DNA of 64,000 nt from Streptococcus suis (GTDB taxonomy: Bacteria; Bacillota; Bacilli; Lactobacillales; Streptococcaceae), in the NCBI GenBank assembly GCA_002831545.1, contig CP025095.1, positions 1,426,001-1,490,000 on the forward strand, given 5' to 3'. Both the position numbers and the translations under genes were made by a program. Position 1 is the stretch's first letter; every line of letters starts with the position of its first letter. Shown piece by piece: positions 1-64,000 of this stretch. The notes under the pieces are model-generated. The model did no database searches. It saw nothing but the letters and a program-made list of their open reading frames with translations, and was not told the DNA's origin.

Positions 1-272
1 TATTCGTGGATTGGTTACCTACAGGTCAATGGTTCTGCCGCGAGTCCTACTCTCTATAAGCGTGGATCACAATTGTGCCACTTAGTCATTTCGTAGATGA
101 CTCAAACCTTGAAGTCCTAAACTCCTTCAAGATACTTTCCATTCAAACATGATTTCAATCCTTATTTCTGTCCAAATTCACCCAGTGATTTTGGATAGAA
201 ATAGGGATTCCTCATCGCTCTGCGATGATAAAACTTAATGGTCAAAAGTGTACATGAAAACAAGCGCTAACT
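1..272 (-). ncRNA. Candidate guide (bridge/seek) RNA region of IS copy A
   Basis: These 272 bases follow the transposase stop, lack any convincing reading frame, and are conserved exactly in copy B. In IS1111-type elements the 3' non-coding region encodes a small RNA whose loops choose donor and target DNA. Local inverted repeats are visible, for example cctcatcgctctgcgatgat near 211-230. The RNA limits, promoter and guide loops were not determined. Placement is by analogy with the family. Confidence 0.35.
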
Positions 273-1394
273 TCAAGCTATTCTTCCTGTCATCATCCCC
301 CAAATAAAACCAGACAATTCTCGTGCAATAGCTGTTTTAGCAACATTTTGTTTCTTATTTTTTCCTAGAACAAGTGTGCGATAACGTCTTCTTAAGCGTT
401 CATTAGCCTTATCCGCATAAGCAATCACCTCCACTCGGTTTCCACTTTGTCTCCGTTTCAATTCTTTGGATTTATACCCAATCGTCCCCTTAGCCAATGA
501 TTGTGCAGCTTCTATCAGAAGTCGTCTCACATGGCTATTCCCAGCTTTGGTGATAGCACCTCTTCTCTCCTTGTCACCGCTAGAATTTTCGTTAGGAGTT
601 AGCCCAAGATAGGAAGCAAAATGTTGAGCTGTCGCAAAGCGGTTAAAATCACCGATTTCCGTCACAATGGAAAGTGCGGTTAGTGTTTTAACGCCAATAA
701 AGCAAGAGAGCCATGAGACCTTCTCTTGATAACTGTCGCTTTGACCCAGTTGCTCAATTCGCGCATCATACCGTTCTATTTGATCTACTAATTTCTCATA
801 GGTCAATAGGTATTCTGTCAAAATCTCTGCGTAAAGTCCATCAGGATTTAGGGAATGGAGCCAGCGGACATGTTTCTGTGTCCAATTACTGCTTCCCTCG
901 GTATAGCGAAAATCATGTCGGAGACAGAAGGCAAGAATTTGTTGTTTGATTTTCTTCAGAGCCACTTTGTGGTCTGTTCTCATGCGGATATATTCTTTGA
1001 CTTGTTCATCCTCAACAGTAGGAACATGAACAGGCCGATAGCTACGAAAGGCCAGAGCTTTTGCGAGCTGAGCTGCATCTTTTTTATCAGTCTTAACACG
1101 CTTAGATCCTTCCTTCATCACCGTTGTAGGCGCCATCACGATACAGGGAATCCCGTGAGCTTGTAGCTGGTGATATAGGGTAAATCCAAGACATCCGGCT
1201 TCGTAGCCACATAACACTTCTGCATCTTGACCATATAAACGACGAAGCTCATTCACATAGTTCACAATATAGCTAACATTTGGACCAACTTTAGTGCTAT
1301 GTTTGAATTGATTCGCCATCATATCATAATAGCAGAGTGAAAAACTTTCTTTGTGAACATCCATTCCGATGAAAAGTGTGGTAAAATGAAACAT
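273..1394 (-). CDS. IS110/IS1111-type DEDD transposase (recombinase)
   Basis: This 373-residue protein would catalyse excision and insertion of the element, guided in this family by an element-encoded RNA. The N-terminal RuvC-like domain shows the DEDD tetrad: D12 in FIGMDVHKE, E65 in CGYEAG, and D103 and D106 in VKTDKKDAAQ. The C-terminal Transposase_20 domain contains the NSSGDKERRG segment expected to hold the catalytic serine. Length is normal for the family and there is no frameshift, so the copy looks active. It differs from copy B by only two residues (Val for Ile in RPVH-V-PTVE and in CFIG-V-KTL), both from single C/T changes. The start at 1394 is the natural one at the family N-terminus. 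Confidence 0.93.
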   Translation of the reverse strand: MFHFTTLFIGMDVHKESFSLCYYDMMANQFKHSTKVGPNVSYIVNYVNELRRLYGQDAEVLCGYEAGCLGFTLYHQLQAHGIPCIVMAPTTVMKEGSKRVKTDKKDAAQLAKALAFRSYRPVHVPTVEDEQVKEYIRMRTDHKVALKKIKQQILAFCLRHDFRYTEGSSNWTQKHVRWLHSLNPDGLYAEILTEYLLTYEKLVDQIERYDARIEQLGQSDSYQEKVSWLSCFIGVKTLTALSIVTEIGDFNRFATAQHFASYLGLTPNENSSGDKERRGAITKAGNSHVRRLLIEAAQSLAKGTIGYKSKELKRRQSGNRVEVIAYADKANERLRRRYRTLVLGKNKKQNVAKTAIARELSGFIWGMMTGRIA

Positions 1395-1508
1395 ATAAGA
1401 CCTCCAATTGAGTGTGGTAATTCCTGTTAGAAGTTGATTGTTTTTTTTATTCTAGTGTACAGGTAAATCCACGAATTCTCAACTGGGGGTCTTTACATAT
1501 TGTCTATA

Positions 1509-1702
1509 AAAAGGGAGTGAGCAAGACATCCATGATGGCTCCGTCCTTACCCACAGAATAATGAGAATGAGCATAAAGCCCTCACTAAGATTATATACCT
1601 CGTGAGGGCCTTGCGGTTGGTGCATTATTGATGTTAATTATGATGACAAAACTGCTCCAGCCTACTGATAAGAACCACAATATACACTCAAGAATATGAC
1701 TA
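1509..1702. other. Intergenic segment with a short hairpin
   Basis: No gene is visible. It holds an 8-bp inverted repeat (gccctcac at 1578-1585, gtgagggc at 1602-1609) with a 16-base loop and no T-run. It may be a remnant of the element that also left the decayed transposase downstream. Confidence 0.4.
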
Positions 1703-1806
1703 ATACTCAATGAAAATCAAAAACAGACTAGGCGACGCAGATGCAGATAGAACTGAAGTTCATCAAATCAAGTCAACAACGTCTGATTTTGATTTTCGAA
1801 GAGTAT
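1703..1806 (-). repeat. BOX-like miniature repeat
   Basis: A 104-bp element with imperfect 20-bp terminal inverted repeats: one end reads atactcaatgaaaatcaaaa, the complement of the other reads atactcttcgaaaatcaaaa. These match the outer ends of streptococcal BOX elements (boxC and boxA respectively). The interior is short and divergent, so it may lack boxB modules. Confidence 0.7.
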
Positions 1807-1904
1807 AAAATTCAGTAGATAGGCTCTCTAACTTACAAGAAGGAAGGAATTGTCATAGATAATCATGTGTAGATCAAGTCGACATTGTCGTTTGTATTCC
1901 CCTC

Positions 1905-2280
1905 AACTTGTCCAAAGGCATTACTTAGCTACATTTGATACAACGACTAAAGGTCTACGTGCTTACCACGATTTTCTCAGTCAATTTCATGTGGAAGCTG
2001 TTGGTATGGAAAGCACAGGTGTCTATTGGTGTCCTGTCTAGCATGCTCTATGTGATGACTTCGAGCTAATACTTGCTCAACCAGCCCATATGAAGGCTAC
2101 AGGTCAGAAAACTGACAAGAAAGATGCTTACTGGATTGCCAAATGAAGGCGGATTGGTCTGCTTCCTCGGAGTTTCGTTCCCGATGAAATCATTCCTGAA
2201 TTGAGAGAGTTGACCAGACAGCAGAAACATTATAATATTGGGACTTTTCTCATCTCTTTGTTAAGACAATCTAAAAAAAT
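1905..2280 (+). pseudogene. Degenerate IS110-type transposase fragment
   Basis: Plus-strand translation gives recognisable IS110 DEDD-domain sequence: VGMESTGVYW, then QPAHMKATGQKTDKKDA, then FVPDEIIPELRELTRQ. The frame is broken by TAG at 2039-2041 and TGA at 2144-2146, and it ends after the DEDD domain with no C-terminal domain. It differs clearly from the intact transposase beside it, so it is a relic of another IS110-family element. It abuts the 3' end of the ClC gene. Confidence 0.8.
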
Positions 2281-2281
2281 G

Positions 2282-3820
2282 CTAATCTCCCTCAAATATC
2301 CTACGAACGGTATGAATTTGAGAGATTGGAACTGCAACGAGCAAGGAATCACCCATAGAAAGTTGGCTATTTCCTTTCACAATCCTTGACTTACCATGAT
2401 GAATTTGACTGGTGATCAAGCATGAATCCGGTAAACGTAACTCGCTAACAAATCTTCTGTCCAATGTTTCGTTGACAACAACCTCTATTAAGGTCATGTG
2501 TTCTTGCTGTTCTACTTCTTCTGGCAGAATTTTTTCCAACATTGCTTCATAGACTGGCGCGCCACCTAAGAGGTCCATCATCACATAGGAACTCAAAGCT
2601 ACCAACCCGATGACCATCAATTGGTTCAAACTTCCAACCATTTCAGTTACTAAAATAATAGCAGTTAGAGGTGCTTTGGAAATCGCTGCGAAAAAGCCTG
2701 CCATTCCCAATACAATAAACAATAGCATCTGCTCCTGACTGATGAAACCAATATCAAGGAAGAACCGTGCGACAAAAAGCCCAAGGAGACTTCCTAAGGT
2801 TAATATGGGCAAAAAGATGCCCCCTGGTAGACCAGAACCATAGGAAATCATGCTCCATACAAATCGAATTAAAATTAAGATTGCCAATGTCAGTAGTCCT
2901 TGTTCCAAATATGGGAGCTCTAAAATCAAATGATGCCCGCCACCCAACAGATTAGGGAAAAAATAACCAATCGGTATAATAAACAAAAAGGCAAATACAC
3001 TGTAGTATGGAACTGGGAGAGGAATGATTTTTGAGAGGAGGGTATAGAAACCTTGTATATTGAGGATAACAACTTCATACACATATCCAGCAAGTCCAAG
3101 GAAAACTCCAAGTAAGATATAGATCCAATATTGGTCAAGAGATAGTAACTGTAAGTCCTTCGGCATATGCAAAACAGGCATTAATCCAAAAAAATGTAAG
3201 GAAATAAAGTTCGCAGTGATACTGGCTGCCAGGGCTGAGACCCATACCAGACGTGAAAACTGATGATAGACTTCCTCCACAACAAATAAAAGGCCTGCTA
3301 TTGGTGCATTGAAAGCTGCTGCCAAACCTGCCGCAGCGCCACTAGCAATCAAACTCCTTCTTTCCATTTCACTGGATTTAAGAAGAACTGATATACCTTT
3401 AGCCGTTACAGCTCCTAATTGAATACTGGGACCTTCACGCCCCAGCATTAGACCAGATGCAATGGATAAAACACCGCCGATAAATTTTCTCCAAAGGACT
3501 GACCACCAGTTTAAATCCATAATTCCTTTTAGTTCTGCCTCCACCTGAGGTATACCAGAACCTTTTGTATTTGGCTCGTCTTTGATCAACTTGCCAACAA
3601 GTAAAGCTATGACCAGATAAAGCCCTCCAATAAGAAGTAAATAGATTGCATTGTCTGTTGCCAGAGAATAGAGGTGCGTAAAGACAGAAAATAGTTTTTC
3701 AATGGCTAAGCGAAATGCAACGACCACTAAACCGGCGACAATGCCAACTAAACTACCACGCAGAACCGAGTAGAGGATTGATTGAGAAATAAAACTAACT
3801 TCTTTCCGGTGATTTTCCAT
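2282..3820 (-). CDS. ClC-family chloride channel / H+-Cl- antiporter with C-terminal TrkA_C-like domain
   Basis: This 512-residue integral membrane protein is predicted to move chloride, probably exchanged for protons. The three ClC selectivity signatures are present: GSGIPQVE, GREGPSIQLG (the Glu is the gating and proton glutamate) and GLPGGIFLP. Many hydrophobic helices cover roughly residues 10-420. The last 80 residues (LIEVVVNETLDRRF onward) resemble a regulatory TrkA_C domain. A Shine-Dalgarno sequence, tagaaaggaaggg, precedes the ATG. The gene is alone on its strand, downstream of potD, and its 3' end touches decayed IS sequence without losing the domain. The substrate is inferred from the family. 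Confidence 0.9.
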   Translation of the reverse strand: MENHRKEVSFISQSILYSVLRGSLVGIVAGLVVVAFRLAIEKLFSVFTHLYSLATDNAIYLLLIGGLYLVIALLVGKLIKDEPNTKGSGIPQVEAELKGIMDLNWWSVLWRKFIGGVLSIASGLMLGREGPSIQLGAVTAKGISVLLKSSEMERRSLIASGAAAGLAAAFNAPIAGLLFVVEEVYHQFSRLVWVSALAASITANFISLHFFGLMPVLHMPKDLQLLSLDQYWIYILLGVFLGLAGYVYEVVILNIQGFYTLLSKIIPLPVPYYSVFAFLFIIPIGYFFPNLLGGGHHLILELPYLEQGLLTLAILILIRFVWSMISYGSGLPGGIFLPILTLGSLLGLFVARFFLDIGFISQEQMLLFIVLGMAGFFAAISKAPLTAIILVTEMVGSLNQLMVIGLVALSSYVMMDLLGGAPVYEAMLEKILPEEVEQQEHMTLIEVVVNETLDRRFVSELRLPDSCLITSQIHHGKSRIVKGNSQLSMGDSLLVAVPISQIHTVRRIFEGD

Positions 3821-3933
3821 TGGGATTTCCCTTCCTTTCTATAGTATGTATAACCAAAAAATAGGAGCAATAAGTACTTAGTAAAGAACCTCACTCCCAT
3901 TCTTTTATTTATATTGCTACCTGTCCAATCAGA

Positions 3934-5004
3934 CTATTTCCGATACATCTTGAATTGGAGATAGAGGTCATTATACATTCCAAGTATCTCTGGTCCAAGA
4001 TTATCATAAACTTCCATCTTCTTCATCGTTTCTTCAGATGGATAGAAAGATTCATCGCTCTGAGTCTCCTCATCCAGCATAGCCTTGGCTGCAGGAATTG
4101 GTGTTGAATAACCAACATATTCTGCATTGCGAAGCGCATTTTCAGGACGAAGCATAAAACTCATAAAGGCGTAAGCTCCATCAATATTTTTTGCTGTTTT
4201 TGGAATGACCATGTTATCGAACCAAAGGTTAGAACCTTTTGATGGTACAACATAGCGCAGATTTTCATTTCCATCTAACATTTCACTCGCCTCACCTGAG
4301 AACGAAACAGCAATTGCTGCCGCATCTTGTATCATATAACCTTTTATCTCATCAGCAACAATTGCTTTGACATTTGGAGTTAAATTATAAAGATGTTCAG
4401 CTGCTTTTTCAATCTCTGCAGGATTTTTAGAGTTTAAGCTGTAACCCAAAGATTGCAGACCGAAGCCCATGACCTCACGAACACCGTCGATTAACATGAT
4501 ATTGTCACGGTATTCTTCTGACCACAAATCTTCCCATTCTTGAGGAGGATTGTCAACCATAGTTTCATTGTAAACAATCCCCAAGGTCCCCCAGAAATAT
4601 GGAATAGAATAGTCATTGTTCTTATCAAAACTCAAGCCCATAAATCGTGGATCGATATTTTCTATCCCTTCAATTTTTAATTTATCTAGTTTCACGAGCA
4701 TATCTTCTTCCGTCATTTTGGAAATCATATACTCAGAAGGAACAGCCAGGTCATAGGTAGTTCCACCCTGCTTGATTTTAGTGTACATGGATTCGTTAGA
4801 ATCAAAGGTCTGGTAATCCACCTGAATACCTGTTTCAGCCGTGAATTCTGCGAGTAATTCTGGGTCAATATAATCGCCCCAGTTATAGATGACAAGTTTA
4901 TCAGTTGTCCCTTGGGTTGAATCAGCTTCTAATTTTGAACTAATTCCCCATAAAACTAGGACAATAGCTATAATTCCTACAAAAAATGAATACAATCGTT
5001 TCAT
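3934..5004 (-). CDS. potD: Spermidine/putrescine ABC transporter, substrate-binding protein
   Basis: This 356-residue extracellular solute-binding protein captures polyamines for PotABC. An N-terminal hydrophobic segment (about residues 5-22) lacks a lipobox cysteine, so it is either a cleaved signal or an uncleaved anchor. The body reads as a PotD/PotF fold, with KLVIYNWGDYIDPELLAEF at the start of the mature part and LWFDNMVIPKTAKN near the ligand site. The ATG shares its A with the TAA of potC (TAATG at 5004), so the two genes are translationally coupled. It is the last gene of the murB-potABCD operon. Confidence 0.95.
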   Translation of the reverse strand: MKRLYSFFVGIIAIVLVLWGISSKLEADSTQGTTDKLVIYNWGDYIDPELLAEFTAETGIQVDYQTFDSNESMYTKIKQGGTTYDLAVPSEYMISKMTEEDMLVKLDKLKIEGIENIDPRFMGLSFDKNNDYSIPYFWGTLGIVYNETMVDNPPQEWEDLWSEEYRDNIMLIDGVREVMGFGLQSLGYSLNSKNPAEIEKAAEHLYNLTPNVKAIVADEIKGYMIQDAAAIAVSFSGEASEMLDGNENLRYVVPSKGSNLWFDNMVIPKTAKNIDGAYAFMSFMLRPENALRNAEYVGYSTPIPAAKAMLDEETQSDESFYPSEETMKKMEVYDNLGPEILGMYNDLYLQFKMYRK

Positions 5005-5774
5005 TAGTTGGCCTCCTTTTCACGTGAGATGAAATAATAACCCACTACCAATAAGATAGAGAAAAGGAAAACTAGGGTTGACAAGGCATTGATTTCTAGA
5101 GAAATCCCTTGACGAGCCCGAGAATAAATCTCTACAGATAGGTTTGAGTAACCATTTCCCGTAACAAAGAATGTCACAGCAAAGTCATCCAAGGAATAGG
5201 TAAAGGCCATGAAGTAGCCTGCAATGATGGCTGGTGTTAGGTATGGCAACATGATTTCTTTCAGCATTTGTGGCTGAGTTGCACCCAAGTCATAAGCTGC
5301 TGAAATCATATCTGCGTTCATCTCTTTCAGCCGTGGCAAAACCATCAATACTACGATTGGAATAGAAAAGGCAATATGACTGAGCAATACTGAGACAAAG
5401 CCTAGCTGGAAACCAATCATGGTAAAGAGAATTAGGAAACTTGCCCCAATCATGACGTCTGGAGCGACCATCAAGATATTATTGACAGACAAGAGTGCAT
5501 TTTGAAAACGAGGTTTTGCCTGATAGATATAGATGGCACCGAAAGTTCCGATAAGGGTCGCCATCAAAGAACTCAAGAAGGCCAACAAGAAGGTTTGAGC
5601 CAGAATCAGCATTAGTCGGCTATCGCCAAGCATAGATGAAAAATGCTCCAAGGTAAAACCTGTAAATCCATTCATATCCCCACCTTCATTAAAGGCGTAG
5701 AAAATCAGATAGAAAATCGGCAAATAAAGAAGGAGGAAGGCAACCGCTAAGTAAATGTTTGCAAATTTTTTCAT
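5004..5774 (-). CDS. potC: Spermidine/putrescine ABC transporter permease
   Basis: This 256-residue membrane permease forms the translocation pore with PotB. About six hydrophobic helices are visible. The inner-membrane EAA-type loop (AAYDLGATQPQMLKEIMLP) that contacts the ATPase is present. The start is set at ATG 5774 because a strong Shine-Dalgarno sequence (agaggaag) sits just upstream and because it makes the same TAATG overlap with the potB stop that is seen at the next junction. A longer frame from GTG at 5801 lacks this support. Confidence 0.95.
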   Translation of the reverse strand: MKKFANIYLAVAFLLLYLPIFYLIFYAFNEGGDMNGFTGFTLEHFSSMLGDSRLMLILAQTFLLAFLSSLMATLIGTFGAIYIYQAKPRFQNALLSVNNILMVAPDVMIGASFLILFTMIGFQLGFVSVLLSHIAFSIPIVVLMVLPRLKEMNADMISAAYDLGATQPQMLKEIMLPYLTPAIIAGYFMAFTYSLDDFAVTFFVTGNGYSNLSVEIYSRARQGISLEINALSTLVFLFSILLVVGYYFISREKEAN

Positions 5775-6574
5775 TATTTCTTCCTCTCTTTCGTCATCCA
5801 CATAATCAAGAGCATGGCCAAAATCAAGACCACACCAATGGTTGAGCCCATTCCCCAGTTTTGTGTTGTGAGAAAGTGTTGTTCGATAGCTGTACCAAGC
5901 GTGATCACTCGGTTACCGCCAATCAAACGGGTCAACATGAAGAGGCTCAGACTTGGAATGAAAACCGCCTGTACACCAGAACGGACACCATTCATAGAAA
6001 GAGGAAAAATAACTTTTGTGAAGGTCTGCCAAGGAGTTGCCCCCAAATCACGACTCGCATTGATTAGGTTTTTATCCAAATCATCCAAGGCGTTAAAGAT
6101 CGGCAAAATCATAAACGGAATCTCGATATAGGCTGCAACAGCAATAAAGGAGAAATCTGTAAAAAGAATTTGCTGAGCTCCTAGACCAATAAATTCTAGG
6201 AACTGGTTGATAGAGCCGTGTTGCCCAAAAATACCGATAAAGGCATAGGCTTTTAGCAAAAGATTGACCCAGGTTGGCAAGATAATAAGCATCAACCAGA
6301 GCTGTCTATGCTTGAGTTTGGTCAAGAAATAGGCTGTTGGGTAGGAAACCAAAAGCGTGACCAGAGTGATAATACCTGCGTAAAAAATGGAGTTAAAACT
6401 CATTCGCAGATAGGTCATATTGGGCGAGTTAAAATAGGTCTGATAATTGGCCAAAGTGAAATTGCCATGAATATCAAAGAAAGATTTGAAGATAATCAAG
6501 GCAACTGGAGCTAGTACAAAGAGAAAGACCCATAGGGCGTAGGGAATTGCAAAAAGCCTAGAGGTTTTCTTCAT
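5774..6574 (-). CDS. potB: Spermidine/putrescine ABC transporter permease
   Basis: This 266-residue permease partners PotC. It has six predicted helices and the EAA-type motif [19 protein letters not shown]. The start is placed at ATG 6574 (MKKTSRLF), six bases after a near-perfect gaggagg. A longer frame beginning with TTG at 6589 would bury that ribosome site. The gene overlaps the end of potA by 17 bases, which indicates coupled translation. Confidence 0.95.
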
Positions 6575-7712
6575 TGCGTTCCTCCTCAATGGCGTTAATC
6601 AAGCCATCTTCTACTTCTTCCACTTCCACATATTCTTCGATACGGGCATCGAATTCTTCCTCTGTTTCATTAAGACGCATGATATGAATATCTTCTGGCT
6701 CAAAGTCTAGACCGATGACCTCTCCCACAATAGCTTTACGAGTTGAGTGAATCATCCATTCATTGCCCAAATCATCGTAGGCAATGATTTCATAGTGAAC
6801 CCCACGGAAGAGCTGGGTATCTACTTTTACCTGCAATTTACCTTCTTCTGGAAGTGTAATCTGCAAGTCTTCTGGACGGATAACGATTTGAACGTCTTCA
6901 TTTGGACGCATACCACCATCCACAGCTTCGAAGCGTTTGCCGTTAAATTCAACTAAATAGTCTCTAATCATGCGACCAGACAGGATATTGGACTCGCCAA
7001 TAAAGGTAGCAACAAAATGGTTGATTGGCTCATCATAAATATCTACAGGCGTTCCTGACTGAACAATTTCACCTTCATTCATGACAAAAATCCAGTCACT
7101 CATGGCCAGAGCTTCTTCTTGGTCATGGGTAACGAAGACGAAGGTAATTCCTAGACGTTGTTGCAATTCACGCAGTTCGTACTGCATTTCTGTTCTTAGT
7201 TTCAAGTCCAGGGCAGAAAGTGGTTCATCTAGCAAGACGACGCGAGGCTGGTTGATAATCGCACGTGCAATAGCAACCCGCTGGCGTTGACCACCAGACA
7301 ATTTCTGAATGGAACGATTTTCATAACCAGAGAGCCGGACCATTTGTAAGGCTTCTGTCACACGGCGTTCAATTTCAGCCTTATCAACCTTTCTTAATTT
7401 AAGAGGAAAAGCCACATTTTCAAAGACAGTCATATGTGGGAAAAGGGCATAGGACTGGAAAACCGTATGGACATCCCGTTTATTAGTCGGAACATCATTA
7501 ATCCGTTGACCGTCCAGATAAATATCACCTGAACTCGCATCCAATAAACCAGCAATAATGTTCAAAATTGTTGATTTACCTGAGCCAGAAGCTCCTAATA
7601 GGGTATAAAATTTCCCTTCTTCCAATTCAAAACTAATATCCTTTAATACAGTTGTTCCACTGTCTTCAAATACTTTTGAAACGTTCTTAAATTCAATAAT
7701 TGGCTTTTTCAA
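6558..7712 (-). CDS. potA: Spermidine/putrescine ABC transporter ATPase
   Basis: This 384-residue ATPase drives polyamine import. It shows Walker A (GASGSGKST), the signature [14 protein letters not shown], Walker B ([12 protein letters not shown]), a switch His (FVTHDQEEA) and a C-terminal TOBE-like regulatory domain (about residues 270-350). It appears to start with TTG at 7712, with aagga about 11 bases upstream. A nearer ATG at 7719 is out of frame and stops after eight codons. It lies 38 bp after murB, in the conserved streptococcal murB-potABCD arrangement. Confidence 0.94.
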
Positions 7713-7750
7713 TTCTCATAAATTCCTTCTTTTAAAACAGAGCCAGATGG

Positions 7751-8659
7751 CTAGAGTTTATCAGCAAGTTCACCGATAATACGAACCTCTCTCTCCAGTG
7801 TAATTCCTGAAGATTTTTCAACAACATCAATCACATGTGCAATCAGATTTTCATAATCCTTTGCTGTACCATTGTCGACATTGACCATAAAACCTGCGTG
7901 TTTTTCAGATACTTCAACACCACCAATTCGATAACCTTTTAACCCCGCATCCATAATCAACTGACCTGCAAAGTGACCAAGTGGACGTTTGAAGACTGAA
8001 CCACAAGATGGATATTCCAAAGGTTGCTTGAGCTCGCGTAAATGTGTCAAACGAGCCATTTCTTGTTGAATAACCGTATGATTTCCTGGCTTGAGGGCAA
8101 ATTTTGCAGACAAAACAATCGCACCGTTTTCCTGCAAAATAGAAGAACGGTAGCCAAATCGCAACTCACGATTGTCCAACGTTTCGACATAACCTGCTGG
8201 AGTCAAAATCTGCGCTGAAACTAGAATGTGTGCCACTTCACCTCCGTAAGCACCTGCATTCATATAGACAGCACCACCAATGCTTCCCGGAATACCACAA
8301 GCAAATTCAAATCCTGATAAAGAATGAAAAAGTGCGACTTTTGTCGTTTCAATCAGATTGGCACCTGCTTCCGCTTCAATGGTGTATCCTGATACAGTAA
8401 CGGAGTTAAGTTTATCCATACGGATAACAAAACCACGAATACCGCCATCTCGGACAATGATATTACTTGAATTTCCTAATACTTGCCATGGAATACCTTC
8501 GCGTTTAGCAAATTCTACTATACGAACAATCTCGTAACGATTCCGCGGAAAAGCTAGATAATCAACAGCTCCTCCTACTTTTGTATAGGTATATTCTTTT
8601 AAAGGCTCATCGAATCGGATATCGATGCCTTCTAATTCAAGCCTAATTTTATCTTTCAT
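7751..8659 (-). CDS. murB: UDP-N-acetylenolpyruvoylglucosamine reductase
   Basis: This 302-residue cytoplasmic flavoenzyme makes UDP-N-acetylmuramate, the second committed step of peptidoglycan synthesis. The FAD-binding region is recognisable ([35 protein letters not shown]), as is the substrate and catalytic region ([11 protein letters not shown], with the Ser proton donor). Length is normal. The ATG at 8659 follows gagaagg. It is the promoter-proximal gene of the operon with potABCD. Confidence 0.96.
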
Positions 8660-8694
8660 AACCTTCTCATTTCAATTTAAGATATACAGGATTT

Positions 8695-8723
8695 ATTATA
8701 CCAAAAATTACAGGAGAAAACGA
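8695..8723 (-). promoter_or_regulatory. Promoter of murB-potABCD
   Basis: On the minus strand an extended -10 (TTTGGTATAAT, hexamer at 8695-8700) lies about 40 bases before the murB ATG. The -35 region is weak, as is tolerated with a TGn extension. Confidence 0.6.
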
Positions 8724-8800
8724 ATAAAATTCAACAAAAATACTTTCACAAGCCAAATTAATTTGCTCCAATATTTTGTAATGGAGAATGGAATGCACCA

Positions 8801-8850
8801 AAAAAGGAGTTCCCTTTCTACCGCGTATAGTAGCGATGGCGAACTCCAAC
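8801..8850 (-). terminator. Terminator after thrB
   Basis: The stem ggagttc/gaactcc (8806-8812 with 8841-8847) encloses a smaller hairpin and is followed on the minus strand by a T6 run. It ends the hom-thrB transcript. Confidence 0.75.
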
Positions 8851-8893
8851 AAAATAAACATTTTTACTTTTGCAAATGATAGATTCTCACTAT

Positions 8894-9754
8894 CTATGCA
8901 ATAGCAATCCCTTTGGTATCTACTTGAAGGCGGTGGACAGTTCCGTCTAGATTTAGTTCCTCTAATGCTAGAACAATAGCGTCCTCCCTATCTTTGGGCG
9001 CTAATACCATCACTGTTGGACCGGCACCTGACAAGTAGGTTGCATAGGCTCCCAACTCCTGTGCAGTTTGCTTGATTGGACAAAACTCCTTAACAAGTAG
9101 CTGACGGAATGGTTCATGGAACATATCTGACTGAATTGATTTCCCAGCTTTTTCCAGATCACCTGCCATCAAACTGGCAACAGCAACGTTTGCAATGGCA
9201 CTAGCAGCCACTGCTTTCTTATAGCCCATCTGAGATGGCAGCACACCCCTGCTCTCAACTGTACGAAGAGGATAATTTGGGATAAAGGCAACAAAACTTG
9301 CTTCTGGGAATTCTGTTACAACTGCCTGTACTCTCTTATTAACATAGCTAGAGATGACTAAATTACCAAAAATCGCTGGGGCTACATTATCAGGATGTCC
9401 TTCAATTTCTGTCGCTTTGAGCAATTTTTCATCCGCTGTCATATTCAAACCTGCTAATTGATTAGCCAATTCGATACCAGCTACGATAACGGAACTGGAT
9501 GAACCCAAACCACGTGCCAAGGGAATATCACTAATCATTCTGATACGATGCGGCCGCAATCCTTTTTCAATCTTTAAAGCTGTCTTGATCAAAAGATTGT
9601 TCTTGTCTGATGGAACATGTTCAAGATTGTGCTCAATCACCCATTCATCAGTCTCTTCAAACACTTCAATCGTTAGATATTTCGAAAGGGCAACACCTAC
9701 TGAATCAAATCCTGGACCGATATTAGCTGAAGTTGCTGGAATAATAATTTTCAT
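8894..9754 (-). CDS. thrB: Homoserine kinase
   Basis: This 286-residue GHMP kinase phosphorylates homoserine for threonine synthesis. The ATP-binding glycine/serine loop [15 protein letters not shown] (about residues 83-97) and the C-terminal motif [12 protein letters not shown] are present. The gene starts three bases after the hom stop, so the two are co-transcribed and probably coupled. Length is normal. Confidence 0.95.
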
Positions 9755-9757
9755 TGC

Positions 9758-11044
9758 TTATTCTCCCAGTACTTTAAAGGTATTTAAGACAGTAAAGTCT
9801 GTTTCTTTACTCAATTTGTCTGTTACATTTTCCAACTGAGTCTTACTCATTTCATGGGTCACAATCACTAGACGGGCTGTTTCTCCATCTGCAGCTTGTT
9901 GCAGAATTTGCTTGAAGGAAATTTCTTCAGAATTGAAGATTTCTGCTAAACGAAGCATTTTTCCATTTTTATCAGGCGCATCAATTGAGAAATAATATTC
10001 GCTCTTCACATCGCTTGGGGCTGCCAATTGAAGTGGGCGGCTGTATTCATTGAAGGCTTTGCCGATAGTATTGTCTTTCAAGCGACGAACGATACGAATA
10101 ATGTCAGCCATAACACTTGTTGCAGTCGGTTTTTGCCCAGCGCCCGGTCCATAGTACATAGACTGGCCGATGCCGATAGATTCGACAAATACAGCATTCA
10201 TCACACCATTCACGCTTGCAAGTGGATGATTTTTCGGTAGGAAGGTTGGAGATACTTCGGCAGCAATACCAGAGGTAGTTTCTTGAATATCACCCACAAG
10301 TTTGATGACATAGCCCAACTCTTGTGCCACTGCTACATCTTCTGGCGTGATATTTGAAATACCCTTGTGTGCTACGTGTTCAAAATCAACTGTCATCCCG
10401 AAAGCAAATTGACTGAGGATAACAGCCTTGTAAGCCGCATCAATCCCCTCAACGTCATTTGTTGGGTCAGATTCTGCATAACCAAGTTCCTGTGCTGTTT
10501 GAAGAGCTTTTTCGTAAGTCCAGCCTTCATCAACCATCTTAGTCAACATGAAGTTTGAAGTACCATTCAATACACCGAGGATACGAGTCACCTTGTCAGC
10601 AGCCAATGAGTTAACCAAGGTACGCAAGATTGGAATACCACCTGCAACTGCAGCTTCATAATAAAGCGCAAGACCTTTCTCTTCAGCCAAGGCACGTAGT
10701 TCGCTACCATGAACAGCAAGTAAATCCTTGTTGGCTGTTACAATATGCTTGCCTGCTTCCAAGGCACGTGTAATAAATGTTTTTGCTGGCTCAATACGTC
10801 CCATCAGCTCAACGACAATGGCGATGTCTTCGTCAGCCAAAATGTCATCAATGTTTGTTACAAAATGATAGTCATGACCTGCAGCCAAGAGACGGTCTTT
10901 TTCTGCTTCATCCTTGACCAAAACCTTAGCAACTTCAATACTATCATGCGCAGCTTTCTCTATTTTTTCCTGGTTTTCTTCTAATAAAAATGGCACACCA
11001 CTCGCAACGGTTCCAAATCCTAATAATCCTATCTTAACTACCAT
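9758..11044 (-). CDS. hom: Homoserine dehydrogenase
   Basis: This 428-residue enzyme reduces aspartate semialdehyde to homoserine, feeding threonine and methionine synthesis. It has an N-terminal NAD(P) fold ([14 protein letters not shown]), the catalytic region ([33 protein letters not shown]) and a C-terminal ACT domain for feedback control (about residues 350-428). The start is ATG 11044, preceded by aaaggagag. The open frame runs 60 codons further upstream but would cross the promoter. Confidence 0.96.
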
Positions 11045-11072
11045 GTGCTCTCCTTTAAAATGTATTTCTCCC

Positions 11073-11117
11073 ATTATAACAAATATTCTGACTATTTGGC
11101 AAAAAATTTGATATAAT
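11073..11117. promoter_or_regulatory. Divergent overlapping promoters of hom-thrB and the deacetylase gene
   Basis: On the minus strand TTGCCA (11097-11102), 18 bases, then TATAAT (11073-11078) serves hom. On the plus strand an extended -10, TTTGATATAAT (hexamer at 11112-11117), serves the deacetylase. The -10 of each lies outside the other, but their -35 regions occupy the same 20 bp, so both polymerases cannot bind at once. Confidence 0.7.
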
Positions 11118-11148
11118 TGTTTTAATATATGATTATGGAGATAAGATA

Positions 11149-12072
11149 ATGAAACATTCAAGAAGAGCCCGTCGAAGCCGCACACAAAAGAAACAACTTG
11201 TGCCAATGCTACTTGGTATCGCATTATTAGTAGTGACTCTACTATCTATTTTTCTAATCTTTCTAAAACAGCCATCTAAGCAACAAAGTGATTCCAAAGC
11301 TTCAACGGTAGAGACAACAACCAGTTCGAGTGTTATGACTTCAGAAAGTAGTGAAGTACAAACAGAAATCATTTGGGAACAACAAACTGAACCTATCAGA
11401 CTTCCAATCCTCATGTATCATGCCATTCACGTAATGGCTCCTGAGGAAGAAGCTAATGCGAATCTTATCGTAGATCCAACGACTTTCGAAAGTCATCTAA
11501 AAGCATTGCAAGATGCAGGTTACTATACTTTATCACCTGAAGAGGCTTATAAAGTATTGACAGAAAATGTCCTTCCTGCTGGCAAAAAGGTTGTATGGCT
11601 AACCTTTGACGATAGCCTCTGGGATTTTTATAGTTATGCCTACCCATTGCTTAAGCAATATCAAATGAAGGCAACCAACAATGTCATTACAGGATTTACT
11701 GAATATGGACAAGCAGGGCACCTTACTCTTGAACAAATCAAGGAAATGCAGACCGCAGGGTTCTCCTTCCAAGGGCATACCGTCAACCATCCTGATTTAG
11801 AGTATAGTTCTATCGAGGATCAAACAAATGAACTTACTTCCTCTAAAGCCTATCTTGACAGCCAATTAAATCAAGAAACCATCGCTATCGCCTACCCTGG
11901 TGGACGATACTCAGCAGATACAGTAGCCTTAACTGAACAAGCTGGCTACAAACTTGGTGTGACTACTAACAACGGCTTGGCTTCTGCTAGTGACGGATTA
12001 CTGACTCTCAATCGTGTCCGCATCCTCCCAACCACTACCGCTGAGGGACTATTATCCGAAATTTCCTATTAA
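11149..12072 (+). CDS. Membrane-anchored polysaccharide deacetylase (NodB-type)
   Basis: This 307-residue protein has an N-terminal transmembrane anchor (about residues 20-39) after a basic head ([13 protein letters not shown]), a Ser/Thr-rich linker, and an extracellular NodB domain. Catalytic motifs are visible: [18 protein letters not shown] (Asp dyad; a Gly is usual after FDD), GHTVNHPDL (the two metal-binding His) and IAYPGGRYS. It probably removes acetyl groups from cell-wall or surface glycans, possibly peptidoglycan GlcNAc, which lowers lysozyme sensitivity. The exact substrate is not shown by sequence. The ATG at 11149 follows ggag. Confidence 0.88.
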
Positions 12073-12096
12073 TTTTCACAAACATGTATATGAGAA

Positions 12097-12130
12097 AACT
12101 CCCTGTCACTGACAAGGGAGTTCGTTTTTT
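12097..12130. terminator. Bidirectional terminator
   Basis: The stem aactccct(g)tc / gacaagggagtt with a short loop is followed by T6 on the plus strand and TTTTC on the minus strand. It separates the convergent deacetylase and ABC exporter genes. Confidence 0.85.
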
Positions 12131-13899
12131 TATTTGGATTCACTAAACTGACTTTGATACAGATTATAATAGAAACCTTTGTCTGCCAAAAGACTTTCAT
12201 GGTTACCTTGTTCGATAATCTGTCCATCTTTCAAGACCAAAATCTTATCAGCTTCCTGAATGGTTGATAAGCGGTGAGCAATAACGAAACTTGTCCGCCC
12301 TTTCATCAACCGTTTCATGGCCTTTTGAATCAAGAGTTCCAAACGGGTATCAACTGAGGAAGTCGCTTCGTCAAGAATCAGAATAGCAGGATCCGCCAAC
12401 AAGGCACGCGCAATAGTCAAAAGCTGTTTCTGACCTTGGGAAATATTGCTGGATTCCTGGTTCATTTCCATATTATAACCGCCAGGCAGGGTACGGATAA
12501 AGTGGTCAACGTTGGCAGCTTTGGCAGCCTCCACAATTTCCTCATCTGTCGCATCCAGACGTCCAAAACGCAGATTTTCCTTGATGGTCCCTTCATAAAG
12601 CCAAGCATCCTGCAAGACCATACCAAATTGACTACGGTAGGATTGACGGGAAATATTTCGAATGTCCTGACCATCCACCTTGATAGAACCTGATGTGACA
12701 TCGTAGAAACGCATGAGCAAGTTGATAAGAGTAGTCTTACCAGCCCCTGTTGGACCAACGATGGCCACCATCTCACCGGGTTGAACATCCAGATTAAAGT
12801 TACGGATAAGCGGCTTGTCTTCTGAATAACCAAATTCGACCTGTTCAAAGCTAACTTGTCCGGTCAGACTAGCTGTCAACTCTAGTGCATTGGCGTCTTC
12901 TTCGTCAAGTTCATCTAAGACTGAAAAGATGCGTTCAAGGGAGGATTTGGCAGACTGCAACTGTGGTGCCAACTGGGTCAAGGTTTGGACTGGCTGAGAA
13001 ATCTGCCAGACGTATTGGACGAAAGCCTGCATATTACCGACCGTCAATGTGCCTGCAAGAACTTTCAATCCAGATAGCAGGGCGACGACAACATAGGCGA
13101 TGTTTGAGAAGCCGTGAACTAGAGGCATGAGCAAACCAGACATGAAACTAGCCTTGAAACCAACTTCCTGCAAATCTGCGGTAATCTGGCGAAACTCTTC
13201 TGTAGAAATTTCTTCACGGCCGTAAAGTTTGAGAACGTTAAAACCAGTCAGATTTTCTTGGACAAAGCCGTTCAAACGACCTAGGGCATCAGCCTGCTGC
13301 TTGAAATATGGCTGGGATTTGCCCATGACAAACTTAGAACCAAAATAGGTCACTGGAACCAAGGTTACGACTACAAGTGCTAGGGATACATCCAACCAGA
13401 AACACATGAAAATGGCTAGAGAGAGGGTCAGAACGGCATTGACTAGCTGGAGAAAACTTTGTTGCAGGGCGTTTGAAACAGTCTCCACATCGCTTGTAAA
13501 ACGTCCGAGTAAATCACCATACTGGTGCTTGTCAAAATAAGATACTGGAATCTTGTTAATTTTGTGGCTCAAGTCCTGACGTAGTTCCTTAGTTGCTCCC
13601 TGCACTGCCTTGGTCATAAAATAGTTAGAACCGTAGGCACCGATTTCATATAGAAGGGCGCGAAGGGCATAGATGGCAAGCATGATAGCAATGTAGGAAT
13701 AGTTAATCTGCGCTCCTTCTACTCCATTTGCTATGTCTAACAAATTCTTGGTCAATTCTGTAATGATTAGTCCCAGTACAAAGGGTTCTAAGGCATTCAT
13801 AACTGCGCTAATGGTCTTTAGAAAAACGGCTAAAAATACAGAAGATTTGTAACGACGCAAATAGTCCCAAACACGGGTAAATACTGATCTATTCTTCAT
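12130..13899 (-). CDS. ABC exporter half-transporter, subunit with the catalytic glutamate
   Basis: This 589-residue protein has an N-terminal six-helix exporter domain (about residues 1-330) and a C-terminal ATPase domain. Walker A is GPTGAGKTT and Walker B is AILILDEATSSVD with an intact catalytic Glu, but the signature is ISQGQKQ rather than LSGGQ. Its neighbour has the opposite pattern, so the pair should form one heterodimer with one consensus and one degenerate ATP site. Such streptococcal pairs include multidrug exporters; the substrate here is unknown. It starts 8 bp after the partner stop. Confidence 0.9.
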   Translation of the reverse strand: MKNRSVFTRVWDYLRRYKSSVFLAVFLKTISAVMNALEPFVLGLIITELTKNLLDIANGVEGAQINYSYIAIMLAIYALRALLYEIGAYGSNYFMTKAVQGATKELRQDLSHKINKIPVSYFDKHQYGDLLGRFTSDVETVSNALQQSFLQLVNAVLTLSLAIFMCFWLDVSLALVVVTLVPVTYFGSKFVMGKSQPYFKQQADALGRLNGFVQENLTGFNVLKLYGREEISTEEFRQITADLQEVGFKASFMSGLLMPLVHGFSNIAYVVVALLSGLKVLAGTLTVGNMQAFVQYVWQISQPVQTLTQLAPQLQSAKSSLERIFSVLDELDEEDANALELTASLTGQVSFEQVEFGYSEDKPLIRNFNLDVQPGEMVAIVGPTGAGKTTLINLLMRFYDVTSGSIKVDGQDIRNISRQSYRSQFGMVLQDAWLYEGTIKENLRFGRLDATDEEIVEAAKAANVDHFIRTLPGGYNMEMNQESSNISQGQKQLLTIARALLADPAILILDEATSSVDTRLELLIQKAMKRLMKGRTSFVIAHRLSTIQEADKILVLKDGQIIEQGNHESLLADKGFYYNLYQSQFSESK

Positions 13900-13907
13900 A
13901 ATTCCTC

Positions 13908-15644
13908 CTATTCTTCTGTTAACGATTGACGGTTAAGCTGAGAATTGGCGATTTCTCGATAAATCTCATTGCTTTCCATCAATTCATTGTGGGTGCCGCG
14001 GCCAACGATTTCACCTTCGTTCAGCACGATAATCTGGTCAGCATCCATAATGGTCCCGACCCGCTGAGCCACAATCAGTACCGTCGCATTCTCTGTCACT
14101 TCCTTCAAACGAGCCCGCAAAACTGCATCCGTCTTATAGTCCAAGGCAGAGAAGGAATCATCAAAGATGTAGATATCCGGCTGCTTGACAATGGCACGGG
14201 CAATGGACAAACGTTGTTTTTGACCACCTGAAAGGTTACTTCCGCCCTCTGCCAAGTGGGTGTCAAACTGCTCTTCCTTGCTCTCGATAAAGTCTCTGGC
14301 CTGGGCCACATCCGCCGCCTCATGCAACTCTGCCAAACTTGCGTCCATCTTCCCGTATTTGAGATTTTCCGCGATGGTTCCAGTAAATAGCAGAGCTTTC
14401 TGCGGAATAAAGCCTATCTTGCTGCGGAGTGCCTTTAGATTGTAACGTCTGACATCCACCCCGTCTACCAAGATTCGTCCTAGTGTCACATCATAGAAAC
14501 GTGGAATCAAGTTGACCAAGGAAGACTTACCAGAACCCGTTGAACCAATAAAGGCAATCGTTTCACCAGGCTTAGCTTTGAAGGAAATATTGTGTAGCAC
14601 AGGCGACTCAGTCTCACCAGGATAGGCGAAGGTCACATTTTCAAATTCCAGATAACCACGAGTATCTGTTTCAGTAATACCGTCCTCATTCTTAGAAATA
14701 GAGATAGGCATGTCCAAAACTTCTTGGATACGCTGACTAGACACCGACATACGCGGATACATGTTAAACAAGTTAGCAAAGAGCAAGAATGAGAAAAGTG
14801 CATGGAAACTGTATTCAATAAAGGCTACCAAATCCCCAATCTGCAGACTGCCACCTTTCAAAGGAGGCAGGGCAAACCAGACAATAGCCACTATCATGGC
14901 AATAATAATCTGTACAAATAGTGGCTCTGTCAGCCCTGTCAAATTAAAGAGTTTTTTGGATGTTTCAGTATATTCTTCATTGACCTCTGCAAAACGAGTT
15001 TCTTGGAACTCTTCACGCGTAAAGGCACGAATGACCCGTAAGCCCATGAGATTTTCACGAACATATTGGTTAATCGTATCCAATCGTTTCTGTTGCTTTT
15101 CAGAAAGAGGACGAGTTTTAGTGGCTACGTAGAAAATAACAACAACCAAAAATGGCATGGCTACTGCTACTGTCCAAGCCAGACTTGGACTGGTTACCAA
15201 GGTCATGATGACAGAGGCAATCATCATTAAAGGTGTGATAATTCCCAGTTTCAATACCATCTCCGCAAACTGCATCAAAACAAAAGCATCGTTGGTCATG
15301 CGAGCCACAAGAGAAGAAACACCAATCTGCTCATATTCATGATGAGAATAGTCCTGAATTTTTTCGTACAGATCATTTCGAATATCTTTGACGATGTTAG
15401 TAGTCAACTTTCCAGCTGCATAGGCAAGTGTCACTCGACCAACAATACCGAGCAAAACAATCAAGCCCATCATGCCTGCCCAGAAATATAATTGATCAAC
15501 ATTGTTTTTTGTAATCCCTTGGTCAATCATTCTTGCCAAAAATGTCGGCAAGCCCAAGTTAACTACAATGAATAGGAAAGCCCCCAACAAGTCCAAAGCA
15601 ATCCACTTGGGGTATTTTTTCAAATAGGTCCAAATCAGATTCAT
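13908..15644 (-). CDS. ABC exporter half-transporter, subunit with a degenerate Walker B
   Basis: This 578-residue protein has an exporter membrane domain then an ATPase domain. Walker A is GSTGSGKSS and the signature is a canonical LSGGQKQR, but Walker B reads IYIFDDSFSALD, so Asp replaces the catalytic Glu. Together with the neighbour this gives a functional site (its LSGGQ with the partner Glu) and a degenerate site. The start is put at the second of two adjacent ATG codons (15644), seven bases from aagga; ATG 15647 is equally possible. A longer frame to 15692 has no ribosome site. Confidence 0.9.
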   Translation of the reverse strand: MNLIWTYLKKYPKWIALDLLGAFLFIVVNLGLPTFLARMIDQGITKNNVDQLYFWAGMMGLIVLLGIVGRVTLAYAAGKLTTNIVKDIRNDLYEKIQDYSHHEYEQIGVSSLVARMTNDAFVLMQFAEMVLKLGIITPLMMIASVIMTLVTSPSLAWTVAVAMPFLVVVIFYVATKTRPLSEKQQKRLDTINQYVRENLMGLRVIRAFTREEFQETRFAEVNEEYTETSKKLFNLTGLTEPLFVQIIIAMIVAIVWFALPPLKGGSLQIGDLVAFIEYSFHALFSFLLFANLFNMYPRMSVSSQRIQEVLDMPISISKNEDGITETDTRGYLEFENVTFAYPGETESPVLHNISFKAKPGETIAFIGSTGSGKSSLVNLIPRFYDVTLGRILVDGVDVRRYNLKALRSKIGFIPQKALLFTGTIAENLKYGKMDASLAELHEAADVAQARDFIESKEEQFDTHLAEGGSNLSGGQKQRLSIARAIVKQPDIYIFDDSFSALDYKTDAVLRARLKEVTENATVLIVAQRVGTIMDADQIIVLNEGEIVGRGTHNELMESNEIYREIANSQLNRQSLTEE

Positions 15645-15666
15645 CATTTCTTCCTTTCTATATGTT

Positions 15667-15716
15667 AAAAAGGGGCTAGGCCCCTTTGTCAACGTTAAAA
15701 GCCACCAAATGGTGAC
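15667..15716 (-). terminator. Tandem terminators after khpA
   Basis: Two hairpins follow khpA on the minus strand: gtcacc-attt-ggtggc followed by TTTT, then aaaggggc-cta-gccccttt followed by a T-run. They end the rpsP-khpA transcript before the exporter operon. Confidence 0.8.
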
Positions 15717-15719
15717 TTT

Positions 15720-15962
15720 CTATTCTTTCTCGTCGATCACTAAACGAACTTTTTTATCACTTGTTGGAACAGAGTAGACAATCGTTCTGATTGCAGAAAT
15801 TGTGCGTCCTTTTTTCCCAATGATACGTCCAATATCAGATTTATCCAAATCCAAATGATATTCTAAAAATTCAGGTGTATCAACAATTTTAATTGTCAAG
15901 CTATCAGGCTGTGAAATCAAAGGTTTCACAATCGCAATAATGAGATTTTCAATCATGTCCAT
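15720..15962 (-). CDS. khpA: KH-domain RNA-binding protein KhpA
   Basis: This 80-residue protein is a single KH domain. The RNA-contacting GxxG loop is GKKG in [17 protein letters not shown]. In streptococci KhpA pairs with KhpB and acts in RNA binding and control of division and elongation. Its position right after rpsP is the conserved one in Firmicutes. Met1 or Met3 could be the start. Confidence 0.93.
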
Positions 15963-15983
15963 AAGTGTTCTCGCTTACTGTTC

Positions 15984-16256
15984 TTATTTAGAGAATTTTT
16001 GCTCGTGGAATTTCTTCAATACGCCAGCATTTGAAAGAAGGCTACGAACTGTATCAGATGGTTGTGCACCTTTTGCCAACCACTCAAGTACACGCTCTTC
16101 TTTAAGAGTTACTGAGTTTTCAGCCAAAAGTGGGTTGTAAGTACCAACAGTTTCGATGAAACGACCATCACGTGGTGCACGTGAATCTGCAACGTTGATA
16201 CGGTAGAAAGGTTTCTTTTTAGAACCCATACGAGTCAAACGGATTTTTACTGCCAT
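15984..16256 (-). CDS. rpsP: 30S ribosomal protein S16
   Basis: This 90-residue protein begins [19 protein letters not shown] and continues with the family segment [14 protein letters not shown]. The true start is ATG 16256; the open frame extends 20 codons upstream into the leader without support. It lies 21 bp before khpA and shares its strong promoter. Confidence 0.97.
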
Positions 16257-16323
16257 TTTTAAATGTTCTCTTTTCTTTGTATTTTTATTCGGTGAAATAG
16301 CAGAGCTATTTAGCACATGTTCT

Positions 16324-16368
16324 ATTATACCACACTTTGACAGGGTGTCAAGAAAAAAACTTGACAGG
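16324..16368 (-). promoter_or_regulatory. Strong rpsP promoter with overlapping inverted repeats
   Basis: The minus strand reads TTGACA (16346-16351), 16 bases, then TATAAT (16324-16329) with a TG extension. The -35 sits inside an inverted repeat (cttgaca-ccc-tgtcaaag, 16335-16352), and another copy of the half-site (16360-16366) lies just upstream across a seven-T spacer. This could be an operator or a hairpin that ends the upstream DUF4298 transcript. Confidence 0.75.
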
Positions 16369-16380
16369 TTTTAAAAAATT

Positions 16381-16689
16381 TTATTGTTCTAGCATATCTG
16401 CTAGTTCTCTCAGGTGACTTGCTAGATTTGTACGGTCAAACAATAAATTATAGACTCCATCTTCACTCAATACTCCGCAAGGAATACCATTGAAATAACC
16501 CTTATTAGATAAATCAAGATCTTCCATATAGGTCTGGCTCTGGTAATAATCTAATAACTGTAAATAAGTCGATTGTTCCTGGTTGAGTTGTGCCAGACTA
16601 TCGGAAAGGGACTGGTTCAGCTCTAGCTGTCTGTTAAATATTTTTTCCATTTCCTCTACACGTTTTCTTGCTTCCATAATATTTTTCAT
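16381..16689 (-). CDS. DUF4298-type coiled-coil protein
   Basis: This 102-residue soluble protein has a helical, Gln/Glu-rich first half (MEARKRVEEMEKIFNRQLE onward) likely to form a coiled coil. The C-terminal part, with a single Cys in GIPCGVLSEDGVYNLLFD, resembles DUF4298 proteins found next to pcp in streptococci. The function is unknown. Its ATG overlaps the pcp stop (ATGA), so it is the third gene of a coupled operon. Confidence 0.75.
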   Translation of the reverse strand: MKNIMEARKRVEEMEKIFNRQLELNQSLSDSLAQLNQEQSTYLQLLDYYQSQTYMEDLDLSNKGYFNGIPCGVLSEDGVYNLLFDRTNLASHLRELADMLEQ

Positions 16690-17336
16690 CAGTGTGTACT
16701 ACCACCACCCTTTTTAATATCCTCTTTATCCCTATATTCAACAATCGCTCCTATAGCTACTTCAACTCCTCTTACAATATCGTTCAAAGACATGGAAGCC
16801 AGTCCTGGCTTGTCGACAACCTGCTCTGGCAAGAAGGGAATATGGAGAAAACCGACCTTAGTCTTTGGAAATTGTTTCTCCGCCAAGTAAAGAGCTTGAT
16901 ACATGAGATGGTTGCAGACAAAGGTCCCAGCAGTATTAGAAACAGAAGCTGGAAGCCCAATCTTATGAATAGCTTCAACCATTGCTTTGATGGGTAAGGT
17001 GGAGAAATAAGCAGGCTGACCATCTTCTCGAATCGTTCTATCAATCGGCTGTTGCCCTTCATTGTCTGGAATGCGTGCATCGTCTTGGTTAATGGCTATA
17101 CGCTCAGGAGTTAAATCAACTCGCCCACCAGCCTGACCAATACATAGTACCGCATCAGGTAAATGTTCTGCCATTTTCTCCTCTAAAACATCCGCAGCCT
17201 TGTCAAAAACAGTCGGAATCTCTACAAGAATAATCTCTGCACCAGCAATGGTCTTAGGTAGAGATTTTATCGTTTCCAAGGCTGGGTTAATAGGCTCGCC
17301 ACCAAAGGGATCAAAGCCTGTTACGATGATTTTCAT
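16689..17336 (-). CDS. pcp: Pyroglutamyl-peptidase I
   Basis: This 215-residue cytoplasmic cysteine peptidase removes N-terminal pyroglutamate. The Cys active site is in [13 protein letters not shown], the Glu in [16 protein letters not shown], and the His in [12 protein letters not shown]. Length and motifs are standard. The start overlaps the preceding methyltransferase stop (ATGA), and ggaggagg lies inside that gene. Confidence 0.95.
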
Positions 17337-18094
17337 ACTTCCTCCTCCAAAATAATTTCTCCGTAGTGAAATTTTTGATTAGGTCTGACATGACGTTTAA
17401 AGCCAAATTCTTCAAAGACCTGATCTCTAAAATGAGCCTTTATTATCAATTTCTTCCTAGCTACTCGTTTAGCCTCAGATACAATTTCCTCCGTTAAACG
17501 GCTTCTGTCAGCTAAAGTAGACAAGCCAGAAAGATTTTGTGATTCCTTGATTTCTTCTGAAAACATGGGATCAAAGTAAATGACATCAACAGACTTATCT
17601 ATTTGCCCTTTCAAATAAGTCAAACTATCTGTCCAAATTGTCTGGATAGATTTCATGGCTCGATTGACCTCTTGCAGCCCACTATCAAAATCCTGTAAAC
17701 CTCGACTCACAATAAAGTGCACTAGCTTAGAACTTTCCAAGGCTGTCACCCGATGACCAGCACTTGCTAACACAATGCTATCAGATCCCAAGCCCATAGT
17801 ACAGTCTATTATTGATTGTTTTTCTTTTCCAAGTAATTCTAAAAGCGGATCTCTTCCAGACTTAATCCGCAACATGGCAGTATCTGGGTGGAAAAATAAA
17901 ACCTGCCCACCCCTCTGTTCTAGTATCAATTTATCCTTATAAAGAACCAAGACAGCCTCGTAGGTACCTAACATTTTTCCAACCGACTGCTTCTTTCTTT
18001 CCTTGTATTCAATTCCCAGTTCACTGGCAATCCGTCTAGCTCTATAGACCAGCCCCTCATCCATCCCAAGACTAGTTGTTACAATCATTTTCAT
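17333..18094 (-). CDS. Class I SAM-dependent methyltransferase, RsmJ-like
   Basis: This 253-residue protein carries a Rossmann methyltransferase core: motif [20 protein letters not shown], an acidic ribose-binding turn VTALESS, and the motif IV-like YFDPMFSE. The last resembles RsmJ, which methylates G1516 of 16S rRNA. The fit to RsmJ is by motif only, so it may be a relative with another target. The ATG lies only seven bases after a -10 hexamer, so the mRNA may be leaderless. Confidence 0.75.
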
Positions 18095-18101
18095 ACTCTT
18101 C

Positions 18102-18143
18102 AGTATATCAAAAAATCAGGACGAACTCAAAGCTCATCCTGAT
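18102..18143 (-). promoter_or_regulatory. Promoter of the methyltransferase operon, close to a hairpin at 18110-18143
   Basis: The minus strand has an extended -10, TTTGATATACT (hexamer 18102-18107), seven bases before ATG 18094. On the plus strand atcagga/tcctgat forms a hairpin. Read on the minus strand it would end in TTTTTT just before the -10. The stem could act as a terminator only for minus-strand transcripts coming from upstream (higher coordinates). Confidence 0.55.
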
Positions 18144-18151
18144 AGTATCTT

Positions 18152-21100
18152 CTATATAGCCCGTGTCATGAAGCTACGGCTCTCCAGCACTTTGACCATA
18201 GCTTCTGCTGTATCGAGGGCCGTAAAGAGCGGAATTCCTCCTTCAATAGCAGAGCTTCGAATGACTTGACCGTCACCATCTGCCACCCGTTTTTTACCAA
18301 CCGTATTGATAATAGCTTGAACCTTACCTGCACGAACAAGACTTGGAATATCTTGACAAGCTGCGTCGCCTAATTTGCCAACAGTTGTTACAGCAAGTCC
18401 ATTTTCTGTTAGAAAGGCAGCTGTTCCTGCCGTAGCCAGTAGGCCATAACCAAGTTCATGGAAACGTTGAGCCAGACCAAGTGCTTCTTCCTTGTCTTCA
18501 TCCGCAATGGTAAAGACTACATTACCAAACTCAGACAGGTGTTGGTAGCTTGCTTCAAAAGCCTTATACAGTGCTTTCTCCAATGTCAAGTCCGACCCCA
18601 TAATTTCACCAGTTGACTTCATCTCTGGTCCTAACAAACTGTCAACTTTAGCCAATTTTGTAAATGAAAATACTGGTGCTTTAACGTGCACTTGCTTGCT
18701 CTCAGGATAAAGACCGTCTTGGTAACCCAGTTCCGCGAGGCTTTGCCCCAAAATCAATTTGGTTGCAACCTGAGCCATTGGAATGTCAGTGACTTTGGAC
18801 AAGAATGGTACCGTACGACTGGCACGAGGATTGACCTCAATGACATAGACCGTTTCATCCTTAATAACAAACTGGATATTCATCATACCGATACAGTTGA
18901 GACCGATTGCCAAGCGTTTGGTGTAGTCTGCAATGGTCGCCTGCACTTCTTTGGACAAGGTTTGTGGCGGATAAACTGCCATTGAGTCACCTGAGTGAAC
19001 CCCAGCCCGCTCGATATGCTCCATAATACCTGGAATCAAGACATCCTTACCATCTGAAATAGCATCCACTTCACACTCACGACCGACGATATAAGAATCC
19101 ACCAAAACTGGGTGCTCTGGCGAAGCCTTGACCGCCGTTCTCATATAAGAACGTAAGTCCTCTTCATTTTCGACAATCTCCATAGCACGACCGCCCAAGA
19201 CATAAGAGGGACGAACAAGTACCGGGAAACCAATTTTGCGGGCCGCTTCAAGAGCTTCCTCTTCGTTGGTTGCGGTTTGGCCTGGTGGCTGTGGAATCCC
19301 TAGGTCTTTCAGGGCTTTTTCAAATAAATCCCTGTCTTCAGCTCTATCCAAATCCGCCACCTGTGTCCCCAAGATTGGAATACCTGCTTTGGCCAATGGC
19401 TCTGCCAAATTGATAGCCGTCTGGCCACCGAACTGAACGATAACCCCTTTTGGTTTCTCAAGGTCAATCACATTCAAGACCTCTTCCAAGGTCAACGGCT
19501 CAAAATAAAGCTTGTCCGAAACCGAAAAGTCAGTTGAGACCGTTTCAGGGTTTGAGTTCATAATGATGGCTTCGTAGCCAGCCGCTTGAATGGCCTTAAC
19601 AGAATGAACTGTCGCGTAGTCAAACTCCACACCCTGACCGATACGGATTGGACCAGAACCCAGCACCAAAACAGATTCTTTTTCTGAACGAATTGACTCA
19701 TTTTCCCACTCATAAGTTGAATAGAAATAAGGTGTTGAACTTTCGAACTCAGCCGCACAGGTGTCTACCATCTTGTAAACAGGGACAATCTTGTGTTCAG
19801 TACGGAGTTGACGGATATAGGACTCTGTCCGTCCCCAGAGTTCTGCAATCTTGCGGTCTGCAAAACCATATTTCTTGGCTTTTTTCAATAAATCAATATT
19901 ATCAAAATTCGTTGCCAATTCTTGCTCGATTTCTAAGATATGAAGCAGCTTATCAAGGAAGAAAAGATCAATCTTGGTCAACTGAGCCAATTCTTCTACT
20001 GTATAGCCACGTCGAAGGGCTTCTGAAAGATAGAATAAACGATCATCCTGTGCCTTGACAATCTTTTCAACCAGTTGGTCATCTGTTACTTGGCTGAGTT
20101 CAGGCATTTCATTGTGGTAGACACCGATTTCTAAAGAACGGCAGGCCTTAAGCAGACTTTCTTCTATATTACGCCCAATGGCCATGACCTCTCCAGTTGC
20201 CTTCATCTGGGTTCCAAGGCGACGCTCCCCTTTTTCAAACTTATCAAATGGGAAACGTGGAATTTTTGCCACAACGTAGTCAAGAGCTGGTTCAAACATG
20301 GCATAGGTTGTTCCTGTAACAGGGTTCACCATTTCATCCAAGGTCAAGCCAACCGCAATTTTTGCTGCCAATTTGGCAATAGGATAACCTGTCGCTTTCG
20401 ATGCCAAGGCAGACGAACGGGACACACGTGGGTTTACTTCAATGACATAATATTTGAAACTATGTGGTTCAAGTGCCAACTGCACATTACAGCCACCTTC
20501 GATTTTGAGGGCACGGATAATGCTCAGGCTGGCATCACGTAGCATCTGGTTTTCAATATCCGAAAGCGTCTGCGTTGGGGCAAATACGATAGAATCTCCT
20601 GTATGAATTCCCACAGGATCAAAGTTTTCCATGTTACATACGACCAAGGCATTGTCAGCCGCATCGCGCATCACTTCGTATTCAATTTCTTTGAAACCAG
20701 CAATGGAACGCTCAATCAAACACTGGGTCACCGGTGACAATTTCAGACCATTTTCTGCTATTTCACGCAGTTCTTCTTCATTGGCACACATACCACCGCC
20801 AGTACCACCCAATGTGAAGGCTGGTCGAACAATGACAGGATAGCCAATTTCAACAGCAAATTCCAAAGCCTCATCAACTGTTGTCACAATCGTTGACTCA
20901 GGAATAGGCTGATTGAGATCTTCCATGAGTTGTTTGAAGAGGTCGCGGTCCTCTGCCTGATCAATTGCAGACAGTTTAGTTCCCAACAACTCAACTCCAA
21001 GCTCATCTAAAATACCAGCCTTAGACAATTCCATGGCCATGTTGAGACCAGTCTGACCACCCAGAGTTGGCAAGAGAGCATCTGGACGCTCCTTCCGTAA

Positions 21101-21331
21101 AATCCGTGTGACAAATTCAAGCGTAATTGGCTCAATATAAACCTTGTCTGCAATTTCCTTGTCTGTCATGATGGTCGCAGGGTTTGAATTGACCAAGACA
21201 ACACTATAGCCTTCTTCCTTCAAAGCCAAACAAGCCTGAGTCCCAGCATAATCAAACTCCGCAGCCTGACCGATAATAATCGGACCAGACCCAATTACCA
21301 TAATTTTCTTAATATCCGTACGTTTTGGCAT
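18152..21331 (-). CDS. carB: Carbamoyl-phosphate synthase large subunit
   Basis: This 1059-residue enzyme makes carbamoyl phosphate from bicarbonate, ammonia and two ATP, for pyrimidines and arginine. It has two homologous ATP-grasp halves: the first starts [21 protein letters not shown] and the second [21 protein letters not shown] (about residue 550). The C-terminal MGS-like allosteric domain covers about residues 930-1059. Length matches Gram-positive CarB. It is separated from carA by a 664-bp leader rich in repeated hairpins, so it may be controlled on its own. Confidence 0.97.
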
Positions 21332-21353
21332 AATGTATGATACAAAGCCCGTT

Positions 21354-21434
21354 AAGAGGACAAAGCAAAAATAGGAAACACGACGCTAATGCTTCAAGCA
21401 TCAAGACGATGTTTATCTTTTTCGCACAGCCCTT
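21354..21434 (-). promoter_or_regulatory. Long terminator-like hairpin in the carB leader
   Basis: On the minus strand a long imperfect stem pairs an AAAAA segment with TTTTT and AACA with TGTT around a fixed internal loop (GATA opposite TCCTA), with an inner atgc/gcat hairpin on top. It ends in CCTCTT about 23 bases before the carB ATG. It is homologous to the hairpin before carA and to one in the Gln-Tyr tRNA spacer. Confidence 0.55.
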
Positions 21435-21483
21435 AGGGCGTGTTCGAATAGGAAACTCGAACCTGTATCTCTCCTTTCTATTC

Positions 21484-21501
21484 GTCGCCTCTCTGAGCGA
21501 C
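21484..21501 (-). promoter_or_regulatory. PyrR-like binding loop, carB leader, proximal
   Basis: The minus strand reads gtcgctcagagaggcgac: a closed stem with the AGAGAGG loop that PyrR recognises, followed by an aaagg segment as in known anti-antiterminators. Assignment is by likeness to the pyrR leader at 25215-25230. Confidence 0.6.
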
Positions 21502-21523
21502 ATTAAATAAGATAAGTCCGACG

Positions 21524-21878
21524 TTTAGAATCTCAATTCGATAATAATTGAAATTCTAAACTAGTGTCAGAGTTAGCAAAGGTCCCATTGGACTTTGCGT
21601 AGGAGGACACATGCGTTAGCATGAAGTCCGACTTGCTCTGACCGACGCTTTGAAAGTCAATTCGACATTAATTGACTGTACAAACTAGTGCAAGGAATAG
21701 CCTTAAAGTATATCACCATTTCTAAGAGCAGGTGTCAACATCTCAGCGCAGTGGGAAATGAGTTGCTCGCAACCATTGACCTGTCCCTTGCCTTTCTATT
21801 CGTCGCCTCTCTGAGCGACATTAAATAAGATAAGTCCGACGTTTAGAATCTCAATTCGATAATAATTGAAATTCTAAA
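21524..21878 (-). repeat. Tandem hairpin modules in the carB leader
   Basis: On the minus strand, constant joints (ctag before, cgtcgg after) frame hairpins at 21842-21878 and 21524-21560 (identical, 15-bp stem, loop attatcg) and at 21648-21684 (a different stem, loop aatgtcg). Between them sits a three-way-junction-like block (21566-21642) with outer stem gtcagag/ctctgac and two inner hairpins. Two near-identical units lie 318 bp apart. Confidence 0.75.
21802..21819 (-). promoter_or_regulatory. PyrR-like binding loop, carB leader, distal
   Basis: Identical 18-base hairpin to the proximal copy, 318 bp upstream of it in transcription, followed by gaatagaaagg. Two PyrR-like sites in one leader is unusual. 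Confidence 0.55.
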
Positions 21879-21882
21879 CTAG

Positions 21883-22001
21883 TGTCAGAGTTAGCAAAGA
21901 TCCCATTGGACTTTGCGTAGGAGGACACATGCCTTCCATGTAGTCCGACTTACTCTGACCGACGCAGTAAGGTTTAGCTCGATAGTGGTTAAACCTTACT
22001 G
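21883..22001 (-). repeat. Junction module and hairpin overlapping the carA stop codon
   Basis: A copy of the junction block spans 21883-21959. The adjoining hairpin at 21965-22001 (12-bp stem cagtaaggttta, loop with tatcga) contains the carA stop codon (21996-21998). The repeat array therefore begins inside the 3' end of carA. Confidence 0.75.
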
Positions 22002-23075
22002 CCCTTTTTTAAACGAATCCATCAATTCCATAAATTCGTCAAACAAATAGCTGGCATCATGTGGACCAGGTGCAGCATCTGGGTGGAATTGAACAGAGAA
22101 ACCTGGATAGTACTTGTGGCGTACCCCTTCTACTGATTTGTCATTGATTTCTTCATGAGTAATCATTAAACATTCAGGTAAATCTTCACGAGCCACTGCA
22201 TAACCGTGGTTCTGACTGGTAAAGTCCACTCGACCTGTCGCAATTTCACGAACCGCATGGTTAAAACCACGGTGACCAAACTTCATTTTATAAGTCGTTG
22301 CCCCATTTGCTTTAGCAAAGAGTTGGTGCCCCATACAGATACCAAAAATTGGAATTTTCCCAAGAATCCCACGAATCATTTCTAGTGCTTCTGGAACATC
22401 ATCTGGGTTACCAGGACCATTTGAAAGCATGACACCGTCTGGATTGAGGGCCAAAATTTCTTCAGCAGTCGTATCATAAGGGACAACTGTCACATTGCAA
22501 TCACGCTTGGCTAACTCTCTAAGAATAGAATGCTTCAAGCCAAAATCAACCAGCACAACACTACGTCCAACTCCAGGTGCAGGATAGGCTGTTTTTGTCG
22601 ATACTTGCTGGATGTTGTTGGTTGGCAAAACAGTCGCTCTCAATTGATCCGTCAAATGCTCAACAGAATCACCGACATTTGCAAGAGTCGCCTTCATGGT
22701 CCCGTGCTGACGAATAATTTTTGTCAAGGCGCGTGTGTCAATTCCAGAAATTGCTGGAATTTTCTTAGCCTTTAAAAATTCATCCAAAGTCATCTGGTTA
22801 CGCCAGTTACTTGCTCGACGAGCCCACTCACTAACAACCACTCCCTTACAAGTCGGTTTGATCGATTCGTAATCATCACGGTTAATCCCGTAATTACCTA
22901 CCAAGGGATAAGTAAAGGTTAAAATCTGACCATTATAAGACTGGTCCGTGATAGATTCCTGATAACCTGTCATCCCAGTTGAGAAAACCAATTCACCAGT
23001 CACATCAATATCAGCACCGAAGGCCTCCCCTTCAAAAATAGTGCCATCTTCCAAAATTAAACGTCTTTTTGACAT
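21996..23075 (-). CDS. carA: Carbamoyl-phosphate synthase small (glutaminase) subunit
   Basis: This 359-residue subunit hydrolyses glutamine and passes ammonia to CarB. The N-terminal CPSase domain ([19 protein letters not shown]) is followed by a class I glutamine amidotransferase domain with the nucleophile in [10 protein letters not shown] and His in [13 protein letters not shown]. The triad acid position is Asp rather than the usual Glu. The stop codon lies inside a repeat hairpin. A 535-bp structured leader precedes it, with the long hairpin ending about 23 bases before the ATG. Confidence 0.96.
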
Positions 23076-23097
23076 AATCTATGATACAAAGCCCGTT

Positions 23098-23179
23098 AAA
23101 AGGACAGAGTGAAAATAGGAAATTCGGCGCCGACGCTATAGGCGTCAAGTCGATATTTATCTTTTTCACACAGTCCTTA
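23098..23179 (-). promoter_or_regulatory. Long terminator-like hairpin in the carA leader
   Basis: On the minus strand aaggac..gtgaaaa pairs with ttttcac..gtcctt, with an internal loop (GATA opposite TCCTA) and an inner gacgc/gcgtc hairpin, followed by TTTT. This is the expected position for a PyrR-controlled terminator. It is homologous to the carB copy with compensating base changes. Confidence 0.6.
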
Positions 23180-23239
23180 GGGCATGTTCGAATATAAAAA
23201 TCAAATCTTACTCGAACCTGTACCTTCTCCTTTCTATTC

Positions 23240-23257
23240 GTCGCCTCTCTGAGCGAC
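23240..23257 (-). promoter_or_regulatory. PyrR-like binding loop, carA leader, proximal
   Basis: gtcgctcagagaggcgac on the minus strand, followed by gaatagaaaggagaagg. It lies upstream of the long terminator-like hairpin, in the order PyrR site then terminator. Confidence 0.6.
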
Positions 23258-23279
23258 ATTAAATAAGATAAGTCCGACG

Positions 23280-23434
23280 CCGTAAGGTTTAGCTCGATAT
23301 TAGTTAAACCTTACGGCTAGTGTCAGAGTTAGCAAAGGTCCAATAGGACTTTGCGTAGAAGGACACATGCCTTCCATGTAGTCCGACTTACTCTGACCGA
23401 CGTGAGAAAATGGATTCGATAATAATCCATTTTC
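23280..23434 (-). repeat. Hairpin modules in the carA leader
   Basis: Two stem-loops (23280-23316, 12-bp stem ccgtaaggttta; 23406-23434, 11-bp stem gaaaatggatt, loop attatcg) flank a junction block (23322-23397). The first stem differs from the one at 21965-22001 by an A:T to C:G exchange that keeps the pair. Confidence 0.75.
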
Positions 23435-23527
23435 GAGCTAGTGCAAGGAATAGCCTGACCTCCATAGAGGCAGGCGTAGGGAAATGAGTTGCTCGCAACC
23501 ATTGACCTGTCCCTTGCCTTTCTATTC

Positions 23528-23545
23528 GTCGCCTCTCTGAGCGAC
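23528..23545 (-). promoter_or_regulatory. PyrR-like binding loop, carA leader, distal
   Basis: Fourth copy of the 18-base AGAGAGG hairpin, about 65 bases after the pyrB stop and 288 bp from the proximal copy. Confidence 0.55.
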
Positions 23546-23610
23546 ATTAAATAAGATAAGTCTAACAAATTTCTAACTGCTCAGTTCTAAGGTACCTGAA
23601 CAGCTTACTT

Positions 23611-24534
23611 TTAAGCCTTGCCATTGACAATTGCTTCCAAAATCGCCATCCGAACAAATACTCCATTTTGCATTTGACGGACAATACGTGATTTTGGCGC
23701 CTCTACCAATTGATCATCAATTTCTACATCACGATTGACTGGGGCAGGATGCATGACAATAGCCTTGTCTTTCAAGCGCTTGTAGCGTTCTTCAGTCAAG
23801 CCATGCAAACGGTTATAAGTTTCTTTAGAAAAACCACCATCACCATCATGGCGCTCGTGTTGTACACGGAGCAACATCAGTACATCTACCGTTTCCACAA
23901 TATCATCAATATTCAAATGCTGACCATAGACATCAAATTCCTCTGCGTACCATTCCTCCGGTCCAGCAAAGAAAATCTCAGCTCCCAGACGCTTCAAAAT
24001 TTGCATATTGGACTTAGCAACCCGTGAGTGTGTAATATCACCTGCAATGGCAATTTTCAAGCCTTCAAAAGTTCCAAATTCTTCATATATAGTCATCAAG
24101 TCAAGCAAGGATTGACTTGGATGTTGCCCAGAACCATCACCACCATTGACAATTGAAGTTTGAATGGTAGGACTATCAATCAACTGCTTGTAATAATCCA
24201 CTTCCGAGTGACGAATCACGCAGATGTCTACCCCAAGTGCCGACATGGTCAAAATGGTATCATACAAGGTTTCACCCTTATTGACTGAGCTGGTACGAGC
24301 ATCAAAGTCAATCATTCCCATATCCAAACGAAGCTCCGCCATTTCAAAAGACTTATGCGTCCGAGTTGAATCCTCAAAGAAAAGGTTAGAAGCATAGTAC
24401 TTCCGATCCAACTCTACCTTTTCACCGCGTTTAAAAGCAATACCACGTTGAATGAGTCCCAATACTTCTTCATTTGAGAGGGTCTCCATTGTAACCAAGT
24501 GTTTAAGTGAAACTTTACCATTTGTAATTGTCAT
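23611..24534 (-). CDS. pyrB: Aspartate carbamoyltransferase catalytic subunit
   Basis: This 307-residue enzyme joins carbamoyl phosphate and aspartate, the first committed pyrimidine step. Carbamoyl-phosphate contacts appear in [12 protein letters not shown] and [10 protein letters not shown], and the C-terminal aspartate region in [12 protein letters not shown]. It follows pyrR by 55 bp with no separate leader. The uracil permease pyrP, often placed between pyrR and pyrB, is absent here. Confidence 0.96.
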
Positions 24535-24589
24535 GACGATACCTACCTTTATGATCTAGATGTAGAATGAGAATTTGTAAACGAAGCGA

Positions 24590-25111
24590 CTATGCACCTT
24601 CAACCAGAAGGACAGAATCCTGACCATCGATTTCAGCCATGTGAACGATGATTTCTTCCGAACGGCTAGTTGGGATATTCTTCCCAACATAATCCGCTCG
24701 AATAGGCAACTCCCTGTGTCCACGATCCACAAGTACCGCTAAACTAACACGAGCTGGACGGCCCAAGGACACTATGTTGTCAATAGCAGCACGAATGGTT
24801 CGGCCTGTATAGAGCACATCATCTACCAAAATAACATCACGGTCATTCACATCAGCAGTCATGCTTGTCGTATCTTCTTCGACTTTTACATCATCACGGA
24901 AAGGTTTGGTATCCAATTCACCCAGTGGAACATCAATCCCCTCTAATTGCTTCAGCCTTTCCTGAATACGTTTAGCAATGAACACCCCACGGGTTTTAAT
25001 CCCTGCTAGAACAATATTTTCCAAATTCTTGTTCCGCTCGATAATTTCATAAGTGATACGGGTAATAGCCCGTTTCATGGTCATATCGTCAACGATTTCT
25101 TTTGTCTTCAT
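24590..25111 (-). CDS. pyrR: Pyrimidine operon attenuator / uracil phosphoribosyltransferase
   Basis: This 173-residue RNA-binding regulator binds pyr leader RNA when UMP is high and favours termination; it also has uracil phosphoribosyltransferase activity. The PRPP-binding motif is [19 protein letters not shown] classical PyrR attenuator lies just upstream, so the gene is autoregulated. It heads pyrR-pyrB-carA-carB. Confidence 0.96.
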
Positions 25112-25131
25112 AAGACCTCCAAAAAATATAG

Positions 25132-25236
25132 AAAAAAGTCCCCTTTACACAAGGAGACTATGAAAATATAGGCTAGTATTTAAAGACTAACCTGCTTAAC
25201 ACGTTGCTCCTTGTCTGCCTCTCTGGACAGGTTTTA
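25132..25236 (-). promoter_or_regulatory. PyrR-controlled attenuator of the pyr operon
   Basis: The minus-strand leader contains the PyrR loop ctgtccagagaggcag (25215-25230), closed by an outer aacctg/caggtt stem. A terminator follows: agtctcctt-gtgta-aaggggact then T6 (25132-25159). The acaaggag segment after the PyrR loop can pair with ctccttgt of the terminator, giving the alternative antiterminator. All three states of a PyrR switch can be drawn. Confidence 0.9.
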
Positions 25237-25253
25237 AAGGATTTATTAAGCAG

Positions 25254-25282
25254 AGTATAGCATAAAATCTCAGCCTTGACAA
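25254..25282 (-). promoter_or_regulatory. Promoter of the pyr operon
   Basis: The minus strand reads TTGTCA (25277-25282), 17 bases, TATACT (25254-25259), just upstream of the attenuator. Confidence 0.8.
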
Positions 25283-25316
25283 TTTTTTTCTGAAAAAATA
25301 TAGAAATTATCGGATT

Positions 25317-25964
25317 TTACTGAGAATTTTTTCCAAAAGACAATGAAGTCTTAAGGTTTATGGATTTTAGTCCCGCCAATAGAAAACCGCAGACTAGATA
25401 GGCGACAAAGATGACTCCAGCATAAGTCAAAACATAGGTCCAACCATACTTAGGGACATTGAGAAAGAAATAAGCAAAAGGACTGTCCTTAGCATCTGGG
25501 ATTGGAATTTTTATGAAAAGACCATTCACTAGACCAAAAATCATGTAGAGAACAGGCAAAAGCGTCCACCAAATCGGGTCAAACCACTTGTACTGTTGCT
25601 GACGATCTACTATTAGGGTATCTAACAAAAAATATAAGGGAACAATATAATGGCAGAGTAGATTTTCAAGTCGCCAGAAATCGTCTGCCAAAGGCGCCAA
25701 CATAAAGTGATAGACCACACAAGTAATCATGATAGACATGGTTACAGCAGCCTTTATCCGAAGAAAACGTGACGTCTGTAAATCCACACTTTTACTCATG
25801 GCATAGACCATATAGACAGCGAACAGAGATACCAATAAATTAGATTGTACCGTATAATACATGAGCATCCCGATACCGTATTTAATGATTTCTAGAGCAG
25901 TTCCCGTAATCGCTAAAGCAGCCAGTAAACATCTGCTATAAAATAAAAAACTTTGATTCTTCAT
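25317..25964 (-). CDS. Pr6Pr-type six-helix membrane protein
   Basis: This 215-residue protein has about six hydrophobic helices, including MLMYYTVQSNLLVSLFAVYM and VPKYGWTYVLTYAGVIFVAYL. The tyrosine-rich first loop and a conserved His in CHYIVPLYFLLD resemble the Pr6Pr family. The function is unknown. It appears to be a single gene upstream of the pyr promoter. Confidence 0.65.
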   Translation of the reverse strand: MKNQSFLFYSRCLLAALAITGTALEIIKYGIGMLMYYTVQSNLLVSLFAVYMVYAMSKSVDLQTSRFLRIKAAVTMSIMITCVVYHFMLAPLADDFWRLENLLCHYIVPLYFLLDTLIVDRQQQYKWFDPIWWTLLPVLYMIFGLVNGLFIKIPIPDAKDSPFAYFFLNVPKYGWTYVLTYAGVIFVAYLVCGFLLAGLKSINLKTSLSFGKNSQ

Positions 25965-26011
25965 ACTATCCTTTCAAAAACAGGAAAAGACTGGTTAACC
26001 AGTCCTCTCTC

Positions 26012-26350
26012 TTAGATTTTCTTAACAAATTCAGATTTTAACTTCATGGCACCAAAACCATCGATTTTACAATCAATATTGTGATCGCCTTCAACGATAC
26101 GGATGCCTTTAACACGTGTACCTTGTTTAAGGTCCTTAGGCGCACCTTTCACTTTCAAATCTTTGATAAGCGTCACAGTGTCGCCATCCGCCAAACGATT
26201 ACCGTTAGCATCAATTGCAACAGGTCCACTTTCTTCCTCAGCTACATCTGCTGGGTTCCATTCGTATGCACACTCAGGGCAAACCAAGAGGGCACCGTCT
26301 TCATAGACATATTCAGAATTACATTTTGGACAATTTGGTAAAGTTTCCAT
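26012..26350 (-). CDS. PhnA/YjdM-like zinc-ribbon protein
   Basis: This 112-residue cytoplasmic protein has an N-terminal zinc ribbon with two CxxC knuckles (CPKC, CPEC) and a C-terminal SH3-like PhnA domain ([15 protein letters not shown]). The family is named after an alkylphosphonate locus, but most members have no proven role there. The start is ATG 26350, seven bases after aaggag; the open frame continues six codons upstream without support. Confidence 0.88.
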
Positions 26351-26380
26351 CCTTACTCTCCTTAACATTTTTCATGTTCT

Positions 26381-26409
26381 AGTATAGCATTTGTTGAAAA
26401 AATGGGCAA
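26381..26409 (-). promoter_or_regulatory. Promoter of the PhnA-like gene
   Basis: The minus strand reads TTGCCC (26404-26409), 17 bases, TATACT (26381-26386), about 30 bases before ATG 26350. Confidence 0.65.
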
Positions 26410-26430
26410 GATGATAAGGTTTTCATACTA

Positions 26431-27324
26431 TTATTTAGCCTTGCGCAGTTTTTCAAGTGCCTCCTGAAAAATAGCTGGCGCTTCTGCCGTAAATTCAACA
26501 ACCTCACCAGTTCTCGGATGGGTAAATCCAAGCGTTCTGGCATGAAGAAATTGCCCATGCCCTTTTAGTGTTTTCCTTGGGCCGTAAGCTTCATCACCCG
26601 CAACCGGATGACCAATATAAGCCATGTGGACACGAATTTGGTGAGTTCGTCCTGTTTCCAAGGTCAATTCCACCAAAGTGTAGTCACCAAAACGCTCCAA
26701 AACCTGAAAACGTGTCACAGCTTCTTTCCCTTTGGCAGTCACCGCTTGTTTCTTGCGATCTTTTTCAGAACGACCAATCGGCGCTTCAATCATTCCCCGA
26801 TCATTTGGCAGATTGCCGTGTACAATGGCCCAATACTTACGAAGGGATTTCTTATCTTTCAATTCAGCAGCAAGCTTTGTATGGGCATCATCGTTTTTAG
26901 CAATCATGAGCAAGCCAGATGTATCCTTGTCAATCCGATGGACAATACCTGGTCGCAAGACACCATTGATGCCTGACAAATCTTTTACGTGATAAAGGAG
27001 AGCATTAACTAGCGTTCCAGACGTGTGACCAGCCGACGGATGAACGACCATCCCTTGAGGTTTATTTACAACAGCAACATCCTCGTCCTGAAAGACAATC
27101 TCTAAAGGAATATCCTCAGCAACATAGTCGATTTCTTCTACTTCTGGAATTTGATAGGTTAGGACATCCCCAACCTGCACACTATATTTAGCTTTTTTAG
27201 GCTGTCCATTGACCAAAACCTGACCAGCCTTAATCTGCTCATTTGCAACCGAACGAGACAAATCCGTCAAATCCGACAATGCCTTGTCCAAACGAATGCC
27301 ACCAATCTCAACTCTTACTTCCAT
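26431..27324 (-). CDS. Pseudouridine synthase, RluD family
   Basis: This 297-residue RNA-modifying enzyme has an N-terminal S4 RNA-binding domain (LDKALSDLTDLSRSVANEQ, residues about 12-75) and an RsuA/RluA catalytic domain. The catalytic Asp is in HRIDKDTSGLLMIAK, and RTHQIRVHMAYIGHPVAGD is the family C-terminal signature. It is probably a 23S rRNA enzyme of the RluD group; the exact uridines are not shown. It overlaps lspA by 17 bases. Confidence 0.9.
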   Translation of the reverse strand: MEVRVEIGGIRLDKALSDLTDLSRSVANEQIKAGQVLVNGQPKKAKYSVQVGDVLTYQIPEVEEIDYVAEDIPLEIVFQDEDVAVVNKPQGMVVHPSAGHTSGTLVNALLYHVKDLSGINGVLRPGIVHRIDKDTSGLLMIAKNDDAHTKLAAELKDKKSLRKYWAIVHGNLPNDRGMIEAPIGRSEKDRKKQAVTAKGKEAVTRFQVLERFGDYTLVELTLETGRTHQIRVHMAYIGHPVAGDEAYGPRKTLKGHGQFLHARTLGFTHPRTGEVVEFTAEAPAIFQEALEKLRKAK

Positions 27325-27772
27325 TACTCTCTTCTTTCATAATACAAATAAACAAAATTCCAACACCGACATTCAGACACATATCCGCCACATTAAAAAC
27401 TGGGAAACTGATAAAATCCAAGTGAAACATGTCCACCACATATCCCAATCTAAGACGATCAATAAAATTCCCAAGAGCACCAGCAATCATCAAAGACAGG
27501 CTAAACAAGGTCCACAGGTTACCCTTGATTTGCTTCACATAATACCAAATCAAACCGGTTACAGCTGCGATTGTTACAATCGTGAAAAACCACTGCTGAT
27601 TTTGTAAAATCGACCAGGCAGCACCATAATTTCTTAGATAAGCTAAGCTCATCAATCCTGGTATAAATTCCGTTACCGTATCTAATTCAATATTGGCAAC
27701 TGTCCAAGCTTTTACAAACTGGTCCAAACCAATTAATACTACCATCAAAAATGGAAATCCAATTTTACGCAT
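27308..27772 (-). CDS. lspA: Lipoprotein signal peptidase (signal peptidase II)
   Basis: This 154-residue four-helix membrane aspartyl protease cleaves prolipoprotein signal peptides. The catalytic Asp residues lie in GNFIDRLRLGYVVD and FNVADMCLNVG. The start is taken as ATG 27772, six bases after agaagg; ATG 27778 is too close to that site. It overlaps the LysR gene before it and the RluD-type gene after it, forming a tight three-gene operon. Confidence 0.94.
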   Translation of the reverse strand: MRKIGFPFLMVVLIGLDQFVKAWTVANIELDTVTEFIPGLMSLAYLRNYGAAWSILQNQQWFFTIVTIAAVTGLIWYYVKQIKGNLWTLFSLSLMIAGALGNFIDRLRLGYVVDMFHLDFISFPVFNVADMCLNVGVGILFICIMKEESNGSKS

Positions 27773-28679
27773 TCTCATCCTTCTTCTTATCAAAATATGC
27801 CTGCATGGTTTCAATAAAGTCTTTGGCACAAGAACTAAGTTCATCATTAGCTCGTTTAACGTAGACCATGCGATTGTCTACCTTTCCTTTGAGAGGAATT
27901 ACGGTAATGCCATTGACACTCTCGTCATCAAGATAGCCCGAACCAGTTGCATAGGCATCCGTACGCTCCAAAATTCCATTCAAAGTAGCACGGTCTGTCA
28001 CATCAAACACAACCGAGGAATCCGACGTATCAATCAAGTTCTCGGAATAATAAAGATAAGCCTCTTTTTCTTGAGTGAACCGTACGGTAGGTAGACCTAC
28101 CAAATCTGCTGGCTCAATCTCAGCTTTCTTTGTCAAAGGATGATCTTCACGAAGGTAGATATGAGTCTGAAATGCAGACAAATCTACAGCTTGCAAGTGA
28201 AGTTTATCCAATTTCTGCATGATTCCTTTTGTATTTCTCTCGTTCAAATAAATAATACCAAGCTCGCTATAACCTTGAGCAACCTCATCTAAAATCTGTA
28301 CTGTAGTCGATTCAAAAATGCGAAAATGAGGGTACTGCGGGTGGCTACGAGAGAACTCCGTAATCAGCGGGGGAAGAAAATCATAATGCTGACTTGAAAT
28401 TGAGAAAGTCTTCTCACCTTCCTCAGGTTGCAAATAGAGATGCTCAAACTGATCAAATCCCTTAACTAAAGCCTGAGCTTTCTCATAGAATTCCATCCCT
28501 TTTTGTGTCAAAAAAGTCCCTGAACTAGTTCGGCTAAAAATTTGAAAACCTAACTCTTTTTCCAAATCACGAATGGAAATGGACAAACTAGGCTGGGAAA
28601 CGTACATTTTCTCTGCTGCTTCCCGAAAAGTACCACTATTGGCAATGGCTACAACGTAGCGTAATTGTTGAATATTCAT
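27765..28679 (-). CDS. LysR-family transcriptional regulator
   Basis: This 304-residue protein has an N-terminal winged helix-turn-helix (residues 1-60, GTFREAAEKMYVSQPSLSISIRDLE) and a substrate-binding effector domain. Its place upstream of lspA and an RluD-type gene is conserved in streptococci. The effector and targets are unknown from sequence. An extended -10 (TTTGATATAAT, hexamer 28709-28714) lies about 30 bases upstream. Confidence 0.92.
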   Translation of the reverse strand: MNIQQLRYVVAIANSGTFREAAEKMYVSQPSLSISIRDLEKELGFQIFSRTSSGTFLTQKGMEFYEKAQALVKGFDQFEHLYLQPEEGEKTFSISSQHYDFLPPLITEFSRSHPQYPHFRIFESTTVQILDEVAQGYSELGIIYLNERNTKGIMQKLDKLHLQAVDLSAFQTHIYLREDHPLTKKAEIEPADLVGLPTVRFTQEKEAYLYYSENLIDTSDSSVVFDVTDRATLNGILERTDAYATGSGYLDDESVNGITVIPLKGKVDNRMVYVKRANDELSSCAKDFIETMQAYFDKKKDENA

Positions 28680-28716
28680 ACCTGATACCTCTTAAAACTG
28701 CTTCTACCATTATATC

Positions 28717-28746
28717 AAAAAAAGCAAGAATTTGCTGAACTCTTGC
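28717..28746 (-). terminator. Terminator upstream of the LysR promoter
   Basis: On the minus strand gcaaga/tcttgc with an 11-base loop is followed by T7. The T-run runs directly into the LysR -10 region. Confidence 0.75.
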
Positions 28747-28750
28747 GTTT

Positions 28751-28929
28751 TCACAAATAGACTATTCTTCTCTTATATAACTTCCAGGTTCCCAATTTCT
28801 CTTCTTCAACTGCAATTTGAAAGGCTTTGGAATTTCTGTTCGCCAAATCATCGATGACTAATTTTACTAAGGTGGAACCCATACCGCTTCCTCTGAACAT
28901 TTCATCTACTACTGAACGTAGAACTTATA
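28751..28929 (-). pseudogene. C-terminal remnant of a GNAT acetyltransferase
   Basis: The minus-strand frame reads RSVVDEMFRGSGMGSTLVK, the acetyl-CoA-binding motif of GNAT enzymes, and continues about 35 residues to a stop at 28751-28753. No start or N-terminal half is present upstream. It is a truncated relic between rpmA and the LysR gene. Confidence 0.7.
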
Positions 28930-29035
28930 GGCAGCGTAACAGTGCAGATGGCAAAATATTTTTATCCTATAGAGAAGATATTGCCGTCTTGAATCACTTC
29001 TATCGTACACTTTTAAAAATTGCAAAATCAAATTA

Positions 29036-29070
29036 CAAAAAAGACTCTCCGAAAACAACTCGGAAAGCCT
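29036..29070 (-). terminator. Terminator after rpmA
   Basis: On the minus strand ggctttccga/tcggagagtc (two wobble pairs) is followed by T6, about 22 bases after the rpmA stop. Confidence 0.8.
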
Positions 29071-29091
29071 ATTGTTAAGCCATTTTCAGAC

Positions 29092-29385
29092 TTATTTTGC
29101 GATTGGGTAAACAGATACTTGTTTCTTATCGCGACCTTTACGTTCGAAGCGTACAACGCCTTCTACTTTAGCGTAAAGAGTGTCATCTCCACCACGACCT
29201 ACGTTAGCTCCTGGGTAGATTTTTGTACCACGTTGGCGGTAAAGGATTGAACCACCTGATACAGTTTGGCCGTCAGCAGCTTTCGCACCAAGGCGTTTCG
29301 CTTGTGAGTCACGACCGTTTGACGTTGAACCTCCACCTTTTTTGTGGGCCATAAATTGCAAGTTAGCAAGATTCAAGTTTAACAT
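29092..29385 (-). CDS. rpmA: 50S ribosomal protein L27 with N-terminal extension
   Basis: This 97-residue protein contains the family core [19 protein letters not shown] from residue 13. Firmicute L27 carries a short N-terminal extension that the protease Prp removes before a conserved Ala; here it is [12 protein letters not shown]. The residue before Ala13 is Met, where Phe is usual. The start at 29385 follows ggagg closely, whereas the internal ATG (29352) has no ribosome site. Prp is not encoded between rplU and rpmA, where it normally lies. Confidence 0.96.
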
Positions 29386-29431
29386 ATGTTATTCCTCCGA
29401 ATTTCTGTAATGATTGCTTCAAGCTACGCGA

Positions 29432-29746
29432 TTAAGCGTTGATAGCGTTGATAACAACTTTTGTGTAAGGTTGACGGTGACCTTGTTTACGGTGGCTACC
29501 TTTTTTAGGTTTGTACTTGAAGGTAACAACTTTTTTCTGTTTACCTTGTTTTTCAACAGTACCAACAACAGTAGCGCCTGCTACGAGTGGAGTACCCACA
29601 ACAGTTTTCTCACCACCAACAAGAACTACTTCTTCGAAAGTAACTTCTTGACCTGCTTCAACGTTCAATTTTTCAACGTAGATAGCTTGACCGACTTCAA
29701 CTTTAACTTGTTTGCCGCCAGTTTTAATGATTGCGTATGTGCTCAT
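29432..29746 (-). CDS. rplU: 50S ribosomal protein L21
   Basis: This 104-residue protein begins [19 protein letters not shown] and ends with the basic [16 protein letters not shown] segment typical of L21. The start at ATG 29746 is fixed by a perfect aggaggtg. Only 46 bp separate its stop from rpmA. Confidence 0.97.
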
Positions 29747-29890
29747 TATGCACCTCCTATGATTTTTGGGCCTTGCCCGAATTTGATGTGAAGACTCGCC
29801 TAGTACCGTGGGACGAACCACTTACTCTACTCTCAACGAAAGAACGGCATTCGTGCGGTTGCACAGGATGTGTGCATAGTCAACACTCCT
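29747..29890 (-). promoter_or_regulatory. L21 operon leader (candidate ribosomal-protein leader)
   Basis: A transcribed leader of about 135 bases separates the promoter from rplU. It holds local inverted repeats such as gggc-aag-gccc. Bacilli have a described L21 leader in this position. I infer a similar autoregulatory element but could not fold it. Confidence 0.4.
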
Positions 29891-29928
29891 ATTATAACAA
29901 AAACACCTGCAAATGCAAGTGTTTTGTA
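29891..29928 (-). terminator. brnQ terminator overlapping the rplU promoter
   Basis: On the minus strand acacttgca-tt-tgcaggtgt followed by T5 ends brnQ. The same bases supply TTGCAT (29913-29918), 16 bases, TATAAT (29891-29896) for rplU. The -35 therefore lies inside the terminator stem. Confidence 0.7.
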
Positions 29929-29936
29929 TCATTTTC

Positions 29937-31262
29937 TTACATTTCAAAAACTTCGCTCTCCTGCTTGTTTGGTAAGAACAGAGAGAGAACAATTCCGACA
30001 AGAGCCGGTAGTAACCATGCTAATGATTGTCCAGCCAATGGCAGAGCTGAAATGATTTTTGAAACAGCAGTCCAGTTGAATTGTCCTGCTAACACTTCTA
30101 CCAATGACAAAGCTGTCACTACTCCCACAGTTAATTGCATACCATAAGTGGAAAGCGGTACAAATTTGTTAACAATGGTAATCAAGACAATACAGATAGT
30201 GATTGGATAGAGAACCAAAAGAACTGGAACTGAGAAGGTGATGATATTGTTCAAACCAAGGTTGGCAATACCAAAGCCAATCAAAGTAAAGATAGTCGCA
30301 TATACTTTGTAGCTAAAACGTGGGAAACGCTCAGCGAAAAATTCACCTGAAGAAACAATCAAGCCAGCCGTTGTCGTAAAGCAAGTAACGATAACCATGG
30401 CAGCTAAGAAAATTTGTGCACCTGGTCCAAAAATAGCCTGTGTTGCTTGCGAAAGAATATAAACACCCTTATTGGTATCAGAAGCCAAAACATCAGCAGG
30501 TACTGGGAAATGATTTCCAAGGAAGGCCAAACCGACATATAGAGCTGAGAAAGCTAAAGCTACAACAAAACCAACAGACCAGATAGTTGAAACATATTCT
30601 TTCTTGCTGGAGAAACCAAGTTGTTTCAAGGTATTGACAGCTACCACACTAAAAGCAACCGCCGCAAGAGCATCAAGGGTATTGTATCCCTCGATAAATC
30701 CTGTTCCAAATGCTTGTCCTGCTGAGTAAGCTTCCGAAGCTGGTAACGGACTTGTTGATCCGTACTTAACAATACCAAGCACAACCAAAATCACAATCAA
30801 AATAGCGAATACTGGTGTCAAAATACGACCAATACTGTTCAAGATTTGTGACGGATTAAGGGCGATTAGGTAGGCTGCCACAAAGTAAAGAGCTGTAAAA
30901 CCAAACAACCATAGACTTAGATTCATATCGCCTAACAATGGCGCAATACCAATTTCGAAGGACGTTGTAGCCGTACGCGGAATGGCAAAGAAAGGACCAA
31001 TCGCCAAATACAAGGCAACAAGATAGACCGTTGCAAAGGCCGGTGAAATCTTTCGAGAAATCTCATGCACATAACCTTTGGGGTTCAATGTTCCGACAAT
31101 CAGGGCAATGACAGCAATACCAACACCCGATACGACAAATCCTAAAATAGCTGGCCAGAAATTCTCACCTGACAAGACCCCCAAAGCTGGTGGGAAAATC
31201 AAGTTTCCTGCACCAAAAAACATACCGAACAGAAGTAATCCTGTTAGGGCTCCTTTTTTCAT
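29937..31262 (-). CDS. brnQ: Branched-chain amino acid:cation symporter
   Basis: This 441-residue protein has about 12 hydrophobic helices and starts with the LIVCS signature LLFGMFFGAGNLIFPP. It imports leucine, isoleucine and valine with Na+ or H+. An extended -10 (TGATATAAT, hexamer 31293-31298) and aaaggag precede it. It is a single gene. Confidence 0.95.
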   Translation of the reverse strand: MKKGALTGLLLFGMFFGAGNLIFPPALGVLSGENFWPAILGFVVSGVGIAVIALIVGTLNPKGYVHEISRKISPAFATVYLVALYLAIGPFFAIPRTATTSFEIGIAPLLGDMNLSLWLFGFTALYFVAAYLIALNPSQILNSIGRILTPVFAILIVILVVLGIVKYGSTSPLPASEAYSAGQAFGTGFIEGYNTLDALAAVAFSVVAVNTLKQLGFSSKKEYVSTIWSVGFVVALAFSALYVGLAFLGNHFPVPADVLASDTNKGVYILSQATQAIFGPGAQIFLAAMVIVTCFTTTAGLIVSSGEFFAERFPRFSYKVYATIFTLIGFGIANLGLNNIITFSVPVLLVLYPITICIVLITIVNKFVPLSTYGMQLTVGVVTALSLVEVLAGQFNWTAVSKIISALPLAGQSLAWLLPALVGIVLSLFLPNKQESEVFEM

Positions 31263-31332
31263 AAAAACTCCTTTGTTTTTTTCTGAAGTCTTATTATATC
31301 ATACAAATTCAATTTTTCCGAACGATTCGAAT

Positions 31333-31358
31333 TAAAAAATCCAGCAATAACTGGATTT
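31333..31358 (-). terminator. Terminator after thiI
   Basis: On the minus strand aaatccag/ctggattt with a 6-base loop is followed by T-rich sequence, about 25 bases after the thiI stop. Confidence 0.8.
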
Positions 31359-31383
31359 AAATGTATATCAAAACAATTGAATT

Positions 31384-32601
31384 CTACAGTAAGTCTTCAA
31401 TCAAACTATCCACTTCGTCTTTCACTTCCTCTTTCGGTGTGATTTCAGTTACGATAATCCCTGCCACAGCTCGTTCCACCAAGCCTTCAACATCCATACG
31501 GGCTTCGTACTGCTCGACATTTTTGATTTTAGGATTAGTTTTTGGACGGTCAGGGGCAAAGATGGTACAGCAATCCTCAAATGGCTGAATGGAAATATCA
31601 AAGGTATCAATTTCTTGAGCAATATCAATGATTTCCAACTTGTCCATAGTGACGACTGGACGGATAACAGGTGTATTTGTCACCGCATTGATAGCCTGCA
31701 TGGATTCCAAGGTCTGACTTGCCACTTGTCCTAGACTTTCACCATTGATAATAACCATGGCACCACGCTCTTCCCGTACTCGGTCTGTAATTCGCATCAT
31801 GAAGCGACGTGTCAAGGTCATCAAATAAGCTTCAGGTGCCTTTTCCTTAATTTCTTCCTGAATTTCTGTAAACGGCACTTCGATAAAGGTGATATTACCA
31901 CCAAAGGCTGTCAATTTACGGGTCAAATCATGGGCTTTTTTAAGTGCACCTGGGCTAGTATAAGGAGGACTTGCAAAATGCAGGGCTTCGATTTCAACCC
32001 CCCGTTTAAGTGCCAAATAGCCCGCAACTGGCGAATCAATACCACCTGATAGCATCAGCGTTCCTTTTCCAGATGTTCCAACTGGCAGACCGCCTGCCCC
32101 CTTGATTTCTTCATGGGAAATATAAGCTGCATCAGGACGGATTTCCACTCGCAAGGTAATATCTGGTGACTTCATCTGTACCTGTACATTTGGAATAGCT
32201 GTAAAAACCGCATCTCCAAGGACTTGGTTAAGGTCACGACTATCCAATTCAAAATTGTGGTCACTACGACGTGCTGCAATCTTGAAGGTCATCCCTTCCT
32301 TGTAAATGGACTGCATTATTTCCACAACTGCTTCTTTCAAAGCTGGAACAGACTTTTCAATCTTATAAGATGGTGCGAAATTTTGGATTCCAAAAATCTT
32401 CTTCAATGAAGCTGAAACTTCCTGATAATCCGCCCCATTCAAATAGACATGACCACGGTCACGGTCAAAATAAACGGTCACTTCTGGGTAAACAGAAAGG
32501 ACATGCTTGATATTATTGCGGAGTTTGTTGACAAACCGCATCTTGTTTTTCCCTTTGGTTGACAATTCGCCATAGCGAATCATAATTTCTGAATAGTTCA
32601 T
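31384..32601 (-). CDS. thiI: tRNA 4-thiouridine sulfurtransferase
   Basis: This 405-residue enzyme makes s4U8 in tRNA and can supply sulfur for thiamine. It has an N-terminal ferredoxin-like/THUMP domain and a PP-loop ATP site ([17 protein letters not shown], about residue 185). It lacks the C-terminal rhodanese domain of E. coli ThiI, as is usual in Firmicutes. It starts one base after the cysteine desulfurase stop, its sulfur donor. Confidence 0.96.
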
Positions 32602-32602
32602 A

Positions 32603-33745
32603 CTACCTTACTTTCTGTGTGTTTTGATAAATTTGTTTGAAAATCGTGAGGAATTGCTCGATTTGTCCCATATCATTATCATCATCCAAGCTGATACGGA
32701 CGGCAGTTTGAGCCAACTTCTGCGGAACACCCATAGCAATCAGTGTTCCAGCTGGTTTTCCAGCCTTGGACGAGCAGGCTGAGGTGGTCGAAATATAAAT
32801 CTGGTGGTCTTCAAAGGCATGGACAATGACCTCGCCACGGATATTTTTAATCCCGAAAGTCACAATGCTTGGCACAAAGTCCTCTAGCCCAGAAAAAACT
32901 GTCACATCGTCGTATTTGCCCAATTCATCCACAAGGATCTGCTTCATGGCTACCAGTCGCTTCTGGCTATCTGCTGCCTTATCCAAGGTCAAGCGGAGCG
33001 CCTTAGCTGTAGCGGCGATACCAGCCACATTTTCCGTTGTTGAGCGTTTGTCGCTTTCCTGTCCTCCTCCTGTCAATAGCGGAGCGATTTTCTTGCCTGC
33101 TTTTACATAGACGAAGCCTACTCCTCTGACAGAGTGGAATTTGTGACCTGAAAAACTAGCAAAATCAACTCGGTCTGTTAGATACCGTTCCGTTGGCACC
33201 TTGCCGATTGCCTGTACCGCATCCACATGGAAGGAGATGGTCGGTTTATCAGCTAAGAGCTGGGAGATTTCCTGAATGGGCTGAATAGCACCAATTTCAT
33301 TATTAACAGCCATGATAGAAACCAGTGTGGTATCTGGACGAATCAAGCTTTCTAAGGCTGAAACATCCACAAAACCTTGGGCATTGACCGGGGCCAAATC
33401 CACCTCAAAACCTTGCGTTTTGAGCCAAAGTGCAGACTCTTTTACCGCTGGATGCTCAATAGCTGACACAATGATGTGCTTGCCCAGATGTGCTTTCTCA
33501 AATGCCACTCCCTTGATGACCCAGTTGTCACCTTCCGTACCACCTGAGGTGAAAAAGATTTCCTTGCTATCCTTGCCTAGCAATTCTGCAATTTGCTTGC
33601 GAGATGCTTCCAAAATACGGGTTGCTTGACTGCCGAGACTATGAAGGCTAGAGGGATTTCCCCAGATTTTTTTCGCCACTTCCGTATAGGTCTTGAGAAC
33701 TTCTGGATAGACCTGTGTCGTTGCCGCATTATCAAAATAGATCAT
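32603..33745 (-). CDS. Cysteine desulfurase paired with ThiI
   Basis: This 380-residue PLP enzyme (NifS/IscS type) takes sulfur from cysteine as a persulfide. The PLP lysine is in [15 protein letters not shown] and the catalytic cysteine in [11 protein letters not shown]. The adjacent thiI suggests it is the dedicated donor for tRNA thiolation. A TTGCCG/TAAAAT promoter and aaaggga precede the start. Confidence 0.94.
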
Positions 33746-33857
33746 TTTTTATATCCCTTTTATTGCAATAGTCCTATTTTATCATGTTTTCATGCCTTTC
33801 GGCAATCTTTAAGATAGTTTTAAACTTCCTATCTTAAACTAAAGGTGGAGGTACATC

Positions 33858-34271
33858 ATGAATACACGTAAGAATACAAATAAAAAACCGGCTGGTTTAA
33901 CTAATTTTCAAAAATATTTAACCTTTATCGGGTCTATTTTAGGGATTATCACTGCCTGCATCACTATCTACACCTTTACAGCAAAACCTGCAACATCCTC
34001 AACATCTCCAAGTACTACCATTTCATCATCCAGCGCCACTAGCCCCAGCCAATCATCAAGTGACAATCCGTTAACAGAAGTACAAGATTCAACAAGTTCA
34101 AGCTCCGAAACAACATCCTCAACCCAAACCGAGACCAGCTCTTCAGTAGAGTCTACTGCCTCTTCCTCGTCTACAGAAACGTCTGCTACCCAAGCTTCGG
34201 AGACAAGGACAGAAACCAGTACTGATACAGAGGTAACTAGTGGGGCATCCGAAACGACTTCTAATCAATAG
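33858..34271 (+). CDS. Small membrane-anchored Ser/Thr-rich protein (DUF6556-like)
   Basis: This 137-residue protein has a basic N-terminus, one transmembrane helix (about residues 19-42, LTFIGSILGIITACITIYTF) and a 90-residue Ser/Thr/Glu-rich tail with no fold. The tail is probably extracellular and may be glycosylated or act as a spacer. I recall such proteins as DUF6556 in streptococci. The function is unknown. A perfect ggagg lies eight bases upstream of the ATG. Confidence 0.7.
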   Translation: MNTRKNTNKKPAGLTNFQKYLTFIGSILGIITACITIYTFTAKPATSSTSPSTTISSSSATSPSQSSSDNPLTEVQDSTSSSSETTSSTQTETSSSVESTASSSSTETSATQASETRTETSTDTEVTSGASETTSNQ

Positions 34272-34282
34272 CACAAAAATAT

Positions 34283-34311
34283 TTGTTTTACTTTCTTGGA
34301 TTTGATATACT
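34283..34311 (+). promoter_or_regulatory. Promoter of the small membrane protein gene
   Basis: TTGTTT (34283-34288), 17 bases, then an extended -10 TGATATACT (hexamer 34306-34311). Transcription should begin about 34318, directly at an aggaggagg ribosome site. Confidence 0.65.
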
Positions 34312-34330
34312 AATTTCAGGAGGAGGCAAT

Positions 34331-34714
34331 CTGAAATACATCATTCTTAAAACGCCGATTTTCGTTTGGCTACTGATTTTTGCACTTATACAAGTCTTCG
34401 CCTTATCGTCATTTTTACCAGAACCATTTGATACTCGTTCATTGCTCCCCATGGGAGTATTGACCGGTTGTTCAATCAGGGTTTCCAGTGAAGTTAAAGA
34501 CCAGGATGGTCAGTATGCTCCATTTAAGTGCTTATGGTGGATAATACTAGGATGGACTGTAATCGGTATTCTATTTGGTATCACTATAAAAGCACCACTA
34601 GAATTGCACATTGCCTTGATTGTACATGCAATCGCAGGAGGAATAGGCTACCGCCTTATTGAACGTTATGCAGTTTATCGCTATCATTATTTACAAACTA
34701 AAAAGAAAGGCTAA
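34331..34714 (+). CDS. Uncharacterised small membrane protein, probable CTG start
   Basis: This 127-residue protein has about four hydrophobic helices (for example TPIFVWLLIFALIQVFALSSF and LWWIILGWTVIGILFGITI) and a basic C-terminal tail. The start is inferred. A perfect aggaggagg (34318-34326) is followed by CTG at 34331, and the predicted transcription start lies at the ribosome site. A TTG start at 34283 would be upstream of the transcript, and the next in-frame ATG would lose the first helix. I do not recognise the family. Confidence 0.6.
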   Translation: MKYIILKTPIFVWLLIFALIQVFALSSFLPEPFDTRSLLPMGVLTGCSIRVSSEVKDQDGQYAPFKCLWWIILGWTVIGILFGITIKAPLELHIALIVHAIAGGIGYRLIERYAVYRYHYLQTKKKG

Positions 34715-34732
34715 CCCTTTCTTTTTTGATTG

Positions 34733-35761
34733 CTATAATATATTTATCAATTCATCAATATCCGCTTGACTAGTTGACCAGCTGGTCGCAAAGCGGATGA
34801 TACTGTGGCTATCGTCGTATTTCTCCCAGAAGCCATAGGCAATTCCAACTTCTGTCAATCTAGTCAATTCTTCATTCTTAACAATAACAAATTGCTGATT
34901 GGTCGGTGATTTGAGATAGAATTGAAAACCTTTCTCTTCCAGAATATGGGTCAGTTGCTCTGCCATTGCGATAGCATGACGCCCCACTTCAAGATACAAG
35001 TCATCAGTAAATAAGCAATCAAACTGGACACCTGTCACTCTTCCTTTCGCCAACAAGGCACCATGGTGTTTGACAACCGATACGAAATTCTTAGGCTGGT
35101 TGTTCTTTGTAAATACCAAAGCTTCCCCCATCAAGGCACCGAGTTTTGTACCACCAATGTAGAAAACATCTGTCAGCTCTGCAATTGTCTTCAAATCAAG
35201 ATCCGTTTCACGAGCAGCAAGCCCATAACCCAAGCGAGCACCGTCTAAAAAGAGCGGAATATTATGCTGTTGGCAAACTTTGGACAAATCTTCTAGCTCT
35301 GACTTGCTATAAAGTGTACCATATTCAGTCGGGTGGGAAATATAAACCATTCCTGGATGAACCATGTGAGCATGATTAGCATCTGCGTAGAAATCGGAAA
35401 TATAGTTCTCAACTTCACTTGCGGCAAGTTTGCCATCCGTATGCGGTAAGACCAACACCTTATGGCCTGTAAATTCAATTGCCCCCGCTTCATGAACTGC
35501 AATATGACCAGTATCCGCTGCAATGACTCCTTCATAGGAAGCCAGCATGGAATTGATGGCAATCTGATTGGTCTGAGTACCGCCAGCCAGAAAAGTGATT
35601 TGAGCTTGAGGACAAGCGATCGCCTGACGAATTTTCTCAATAGCTGACTGGGTATAGCGATCTGTTCCATAGCCAGATAACCCTTCTTGGTTGCTAGCAA
35701 CCAAAGCTTCAAGCAGGACTGGATGGGCACCTTTGTTATAGTCATTTTCAAAATGTAACAT
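34733..35761 (-). CDS. Low-specificity threonine aldolase / beta-eliminating lyase family
   Basis: This 342-residue PLP enzyme is of fold type I. It begins HFENDYNKGAHPVLLEAL and has the PLP-lysine region DVFYIGGTKLGALMGEA. It would cleave threonine to glycine and acetaldehyde, or act on a related beta-hydroxy amino acid. The start at ATG 35761 follows gaagg; a 27-codon upstream extension would run into the tRNA terminator. Confidence 0.9.
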   Translation of the reverse strand: MLHFENDYNKGAHPVLLEALVASNQEGLSGYGTDRYTQSAIEKIRQAIACPQAQITFLAGGTQTNQIAINSMLASYEGVIAADTGHIAVHEAGAIEFTGHKVLVLPHTDGKLAASEVENYISDFYADANHAHMVHPGMVYISHPTEYGTLYSKSELEDLSKVCQQHNIPLFLDGARLGYGLAARETDLDLKTIAELTDVFYIGGTKLGALMGEALVFTKNNQPKNFVSVVKHHGALLAKGRVTGVQFDCLFTDDLYLEVGRHAIAMAEQLTHILEEKGFQFYLKSPTNQQFVIVKNEELTRLTEVGIAYGFWEKYDDSHSIIRFATSWSTSQADIDELINIL

Positions 35762-35787
35762 CTCACAACCTTCGTAAAATATAAAAT

Positions 35788-35813
35788 AAAAAAGCCTGTA
35801 CACCAGGCTTTTT
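35788..35813. terminator. Terminator after tRNA-Arg
   Basis: aaaaaagcctg/caggcttttt with a 5-base loop gives A- and T-runs on both sides, so it can work in either direction. Confidence 0.85.
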
Positions 35814-35815
35814 AG

Positions 35816-35887
35816 TCCGTCCTGAGGGAATCGAACCCCCATCTCAAGAACCGGAATCTTACGTGATATCCATTACACTAAGGACGG
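35816..35887 (-). tRNA. tRNA-Arg (anticodon CCG)
   Basis: The minus strand gives acceptor ccgtcct/aggacgg with discriminator A, D-arm gtg/cac, anticodon loop ttccggt (CCG at 34-36) and T-loop ttcgatt. CCA is not encoded. It decodes CGG. Confidence 0.93.
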
Positions 35888-35892
35888 AAAGG

Positions 35893-35917
35893 AAAAACTT
35901 GCACTAGGCAAGTTTTT
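35893..35917. terminator. Terminator after rpsA
   Basis: aaaaacttgc/gcaagttttt perfect 10-bp stem with a 5-base loop, between rpsA and tRNA-Arg. Confidence 0.85.
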
Positions 35918-35924
35918 ATATGAA

Positions 35925-37130
35925 TTACAATTCAATGTCACCGAAAAGGTCAGCCATTGAGAATCCAGATTGAGTTTCTGGCAATTCGTAATCACGTTTT
36001 TCTTCACGTTTTTGACGACGTGGACGTGGAGCACGTTTTTCAGCTTTTTCTTCGCCTTCAGCAGCTGCTGGACGCTCTTCCAAAGCTTTGATAGAAAGTG
36101 ATACACGCTCATCAGCTGCGTTTACTTCAAGAACTTTAACAGTTACTTCTTGACCTACTGACAAAGCATCTTTAGGATTTTCAACACGTTTGTGTGAAAT
36201 TTGTGAAATGTGTACCAAACCATCGATACCTGGCAATACTTCAACGAAAGCACCGAAGTCAGTCAAGCGTTTTACTTTACCTTCGATGACATCACCAGCT
36301 GCCAATTTTTGCTCAACGCCATCCCATGGGCCAGGCTGTGTAGCTTTCAATGACAATGATACGCGACCTTCAACTTCGTCGATTGCAAGAACTTTAACTT
36401 CAACTTCTTCACCAACTGTTACAGCTGATTTAGGAGATACGTTACGCTCGTGTGACAATTCAGTCAAGTGTACCAAACCATCTACACCACCAAGGTCGAT
36501 GAAAGCACCGAAGCTTGTGATACGTGCAACTTTACCAGTCACAACTTCACCAACTGCCAATTTACCGAATACTTCAGCACGTGCAGCTGCAGCTTCTGCT
36601 TCAACAACGTCACGACGTGACAAGATGAAACGGTTCTCAGCAGGATCAACTTCTTTGATTTTAGCATCAAATTCTTGACCTACAAAACGCTCAGTGTTAC
36701 GAGTGAAACGGCTGTCGATCATTGAAGCTGGGATGAAACCACGAAGACCTTCAAATTCAACTGCAAGACCACCTTTAACGGCACGAGTTACTTTAACTGT
36801 AACAACTTCTTCTTCACGACCAACAAGCTTGTCCCATGCTTTACGTGCTTCCAAACGTTTTTTAGATACAAGATAAGTAACAGTGTCTGTATCTTTACCA
36901 ACAACTTGGCGAAGTACTAACAATTCAAGTGTTTCACCAACTTTTACAAGGTCGTTGATATCAGCATCACGGTCGTTAGTCAACTCACGAAGAGTCAATA
37001 CGCCTTCAACACCAGTACCTGAGATAGCTACGTTTGCTTGACCAGCATCAACTGTCAATACTTCTGCAGTTACCACATCGCCAGGTGTAACTTCGCTTAC
37101 ACTGTTCAACAAATCTTCAAATTCGTTCAT
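35925..37130 (-). CDS. rpsA: 30S ribosomal protein S1 (short Gram-positive form)
   Basis: This 401-residue RNA-binding protein contains four S1 domains. The third and fourth are the clearest, each with the [19 protein letters not shown] or [18 protein letters not shown] core. The tail ([19 protein letters not shown]) is charged and unstructured. It helps mRNA binding to the ribosome. Four rather than six S1 domains is usual for Firmicutes. Confidence 0.95.
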
Positions 37131-37253
37131 TATAAAAAAACCTCCGACAATCAGGTCTTTCGACCCAACATAAAATATATTTTATTTAAGGCACACGCAA
37201 GGACAACAACAATTAGACATCTTTGACGAACTAGATTATATCTAGTACCTTTA

Positions 37254-37325
37254 CTGGGGTAGCTGGATTCGAACCAACGCATGAGGGAGTCAAAGTCCCT
37301 TGCCTTACCGCTTGGCGATACCCCA
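37254..37325 (-). tRNA. tRNA-Gln (anticodon TTG)
   Basis: The minus strand gives acceptor tggggta/tacccca, discriminator G, anticodon stem gggac/ctccc-type with loop ctttgac (TTG at 34-36) and T-loop ttcgaat. Confidence 0.93.
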
Positions 37326-37335
37326 ATATACACCA

Positions 37336-37460
37336 CTAAGATAACGTTATGAAATGAACTCGGGCTAAACGCTGTGTAAAAAAGATAAGTTGCCTGGCAA
37401 ATCAGGATTTGCTGTCAACTTCCTATTTTTACTGTGCGTTTGACGCCCTTAGTATCTTAG
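37336..37460. repeat. Nested palindrome filling the tRNA-Gln/tRNA-Tyr spacer
   Basis: Outer arms ctaagata (37336-37343) and tatcttag (37453-37460) enclose gggc/gccc, aaacgc/gcgttt, a long A/T stem, agttg/caact and finally gcaaat/atttgc. The core has the same GATA opposite TCCTA internal loop as the carA and carB leader hairpins. It looks like a miniature inverted-repeat element. Confidence 0.7.
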
Positions 37461-37463
37461 ATA

Positions 37464-37544
37464 TGGAGAGAGAGGGATTCGAACCCCCGAACCCGAAGGA
37501 GCGGATTTACAGTCCGCCGCGTTTAGCCTCTTCGCTATCTCTCC
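37464..37544 (-). tRNA. tRNA-Tyr (anticodon GTA)
   Basis: The minus strand gives acceptor ggagaga/tctctcc, discriminator A, anticodon loop ctgtaaa (GTA at 34-36), a long variable arm (ctccttcgggttcgg) as in class II tRNAs, and T-loop ttcgaat. Confidence 0.94.
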
Positions 37545-37595
37545 GTGCACTAACAGTCACTATTCTAACATAAAATAGCGACTATTACAAGCCTT

Positions 37596-37829
37596 TTAGT
37601 GACTTAAATTATAATTTTCAATAATATTTCCGACTGCTTTTTCTAATTTTTTGTAAAAGCTTTCGGTGTTTCCATTTTTTATAACTGCAAAGTTATTTTC
37701 AGCCAATTCTGCAATTTCTCCAATTACTTTTTTACCTATAACAAGGCGGTAGCCAGGGAACTCTTCTCTATTGACAAGAACTTTGCTATCTTCAATCTGA
37801 ATTTCAATTTTTTTATCTTTTTTACTCAT
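37596..37829 (-). CDS. DUF2969-type small protein
   Basis: This 77-residue basic soluble protein starts SKKDKKIEIQIEDSKVLVN and continues EFPGYRLVIGKKVIGEIAEL. It resembles DUF2969 proteins of streptococci and lactobacilli, whose role is unknown. The ATG at 37829 follows gagg by eight bases; a TTG two codons upstream is not needed. Confidence 0.7.
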   Translation of the reverse strand: MSKKDKKIEIQIEDSKVLVNREEFPGYRLVIGKKVIGEIAELAENNFAVIKNGNTESFYKKLEKAVGNIIENYNLSH

Positions 37830-37895
37830 TTTCAAACCTCACTTTTACTATTCTACAAAAAAAGAGAAGAGCTTGCAAGTGCAAGCCTTCTGAAA

Positions 37896-38918
37896 TTAAT
37901 CTACTTCGACAATCCAGCCTTCAGGAGCTTCAATATCACCAAACTGGATACCTGTTAATTCTTCATACAATTTACGAGTGACAGGTCCTACTTCTGTTTC
38001 ACTATGGAAAACATGGAGTTTGTCTGCAATCTGGATACCACCAATTGGTGAGATGACTGCAGCTGTTCCGCAAGCTCCTGCTTCGACAAACTGGTCTAAT
38101 TCTTCGACAAGGACTTCACGTTCCACTGCCTTCATCCCCAGACGATGCTCTGCCAAATACAAGAGAGAATACTTGGTAATGGACGGCAAGATTGATGGTG
38201 AAATCGGTGTGACAAACTCGTTATCAGCTGTAATACCAAAGAAATTAGCAGACCCTACTTCTTCAATCTTGGTGTGGGTAGCTGGGTCCAGGTAGATGAC
38301 ATCTGAGAAGCCCTGCTTTTTGGCATATTGACCCGGTAAGAGCGATGCTGCGTAGTTACCGCCGACCTTGGCTGCCCCAGTTCCGTTAGGTGCTGCACGG
38401 TCGTACTTGTCTTGGATGAGGAAGTTGGTCGGAGCCAGGCCGCCCTTGAAATAGTTGCCAACTGGCATGGCGAAAACGGTGAAAATATACTCTTCCGCAG
38501 GTTTGACGCCGATGATGTCGCCGACGCCGATGAGGAGCGGGCGGAGATAGAGGGTGCCACCAGTTCCATAGGGAGGAACGTAGTCTGCATTGGCTTTGAC
38601 CACTTCTTTACAAGCCTTGATGAAAAGATCAGTCGGTACAGGCTCCATGAGCAAGCGGTCAGCTGTCCGTTGCAGGCGCTCAGCGTTTTGGTCTGGACGA
38701 AAGAGCTGGAGTTTTCCCTCCTTGGTACGATAGGCTTTAAGGCCCTCAAAGGCCTGCTGCCCATAGTGAAGGGCTGGTGAGCTTTCTGAAATGTGCAGTT
38801 CCGCATCTTCGGTCAATTGCCCCTCAGACCACTGGCCGTTTTTGAAATGAGCGATGAAGCGATAAGGTAGTTTCATATAAGAAAAACCAAGGTTTTCCCA
38901 GTCAATGTTCACTGTCAT
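37896..38918 (-). CDS. ilvE: Branched-chain amino acid aminotransferase
   Basis: This 340-residue fold-type IV PLP enzyme transfers amino groups between branched-chain amino acids and 2-oxoglutarate. The PLP lysine lies in GAAKVGGNYAASL, and the C-terminal phosphate-binding turn is in EAGACGTAAVISPIG. Length is typical of the bacterial long form. It is a single gene. Confidence 0.95.
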   Translation of the reverse strand: MTVNIDWENLGFSYMKLPYRFIAHFKNGQWSEGQLTEDAELHISESSPALHYGQQAFEGLKAYRTKEGKLQLFRPDQNAERLQRTADRLLMEPVPTDLFIKACKEVVKANADYVPPYGTGGTLYLRPLLIGVGDIIGVKPAEEYIFTVFAMPVGNYFKGGLAPTNFLIQDKYDRAAPNGTGAAKVGGNYAASLLPGQYAKKQGFSDVIYLDPATHTKIEEVGSANFFGITADNEFVTPISPSILPSITKYSLLYLAEHRLGMKAVEREVLVEELDQFVEAGACGTAAVISPIGGIQIADKLHVFHSETEVGPVTRKLYEELTGIQFGDIEAPEGWIVEVD

Positions 38919-39028
38919 ATAGTTTCTCCAAATTCATTTTTTATTATTTTACTACTTTTGAAAGTGATTTTCAATTAAAAATTCAGAAAATTTTGTGAAT
39001 ATAAGAAAAAGCCTGGTAAACCAGACTC

Positions 39029-39646
39029 TTACTCTTTAAAAACAAATTCTAGTTGAATTTCAGGTGAGATAGCACTAAATAAATTTTGATAGTAGTTTTT
39101 AGCTGACTCTTTTATGTCCTCCTGATAATCTGCTAGAAACGTTTCTTGTTCTGCTGACTGAAATTCATCTGTGATAAGTTGGGCAGTATCGATTTCTTCT
39201 GTCGCAAAACTCAGTATCTCACCACTCTTATCATATAAGGTATAAGGTTCTTCTGCATCTAATTCCAATCCAATGACTTCAAAGGCTGGAAGGGTAATTT
39301 TGTACCGATTTTCAGAAAGATGTTCAATGGATACAGGACTTTTGATACCAAATTTTGCCTTGTACTTAATGATTAAGAGGGCTGATTTTTCTGAGAAGGG
39401 CATTTCTTGACCAAATAAGACCGTGTAGTTTTTAGCGGTCACAATTTTCTGGACAGCTGTATTTAGAAATACCAATTCATTGACTTGCTCGACAGATTCA
39501 ATAGCCGTATGGACACTCACTTCCTGCTGATTACTCTTTTCACCAGAGATGTAGCCGTATCCCCATACACCATACAATAACAGAAGGAAGGACAGAACAA
39601 GCCATAGATAGACTTTTATACTGAAAAATAATTTGATAATTTTCAT
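39029..39646 (-). CDS. DUF4230-like membrane-anchored protein
   Basis: This 205-residue protein has an N-terminal transmembrane helix (about residues 10-33, VYLWLVLSFLLLLYGVWGYG) and an extracellular domain. It contains LLIIKYKAKFGI, SENRYKITLPAFEVIG and an acidic helical tail, in the pattern of DUF4230. The function is unknown. Upstream are a TATACT -10 (39665-39670) and a strong gaggagg. Confidence 0.65.
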   Translation of the reverse strand: MKIIKLFFSIKVYLWLVLSFLLLLYGVWGYGYISGEKSNQQEVSVHTAIESVEQVNELVFLNTAVQKIVTAKNYTVLFGQEMPFSEKSALLIIKYKAKFGIKSPVSIEHLSENRYKITLPAFEVIGLELDAEEPYTLYDKSGEILSFATEEIDTAQLITDEFQSAEQETFLADYQEDIKESAKNYYQNLFSAISPEIQLEFVFKE

Positions 39647-39670
39647 AATATTTACCTCCTCTACAGTATA

Positions 39671-39856
39671 GCAAAAAGACGAGGCTGGGCAAAAAGCCCT
39701 GACCCACTTCTCAGTGTTCGTGTCAACATCTCAGCGCAGTGGTTGATTGGTAGATTTGTTCGTGTTTTACACTCCAAATCTAACCTAATCAACTGTGCGG
39801 GGGTGGGAAGACGAACTCTTTTTGACTTAGTCGAGTTCTTTCCCACTCCCATCTTT
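39671..39856. repeat. Dispersed hairpin-rich intergenic repeat
   Basis: A cluster of stem-loops: gggc-aaaaa-gccc, a long stem gttgattggtagattt with aaatctaacctaatcaac, and gaactc/gagttc. A 23-base stretch (from tgtcaacat to cagtgg, about 39721-39742) recurs in the carB leader near 21735-21757, so this is a dispersed family. Confidence 0.65.
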
Positions 39857-39857
39857 T

Positions 39858-42311
39858 TTAGTCTATCCAAGCTCTAAACACTTCCTCATCAGAAATGGTA
39901 TCCGAGATAAAGCTACCGTTGCTAGTGCGTTCAGACAGGCTAAGCTGGGTCACATCAACCTCATAGAGTTTGCCTGTTTTGGACTGCACGTGAAGGATTT
40001 GACTGATCGTTTCATCTTCATTCGCTGTGCTAAAGAGGTCAAAATCCCCCTGGTCCGTCAAGACTGGACCCGCCGCAAAGACACGGTGCGGTTTAGACTT
40101 GAGCTCTCGCAGAACCTGCAAACCACGCTTGGCACGGCTAGTTACAGGGATTTCCTCCGTCGCCATCCGCTTAAGGCTACCACGCTGGGTCAGGAGATAG
40201 ACGGAGCTGGTATTGCTGATAAAGGCCGCAGCCACCACATCCTCATCCTTGAGGTTGACCGCCTTGACACCAGCTGCCTTGGCACCGATGATTGGCACTT
40301 CTTCGATGTTAAATCGCAGAGCGTAGCCCTTTTCTGTCATGAGCATGATGTCGTCCAAGACCACAGGTGATACGGTAATGACCACATCCTCTGCATCTTT
40401 GAGTTTGGCATACTTGGTTGACTTGGACTTGTAAGTCCGCCATGGTGTGAACTCCTTCCGCTCCACACGCTTGATTTGACCGTATTTGGTCACCGCGAAA
40501 TAAGTTCCCTCATCAAAATTTTCCACCAATTCAGCGAAGATAATTTCTTCATTGGTATCAAAGTTCATGAGAGTCTGGCTCAGATGTTCACCAATATCCT
40601 TCCAACGAATATCTGTCAGTTCATGGACAGGCCGGTAGATGACATTTCCAAGATTGGTAAAGAGCAAGAGGTGCTGGGTTGTCTTGGCATTCTGCAAGAA
40701 AATCAGCTGGTCATCCTCTCGTTTGCCCATTTCTTCCAGCGTTGAGGCATTGAAAGAACGCGGACTGGTCCGTTTGATGTAACCTGCCTTGGTCACGCTA
40801 ACAAAAGTTTCTTCCTCGACAATCAAGCTGGCAGTGTCAATTTCAATCGTTTCTGCCTGATCCTGCAATTCACTCAAACGAGGATTTCCAAACTGCTTCT
40901 TGACCTCACGCAGTTCCTTCTTCATGAGATTGAACATGGTCCGCTCATCGCCGATAATGGCTGCCAAGGTCTGAATCTGCTCGCGTAGGGCTGCTTCTTC
41001 ATTTTCCAAGGTCACAATATCGGTGTTTGTCAAACGGTAAAGTTGCAAGGTCACGATTGCTTCTGCCTGTTCCTCGCTGAACTCATAGCTGACTTTCAAG
41101 TTTTCCTTGGCATCAGCCTTGTTTTCAGAAGCACGGATAAGGGCAATGACTTCGTCCAAAATAGAAATAACACGGATCAAACCTTCTACGATATGGAGAC
41201 GTTTTTCTGCCTTTTCCTTGTCAAACTTAGACCGAGCAATGATAATCTCACGACGGTGGGCGATGTAGCTGGACAGAATTTTCTGCAAGCCAACCTGACG
41301 CGGTGTGAAGTTATCAATGGCCACCATGTTGAAGTTGTAATTGATTTGCAGGTCGGTGTATTTGTAGAGGTAGTTGAGAATGGTTTGCTCATCGCTGTCT
41401 TTTTTCAGTTCAATGGCAATCCGCAGACCTGTCCGGTCTGACTCATCACGCACCTCGGCAATACCAGGCACCTTGTTGTTGACACGGACATCGTCAATCT
41501 TCTTAACCAGAACAGCCTTGTTGACCTCGTAAGGAATCTCGGTAATGACAATCTGTTTCTTACCAGCCTTGAGTTGTTCAATTTCACAACGGCTACGGAC
41601 AACGACACGACCCTTACCAGTTTCATAGGCTTTCTTGATTTCGTCAACCCCTTGGATAATGGCACCTGTTGGGAAGTCTGGTCCAGGCAAGAACTCCATC
41701 AACTTTTCTAATTTAGCTGTCGGATGATCAATCATGTAAACAACGGCATCGATGACCTCCGCCAGATTATGCGGCGGGATGTCAGTCGCGTACCCTGCTG
41801 AAATTCCTGTCGCTCCATTGACCAAGAGATTGGGGAAGGCAGCTGGTAGCACAGTGGGTTCTTTTTCCGTATCGTCAAAGTTCCAAGCAAATGGTACGGT
41901 CTTTTTCTCGATGTCAGCCAACAGATAGCCAGCCATTTCCGATAGGCGAGCCTCAGTGTAACGCATAGCCGCAGGCGGATCGCCGTCCATGGAACCGTTG
42001 TTTCCGTGCATCTCCACCAGAATCTCACGGTTCTTCCAGTCCTGACTCATGCGGACCATGGCATCATAAATAGAGAAGTCACCGTGCGGGTGGAAATTCC
42101 CCATGATATTCCCGACTGACTTGGCGGACTTGCGGTAGCCCTTGTCAAAAGTATTGCCGTCCTTATTCATGGAATAAAGAATCCGACGTTGCACGGGCTT
42201 GAGACCGTCACGAATGTCCGGCAAAGCCCGCTCCTGAATAATGTATTTGGAGTAGCGACCAAAACGCTCTCCCATGATGTCCTCAAGGGACATGTTTTGA
42301 ATGTTGCTCAT
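39858..42311 (-). CDS. parC: DNA topoisomerase IV subunit A, with S79F-type change
   Basis: This 817-residue subunit cuts and rejoins DNA during chromosome decatenation. The active Tyr is in [10 protein letters not shown] (Y118). The quinolone region reads [17 protein letters not shown]. By count Phe is residue 79, where streptococcal ParC has Ser, while D83 is unchanged. C-terminal beta-pinwheel repeats follow residue 500. It is the last gene of the parE-fic-DUF1232-parC cluster. Confidence 0.97.
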
Positions 42312-42352
42312 AGTTTTCTTCTTTTATTTTTCTTTTATGTAAAATAGCAGAG

Positions 42353-42856
42353 CTACTCTTCTAGCTTGTGCTGATTTGCTTGCCAGTCACGGAAGTCGCT
42401 TAAGTCTGACTTGATGAGTTTTAAGCAAGCACCAAGAACAAAGGCATCGTCAAGTAGACCTGCTCCAAGGATGAAATCTGGTAAGGCATCAATAGGACTG
42501 AAAAAATAAATCAAAGCACCTATAATTGCGAGGATTATCCCTTTGGGTAACTTATTGTAATCTCTACGGATATAGCTTCGCACCATGGAAATCAAGCCTG
42601 GAATAGCCGCAAACTTATCTCCACCAAAAGGCATACGAGACAGTTTCCGTTCCGTGCTATGTAAAAAATGTTCTAATTTTCCTTGCTCAGATAGCAAGTT
42701 TTCTGCATGTTGCCGAGTTTTGGAAGATTGCCAAATCTTCAATGCTTGGTCAAATTTCTCTTCCAACTCCTGTTTGTTTTTAAATGGCTTGCGCTTTCGA
42801 ACCCATTCAGACAACCGTTTTTGAAAACGATCAGTTAATTTTACTCTTAGTGGCAT
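42353..42856 (-). CDS. DUF1232 (YkvA-type) membrane protein
   Basis: This 167-residue protein has a charged helical N-terminal half and a DUF1232 domain with a hydrophobic hairpin (LAIIGALIYFFSPIDALPDFI, then GLLDDAFVLGACL). The function is unknown. The start is ATG 42856 after gaggtg. It lies between fic and parC with short gaps, so it is probably co-transcribed. The stop codon is inside a short tagc-tct-gcta hairpin. Confidence 0.8.
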   Translation of the reverse strand: MPLRVKLTDRFQKRLSEWVRKRKPFKNKQELEEKFDQALKIWQSSKTRQHAENLLSEQGKLEHFLHSTERKLSRMPFGGDKFAAIPGLISMVRSYIRRDYNKLPKGIILAIIGALIYFFSPIDALPDFILGAGLLDDAFVLGACLKLIKSDLSDFRDWQANQHKLEE

Positions 42857-42888
42857 AAAACACCTCACATAGTTTGCTTGTGCTAGAG

Positions 42889-43491
42889 TTACAAATCCTC
42901 TGTGCGATAGAGATTGTATCCTTCATAGTAATAAGAATGGTCGATGCCTTTGAAATAAGTAGCCTGACCAAGATCTTCCGTTAAGGCTTGCAATAACAGA
43001 TATTTAAGCTCTCCTGTTGACACATGGCTTCTAACCATAGCATTGAAATATTCATCTTTATCAATACTATTCCAATCAACAACCTTACCCAAACTATCCC
43101 GTAGCATACAATCCAACCAGATACGCATACTACGACCATTTCCTTCACGAAAAGGATGTGCAATATTCATATCTGCGTACTTGTCAACAATCTCATCGAA
43201 AGTAGTATGAGGTAGCTTGTCAATATAAGCCAATGACTGTTCCAGAAAAATGCGAGGGGCAAATTGAAAATTGTTTTTGGCAATGTTGACATCACGAATT
43301 TTACCTGCAAAATCATAAATATCCTCAAATAAAGCCTGATGAATGTGTTTCAAACCTGCAAAAGTCCCAACTTCTATCTGAAACAATTGGCCAGTTTCGA
43401 ACAGTTGAGCCGCTTTTTTCTTGCTGATTTGTTCTTCAAGACGGGCTAATTCAGCCGAATTTTCAATCCCCAATTTATTTTCTAAAACCAT
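42889..43491 (-). CDS. Fic-domain AMP-transferase, class III-type autoinhibited
   Basis: This 200-residue protein contains the Fic motif HPFREGNGR (residues 112-120) with catalytic His112. The C-terminal helix SYYYEG (186-191) fits the inhibitory motif (S/T)xxxE(G/N) of class III Fic proteins such as Neisseria NmFic, which it resembles along its length. Relatives AMPylate GyrB and ParE. The gene starts 22 bases after the parE stop, with gaggtg upstream of ATG 43491. Toxin function is inferred. Confidence 0.92.
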   Translation of the reverse strand: MVLENKLGIENSAELARLEEQISKKKAAQLFETGQLFQIEVGTFAGLKHIHQALFEDIYDFAGKIRDVNIAKNNFQFAPRIFLEQSLAYIDKLPHTTFDEIVDKYADMNIAHPFREGNGRSMRIWLDCMLRDSLGKVVDWNSIDKDEYFNAMVRSHVSTGELKYLLLQALTEDLGQATYFKGIDHSYYYEGYNLYRTEDL

Positions 43492-43513
43492 ATGGCACCT
43501 CAATTCCCTGAGA

Positions 43514-45463
43514 TTATTTGGTGAAAGCTGTCGCTTCCTCCAAGGTAAACTTCACATTGTCCTCAATCCACTTACGGCGTGGCTCGACCTTGTCGCCCAT
43601 GAGGACAGATACACGGCGTTCAGCACGCGCCAAATCTTCAATTGTCACACGGATAAGAGTACGAGTTTCAGGGTTCATGGTTGTTTCCCAGAGCTGATCG
43701 GCATTCATCTCACCAAGTCCCTTGTAGCGTTGGAGGATAAAGCCCTTGCCGAAATCCTTGCGGAGATCTTCTAATTCTCCGTCAGACCAAGCATAAGCAA
43801 TCTTTTCTGTCTTGCCCTTGCCTTTGGACATCTTATAAAGTGGCGGAAGGGCGATATAAACCCGTCCTGCTTCTACCAATGGTCGCATATAGCGATAGAA
43901 GAAGGTCAGCAAGAGAGTCTGAATGTGGGCACCATCCGTATCCGCATCGGTCATGATTATAATCTTATCATAGTTGACATCTTCCAGCGTAAAGTCTGAG
44001 CCAACACCTGCACCGATGGTGTAAATCATGGTATTGATTTCTTCGTTTTTGAGGATGTCCGCCATTTTTGCCTTGGCGGTATTGATAACCTTACCACGCA
44101 AAGGTAGGATGGCTTGGAACTTGCGGTCACGGCCTTGTTTGGCAGAGCCTCCGGCTGAATCTCCCTCGACCAGATAGAGTTCGTTTTTGGCTGGATTTTT
44201 AGACTGGGCTGGGGTTAGCTTACCTGAAAGAAGCCCCTTGTCCTTCTTGTTTTTCTTACCATTTCGGGATTCGTCACGCGCCTTACGCGCAGCCTCGCGG
44301 GCGTCACGCGCCTTAATGGCTTTACGAACTAGATTAGATGCTAGCTCGCCATTTTCCAAAAGGAAGAAAGTCAGCTTGTCCGACACAATGCCGTCCACCA
44401 CAGGGCGAGCAAGCGGGCTGCCCAGCTTGTCCTTGGTCTGCCCTTCAAACTGCAAATGCTCTTCTGGGACAAGGATAGAAAGGACCGCAGACAAACCTTC
44501 ACGGTAGTCAGAGCCTTCCAAGTTCTTGTCCTTTTCTTTGAGCAAGTTGGTCTTGCGGGCATAGTCGTTCATAGCCTTGGTAATGGCTAGTTTGAGACCT
44601 GTTTCATGGGTACCGCCGTCCTTGGTCCGAACGTTGTTAACGAAGGAGAGGATGTTGTCTGAATAGCCGTCGTTGTACTGCATGGCAACTTGGACTTGGA
44701 ATCCTGCATCTTCTCCTTCAAAATAAAGGACAGGTGTCAGGGTTTCCTTGTCTTCGTTGAGGTAAGAAACAAAGTCCTGAACACCATTTTCATAGTGATA
44801 CTCCTCCTGCTCACCAGTCCGCTCATCTGTCAAGGTCATGGTGACCTGTTTGAGCAAGAAGGCTGACTCTTTCAGGCGTTCGGCAATGGTGTTGAACTTG
44901 AAATCCGTCGTTGAAAAGATGGTATCGTCAGGCATAAAAGTCACCTTTGTACCTGTTTTTGATTTTGGAGCGGTACCAATCTTCTCTAAGGTCGTGACTG
45001 GCTTTCCGCCCTGCTCAAATCGTTGCTTGTAAACAGCACCGTCACGGGTAATCTCAACTTCCAACCAGCTGGACAGGGCATTGACCACCGAAGAACCAAC
45101 CCCGTGGAGACCACCTGAAGTCTTGTAGCCACCTTGACCAAACTTACCACCTGCGTGGAGAACGGTGAAGATAACTTCAACCGTTGGCTTGCCTGTTGCG
45201 TGCATACCAACAGGCATCCCACGCCCACGGTCGGAAACAGACAGGCTACCGTCCTTGTTAATAGTCACGTCAATTCGGTCACCGAAACCAGACAGGGCTT
45301 CATCGACAGCGTTATCGACAATCTCCCAGACCATGTGGTGCAAGCCATTTCCGTCTGTGGAGCCGATGTACATACCAGGGCGTTTGCGAACGGCATCTAG
45401 CCCTTCCAGTACCTGAATGGCATCGTCATTGTAATTATTTATATCAATCTCTTTCTTAGCCAA
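43514..45463 (-). CDS. parE: DNA topoisomerase IV subunit B
   Basis: This 649-residue ATPase subunit has a GHKL domain (EIVDNAVDEAL, SDRGRGMPVGMH, GGLHGVGSSVVNAL) and a TOPRIM domain (EGDSAGGSAKQGRDR, DADTDGAHI). Tyr113 in GQGGYKTSGG matches the Tyr that Fic toxins modify in GyrB/ParE. It starts with TTG at 45463 after ggaggt; the nearby ATG at 45476 is out of frame and ends after six codons. The usual quinolone-linked residues look unaltered. Confidence 0.96.
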   Translation of the reverse strand: MAKKEIDINNYNDDAIQVLEGLDAVRKRPGMYIGSTDGNGLHHMVWEIVDNAVDEALSGFGDRIDVTINKDGSLSVSDRGRGMPVGMHATGKPTVEVIFTVLHAGGKFGQGGYKTSGGLHGVGSSVVNALSSWLEVEITRDGAVYKQRFEQGGKPVTTLEKIGTAPKSKTGTKVTFMPDDTIFSTTDFKFNTIAERLKESAFLLKQVTMTLTDERTGEQEEYHYENGVQDFVSYLNEDKETLTPVLYFEGEDAGFQVQVAMQYNDGYSDNILSFVNNVRTKDGGTHETGLKLAITKAMNDYARKTNLLKEKDKNLEGSDYREGLSAVLSILVPEEHLQFEGQTKDKLGSPLARPVVDGIVSDKLTFFLLENGELASNLVRKAIKARDAREAARKARDESRNGKKNKKDKGLLSGKLTPAQSKNPAKNELYLVEGDSAGGSAKQGRDRKFQAILPLRGKVINTAKAKMADILKNEEINTMIYTIGAGVGSDFTLEDVNYDKIIIMTDADTDGAHIQTLLLTFFYRYMRPLVEAGRVYIALPPLYKMSKGKGKTEKIAYAWSDGELEDLRKDFGKGFILQRYKGLGEMNADQLWETTMNPETRTLIRVTIEDLARAERRVSVLMGDKVEPRRKWIEDNVKFTLEEATAFTK

Positions 45464-45492
45464 AACTGACCTCCATACTTATCATCCTTTCT

Positions 45493-45521
45493 ATATTACA
45501 AGTTTTTTAGCATTTTTGCAA
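45493..45521 (-). promoter_or_regulatory. Promoter of the parE operon
   Basis: The minus strand reads TTGCAA (45516-45521), 17 bases, TAATAT (45493-45498), about 30 bases before the TTG start. Confidence 0.65.
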
Positions 45522-45593
45522 AATATTTCTGTCACCTATCGGCTGAGACAGCTCACAAAATAAGATTTTGGACTAAATTAGATGAAAATATGC

Positions 45594-45599
45594 TATAAT
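45594..45599 (+). promoter_or_regulatory. Extended -10 of plsY
   Basis: ATGCTATAAT lies six bases before ATG 45606. Transcription would start at or next to the A of the ATG, giving a leaderless mRNA. Confidence 0.6.
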
Positions 45600-45605
45600 G
45601 AAAAC

Positions 45606-46250
45606 ATGTTAGTCAATCTTATTTTACTATTTATTGCATATTTATTGGGATCTATCCCGTCAGGACTTTGGATAGGTCAAGCTTTTTTCAATATCAACAT
45701 TCGTGAACATGGTTCAGGAAATACTGGAACAACTAATACCTTTCGCATACTGGGGCCAAAGGCTGGTACGATTGTATTTGTAATTGATTTTCTCAAAGGA
45801 ACGTTGGCAGCCTTGCTTCCGCTGATCTTTCATGCCCAAGGAATTTCTCCGATTGTATTTGGGTTAATGGCTGTACTGGGGCACACTTTCCCTATCTTTG
45901 CCCAATTCAAAGGGGGGAAGGCTGTGGCAACGTCGGCTGGTATGCTTCTGGGCGTCGCACCTGCTTTTTGCCTCTATCTCGTTCTAATCTTTGCCAGTTC
46001 ACTCTACTTGACGTCCATGGTTTCCTTCTCTAGCGTCTTAGCAGCAGCTTTAGCAATCTTAGGAGCTCTGCTATTTCCAGCAATAGGAATCATCCTGCCA
46101 AGCTACGACTGGCTCTTTACCATCATCATCGTCTTTTTGGGCCTATTTGTCATTATCCGCCACAAGGAAAATATCCAGCGAATTTTGAAAAAGGAAGAAA
46201 ACCTTGTCCCATTTGGACTCAACCTAACCAAACAGAAAAAGCGAGTTTAA
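45606..46250 (+). CDS. plsY: Acyl-phosphate:glycerol-3-phosphate acyltransferase
   Basis: This 214-residue integral membrane enzyme adds the first acyl chain to glycerol 3-phosphate in phospholipid synthesis. PlsY signatures are [12 protein letters not shown], a phosphate-loop-like [19 protein letters not shown], and five or so helices. The start is set at ATG 45606, in the position expected from family N-termini. No Shine-Dalgarno is visible because a -10 hexamer occupies that place. It is divergent from parE. Confidence 0.95.
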
Positions 46251-46263
46251 ATCACTCGCTTTT
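46236..46263 (+). terminator. Terminator overlapping the plsY stop
   Basis: aaaagcgagt/actcgctttt with a 7-base loop; the TAA stop lies in the loop. A- and T-runs on both sides. Confidence 0.85.
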
Positions 46264-46301
46264 AATTTATAGTCTTTTAGATTACCTTTAGTACTCGCTC
46301 C

Positions 46302-46530
46302 AAAGGTTCGGGGAACCTTTGGAGGTTGGAGATATAGCGAACAAAGTTCGCCTCAATAGCTGCAGACAGCTTGTACAGTCGAATGACTATGCAAGGTTGG
46401 AGATAGCACTTGCGGAGCAAGCCACCCCTGCAAAGTACGGCAAAGCGAGTTCAAACAATCCAGCGGAATGTTTGAAGTTGGAAATAAGGAAATGGAGTTT
46501 CCTCTTGCGTCGAAGTAATAAAAGAAAAAC
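46302..46530. repeat. Array of hairpins joined by a constant GTTGGARATA motif
   Basis: GTTGGAGATA or GTTGGAAATA occurs at 46325, 46396 and 46477. Each copy has a hairpin before it (ctccaaaggttc/gaacctttggag; cttg..agtc/gact..caag; ttcaaaca/tgtttgaa) and another after it (gcgaac/gttcgc; cttgc/gcaag; aggaaa/tttcct). Stem sequences all differ while pairing is kept. A 72-codon frame across it is probably accidental. Confidence 0.7.
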
Positions 46531-46642
46531 TAAATGACTGATATGTAAAGCCCTTTGTCAAGTAAAAACAATCGAACTGATTAAAAAATGAAAAGTATCT
46601 AGAAAGAGCCTAGTTCTTAGCTTCGGGCATTGGCCACTCTGA

Positions 46643-46914
46643 TATTCGTGGATTGGTTACCTACAGGTCAATGGTTCTGCCGCGAGTCCTACTCTCTATA
46701 AGCGTGGATCACAATTGTGCCACTTAGTCATTTCGTAGATGACTCAAACCTTGAAGTCCTAAACTCCTTCAAGATACTTTCCATTCAAACATGATTTCAA
46801 TCCTTATTTCTGTCCAAATTCACCCAGTGATTTTGGATAGAAATAGGGATTCCTCATCGCTCTGCGATGATAAAACTTAATGGTCAAAAGTGTACATGAA
46901 AACAAGCGCTAACT
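46643..46914 (-). ncRNA. Candidate guide RNA region of IS copy B
   Basis: Identical to 1-272 as far as compared. It lies between the transposase stop and the left end of the element. Same reasoning and limits as for copy A. Confidence 0.35.
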
Positions 46915-48036
46915 TCAAGCTATTCTTCCTGTCATCATCCCCCAAATAAAACCAGACAATTCTCGTGCAATAGCTGTTTTAGCAACATTTTGTTTCTTAT
47001 TTTTTCCTAGAACAAGTGTGCGATAACGTCTTCTTAAGCGTTCATTAGCCTTATCCGCATAAGCAATCACCTCCACTCGGTTTCCACTTTGTCTCCGTTT
47101 CAATTCTTTGGATTTATACCCAATCGTCCCCTTAGCCAATGATTGTGCAGCTTCTATCAGAAGTCGTCTCACATGGCTATTCCCAGCTTTGGTGATAGCA
47201 CCTCTTCTCTCCTTGTCACCGCTAGAATTTTCGTTAGGAGTTAGCCCAAGATAGGAAGCAAAATGTTGAGCTGTCGCAAAGCGGTTAAAATCACCGATTT
47301 CCGTCACAATGGAAAGTGCGGTTAGTGTTTTAATGCCAATAAAGCAAGAGAGCCATGAGACCTTCTCTTGATAACTGTCGCTTTGACCCAGTTGCTCAAT
47401 TCGCGCATCATACCGTTCTATTTGATCTACTAATTTCTCATAGGTCAATAGGTATTCTGTCAAAATCTCTGCGTAAAGTCCATCAGGATTTAGGGAATGG
47501 AGCCAGCGGACATGTTTCTGTGTCCAATTACTGCTTCCCTCGGTATAGCGAAAATCATGTCGGAGACAGAAGGCAAGAATTTGTTGTTTGATTTTCTTCA
47601 GAGCCACTTTGTGGTCTGTTCTCATGCGGATATATTCTTTGACTTGTTCATCCTCAACAGTAGGAATATGAACAGGCCGATAGCTACGAAAGGCCAGAGC
47701 TTTTGCGAGCTGAGCTGCATCTTTTTTATCAGTCTTAACACGCTTAGATCCTTCCTTCATCACCGTTGTAGGCGCCATCACGATACAGGGAATCCCGTGA
47801 GCTTGTAGCTGGTGATATAGGGTAAATCCAAGACATCCGGCTTCGTAGCCACATAACACTTCTGCATCTTGACCATATAAACGACGAAGCTCATTCACAT
47901 AGTTCACAATATAGCTAACATTTGGACCAACTTTAGTGCTATGTTTGAATTGATTCGCCATCATATCATAATAGCAGAGTGAAAAACTTTCTTTGTGAAC
48001 ATCCATTCCGATGAAAAGTGTGGTAAAATGAAACAT
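46915..48036 (-). CDS. IS110/IS1111-type transposase, copy B
   Basis: A 373-residue protein with intact D12, E65, D103 and D106 and the NSSG segment. It differs from copy A only by Ile in RPVH-I-PTVE and CFIG-I-KTL. Both changes are conservative, so both copies are probably active and moved recently. Confidence 0.93.
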   Translation of the reverse strand: MFHFTTLFIGMDVHKESFSLCYYDMMANQFKHSTKVGPNVSYIVNYVNELRRLYGQDAEVLCGYEAGCLGFTLYHQLQAHGIPCIVMAPTTVMKEGSKRVKTDKKDAAQLAKALAFRSYRPVHIPTVEDEQVKEYIRMRTDHKVALKKIKQQILAFCLRHDFRYTEGSSNWTQKHVRWLHSLNPDGLYAEILTEYLLTYEKLVDQIERYDARIEQLGQSDSYQEKVSWLSCFIGIKTLTALSIVTEIGDFNRFATAQHFASYLGLTPNENSSGDKERRGAITKAGNSHVRRLLIEAAQSLAKGTIGYKSKELKRRQSGNRVEVIAYADKANERLRRRYRTLVLGKNKKQNVAKTAIARELSGFIWGMMTGRIA

Positions 48037-48145
48037 ATAAGACCTCCAATTGAGTGTGGTAATTCCTGTTAGAAGTTGATTGTTTTTTTTATTCTAGTGT
48101 ACAGGTAAATCCACGAATTCTCAACTGGGGGTCTTTACATATTGT

Positions 48146-51100
48146 CTATATTTTGACTTCAACCACTTCTATTCTCTCCCCACCAAGCAAAATCAAATGG
48201 CAGTCTACACGATCTATCTTGTAGGCTTTTTTCAATGCCTCGGCATAGAGTTGCATTTGAGCTTGGTAACGTTGACTGAGTTGGATTGGTTGGTCATATT
48301 TGTCTGTCTTGTAATCAAAGAGGACAATATGATCATCATACAGTAGGTAGCCATCGATAATTCCACGCAGGACAAAGTTTTCCTGAGATACAGGATCTGT
48401 CTGCAAACTTGCAAATGGAGCTTCTCGGTGGAGTTTGTCCGTATTGGCTAGAATTTCTCTTCCTAAGTCTGTATCAAAGAAATCCAAAATCATCTGAACA
48501 TTGATTTTATCTTTAATCGCTTGCTCAGCATGAACAGCTTCTAGAGCTGCTCTTACCGTATCTTCTGTCACCAACCAAGACAGATCCAAGCGTTGCATGA
48601 GTTCATGGACTGCTGATCCGACTTGGGCTCCAGTGATTTTTGGTTTCTTGGAGAAATCTGGCAAGTTGAAGGTCCGTTTTGGCTGGTATTTTTCCATAAC
48701 TTCCATGCCTTCTTGTTCCAAAATAGGCTCATAGAGTTTCTTGATTTGACTTGGAGTCCGTAAACTTGGCAATTCAATGGCAGCCTTATAGCGTTCGTTC
48801 AACTCTTGAACAGAAGACAGCTGGTCCAAGGCCTGGGCGATGTCTTCTGATTGACGAATATCTTTAAGGCTGGTATCTTCTAGCTTACTCTTCAATTTCA
48901 GTTTACCGATCTTCTCCTCTGTCAAATCCTCGTCCGTTACAAAGACTTTCTTGAAGCGCAAGTCTTCTCCTGAAAAAGCCTCATCAATGGCTAGAATCCA
49001 GTCTTGGAAGGTTGCCATGCTTTCACGAGTTGATAGGGCAAGTACGCCATCTTCCTTTTTGCCATCGTATTTTTCAGCTAACTTGTCAGCATTGCCCTTT
49101 CCAACCAGATACAGCTTCTTCTCGGCACGCGTTAGTGCAACGTAAAGCAACCGCATTTGTTCTGAGAGATTAGCAATTTTTAGCTCTTGGAGATTATTTT
49201 GATAGGGAAGGGTGTTCATTAAGACTCGCACCTGAGGCAATGGGCTATTTACCTTATCTTTCATATCCGCTAAATATTGGATACCTAGACCATTTTTCCG
49301 GCTGATAATGACTGACCAGTAATGGTCTTCCAAGTTGAATCGCTTATCGATGTTCATGAGGAAGACATATTTGAACTCCAAACCTTTTGACTTATGGATG
49401 GTCATAAGCTGTACAGCATTTTGCGGTAGAAACTCTTGTACATCTGCCAAGTCCTTGTCATTTGCTAAGGCACGGTCAATCATGGCGATGAAACGAGACA
49501 AGCCCTTGTAGCCTGTTTTTTCGAACTGGTTGGCACGCAGACCTAGTGCATATAGATTGGCCTGACGCTTGCTACCATTTGGAAGAGCACCAACATAGTC
49601 ATAGTAGAATTTTTCATTGAAAATCTTCCAAATCAAGTCATAAATAGAATGCAGTTTGGCAAAAGCACGCCAGTTTTCTAAGATAGACAAGAAATCCTTG
49701 ATTTTCTTCTTCAACTCTCCTGACATAAGTTCAGGATGTTGCCCATTTGTTTGATGGGCTATTTCCATTTTCTGGTACAAGAAACCGGTCCCAGCCTGCA
49801 AGGAAATCCGTGTCAGCTCATCCTCATCGAATCGGAACATAGGCGATTTAAGCAGGGCAACCAAGGCATAGTCATTGAGTGGATTATTGATAACCCGCAA
49901 GGTATCCAGCATGATCATGACTTCTAAAGATTGCAAATAGGAGGCTGCTCCACCATCTGCCACAATTGGAATCCCGTGTTTTTCAAAAATGGACATAATG
50001 AGGTCATTGTGCGTCCGTTTTTGCACCAAGAGAGTGATATCCTTGAAGTCTGCTCCTTCTTCATTGTGAAGACGAATAATCTCTTTTGCAACGACCTCAA
50101 TTTCACCAGCAGTCAGAGGTGTTTCCTCCTCAGCATCCATTGAAGAATGTGCGCTCTCCTGCTGGTCGTAAATGAAGTATTCCATCTCATGCTTGGGCTG
50201 GGCAATTTTTTGACCAGGACTACCAGCCACTAGACTGTGGGTGTCGTCATACTTGATTTCCCCTACTTGACGGTCCATCAGACGCGTGAAAATAGCATTT
50301 GTTGCCTCCAAGACCTCAATCTGACTACGGAAGTTTTCCTTGAGTAATATCAATTTCCCAGCCTGAGGATTTTCCTGATACAATTCAAATTTCTCTTGGA
50401 AAATCATCGGATCCGCCTGACGGAATCGATAGATGGACTGCTTAATATCGCCCACCATAAAGCGGTTGTGACCGTTAGACAGCAGGTCCAACATTCGCTC
50501 TTGGCTATGGTTGTTATCCTGGTACTCGTCCACCATGACTTCGTGGTATTTTTCTTGGAAAAACTGGCGGATGTCTGCATTTTCTTCTAAAATACGAATA
50601 GCGAAATGCCCAATATCACCAAACTCAAAAGCTGCTTCCTTGATTTTGACATCCAGATAAGCCTGCGAAAAATCCAAGACAAAGTCACGTAATAATACGA
50701 GCAGTGGCAAAGCTTGAATCTGATAGTCTTTCAGCAGGGTTAATTCATAGACTTCCTGACCCAAATCTCGTAGTCCAGAGATAATCTGGCTCTTGCCAGC
50801 ATTGTATTCTTCTTTAAAGGCTATCAAATGCTCATCTTTTGGTCGATTGGCATTGGTCAGGCCTTTGCCTCTGGACTGGTCATTGATGAGAAGGACTCTT
50901 TCAACCCGCTCCATCAACTGCTTGGAATCCAGATGGTCTATACCAGTTAACAATTCGATTACATCTTCAACGCTTGAAAAATACTTAGCAGAACCAAAGT
51001 CATTTCTGCCCCATTCCACATGGTAGCGGAAGAAATCTGCAGCTTGATAGAGCTTGTCTAACACTTTTTCCTTAAAGCCTTGCTCTAGCATCTGCTCTAT

Positions 51101-51796
51101 ACGCTCTTGACTGTACAAATCAGCTTGAACAGCTTGCTCTTTCAGCCATTTAGTTGGACTGCTTGTCGATTGGCTAAAATCATGTACCTGATAAATAACC
51201 TGACGGAAACCACTGTTATCCTTGCGGTTGCCCGAAAAATTGCCAACCAGTTTGCGGAATGCACCATTTTCATCCTGTTCAAGATAATCTGCAAAGAGCT
51301 GGTCAAAAACCTCTTTTTTCAGACTCGCTTTTTCTGTCTCATCCTGTAAAATCCGAAACTGCGGAGAAATACCAAGGCTATAACCATAGGTTGTCACCAA
51401 TTTCTGCGTAAAGGAGTCCATGGTACCAATATCCGCCTTGGTCAAATCCGCCAACTGGGCAGACAAATGCTGTCGCAATTCCATATCGGTCGTCTCCGAA
51501 ATGGTTTCATTGAGATTTTTCTCGATCCGCTCCTTCAACTCACCAGCCGCTTTGACTGTAAAGGTCGAGATAAAGAGCTGGTCAATCCCGACACCACGCT
51601 TCAACTTATCCAAAATCCGTTGAACCATAACGAAGGTCTTGCCTGACCCAGCCGATGCAGAGACCAGAACATTCTGACCATGCGTGTAGATGGCTTCAAT
51701 CTGCTCAGGTGTGCGTTTTTGTTGCTTATCAGAATTGGCTTCCGCCAGCTGCACAGCCTTGATTTCTTCCGAGTTTAAAAATTCTTCAAAAGCCAT
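48146..51796 (-). CDS. rexA: ATP-dependent exonuclease/helicase subunit A
   Basis: This 1216-residue AddA-type protein works with RexB to process double-strand ends. It has a UvrD-like helicase (Walker [33 protein letters not shown]) and a C-terminal RecB-type nuclease ([23 protein letters not shown]). The ATG at 51796 overlaps the rexB stop (TAATG); a longer frame to 51829 is inside rexB. The TAG stop and two bases of the last codon fall in sequence shared by both IS copies, so the IS has redefined the C-terminus. Confidence 0.95.
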
Positions 51797-54700
51797 TAGT
51801 CCTGACCTCCTTTCATTCGTTCCATCCAATCTTGACGCTTGGCCTCTTTGACCAACCGCCGTGCCATACCCATATGTCGATCCGCCTCAAAACCAGTGAT
51901 TGCCTTCAGCTGCTCACCTGCCACCGAACGCCCATCTTTTGTATAAGGGTTAATAGCAAAGCGACCATCCAGGATGTCCTTGGCAGCTTGTTTGTAGAGT
52001 TCTTGGTTGTGGTTCAATAACACCGCAAACTCATCTTCCGTATAGAGTTGGTTACGAGTCTGATAAAAATGATTGAGCCCCAGACTTTCCTCCTTCAAGA
52101 AAAGCCCCTTGTAAGCCAAGCTAGTATTGGCAGCTCCTTCTAGCTGTTCTAAATTCTTCGTGTCTTTTAATTTGATAATCGGATCCTGCAAATGCAAATA
52201 CATAGCTCCAAAAACAGGTTTATCCTTGGTTTCATCCAGCTCTTGTAAGGCTGCCAAGTAGGTTACCAACTGAGGTTTAAGACCATTGTAAAAATCCCCA
52301 ACTGAAAAAGATTGGTCACTGGACTTGTAATCCACAACACCGACAGCCTGATTGATTTGTAAGGTATCCAAGCGGTCAATGGTACCATTTACATGCACAC
52401 TCTTACCATTTTGAAGGTCAAAAACCAGCGCCTTATCCTGACGGAAACTCTTTTCCTGACCATCAATTTCCACCAAATCATTATCCCGCAAAATGGTTGC
52501 ACTGGAGCGAGCAATCTTATCCAGCACCTCCTCCGTATAACGAGCATCCGCATCCTGGTTATAAAACATAGCAAATTCTGCCTCGTCACGTGTACGCAGG
52601 ATGGCCTTGTCCACTTTTTGATCAAAATCTAGCTCAGATTGGTCCATGACCACTCGTTCAAAAATCCGATGCAAGAACAAACCATGCTGAAAGGCAGTCG
52701 GATGGATGGATTCCTGTTCCCGCAAGCGAAGAACATTACGGACAAAGTAAAGATATTGGTTGTTGTAAAAATTGGTTAAGCTGGATGCTGAAAGATTGAG
52801 CGGCTTATCCTCTGGATATAAAGCAGCCAATGTATCAGCTGAAAGCTGTTTAGAAGTAATTTCGCCAGTAATGGTCGGAATTTCAATGCCTTGCGACTCC
52901 AATTTCTTCTTCAAATGGCGAACCAAGACTGTCCAGAAGGCCCTCTGCCCTTCCCATTCTTCATGATCAAGAGAGGGTCTTTCCGACTCAATCAAACGGG
53001 ATAAGAGACTCTTGTAGTGACCGATGTCTTGCGGACTAAGTGTTTTCATCCTTCCACGTTCTTCGGATTTCAGCCCCATTTTTTGGAGAATCTTAATGTA
53101 GGGTGACAGACTATCTTCACCTTCGTTATAAATCTGAGGAGTTGAAATGACTAACTGTTCCGTCGCAACATTCAGCAGAGACATCATGGCTGCATGGTTC
53201 TTCTTGATATTCTCTCGGCTGACCAAATCGAAACGTGAAGAACTGGCTGAAACAAGATTGACTTTTTCCATCTCTTCTTCTGTCAATAGACTGGTATTCT
53301 TAGCAACTTTTGGAAAATTAGACTGGCCCATCCCGATAGCATAAACATACTTTGCAGTGTGTGGCTCAATCAAATCATAGGATTTGACATTGACCACATC
53401 AACCGTTGCAGGAACGGTACGATAGTGGCTGGCCTGCATTCCAGCCTGTAAAATAGCCAGAAAATCATCCATTTTCAATTTTTCTTTTCCGAAAACCTGA
53501 TGAAAATTCTCAAGAATATAGGTAAAACTTTTCCAGACCTGCTCTTCTTTTTCTTGCTCTATTTCGCTCAAATTTCGAGACATTTTTTCCATATTTTTAG
53601 GAAGCTCAATCGCCTCCAAAAATGCCATAAATTTCTCAAGCAAGGCAGCTCCAGATTGTGGTCCAGCCTTAAACAGCTGGTTCAAAGGTTCCATAATCTT
53701 AGCACGTAGGGGTTCCAAGACATTCAAATCATAAACAAGCCTTTTCTCCTTAATGACTTCAGCGTCATAGTCTGCTCTGCTATTGGCCACAAACGCCCTC
53801 GAAAAAGCAGCCTGGCCTTTCATATCCGCAAAGAGGATGTAAGACTCAAATAGGTCCAGCTCCTTTTGGGAAATGCTGGCGTACAAACCAGATTTGAGGA
53901 GATTGAGCAGGTCTTCCGAACGGAAACGATAGCGACGCAAGCGCTCCAAGGACTCCACAAAATGGACCAGAGGATGATGACTCATCTCCTCTGCCTTGCC
54001 GAAATAGTAAGGAATGTCATACTTGTCAAAAATCTTGCCAATCTGCAACTTGTAGCTATCCACATCACCCAAGAGCAACAAAATGTCTTTATAGCGTACC
54101 CCTTGGTGTATGTGTTGGCGAATTGCAGTCGCAACCTGCTCCACCTCTTCTTTTTGGTTAACGACCTCCCATAGCTGGATTTTTTCTTGGTCTGCTGGAG
54201 TCAACTCAAGTAAGGTTCCGCTATAATCATAAATCGACTCCATATTCTTTGAAAATTTTCCAATACTATCCAAGACTGGCTCTTGACCAATATATGAAAT
54301 CTTTGTCTGGAATTGGGCTGATAACTGGCGCAAAAAGTCAACATTAGCTTGATAAACATTTCCTTCAATATAGGTCGCTTGCACAGCTTTCTTGCTGGCA
54401 TATACACCAATCAGGATTTCCGACACCCGTTCATTTAAAGCACTTACTAAAGCTTCTTCTTCTGCCGAAAAACGAGAAAATCCGTCTACCACCAGCACAA
54501 TGTTCTTCAACTGCTCATCCAACTGACCAGTTTCTACCAGGCCAGTCAGCTGTGCTAACTTAGACTGATGCTCAAAGCCTTCTTTGGACAAAATGTCTGT
54601 TACAGCCAGAAAAATCTTTACCAAGTCTGCCTGCTTATCTGGTGAGTCCATGGCTTCCAAGTCCAAAATAGACATATTTGCCCGTTGCAATTCTTTGTAT

Positions 54701-55062
54701 AAAGCAACCAGCTGATTAATGAAACCAAAATCTGTCTGCAAACGACCATAGACTTTCAAGTCGCCATCTTCAAATTGCGATAGAACACGAAAGAAAATCA
54801 TTGCCAGACCAACATCATCCAGCGGTTGACTTGCTTCTTTCCTATCAATCATCAAATAGCGGGCCAATTGCCCAAAACGGGTCACGATAATATCAAAAGT
54901 TGCCTGTTCAGGTAGGTATTCCAAAACCTTGCGTTCCATCTCAAAGGATAGAGAGTTTGGAGCAATATAAAAAACTCGCTTACCTTCCTTAGCAAATTCT
55001 GCTGCGGTATCCGTTAAATACTGCGTCAGAGGATTGCGAATATCTGTATAGACTAATTTCAT
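51796..55062 (-). CDS. rexB: ATP-dependent exonuclease subunit B
   Basis: This 1088-residue AddB-type protein has an N-terminal inactive helicase-like domain ([18 protein letters not shown]) and a C-terminal nuclease domain ([21 protein letters not shown]). Streptococcal RexB lacks the iron-sulfur cysteines of Bacillus AddB, and no Cys cluster is seen here. It is the first gene of rexBA. An extended -10 (TTTGATATACT, hexamer at 55100-55105) lies about 40 bases upstream. Confidence 0.95.
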
Positions 55063-55121
55063 ATCAAATTCTCATTCTTTCATTGAACTTACTATGTCTA
55101 GTATATCAAAAATGCGTATAC

Positions 55122-55150
55122 AAAAAAAGGAAAGGCGAACCTTTCCTTTT
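55122..55150. terminator. Terminator after the surface protein gene
   Basis: aaaggaaagg/cctttccttt with loop cgaa, T-run on both strands. It separates the surface protein from the rexB promoter. Confidence 0.9.
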
Positions 55151-55189
55151 ATTATTTTACCTGAATAGGAATTAGGAAAAATAATTTAA

Positions 55190-58100
55190 TTAGTCTTCGT
55201 TGCGACGACGTTTGCCTGCAAGAGCGATTGCGGCAACCAGCATCGCTGCACCAAGGACGCCAGCTGAAGATGAAGCTTCGCCAGTATTTGGCAATTGAGC
55301 CGCACCAGCTTTAGCAGTTGTTGGAGCTACAGGAGCCTGTGGTTTTGGTGCAACAGGGTTGCTTGCCTTACGGTAAACATGATATGTATTACCATCACCA
55401 TCAGTATATGTCTTACCTGTAAACTCGTATCCTGGGATTGACTTGTTCGGTGTTGTACCTTCCTCTTGCGGTGCAATTGGGTTACCGTCTTCGTCAACGT
55501 GGTTTGTTACAACCTTAGTTACCTTACGGTAGATATGTGTTGTGTTACCGTCTGGATCTGTTACAGTCTTACCTGTGAACTCGTATCCTGGGATTGACTT
55601 GTTCGGTGTTGTACCCTCTTCTTGCGGTGCAATTGGGTTACCGTCTTCGTCAACGTGGTTTGTTACAACTTTAGTTACCTTACGGTAGATGTGTGTTGTG
55701 TTACCGTCTGGATCTGTTACAGTCTTACCTGTGAACTCGTATCCTGGGATTGACTTGTTAGGTGTTGTACCCTCTTCTTGCGGTGCAATTGGGTTACCGT
55801 CTTCGTCAACGTGGTTTGTTACAACCTTCTTAGCAGGTGTTTCTACTTTACGGTAAACGTATGTTACTTCAGTAGTCTTACCACCTACAACAGTACCAGT
55901 TTCTGAACCTTCCACACGAACAAGCTCATAAGTTGTACCATCTTCTGTAGTGATAGTGTTTGGCTTGTTATCAGTTGTGTCATAAGACTTACCTGCTGGA
56001 GCGTCTGTTTCGTCGTTAACAGGTGTCTTAAGCACATTGCCATTTTCATCCACATAGTTCACCACAACGTTACCATTTTGAACGTAAGGGACTGGTGTGT
56101 CAACGCCAGAATCATCTGGTGTTGGTGGTACATAACCCTTACCTGGATCTGTTGGATCAACTGGTTTCAATGGTTCGTTGGTCTTAGGATCTACTGGTGT
56201 GTAGCCTGGAACGTTTGGAATCACTGTATCTGGAGTTGGTGTTACTGGTACATCTGGGTTGTTTGGATCAAACGGATATGGAACTTTTGGTTCTTCTCCT
56301 GCTGGTACACCTGGAATTTGTGGGATCCAGTTAGCGACTTTCTTATACACATAAGTGATCTCAATTGTCTTACCGCCTTCAACTGTACCTGTTTCAGAAC
56401 CAATTGTCTTAGACGGAATCAAGACATAACGTGAACCATCTTCTGTAACAATCTCAACTGGCTTGTTGTCAGTTGTGTCATAAGACTTACCTGCTGGAGC
56501 GTCTGTTTCGTCGTTAACAGGTGTCTTAAGCACATTGCCATTTTCATCCACGTAGTTCACCACAACGTTACCATTTTGAACGTAAGGGATTGGTGTGTCA
56601 ACGCCAGTTTCGTCTGGTGTTGGTGGCACATAACCCTTGCTTGGATCTGTTGGATCAACTGGTTTCAGTGGCTCGTTTGTCTTAGGATCTACTGGTGTGT
56701 AGCCTGGAACATGTGGAATGGATGGAACTTCACCATTTGTACCTGGTGTTGTTGGATCAATTGGCTTATCTGGGTTAGTTGGGTCGAATGGATATGGAAC
56801 TTTTGGTTCTTCTCCTGCTGGTACACCTGGAATTTGTGGGATCCAGTTAGCGACTTTCTTATACACATAAGTGATCTCAATTGTCTTACCACCTTCAACT
56901 GTACCGTTTTCTGAACCAACTGTCTTAGACGGAATCAAGACATAACGTGAACCATCTTCTGTAACAATCTCAACTGGCTTGTTATCAGTTGTGTCATAAG
57001 ACTTACCTGCTGGAGCGTCTGTTTCGTCGTTAACAGGTGTCTTAATTACTGTACCATCTTCGGTCACGTAGTTCACCACAACGTTACCATTTTGAACGTA
57101 AGGGATTGGTGTGTCAACGCCAGAATCATCTGGTGTTGGTGGTACATAACCCTTACCTGGATCTGTTGGATCAACTGGTTTCAATGGTTCGTTGGTCTTA
57201 GGATCTACTGGTGTGTAGCCTGGAACGTTTGGAATGGATGGAACTTCACCATCTGGGTAAGGTGTTGTTGGATCAATTGGCTTATCTGGGGTAGTTGGAT
57301 CGAATGGATATGGAACTTTTGGTTCTTCTCCTGCTGGTACACCTGGAATTTGTGGGATCCAGTTAGCGACTTTCTTATACACATAAGTGATCTCAATTGT
57401 CTTACCACCTTCAACTGTACCGTTTTCTGTACCAATTGTCTTAGACGGAATCAAGACATAACGTGAACCATCTTCTGTAACAATCTCTGTTGGTTTGTTA
57501 TCTGTTGTGTCATAAGACGTACCTGCTGGAGCGTCTGTTTCGTCGTTAACAGGTGTCTTAAGCACATTGCCATTTTCATCCACGTAGTTCACCACAACGT
57601 TACCATTTTGAACGTAAGGGACTGGTGTGTCAACGCCAGAATCATCTGGTGTTGGTGGTACATAACCCTTACCTGGATCTGTTGGATCAACTGGTTTCAA
57701 TGGTTCGTTGGTCTTAGGATCTACTGGTGTGAAGCCTGGAACATGTGGAATTGATGGAACTTCACCATTTGTACCTGGTGTTGTTGGATCAATTGGCTTA
57801 TCTGGGTTAGTTGGGTCGAATGGATATGGAACTTTTGGTTCTTGTCCTTCAGGAACACCTGGAATTTGTGGAACCCAGTTCGCAACTTTTTTATACACAT
57901 AAGTGATTTCTGTTGTCTTACCACCTTCAACTGTACCGTTTTCTGTACCAATTGTCTTAGACGGAATCAAGACATAACGTGAACCATCTTCTGTAACAAT
58001 CTCAACTGGTTTGTTATCTGTTGTGTCATAAGACTTACCTGCTGGAGCATCTGTTTCGTCTTTAACAGGTGCCTTAATTACTGTACCATCTTCGGTCACG

Positions 58101-61100
58101 TAGTTCACCACAACGTTACCATTTTGAACGTAAGGGATTGGTGTATCAACACCAGTTTCGTCTGGTGTTGGTGGCACATAACCCTTGCTTGGATCTGTTG
58201 AATCAACTGGTTTCAGTGGCTCGTTTGTCTTAGGATCTACTGGTGTGTAGCCTGGAACATGTGGAATGGATGGAACTTCACCATCTGGGTAAGGTGTTGT
58301 TGGATCAATTGGCTTATCTGGGTTAGTTGGATCGAATGGATATGGAACTTTTGGTTCTTGTCCTTCTGGAACACCTGGAATTTGTGGAACCCAGTTCGCA
58401 ACTTTCTTATACACATAAGTGATTTCTGTTGTCTTACCACCTTCAACTGTACCATTTTCTGTACCAATTGTCTTAGACGGAATCAAGACATAACGTGAAC
58501 CATCTTCTGTAACGATTTCTGTTGGCTTGTTATCAGTTGTGTCGTATGGACTATCTGGTTTTGCGTTTGTTTCGTCATTAACAGGTGTCTTGATGACTGT
58601 ACCATCTTCTGTAATGTAGTTAACAACAACGTTACCAGCTTTTTCATACACATAAGTAACTTCTGTTGTACCTTCTACAACCTTACCTGTTTCGTTTGAG
58701 CCAGCCTGAACTTCTTTGTAGTAGTATACATCGCCAGTTGCATCTTCAACGATTTTCTCTGGTTTGTTGTCAGTTGTGTCGTAAGCTGTACCTGTTGAAG
58801 TTGTCTTCGTATCCACTACTTGAGGAGCAATTACTTTACCATCAGTATTTACGTAGTTAACAACAACATCACCCTTCACTTCTTCGTACACATAAGTTAC
58901 TTCCGTTACGCCTGGAACAACGTCACCTGTTTCAGAACCTTGAGTCATTTTAGGAACCAACTTGAATGTGCGACCATCTTTAGTTGTGATTGTTGCTGGT
59001 TTCACATCTGTTGTATCGTACTCTGTACCTGTTGAAGCTTCTGGTGTATCTACTACTTGTGCTTGTAATTCTTCACCTGTTGTTGAGATGTAATTTACAA
59101 CAACTGAACCTTTCACTTCTTTGTAGACATATGTAACTTCTTTAGTTACACCAGCTTCTACAGTACCAGTTTCATCACCAACTGTAGATGCTGGAACCAA
59201 CTCATAAGTTTTACCGTCATCAGTAGTGATGGTTGTTGGGCGTAGGTCACTTGTATCGTAAGTCGAACCTGGTTTACCGTTCACAGTATCATCAACCGTA
59301 CTTGCTGTTACTGTACCGGCATTGGTTACACCTGAAATTGGAGTGCCGTCTGTCGCAATGTAATGAACAATAACGTCACCAGCTTGTTCATAGACATACT
59401 GTACAGTGGTAGTCGTTGTTGCGACTTTACCAGTTGTTGGTGCAGAGCTGTCTTTGACTTCTTTGTAGTAGTAGACTTTACCATCTTCAGTGACGATAGT
59501 CTCTGGACGGTGATCTTCGTCTGTGTTGTAGTCTGTTCCGACAGACTTGCCAGCTTCGTCTACGACTGTTTTGGCAATTTGGTTACCCTCTGTATCGTAG
59601 TACTCAACTACAACGTCACCTTTCACTTCTTGGTAAACGTAAGTGATTTCTTTCGTTGTACCAGCTTCAACTGTACCAGTCGTAGCATCGATACCTGTTG
59701 CTTTACCGTTACCAACTGCTGTCAAGTTGTTGTCACCTGAAACTGTACCTACATTGTAAGTATTTGCCGGAGCAAGGCGGTAAAGTTTGCCATCTACTGA
59801 GATGCTAGCCAGTTTGTTATCAAGAACAGTGTCATAGCCAGAACCTGGTTTACCATCTGTCACGTCTGCAACTGGATCTTTAAGAACATTACCTTCTGTA
59901 TCGACATAGTTAACATTAACGCTACCAGCTTTTTGGTAGATGTATGTAACTTCAGTTGTACCTTCTACAACCTTACCTGTTTCAGGAGCCGAGCCTGCTT
60001 TGACTTCATCTTTTGGCAAGATGTAGTAAACATCGCCAGTTTCGTCATTAACGATTTTTTCTGGTTTGTTATCTTTAGTATCGTAGTATGTACCTGTGTC
60101 AGTGATAACTTGGTCTGTTACATCGTCTGCAATTGTGTTACCTTCAGTATCAACATAATGAACGATAACATCACCTTGAAGTAACTCATAGACATAAGTT
60201 ACGGTTGTAGTGCCTTCGACAACTTTACCCGTTTCGTTTGCTGGGATAGCTGCTGGAACGAGTTTGTAAATCTTACCATCTGTTGTGGTGATTGTGTTTG
60301 GACGGAGGTTTTGGGTATTGTAGTCGGTACCTGTTGATGTCTCTGGTGTGTGCTCTACGCTGCTTTCTGTAACGTTTCCTGCGTCTGTTGTACCAGCGAT
60401 TGGGTTACCTTCGGTATCAACGTAATTCACCACAACGTTACCTTTGACTTCTTTGTAGACGTAAGTAACTTCCTTAGTCTTACCTGCTTCAACGGTACCT
60501 GTTTCCTCACCTTTAGTTGATGCTTCGACTAGCGCATAGGTCTTACCATCTGCTGTGGTGATGGTTTTTGGCTTGAGGTCTTTGGTGTCATAAGTCTCAC
60601 CTGGTTTACCGTTTGTCGTATCATTTACAGTAGCTGCTGTAGTGGCACCTGTATCAGTGGTTCCTGAAAGTTCTGTGCCGTCTTCAGTAACGTAGTGAAC
60701 GATAACGTTACCTGCTTGTTGGTAAACGTAGGTGATTTCTTTGGTCACGTTGCTTTCGATGTCGCCTGAGACAGCATCGATACCTGTTGCAGTGTTGTTA
60801 CCGATAGCTGTCAAGTTACCGTCATCACCGACTGTACCAACATCATAAGTCCCCTTAGGAACGAGGTAGTACACCTCACCAGTAGCGGTTTCAATCTTAT
60901 CACGTTTTTGGTCAGTTGTGCTGTAGGTATCTCCTGGCTTACCGTTTTCAACATCGATGACTTTGCTACTGATGGCATTACCTTTAGTATCTACATAGTT
61001 AACGTTTACGTTACCAGCTTTTTCATAGACATAGGTCAACTCTTTAAGGGTATCTTGTTCGATGGTACCTGTGACCTCATCGATCTTCACGATCGCACGT

Positions 61101-63745
61101 TTTTCACTATCAGTGTTTGCTGATGGTGGGACCAGGTTGCTGGTTGTAAGGTCGATCTCTTTGTAGTAGTAAACCTCACCCTTATAGGTAATCTTTTCTG
61201 GTTTGATCTCTGTCGTATCTAGGTTATAGTCTGTCCCTGTATCGGCATGGTTAGTCACAAGGTTTTCATCCTTGATCTCGTTACCATCCTCATCAACGTA
61301 GAATACCTTAACCCCACCTTTTTCAGCGTAGTAGTAAACTTGGTCGTTTCGGTTAACTAGGTTAGAGTTGGGAAGTGAGATCCTAGCCCCTGAGAAGTTG
61401 ATCGGTTGTCCATCTGCATCGTTGATGTTGTTGCCATCACTATCAGCCAACATGTAACTTGTTTCTGAATTTGGATCAAGGCTGGCTTTTGGCTCACCAC
61501 TAAACGGTCCTAAAGTATAACCAATGGTATCCGTTATCTCAACAACTTGTTTTCCTTCAGAGTTACGGACCCGTCTTTGGAACTTGTATTTGGTTGATGT
61601 GTAGCTATAGCCTGCTTCACCTGTAATGGCGTGGTTTTCAGTGTTTAAACCGCCTGGTTCAATCGGTTTCGTAACGAAGGTAATCAAGAAATCATCGTTA
61701 ACGGTGTTGAGTTGAGCCATTGTCGACTTACGTAAAACGCTGAGCGCTGCTTCTTTTTCATCATCTGTAGTCGACTTATCATCGTTAATCGCTTTTTCCT
61801 GCTCTGCAAAGGCATCGATGATATCAATACGTTCTGACAAACGTAGGATGGTAGCAGCATTTTCTACAAACTCTGCTCGTGTCATCGCCTTATACTTTTC
61901 ATAGTTAGCTAGGAAGTCTGGGTGGTCAGGGTTAATCGCATAAGTTATGAGACGAGATGTCCCGTCTGTTTTTGTGGTGATGATCCCTTTTTGTGCCTTA
62001 GTGCTAGGGTTATAACGTATCTCTGCACCACCGATAACATAGGAACTCGCCAAGGTCCCTGAGACAATCGTTGGTTTTTCTATCAACTCATAGTCAGCAA
62101 AGACCGCTTCACCAGATGTGGTAAAGTTATCACCTGCAAGGTCAGAGGTCTGGACATAGCGAGCCAGTTCTTCTTCAACACGAATCGCTGTCCCTGCTAC
62201 CTTATACAGCGTGTTTTGGCGTGGGGCAAAGGTTGGTGCGGGTCCTGTGAATGTGGTATACTCCCCTCTATCTGATCCCATGGCGTTAAAGACGATTGAC
62301 ATATCCCCGCCATCACCAACACCAGCAGCTACATTTAGCGAGCGTGTGATTGCCGTTTCACCTGTCTTATGGTTTTTCATTTCAAGCTCGGTGACAAGCA
62401 TGGTGAATTTGAATTTTCCTGTAGATTTTGGATCTATATAGGTAGCGTTTAGAATAGCATCAAATTCTTGACCAACACCATTTGTCGTTAGCACCTTGCT
62501 GTCGATAATCTGGTTGGTTGTTTTATCGATCAGGTAAGCGTAGGTATCTGTACCGTCTGATGAGTTACGGTTAACAGAAAAAGCGATATAGTAGTTTAGT
62601 CCTGTGCGTCGATTGAAAGAACCAGCATTGTAATCATTAGCAGGTTGCGTAGCATCCATCGAGTTAGACAGTTCCAAAATCAAAAAGGTCATACGACCTG
62701 TTGTCGGATCTCCGATATAGCCATCTGGGAAGATCTGTGGTGCTGGTGTCAGACGAGCGGCTTCTGCGGCTTCTTCTTTGTTTAGAACAGTTGCATACTC
62801 TGACCAGTAACCTTGGATACCGTTACCGTTATCCATGTTTGTGATAGTTGGTGTATCAGGGAGTGTCGCGCTTCTATCAGAGCGTGAGCTTAGGGTTCCT
62901 AGCGCTGCGCTGAAGTCTTGCGCCGTCTTATCTGTCACTGCTTTTTGCTCAGCGATAGCGTTTAGCGCAGCCAGGTCAGCTTCTGCTGTTGTGTCGATGC
63001 TAACTGTTGCTGTTGGCGCTACGGTATCTGTGTTAGTCGTAGCTGTGCTTTGGCTAGGCTCTTGTGTCGCTGTAGCCGTTTGCGCTGGTGTTGTGCGCGT
63101 TGACGCAGCTGTTTGGGCTTTGCTAGCTTCTGGTGTTGTCGGTGCAGAAGTGAGCGATTCTGTTGTTGTCGTTGTTGTGCTAGCTTCTGTTGATTTAGCA
63201 GTTGCTGTTTCTGTTGAAGCTGTTGTAGTAGTTTCAGAAGTTGCCGCTTTTTCTTCAGCTTTCTTCACAACTTTAACAGTAACAATATTTACACCGTTTT
63301 CGGTCACTTCCTGAGAAACTGTAGCTGACTGACCTGATGCTAATTCATATCCTTCTGGTACTACTGCTGTGACAGATACCGTTGCTTTTGCAATTGTTTC
63401 TGTGGTAGTAACTGAAACTGTTTCTACTGAAGCGTTCACAAGTGTACCATCTTCAGTAGCGTACTTAACAATATAACCGATTTCAACTGTACGTTCAGAA
63501 CTTGATGAAGTCGCTGTTTCTGTTGAAGTTTCTGATGTCGTTGATTCTGTAGCACTTGTGGATGAAGCTACGGACGTAGACTCTGGAGTTGTAACTGTCT
63601 CTGCAGCTTGAACAACCTGTGTCCCAGTACCAAGTGCAATCGACATCCCAAGTAAGACACTAGCAGCACCAAAGTGGTATTTACGAATTGAGAAGTGCTG
63701 TTTCAATCCGTACCAGTCAAAAGATTTTCTTCTAGAATGATGCAT
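55190..63745 (-). CDS. Giant YSIRK-MucBP-LPXTG surface protein
   Basis: This 2851-residue protein is predicted to be wall-anchored. In order: YSIRK-type signal (FSIRKYHFGAASVLLG, 18-33, cleavage near 48); a Ser/Thr/Ala-rich stalk to about 280; a unique region (about 290-880) that may bind a ligand; about 16 MucBP-like repeats; five long repeats pairing a MucBP unit with a Pro-rich linker; three 52-residue repeats; then LPNTG (2818-2822), a hydrophobic helix and KRRRNED. MucBP domains suggest mucin or host-glycan binding. aggagg precedes the ATG. Confidence 0.93.
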   Translation of the reverse strand: MHHSRRKSFDWYGLKQHFSIRKYHFGAASVLLGMSIALGTGTQVVQAAETVTTPESTSVASSTSATESTTSETSTETATSSSSERTVEIGYIVKYATEDGTLVNASVETVSVTTTETIAKATVSVTAVVPEGYELASGQSATVSQEVTENGVNIVTVKVVKKAEEKAATSETTTTASTETATAKSTEASTTTTTTESLTSAPTTPEASKAQTAASTRTTPAQTATATQEPSQSTATTNTDTVAPTATVSIDTTAEADLAALNAIAEQKAVTDKTAQDFSAALGTLSSRSDRSATLPDTPTITNMDNGNGIQGYWSEYATVLNKEEAAEAARLTPAPQIFPDGYIGDPTTGRMTFLILELSNSMDATQPANDYNAGSFNRRTGLNYYIAFSVNRNSSDGTDTYAYLIDKTTNQIIDSKVLTTNGVGQEFDAILNATYIDPKSTGKFKFTMLVTELEMKNHKTGETAITRSLNVAAGVGDGGDMSIVFNAMGSDRGEYTTFTGPAPTFAPRQNTLYKVAGTAIRVEEELARYVQTSDLAGDNFTTSGEAVFADYELIEKPTIVSGTLASSYVIGGAEIRYNPSTKAQKGIITTKTDGTSRLITYAINPDHPDFLANYEKYKAMTRAEFVENAATILRLSERIDIIDAFAEQEKAINDDKSTTDDEKEAALSVLRKSTMAQLNTVNDDFLITFVTKPIEPGGLNTENHAITGEAGYSYTSTKYKFQRRVRNSEGKQVVEITDTIGYTLGPFSGEPKASLDPNSETSYMLADSDGNNINDADGQPINFSGARISLPNSNLVNRNDQVYYYAEKGGVKVFYVDEDGNEIKDENLVTNHADTGTDYNLDTTEIKPEKITYKGEVYYYKEIDLTTSNLVPPSANTDSEKRAIVKIDEVTGTIEQDTLKELTYVYEKAGNVNVNYVDTKGNAISSKVIDVENGKPGDTYSTTDQKRDKIETATGEVYYLVPKGTYDVGTVGDDGNLTAIGNNTATGIDAVSGDIESNVTKEITYVYQQAGNVIVHYVTEDGTELSGTTDTGATTAATVNDTTNGKPGETYDTKDLKPKTITTADGKTYALVEASTKGEETGTVEAGKTKEVTYVYKEVKGNVVVNYVDTEGNPIAGTTDAGNVTESSVEHTPETSTGTDYNTQNLRPNTITTTDGKIYKLVPAAIPANETGKVVEGTTTVTYVYELLQGDVIVHYVDTEGNTIADDVTDQVITDTGTYYDTKDNKPEKIVNDETGDVYYILPKDEVKAGSAPETGKVVEGTTEVTYIYQKAGSVNVNYVDTEGNVLKDPVADVTDGKPGSGYDTVLDNKLASISVDGKLYRLAPANTYNVGTVSGDNNLTAVGNGKATGIDATTGTVEAGTTKEITYVYQEVKGDVVVEYYDTEGNQIAKTVVDEAGKSVGTDYNTDEDHRPETIVTEDGKVYYYKEVKDSSAPTTGKVATTTTTVQYVYEQAGDVIVHYIATDGTPISGVTNAGTVTASTVDDTVNGKPGSTYDTSDLRPTTITTDDGKTYELVPASTVGDETGTVEAGVTKEVTYVYKEVKGSVVVNYISTTGEELQAQVVDTPEASTGTEYDTTDVKPATITTKDGRTFKLVPKMTQGSETGDVVPGVTEVTYVYEEVKGDVVVNYVNTDGKVIAPQVVDTKTTSTGTAYDTTDNKPEKIVEDATGDVYYYKEVQAGSNETGKVVEGTTEVTYVYEKAGNVVVNYITEDGTVIKTPVNDETNAKPDSPYDTTDNKPTEIVTEDGSRYVLIPSKTIGTENGTVEGGKTTEITYVYKKVANWVPQIPGVPEGQEPKVPYPFDPTNPDKPIDPTTPYPDGEVPSIPHVPGYTPVDPKTNEPLKPVDSTDPSKGYVPPTPDETGVDTPIPYVQNGNVVVNYVTEDGTVIKAPVKDETDAPAGKSYDTTDNKPVEIVTEDGSRYVLIPSKTIGTENGTVEGGKTTEITYVYKKVANWVPQIPGVPEGQEPKVPYPFDPTNPDKPIDPTTPGTNGEVPSIPHVPGFTPVDPKTNEPLKPVDPTDPGKGYVPPTPDDSGVDTPVPYVQNGNVVVNYVDENGNVLKTPVNDETDAPAGTSYDTTDNKPTEIVTEDGSRYVLIPSKTIGTENGTVEGGKTIEITYVYKKVANWIPQIPGVPAGEEPKVPYPFDPTTPDKPIDPTTPYPDGEVPSIPNVPGYTPVDPKTNEPLKPVDPTDPGKGYVPPTPDDSGVDTPIPYVQNGNVVVNYVTEDGTVIKTPVNDETDAPAGKSYDTTDNKPVEIVTEDGSRYVLIPSKTVGSENGTVEGGKTIEITYVYKKVANWIPQIPGVPAGEEPKVPYPFDPTNPDKPIDPTTPGTNGEVPSIPHVPGYTPVDPKTNEPLKPVDPTDPSKGYVPPTPDETGVDTPIPYVQNGNVVVNYVDENGNVLKTPVNDETDAPAGKSYDTTDNKPVEIVTEDGSRYVLIPSKTIGSETGTVEGGKTIEITYVYKKVANWIPQIPGVPAGEEPKVPYPFDPNNPDVPVTPTPDTVIPNVPGYTPVDPKTNEPLKPVDPTDPGKGYVPPTPDDSGVDTPVPYVQNGNVVVNYVDENGNVLKTPVNDETDAPAGKSYDTTDNKPNTITTEDGTTYELVRVEGSETGTVVGGKTTEVTYVYRKVETPAKKVVTNHVDEDGNPIAPQEEGTTPNKSIPGYEFTGKTVTDPDGNTTHIYRKVTKVVTNHVDEDGNPIAPQEEGTTPNKSIPGYEFTGKTVTDPDGNTTHIYRKVTKVVTNHVDEDGNPIAPQEEGTTPNKSIPGYEFTGKTYTDGDGNTYHVYRKASNPVAPKPQAPVAPTTAKAGAAQLPNTGEASSSAGVLGAAMLVAAIALAGKRRRNED
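55470..55830 (-). repeat. Three C-terminal 52-residue repeats
   Basis: Three near-identical units (VVTNHVDEDGNPIAPQEEG onward) about 156 bp apart, just before the wall-anchor region. Confidence 0.85.
56072..58640 (-). repeat. Five long tandem repeats within the surface protein gene
   Basis: The same marker sequence recurs at 56072, 56570, 57086, 57602 and 58118: three periods of 516 bp (172 residues) and one of 498 bp. Each unit is a MucBP domain followed by NW(I/V)PQIPGVP and a Pro-rich linker. High identity allows copy-number change by recombination. Confidence 0.9.
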
Positions 63746-63859
63746 TATTATCCTCCTGTATTCTATGCATAGCTAAAAATAAGATAGGTAACTAAAAATG
63801 CTTTCAGATTACATCTCCCTCATTTTACTATTAGCTAACCATTTTTAGCTTCTATAAGC

Positions 63860-63891
63860 ATTATACCCTACCCCCCCCCCCAGATTTTCAA
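63860..63891 (-). promoter_or_regulatory. Promoter of the surface protein with an 11-G run in the spacer
   Basis: The minus strand reads TTGAAA (63886-63891), a 20-base spacer made of atct, eleven G (63871-63881) and taggg, then TATAAT (63860-63865). The best spacing of 17 would need eight G. Slippage in the G-run should switch expression. The leader to the ATG is about 108 bases. Confidence 0.75.
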
Positions 63892-63924
63892 GTAAAATCT
63901 TCCATTTTCCGCAACATACGCGAA

Positions 63925-63955
63925 AAGACGCATGTAACTTTTTTCTAGTTGCATG
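63925..63955. other. Inverted repeat upstream of the surface protein promoter
   Basis: gcatgtaact/agttgcatgc, a 10-bp stem with one wobble and a T-rich loop, lies between the promoter and the IS end. It is a candidate regulator site or part of the IS target. Confidence 0.4.
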
Positions 63956-63965
63956 CCCATTCTGA

Positions 63966-64000
63966 TATTGTGGATTGGTTACCTACAGGTCAATGGTCCT
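63966..64000 (-). mobile_element. Left end of a third, divergent IS110-family copy (cut by the window)
   Basis: tattgtggattggttacctac and the following bases match the left end of copies A and B except for one missing C and a change near the edge (ggtcct for ggttctg). It is in the same orientation. Only 35 bases are visible. Confidence 0.75.

What the first reader, a model, noticed from the sequence alone, without database searches (positions are those of the whole stretch)
63860..63891. Poly-G tract inside the promoter of a giant surface adhesin: a likely phase switch
Eleven consecutive G lie between a TTGAAA -35 and a TATAAT -10, giving a 20-base spacer. Slippage by three bases would make an ideal 17. 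The same design (homopolymer between -10 and -35) controls Neisseria opc. The gene is a 2851-residue MucBP wall protein, a good candidate for on/off variation. The read length of such a run may itself vary within a culture.
Basis: partly seen in the sequence, partly recalled or inferred. Interest (0 to 1): 0.85.

Follow-up and report, generated by a model that had tools for sequence, protein, structure and literature searches.

The report
Poly-G promoter switch of streptococcal adhesin
A run of eleven G's sits between the two promoter boxes of a giant surface-protein gene in a Streptococcus suis-like genome, and the same layout with varying run lengths recurs before surface-protein and capsule genes in other streptococci, so it probably turns surface genes up and down at random.

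Summary
In detail: on the minus strand TTGAAA-ATCT-G11-TAGGG-TATAAT, spacer 20, 114 nt before a 2851-aa YSIRK/MucBP/LPXTG protein. It is not an isolated coincidence. TTGA...G8+...TATAAT occurs 55 times in 37 of 284 genomes of the genus, against 0 for the reversed pattern, 0 with G8 behind the -10 and 4 off-spacing matches with C8. 54 of 55 spacers are 15-22. Tract length and the rest of the spacer compensate each other (42 families, p = 0.005), so total spacing is constrained. Promoters with identical flanks differ in tract length, e.g. G9 versus G14; at the target the spacer is 19 or 20 in three genomes. By motif, Pfam, family likeness and eye, 47 of 55 downstream genes are surface, secreted or capsule genes. 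Best reading: transcriptional phase variation by promoter spacing, as in Neisseria porA/opc/fetA, used by many streptococci. Ten literature searches showed no report of it there. Within-clone switching and length-dependent expression are untested.

The parts
63886..63891 (-). -35 box TTGAAA
   Evidence: sequence; same box with a 17-base spacer in a matching promoter before an rpsB-like ORF in G006 (L026:1569-1597)
63871..63881 (-). eleven-G tract inside the promoter spacer, the proposed slippage site
   Evidence: orthologous tracts 12 (G014) and 11 (G016)
63866..63885 (-). 20-base spacer ATCT-G11-TAGGG
63860..63865 (-). -10 box TATAAT, no TG extension
63752..63757 (-). AGGAGG ribosome-binding site
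55190..63745 (-). 2851-aa wall-anchored surface protein (YSIRK, MucBP x10, SSSPR-51 x3, LPXTG)

Best explanation
The G11 tract is a contingency locus inside the core sigma-A promoter of the surface-protein gene. Replication slippage adds or removes G's, which changes the -35/-10 spacing (20 here) and so the strength of transcription; about 17-19 should be strong, 20 or more weak. Shown: the boxes, the tract, its recurrence in promoter spacers of surface and capsule genes in Streptococcus, length differences between near-identical promoters, and a constraint on total spacing. Inferred: slippage within a clone, spacing-dependent transcription, and that this 20-base allele is a weak or OFF state.
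For: 55 promoter-spacer poly-G matches in 37 of 284 genomes, reversed pattern 0; G8 behind the -10: 0 of 284; C8: 4 matches of one family with 31-33 between the boxes. Spacers 15-22 in 54 of 55 where random placement would give 37%. Total spacing less variable than with shuffled tracts in 42 families (p = 0.005). Identical-flank promoters with G9/G14 and G10/G8. Target spacer 20, 20, 19 in three genomes. 47 of 55 downstream genes surface, secreted or capsule. -35 kept in a matching promoter with a 17-base spacer and no tract.
Against: No reads, transcripts or start-site data. Only three complete tracts at the target locus, and none of the three has the ideal 16-18 spacing. G000 and G014 differ by a T/G change at the tract edge, not in spacer length. 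7 of 25 near-identical pairs have equal tracts. 10 of 55 promoters have a TGn extended -10, which should soften dependence on spacing. 8 of 55 downstream genes are not evidently surface genes. Most genus genomes (247 of 284) have no strict match.
Confidence: 0.8

Rival explanations
1. A rheostat rather than an on/off switch: each added or lost G shifts expression by degrees, and the poly-G helix moves the best spacing from 17 to about 18-19, so the 19-20 alleles here are moderately active.
For: Median poly-G spacer 18 (18.5 in 42 families) against 16-17 for ordinary promoters of G000; intermediate states are reported for fetA (PMC13293289 passages).
Against: No expression data; the longer mean could simply reflect mixed OFF states or the G8 threshold of the search.
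Confidence: 0.35
2. The gene is transcribed from another promoter and the G tract is a mutational relic without effect.
For: A 20-base spacer is poor by E. coli rules; no transcript data exist here.
Against: No other promoter-like site at 63600-64000; flanks 98-100% kept in three genomes; the core is kept in strain 10581 although 180 bp upstream are absent; the genus-wide position bias.
Confidence: 0.07
3. The tract acts through DNA or RNA-polymerase structure (G-rich helix, supercoiling sensing, a protein bound to poly-G) with its length held constant; length change is incidental.
For: G, not C, is on the coding strand in the strict matches, an asymmetry that pure spacing does not need.
Against: Length differs between promoters with identical flanks, up to five bases.
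Confidence: 0.1
4. Assembly or sequencing artefact: false or miscounted poly-G.
For: Two of five assemblies with this locus break inside the tract, homopolymer lengths are error-prone, and G002 with 18 long G runs looks artefactual.
Against: The tract is present in three independent genomes with matched flanks; an artefact would not choose promoter spacers. Exact counts may still be off by one.
Confidence: 0.03

Closest known systems
Neisseria meningitidis porA / opc / fetA promoter-tract phase variation
   Same: Homopolymer in the core promoter of a surface-protein gene; porA is described as variation of the -10/-35 spacing (title of van der Ende 1995 seen in a reference list); opc 11 C low, 12 C high (PMC3447861 passages); fetA polyC in the core promoter (PMC13293289 passages).
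   Different: Other phylum, unrelated genes; length-expression relation measured there, not here; here one design recurs before many adhesin, pilus and capsule genes of one genus.
S. pyogenes Spy1336/R28-Spy1337 poly-T tract
   Same: Streptococcal intergenic homopolymer with length-linked transcript levels of an LPXTG protein gene (PMC7098570 passages).
   Different: T tract in a divergent intergenic region; the paper's figure legend speaks of spacing of ATTTTT repeats; not poly-G between -35 and -10.
S. gallolyticus pil1/pil3 GCAGA-repeat switch
   Same: Slippage-driven phase variation of a streptococcal surface structure (PMC3894217 passages).
   Different: Pentanucleotide repeats in a transcribed leader ORF acting on a terminator.
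S. pyogenes mga poly-C and S. suis modS GAGCA repeats
   Same: Slippage-driven phase variation in streptococci (PMC10330708 and PMC6265453 passages).
   Different: Tracts inside coding frames, not promoters.

Membership tests
Promoter-spacer homopolymer phase variation (porA type) | Homopolymer between recognisable -35 and -10 boxes | tested here: met
Promoter-spacer homopolymer phase variation (porA type) | Tract length differs between otherwise near-identical promoters | tested here: met
   Class: G9/G14 and G10/G8 with identical flanks, 18 of 25 near-identical pairs unequal. Target: 11/12/11 in three genomes, spacer 20/20/19
Promoter-spacer homopolymer phase variation (porA type) | Controls a surface-exposed product | tested here: met
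   YSIRK, MucBP, LPXTG by profile; exposure itself not tested
Promoter-spacer homopolymer phase variation (porA type) | Reversible length change within a clone | not testable with these tools
   no reads or colonies
Promoter-spacer homopolymer phase variation (porA type) | Transcription depends on tract length | not testable with these tools
   no transcript or reporter data
S. gallolyticus pil1-type leader attenuation | Repeats in a transcribed leader followed by a terminator | tested here: not met
   The tract lies upstream of the -10; no terminator-like site at 63600-64000
Coding-frame SSR switch (mga, modS type) | Tract within the gene's reading frame | tested here: not met
   Tract is 126 nt upstream of the start codon

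The most novel reading that the evidence does not exclude
Streptococcus has an unrecognised phasome: poly-G tracts in core promoter spacers independently control YSIRK and serine-rich-repeat-type adhesins, pili, PgrA-like proteins and capsule operons, so that one S. suis-like genome with four strict loci can present combinations of adhesin and capsule states without any recombinase or dedicated regulator, possibly with a spacing optimum shifted above 17 by the poly-G helix.
Probability: 0.7. Interest if true: 0.85.

Novelty: new member of a known kind. Interest (0 to 1): 0.72.

Why it matters
Slippage switching in streptococci is known to me only from scattered loci of other designs. A shared promoter design before adhesin, pilus and capsule genes would help to explain variable surface expression, warn against judging such proteins as vaccine antigens from one isolate, and let the state of surface genes be predicted from sequence by counting G's. 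It also offers a natural spacing series (15-22 bp) in one genus for asking how sigma-A promoters read spacer length.

Tried and rejected
Isolated coincidence: rejected by recurrence and controls. Ordinary promoter with 16-18 spacing: none found by the scan at 63600-64000. The upstream element TTACATGCATTTTCTTCATGCG as a poly-G partner: of its four copies with up to 3 mismatches in G000, two lie before genes with a G8 or G9 run, the others before a pheS-like gene (name recalled) and a short ORF, so it is not specific; the target holds only a more diverged copy. The 37-bp repeat near the window end: part of a 107-bp match to the end of an IS110-family element. Solved relatives of residues 250-800: none at E 0.01. 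Not run: structure prediction, the search for homologous proteins, viral, phage and plasmid searches.

Limits of counts: one search's list of 44 ordinary spacers was typed by hand from the 45 (the poly-G one dropped). The 228 runs of 10 or more G are my hand sum's columns. The 40 runs were chosen by me from the places listed (a list that was itself cut), leaving out strict matches and G002; they are not a random sample. 30 of the 55 downstream proteins went to Pfam, plus galE, most cut at 420 aa.

Full report
The observation. On the minus strand the window reads TTGAAA (63891-63886), ATCT, eleven G (63881-63871), TAGGG, TATAAT (63865-63860), a spacer of exactly 20. The -10 ends 114 nt before the ATG, which has an AGGAGG site. 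The ORF (55190-63745, minus) encodes 2851 aa with a YSIRK signal, ten MucBP stretches, three SSSPR-51 stretches and an LPXTG anchor. The run holds the only G8 matches in the window; 2 of 100 shuffles gave as many. A scan for sigma-70 promoters with 16-18 spacing finds none at 63600-64000, consistent with an over-long spacer.

Where it is. The genome (G000) is one contig of 2.72 Mb. I therefore call the host S. suis-like and the genus Streptococcus; the window's own species name was not given.

Same locus elsewhere. Of 284 genus genomes, three carry the full promoter: G000 ATCT+G11 (spacer 20), G014 ATC+G12 (20), G016 ATC+G11 (19). Two further S. suis assemblies have contigs that end inside the tract: YS56 with 8 G and 10581 with 9 G at the contig end. 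In 10581 about 180 bp of the upstream sequence present in G000, including the IS110-family remnant, are absent, yet the core up to the tract is kept. In G006 a promoter before an rpsB-like ORF (name recalled from its N-terminus) matches the upstream region and the -35 (GATTTTACTTGAAAAT) with a 17-base spacer and no G tract, which supports the -35 assignment. A distant relative of the gene in S. suis DE406T has only five G, a 17-base spacer and a TGC before the -10 (L082:176-204).

Recurrence. The pattern TTGA-N2..14-G8-N0..14-TATAAT has 55 matches in 37 of 284 genomes; the same pattern reversed has 0. With C8 in place of G8 there are 4 matches, one family, with 31-33 bases between the boxes. 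With G8 behind the -10 instead of in the spacer there are 0 of 284. The 55 were read with context: G 8-18; spacers 15:4, 16:4, 17:10, 18:11, 19:10, 20:10, 21:2, 22:3, 27:1; -35 TTGACA in 27; TGn before the -10 in 10. Random placement within the pattern would put 37% of spacers in 15-22; 54 of 55 are there. Ordinary TTGACA/TATAAT pairs of G000 with spacing 14-22 are at 16-17 in 24 of 34, against 14 of 55 for poly-G promoters (Fisher p = 5e-5). In an even sample of the order (TTGACA form only) 11 of 71 same-genus genomes and 1 of 324 others match (I counted the 71 and 324 from its rows).

Constraint and variability. Taking one member per family (42 of 55), the variance of total spacing is lower than when G lengths are shuffled against the non-G part (5.44 against 8.88, p = 0.005; without the 27-base outlier p = 0.0003). 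Total spacing is therefore constrained, with a median of 18.5, while the tract varies. Among 25 pairs with at least 80% identical downstream 100 bp, 7 have equal tracts and 18 do not; two pairs with identical flanks (100 bp down, 40 bp up) differ as G9 against G14 (spacer 17 against 22; G000 and G014) and G10 against G8. Pairs within a family are not independent.

Other G runs. In G000 ten distinct runs of 8 or more exist; four sit between TTGA and TATAAT, and the G9 at 190972 lies 82 bp before another surface-protein ORF (YSIRK-like by eye) without a clean -35. Genus-wide I add up 228 runs of 10 or more in 92 of 284 genomes; 33 fit the strict pattern. Of 40 others that I picked, 16 are promoter-like with looser boxes on the G strand against 1 on the C strand; several of the rest lie in open frames of 700 bases or more, as translational switches might.

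Genes controlled. Of the 55, 21 have YSIRK signals (20 by motif, L071 by Pfam), 6 more end in LPXTG, 3 have KxYKxGKxW signals (L049 by likeness to L085), 6 have pilin/SpaA/Big_8 domains (L052 weakly; L092 as family partner of L010), 4 are capsule-type (CpsB, two LytR-CpsA-Psr, galE), 1 is a family partner (L083 of L050), and 6 look secreted by eye (L062, L074, L063, L056, L061, L073): 47 of 55. Eight are not evidently surface genes: L097, L068, L100, L064, L069, L087, L077, L075. In G000 itself the strict loci precede the MucBP protein, a YSIRK protein with an aRib domain, a SpaA-type protein, and galE followed by a Wzz-type and an ATPase gene, a capsule-like operon.

Mechanism. Slippage in the tract would change the -35/-10 spacing. 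In E. coli the optimum is 17 with a roughly quadratic penalty (PMC8791639, passages). On that basis the 20-base allele should be weak, and a shorter tract stronger. Poly-G promoters centre on 18-18.5 rather than 17, so the optimum may be shifted and the response graded. Neither switching nor expression was measured here.

Compared with the known. The layout and proposed action are those of Neisseria porA, opc and fetA. Streptococcal precedents that I saw use other designs: the R28 poly-T tract, the mga coding poly-C, the pil1 leader repeats, the modS coding repeats. The ten accepted searches of an open-access library listed no report of poly-G promoter-spacer switching in Streptococcus; only the top rows of each search were seen and subscription papers are mostly not held, so this is no proof of novelty. 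Papers were seen as listings or passages, none in full.

Noticed in passing
L014:4629-4655 and 4689-8001 (G000:C1:1049628 on): A G8 tract with a 15-base spacer lies before galE at the head of a capsule-like operon (Wzz, ATPase); CpsB and LytR-CpsA-Psr genes of other streptococci (L084, L089, L070) have the same layout, so capsule may be phase-variable.
   Followed up: partly
L010 (G000:C1:1577363-1577393) and L012 (G000:C1:945000-945028): Two further strict poly-G promoters in the same genome: G15 before a SpaA-type protein and G9 before a YSIRK/aRib protein; the latter is G14 in G014 with identical flanks.
   Followed up: yes
L011:4973-4981 (G000:C1:190972-190980): A G9 run 82 bp before another YSIRK-like surface ORF, without a clean -35.
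   Followed up: partly
63915-63939; L107-L110; L026: An upstream element close to TTACATGCATTTTCTTCATGCG, with an inverted AAATGCATGTAA half, recurs before several unrelated promoters of the genome and before an rpsB-like gene in G006; function unknown.
   Followed up: partly
63955-64000 and beyond the window: Remnant of an IS110-family element end (107 bp, about 89% identical), with intact copies elsewhere in the genome; absent from strain 10581.
   Followed up: partly
L124, L135, L136, L145, L154, L156, L160, L162: Runs of 10 or more G inside open frames of 700 bases or more in other streptococci, candidates for translational switching.
   Followed up: no
L111 (G382, another genus of the order): TTGACA-G10-TATAAT before a secreted-looking ORF, the one match among 324 genomes of other genera.
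   Followed up: partly
L082:176-204 (S. suis DE406T): Upstream of a distant relative of the gene: TTGAAA, five G in a 17-base spacer, TGC, TATACT; perhaps a locked form.
   Followed up: no
48146-55062: The two ORFs downstream of the adhesin match AddB-type and UvrD/AddA-type nuclease-helicase profiles.
   Followed up: no
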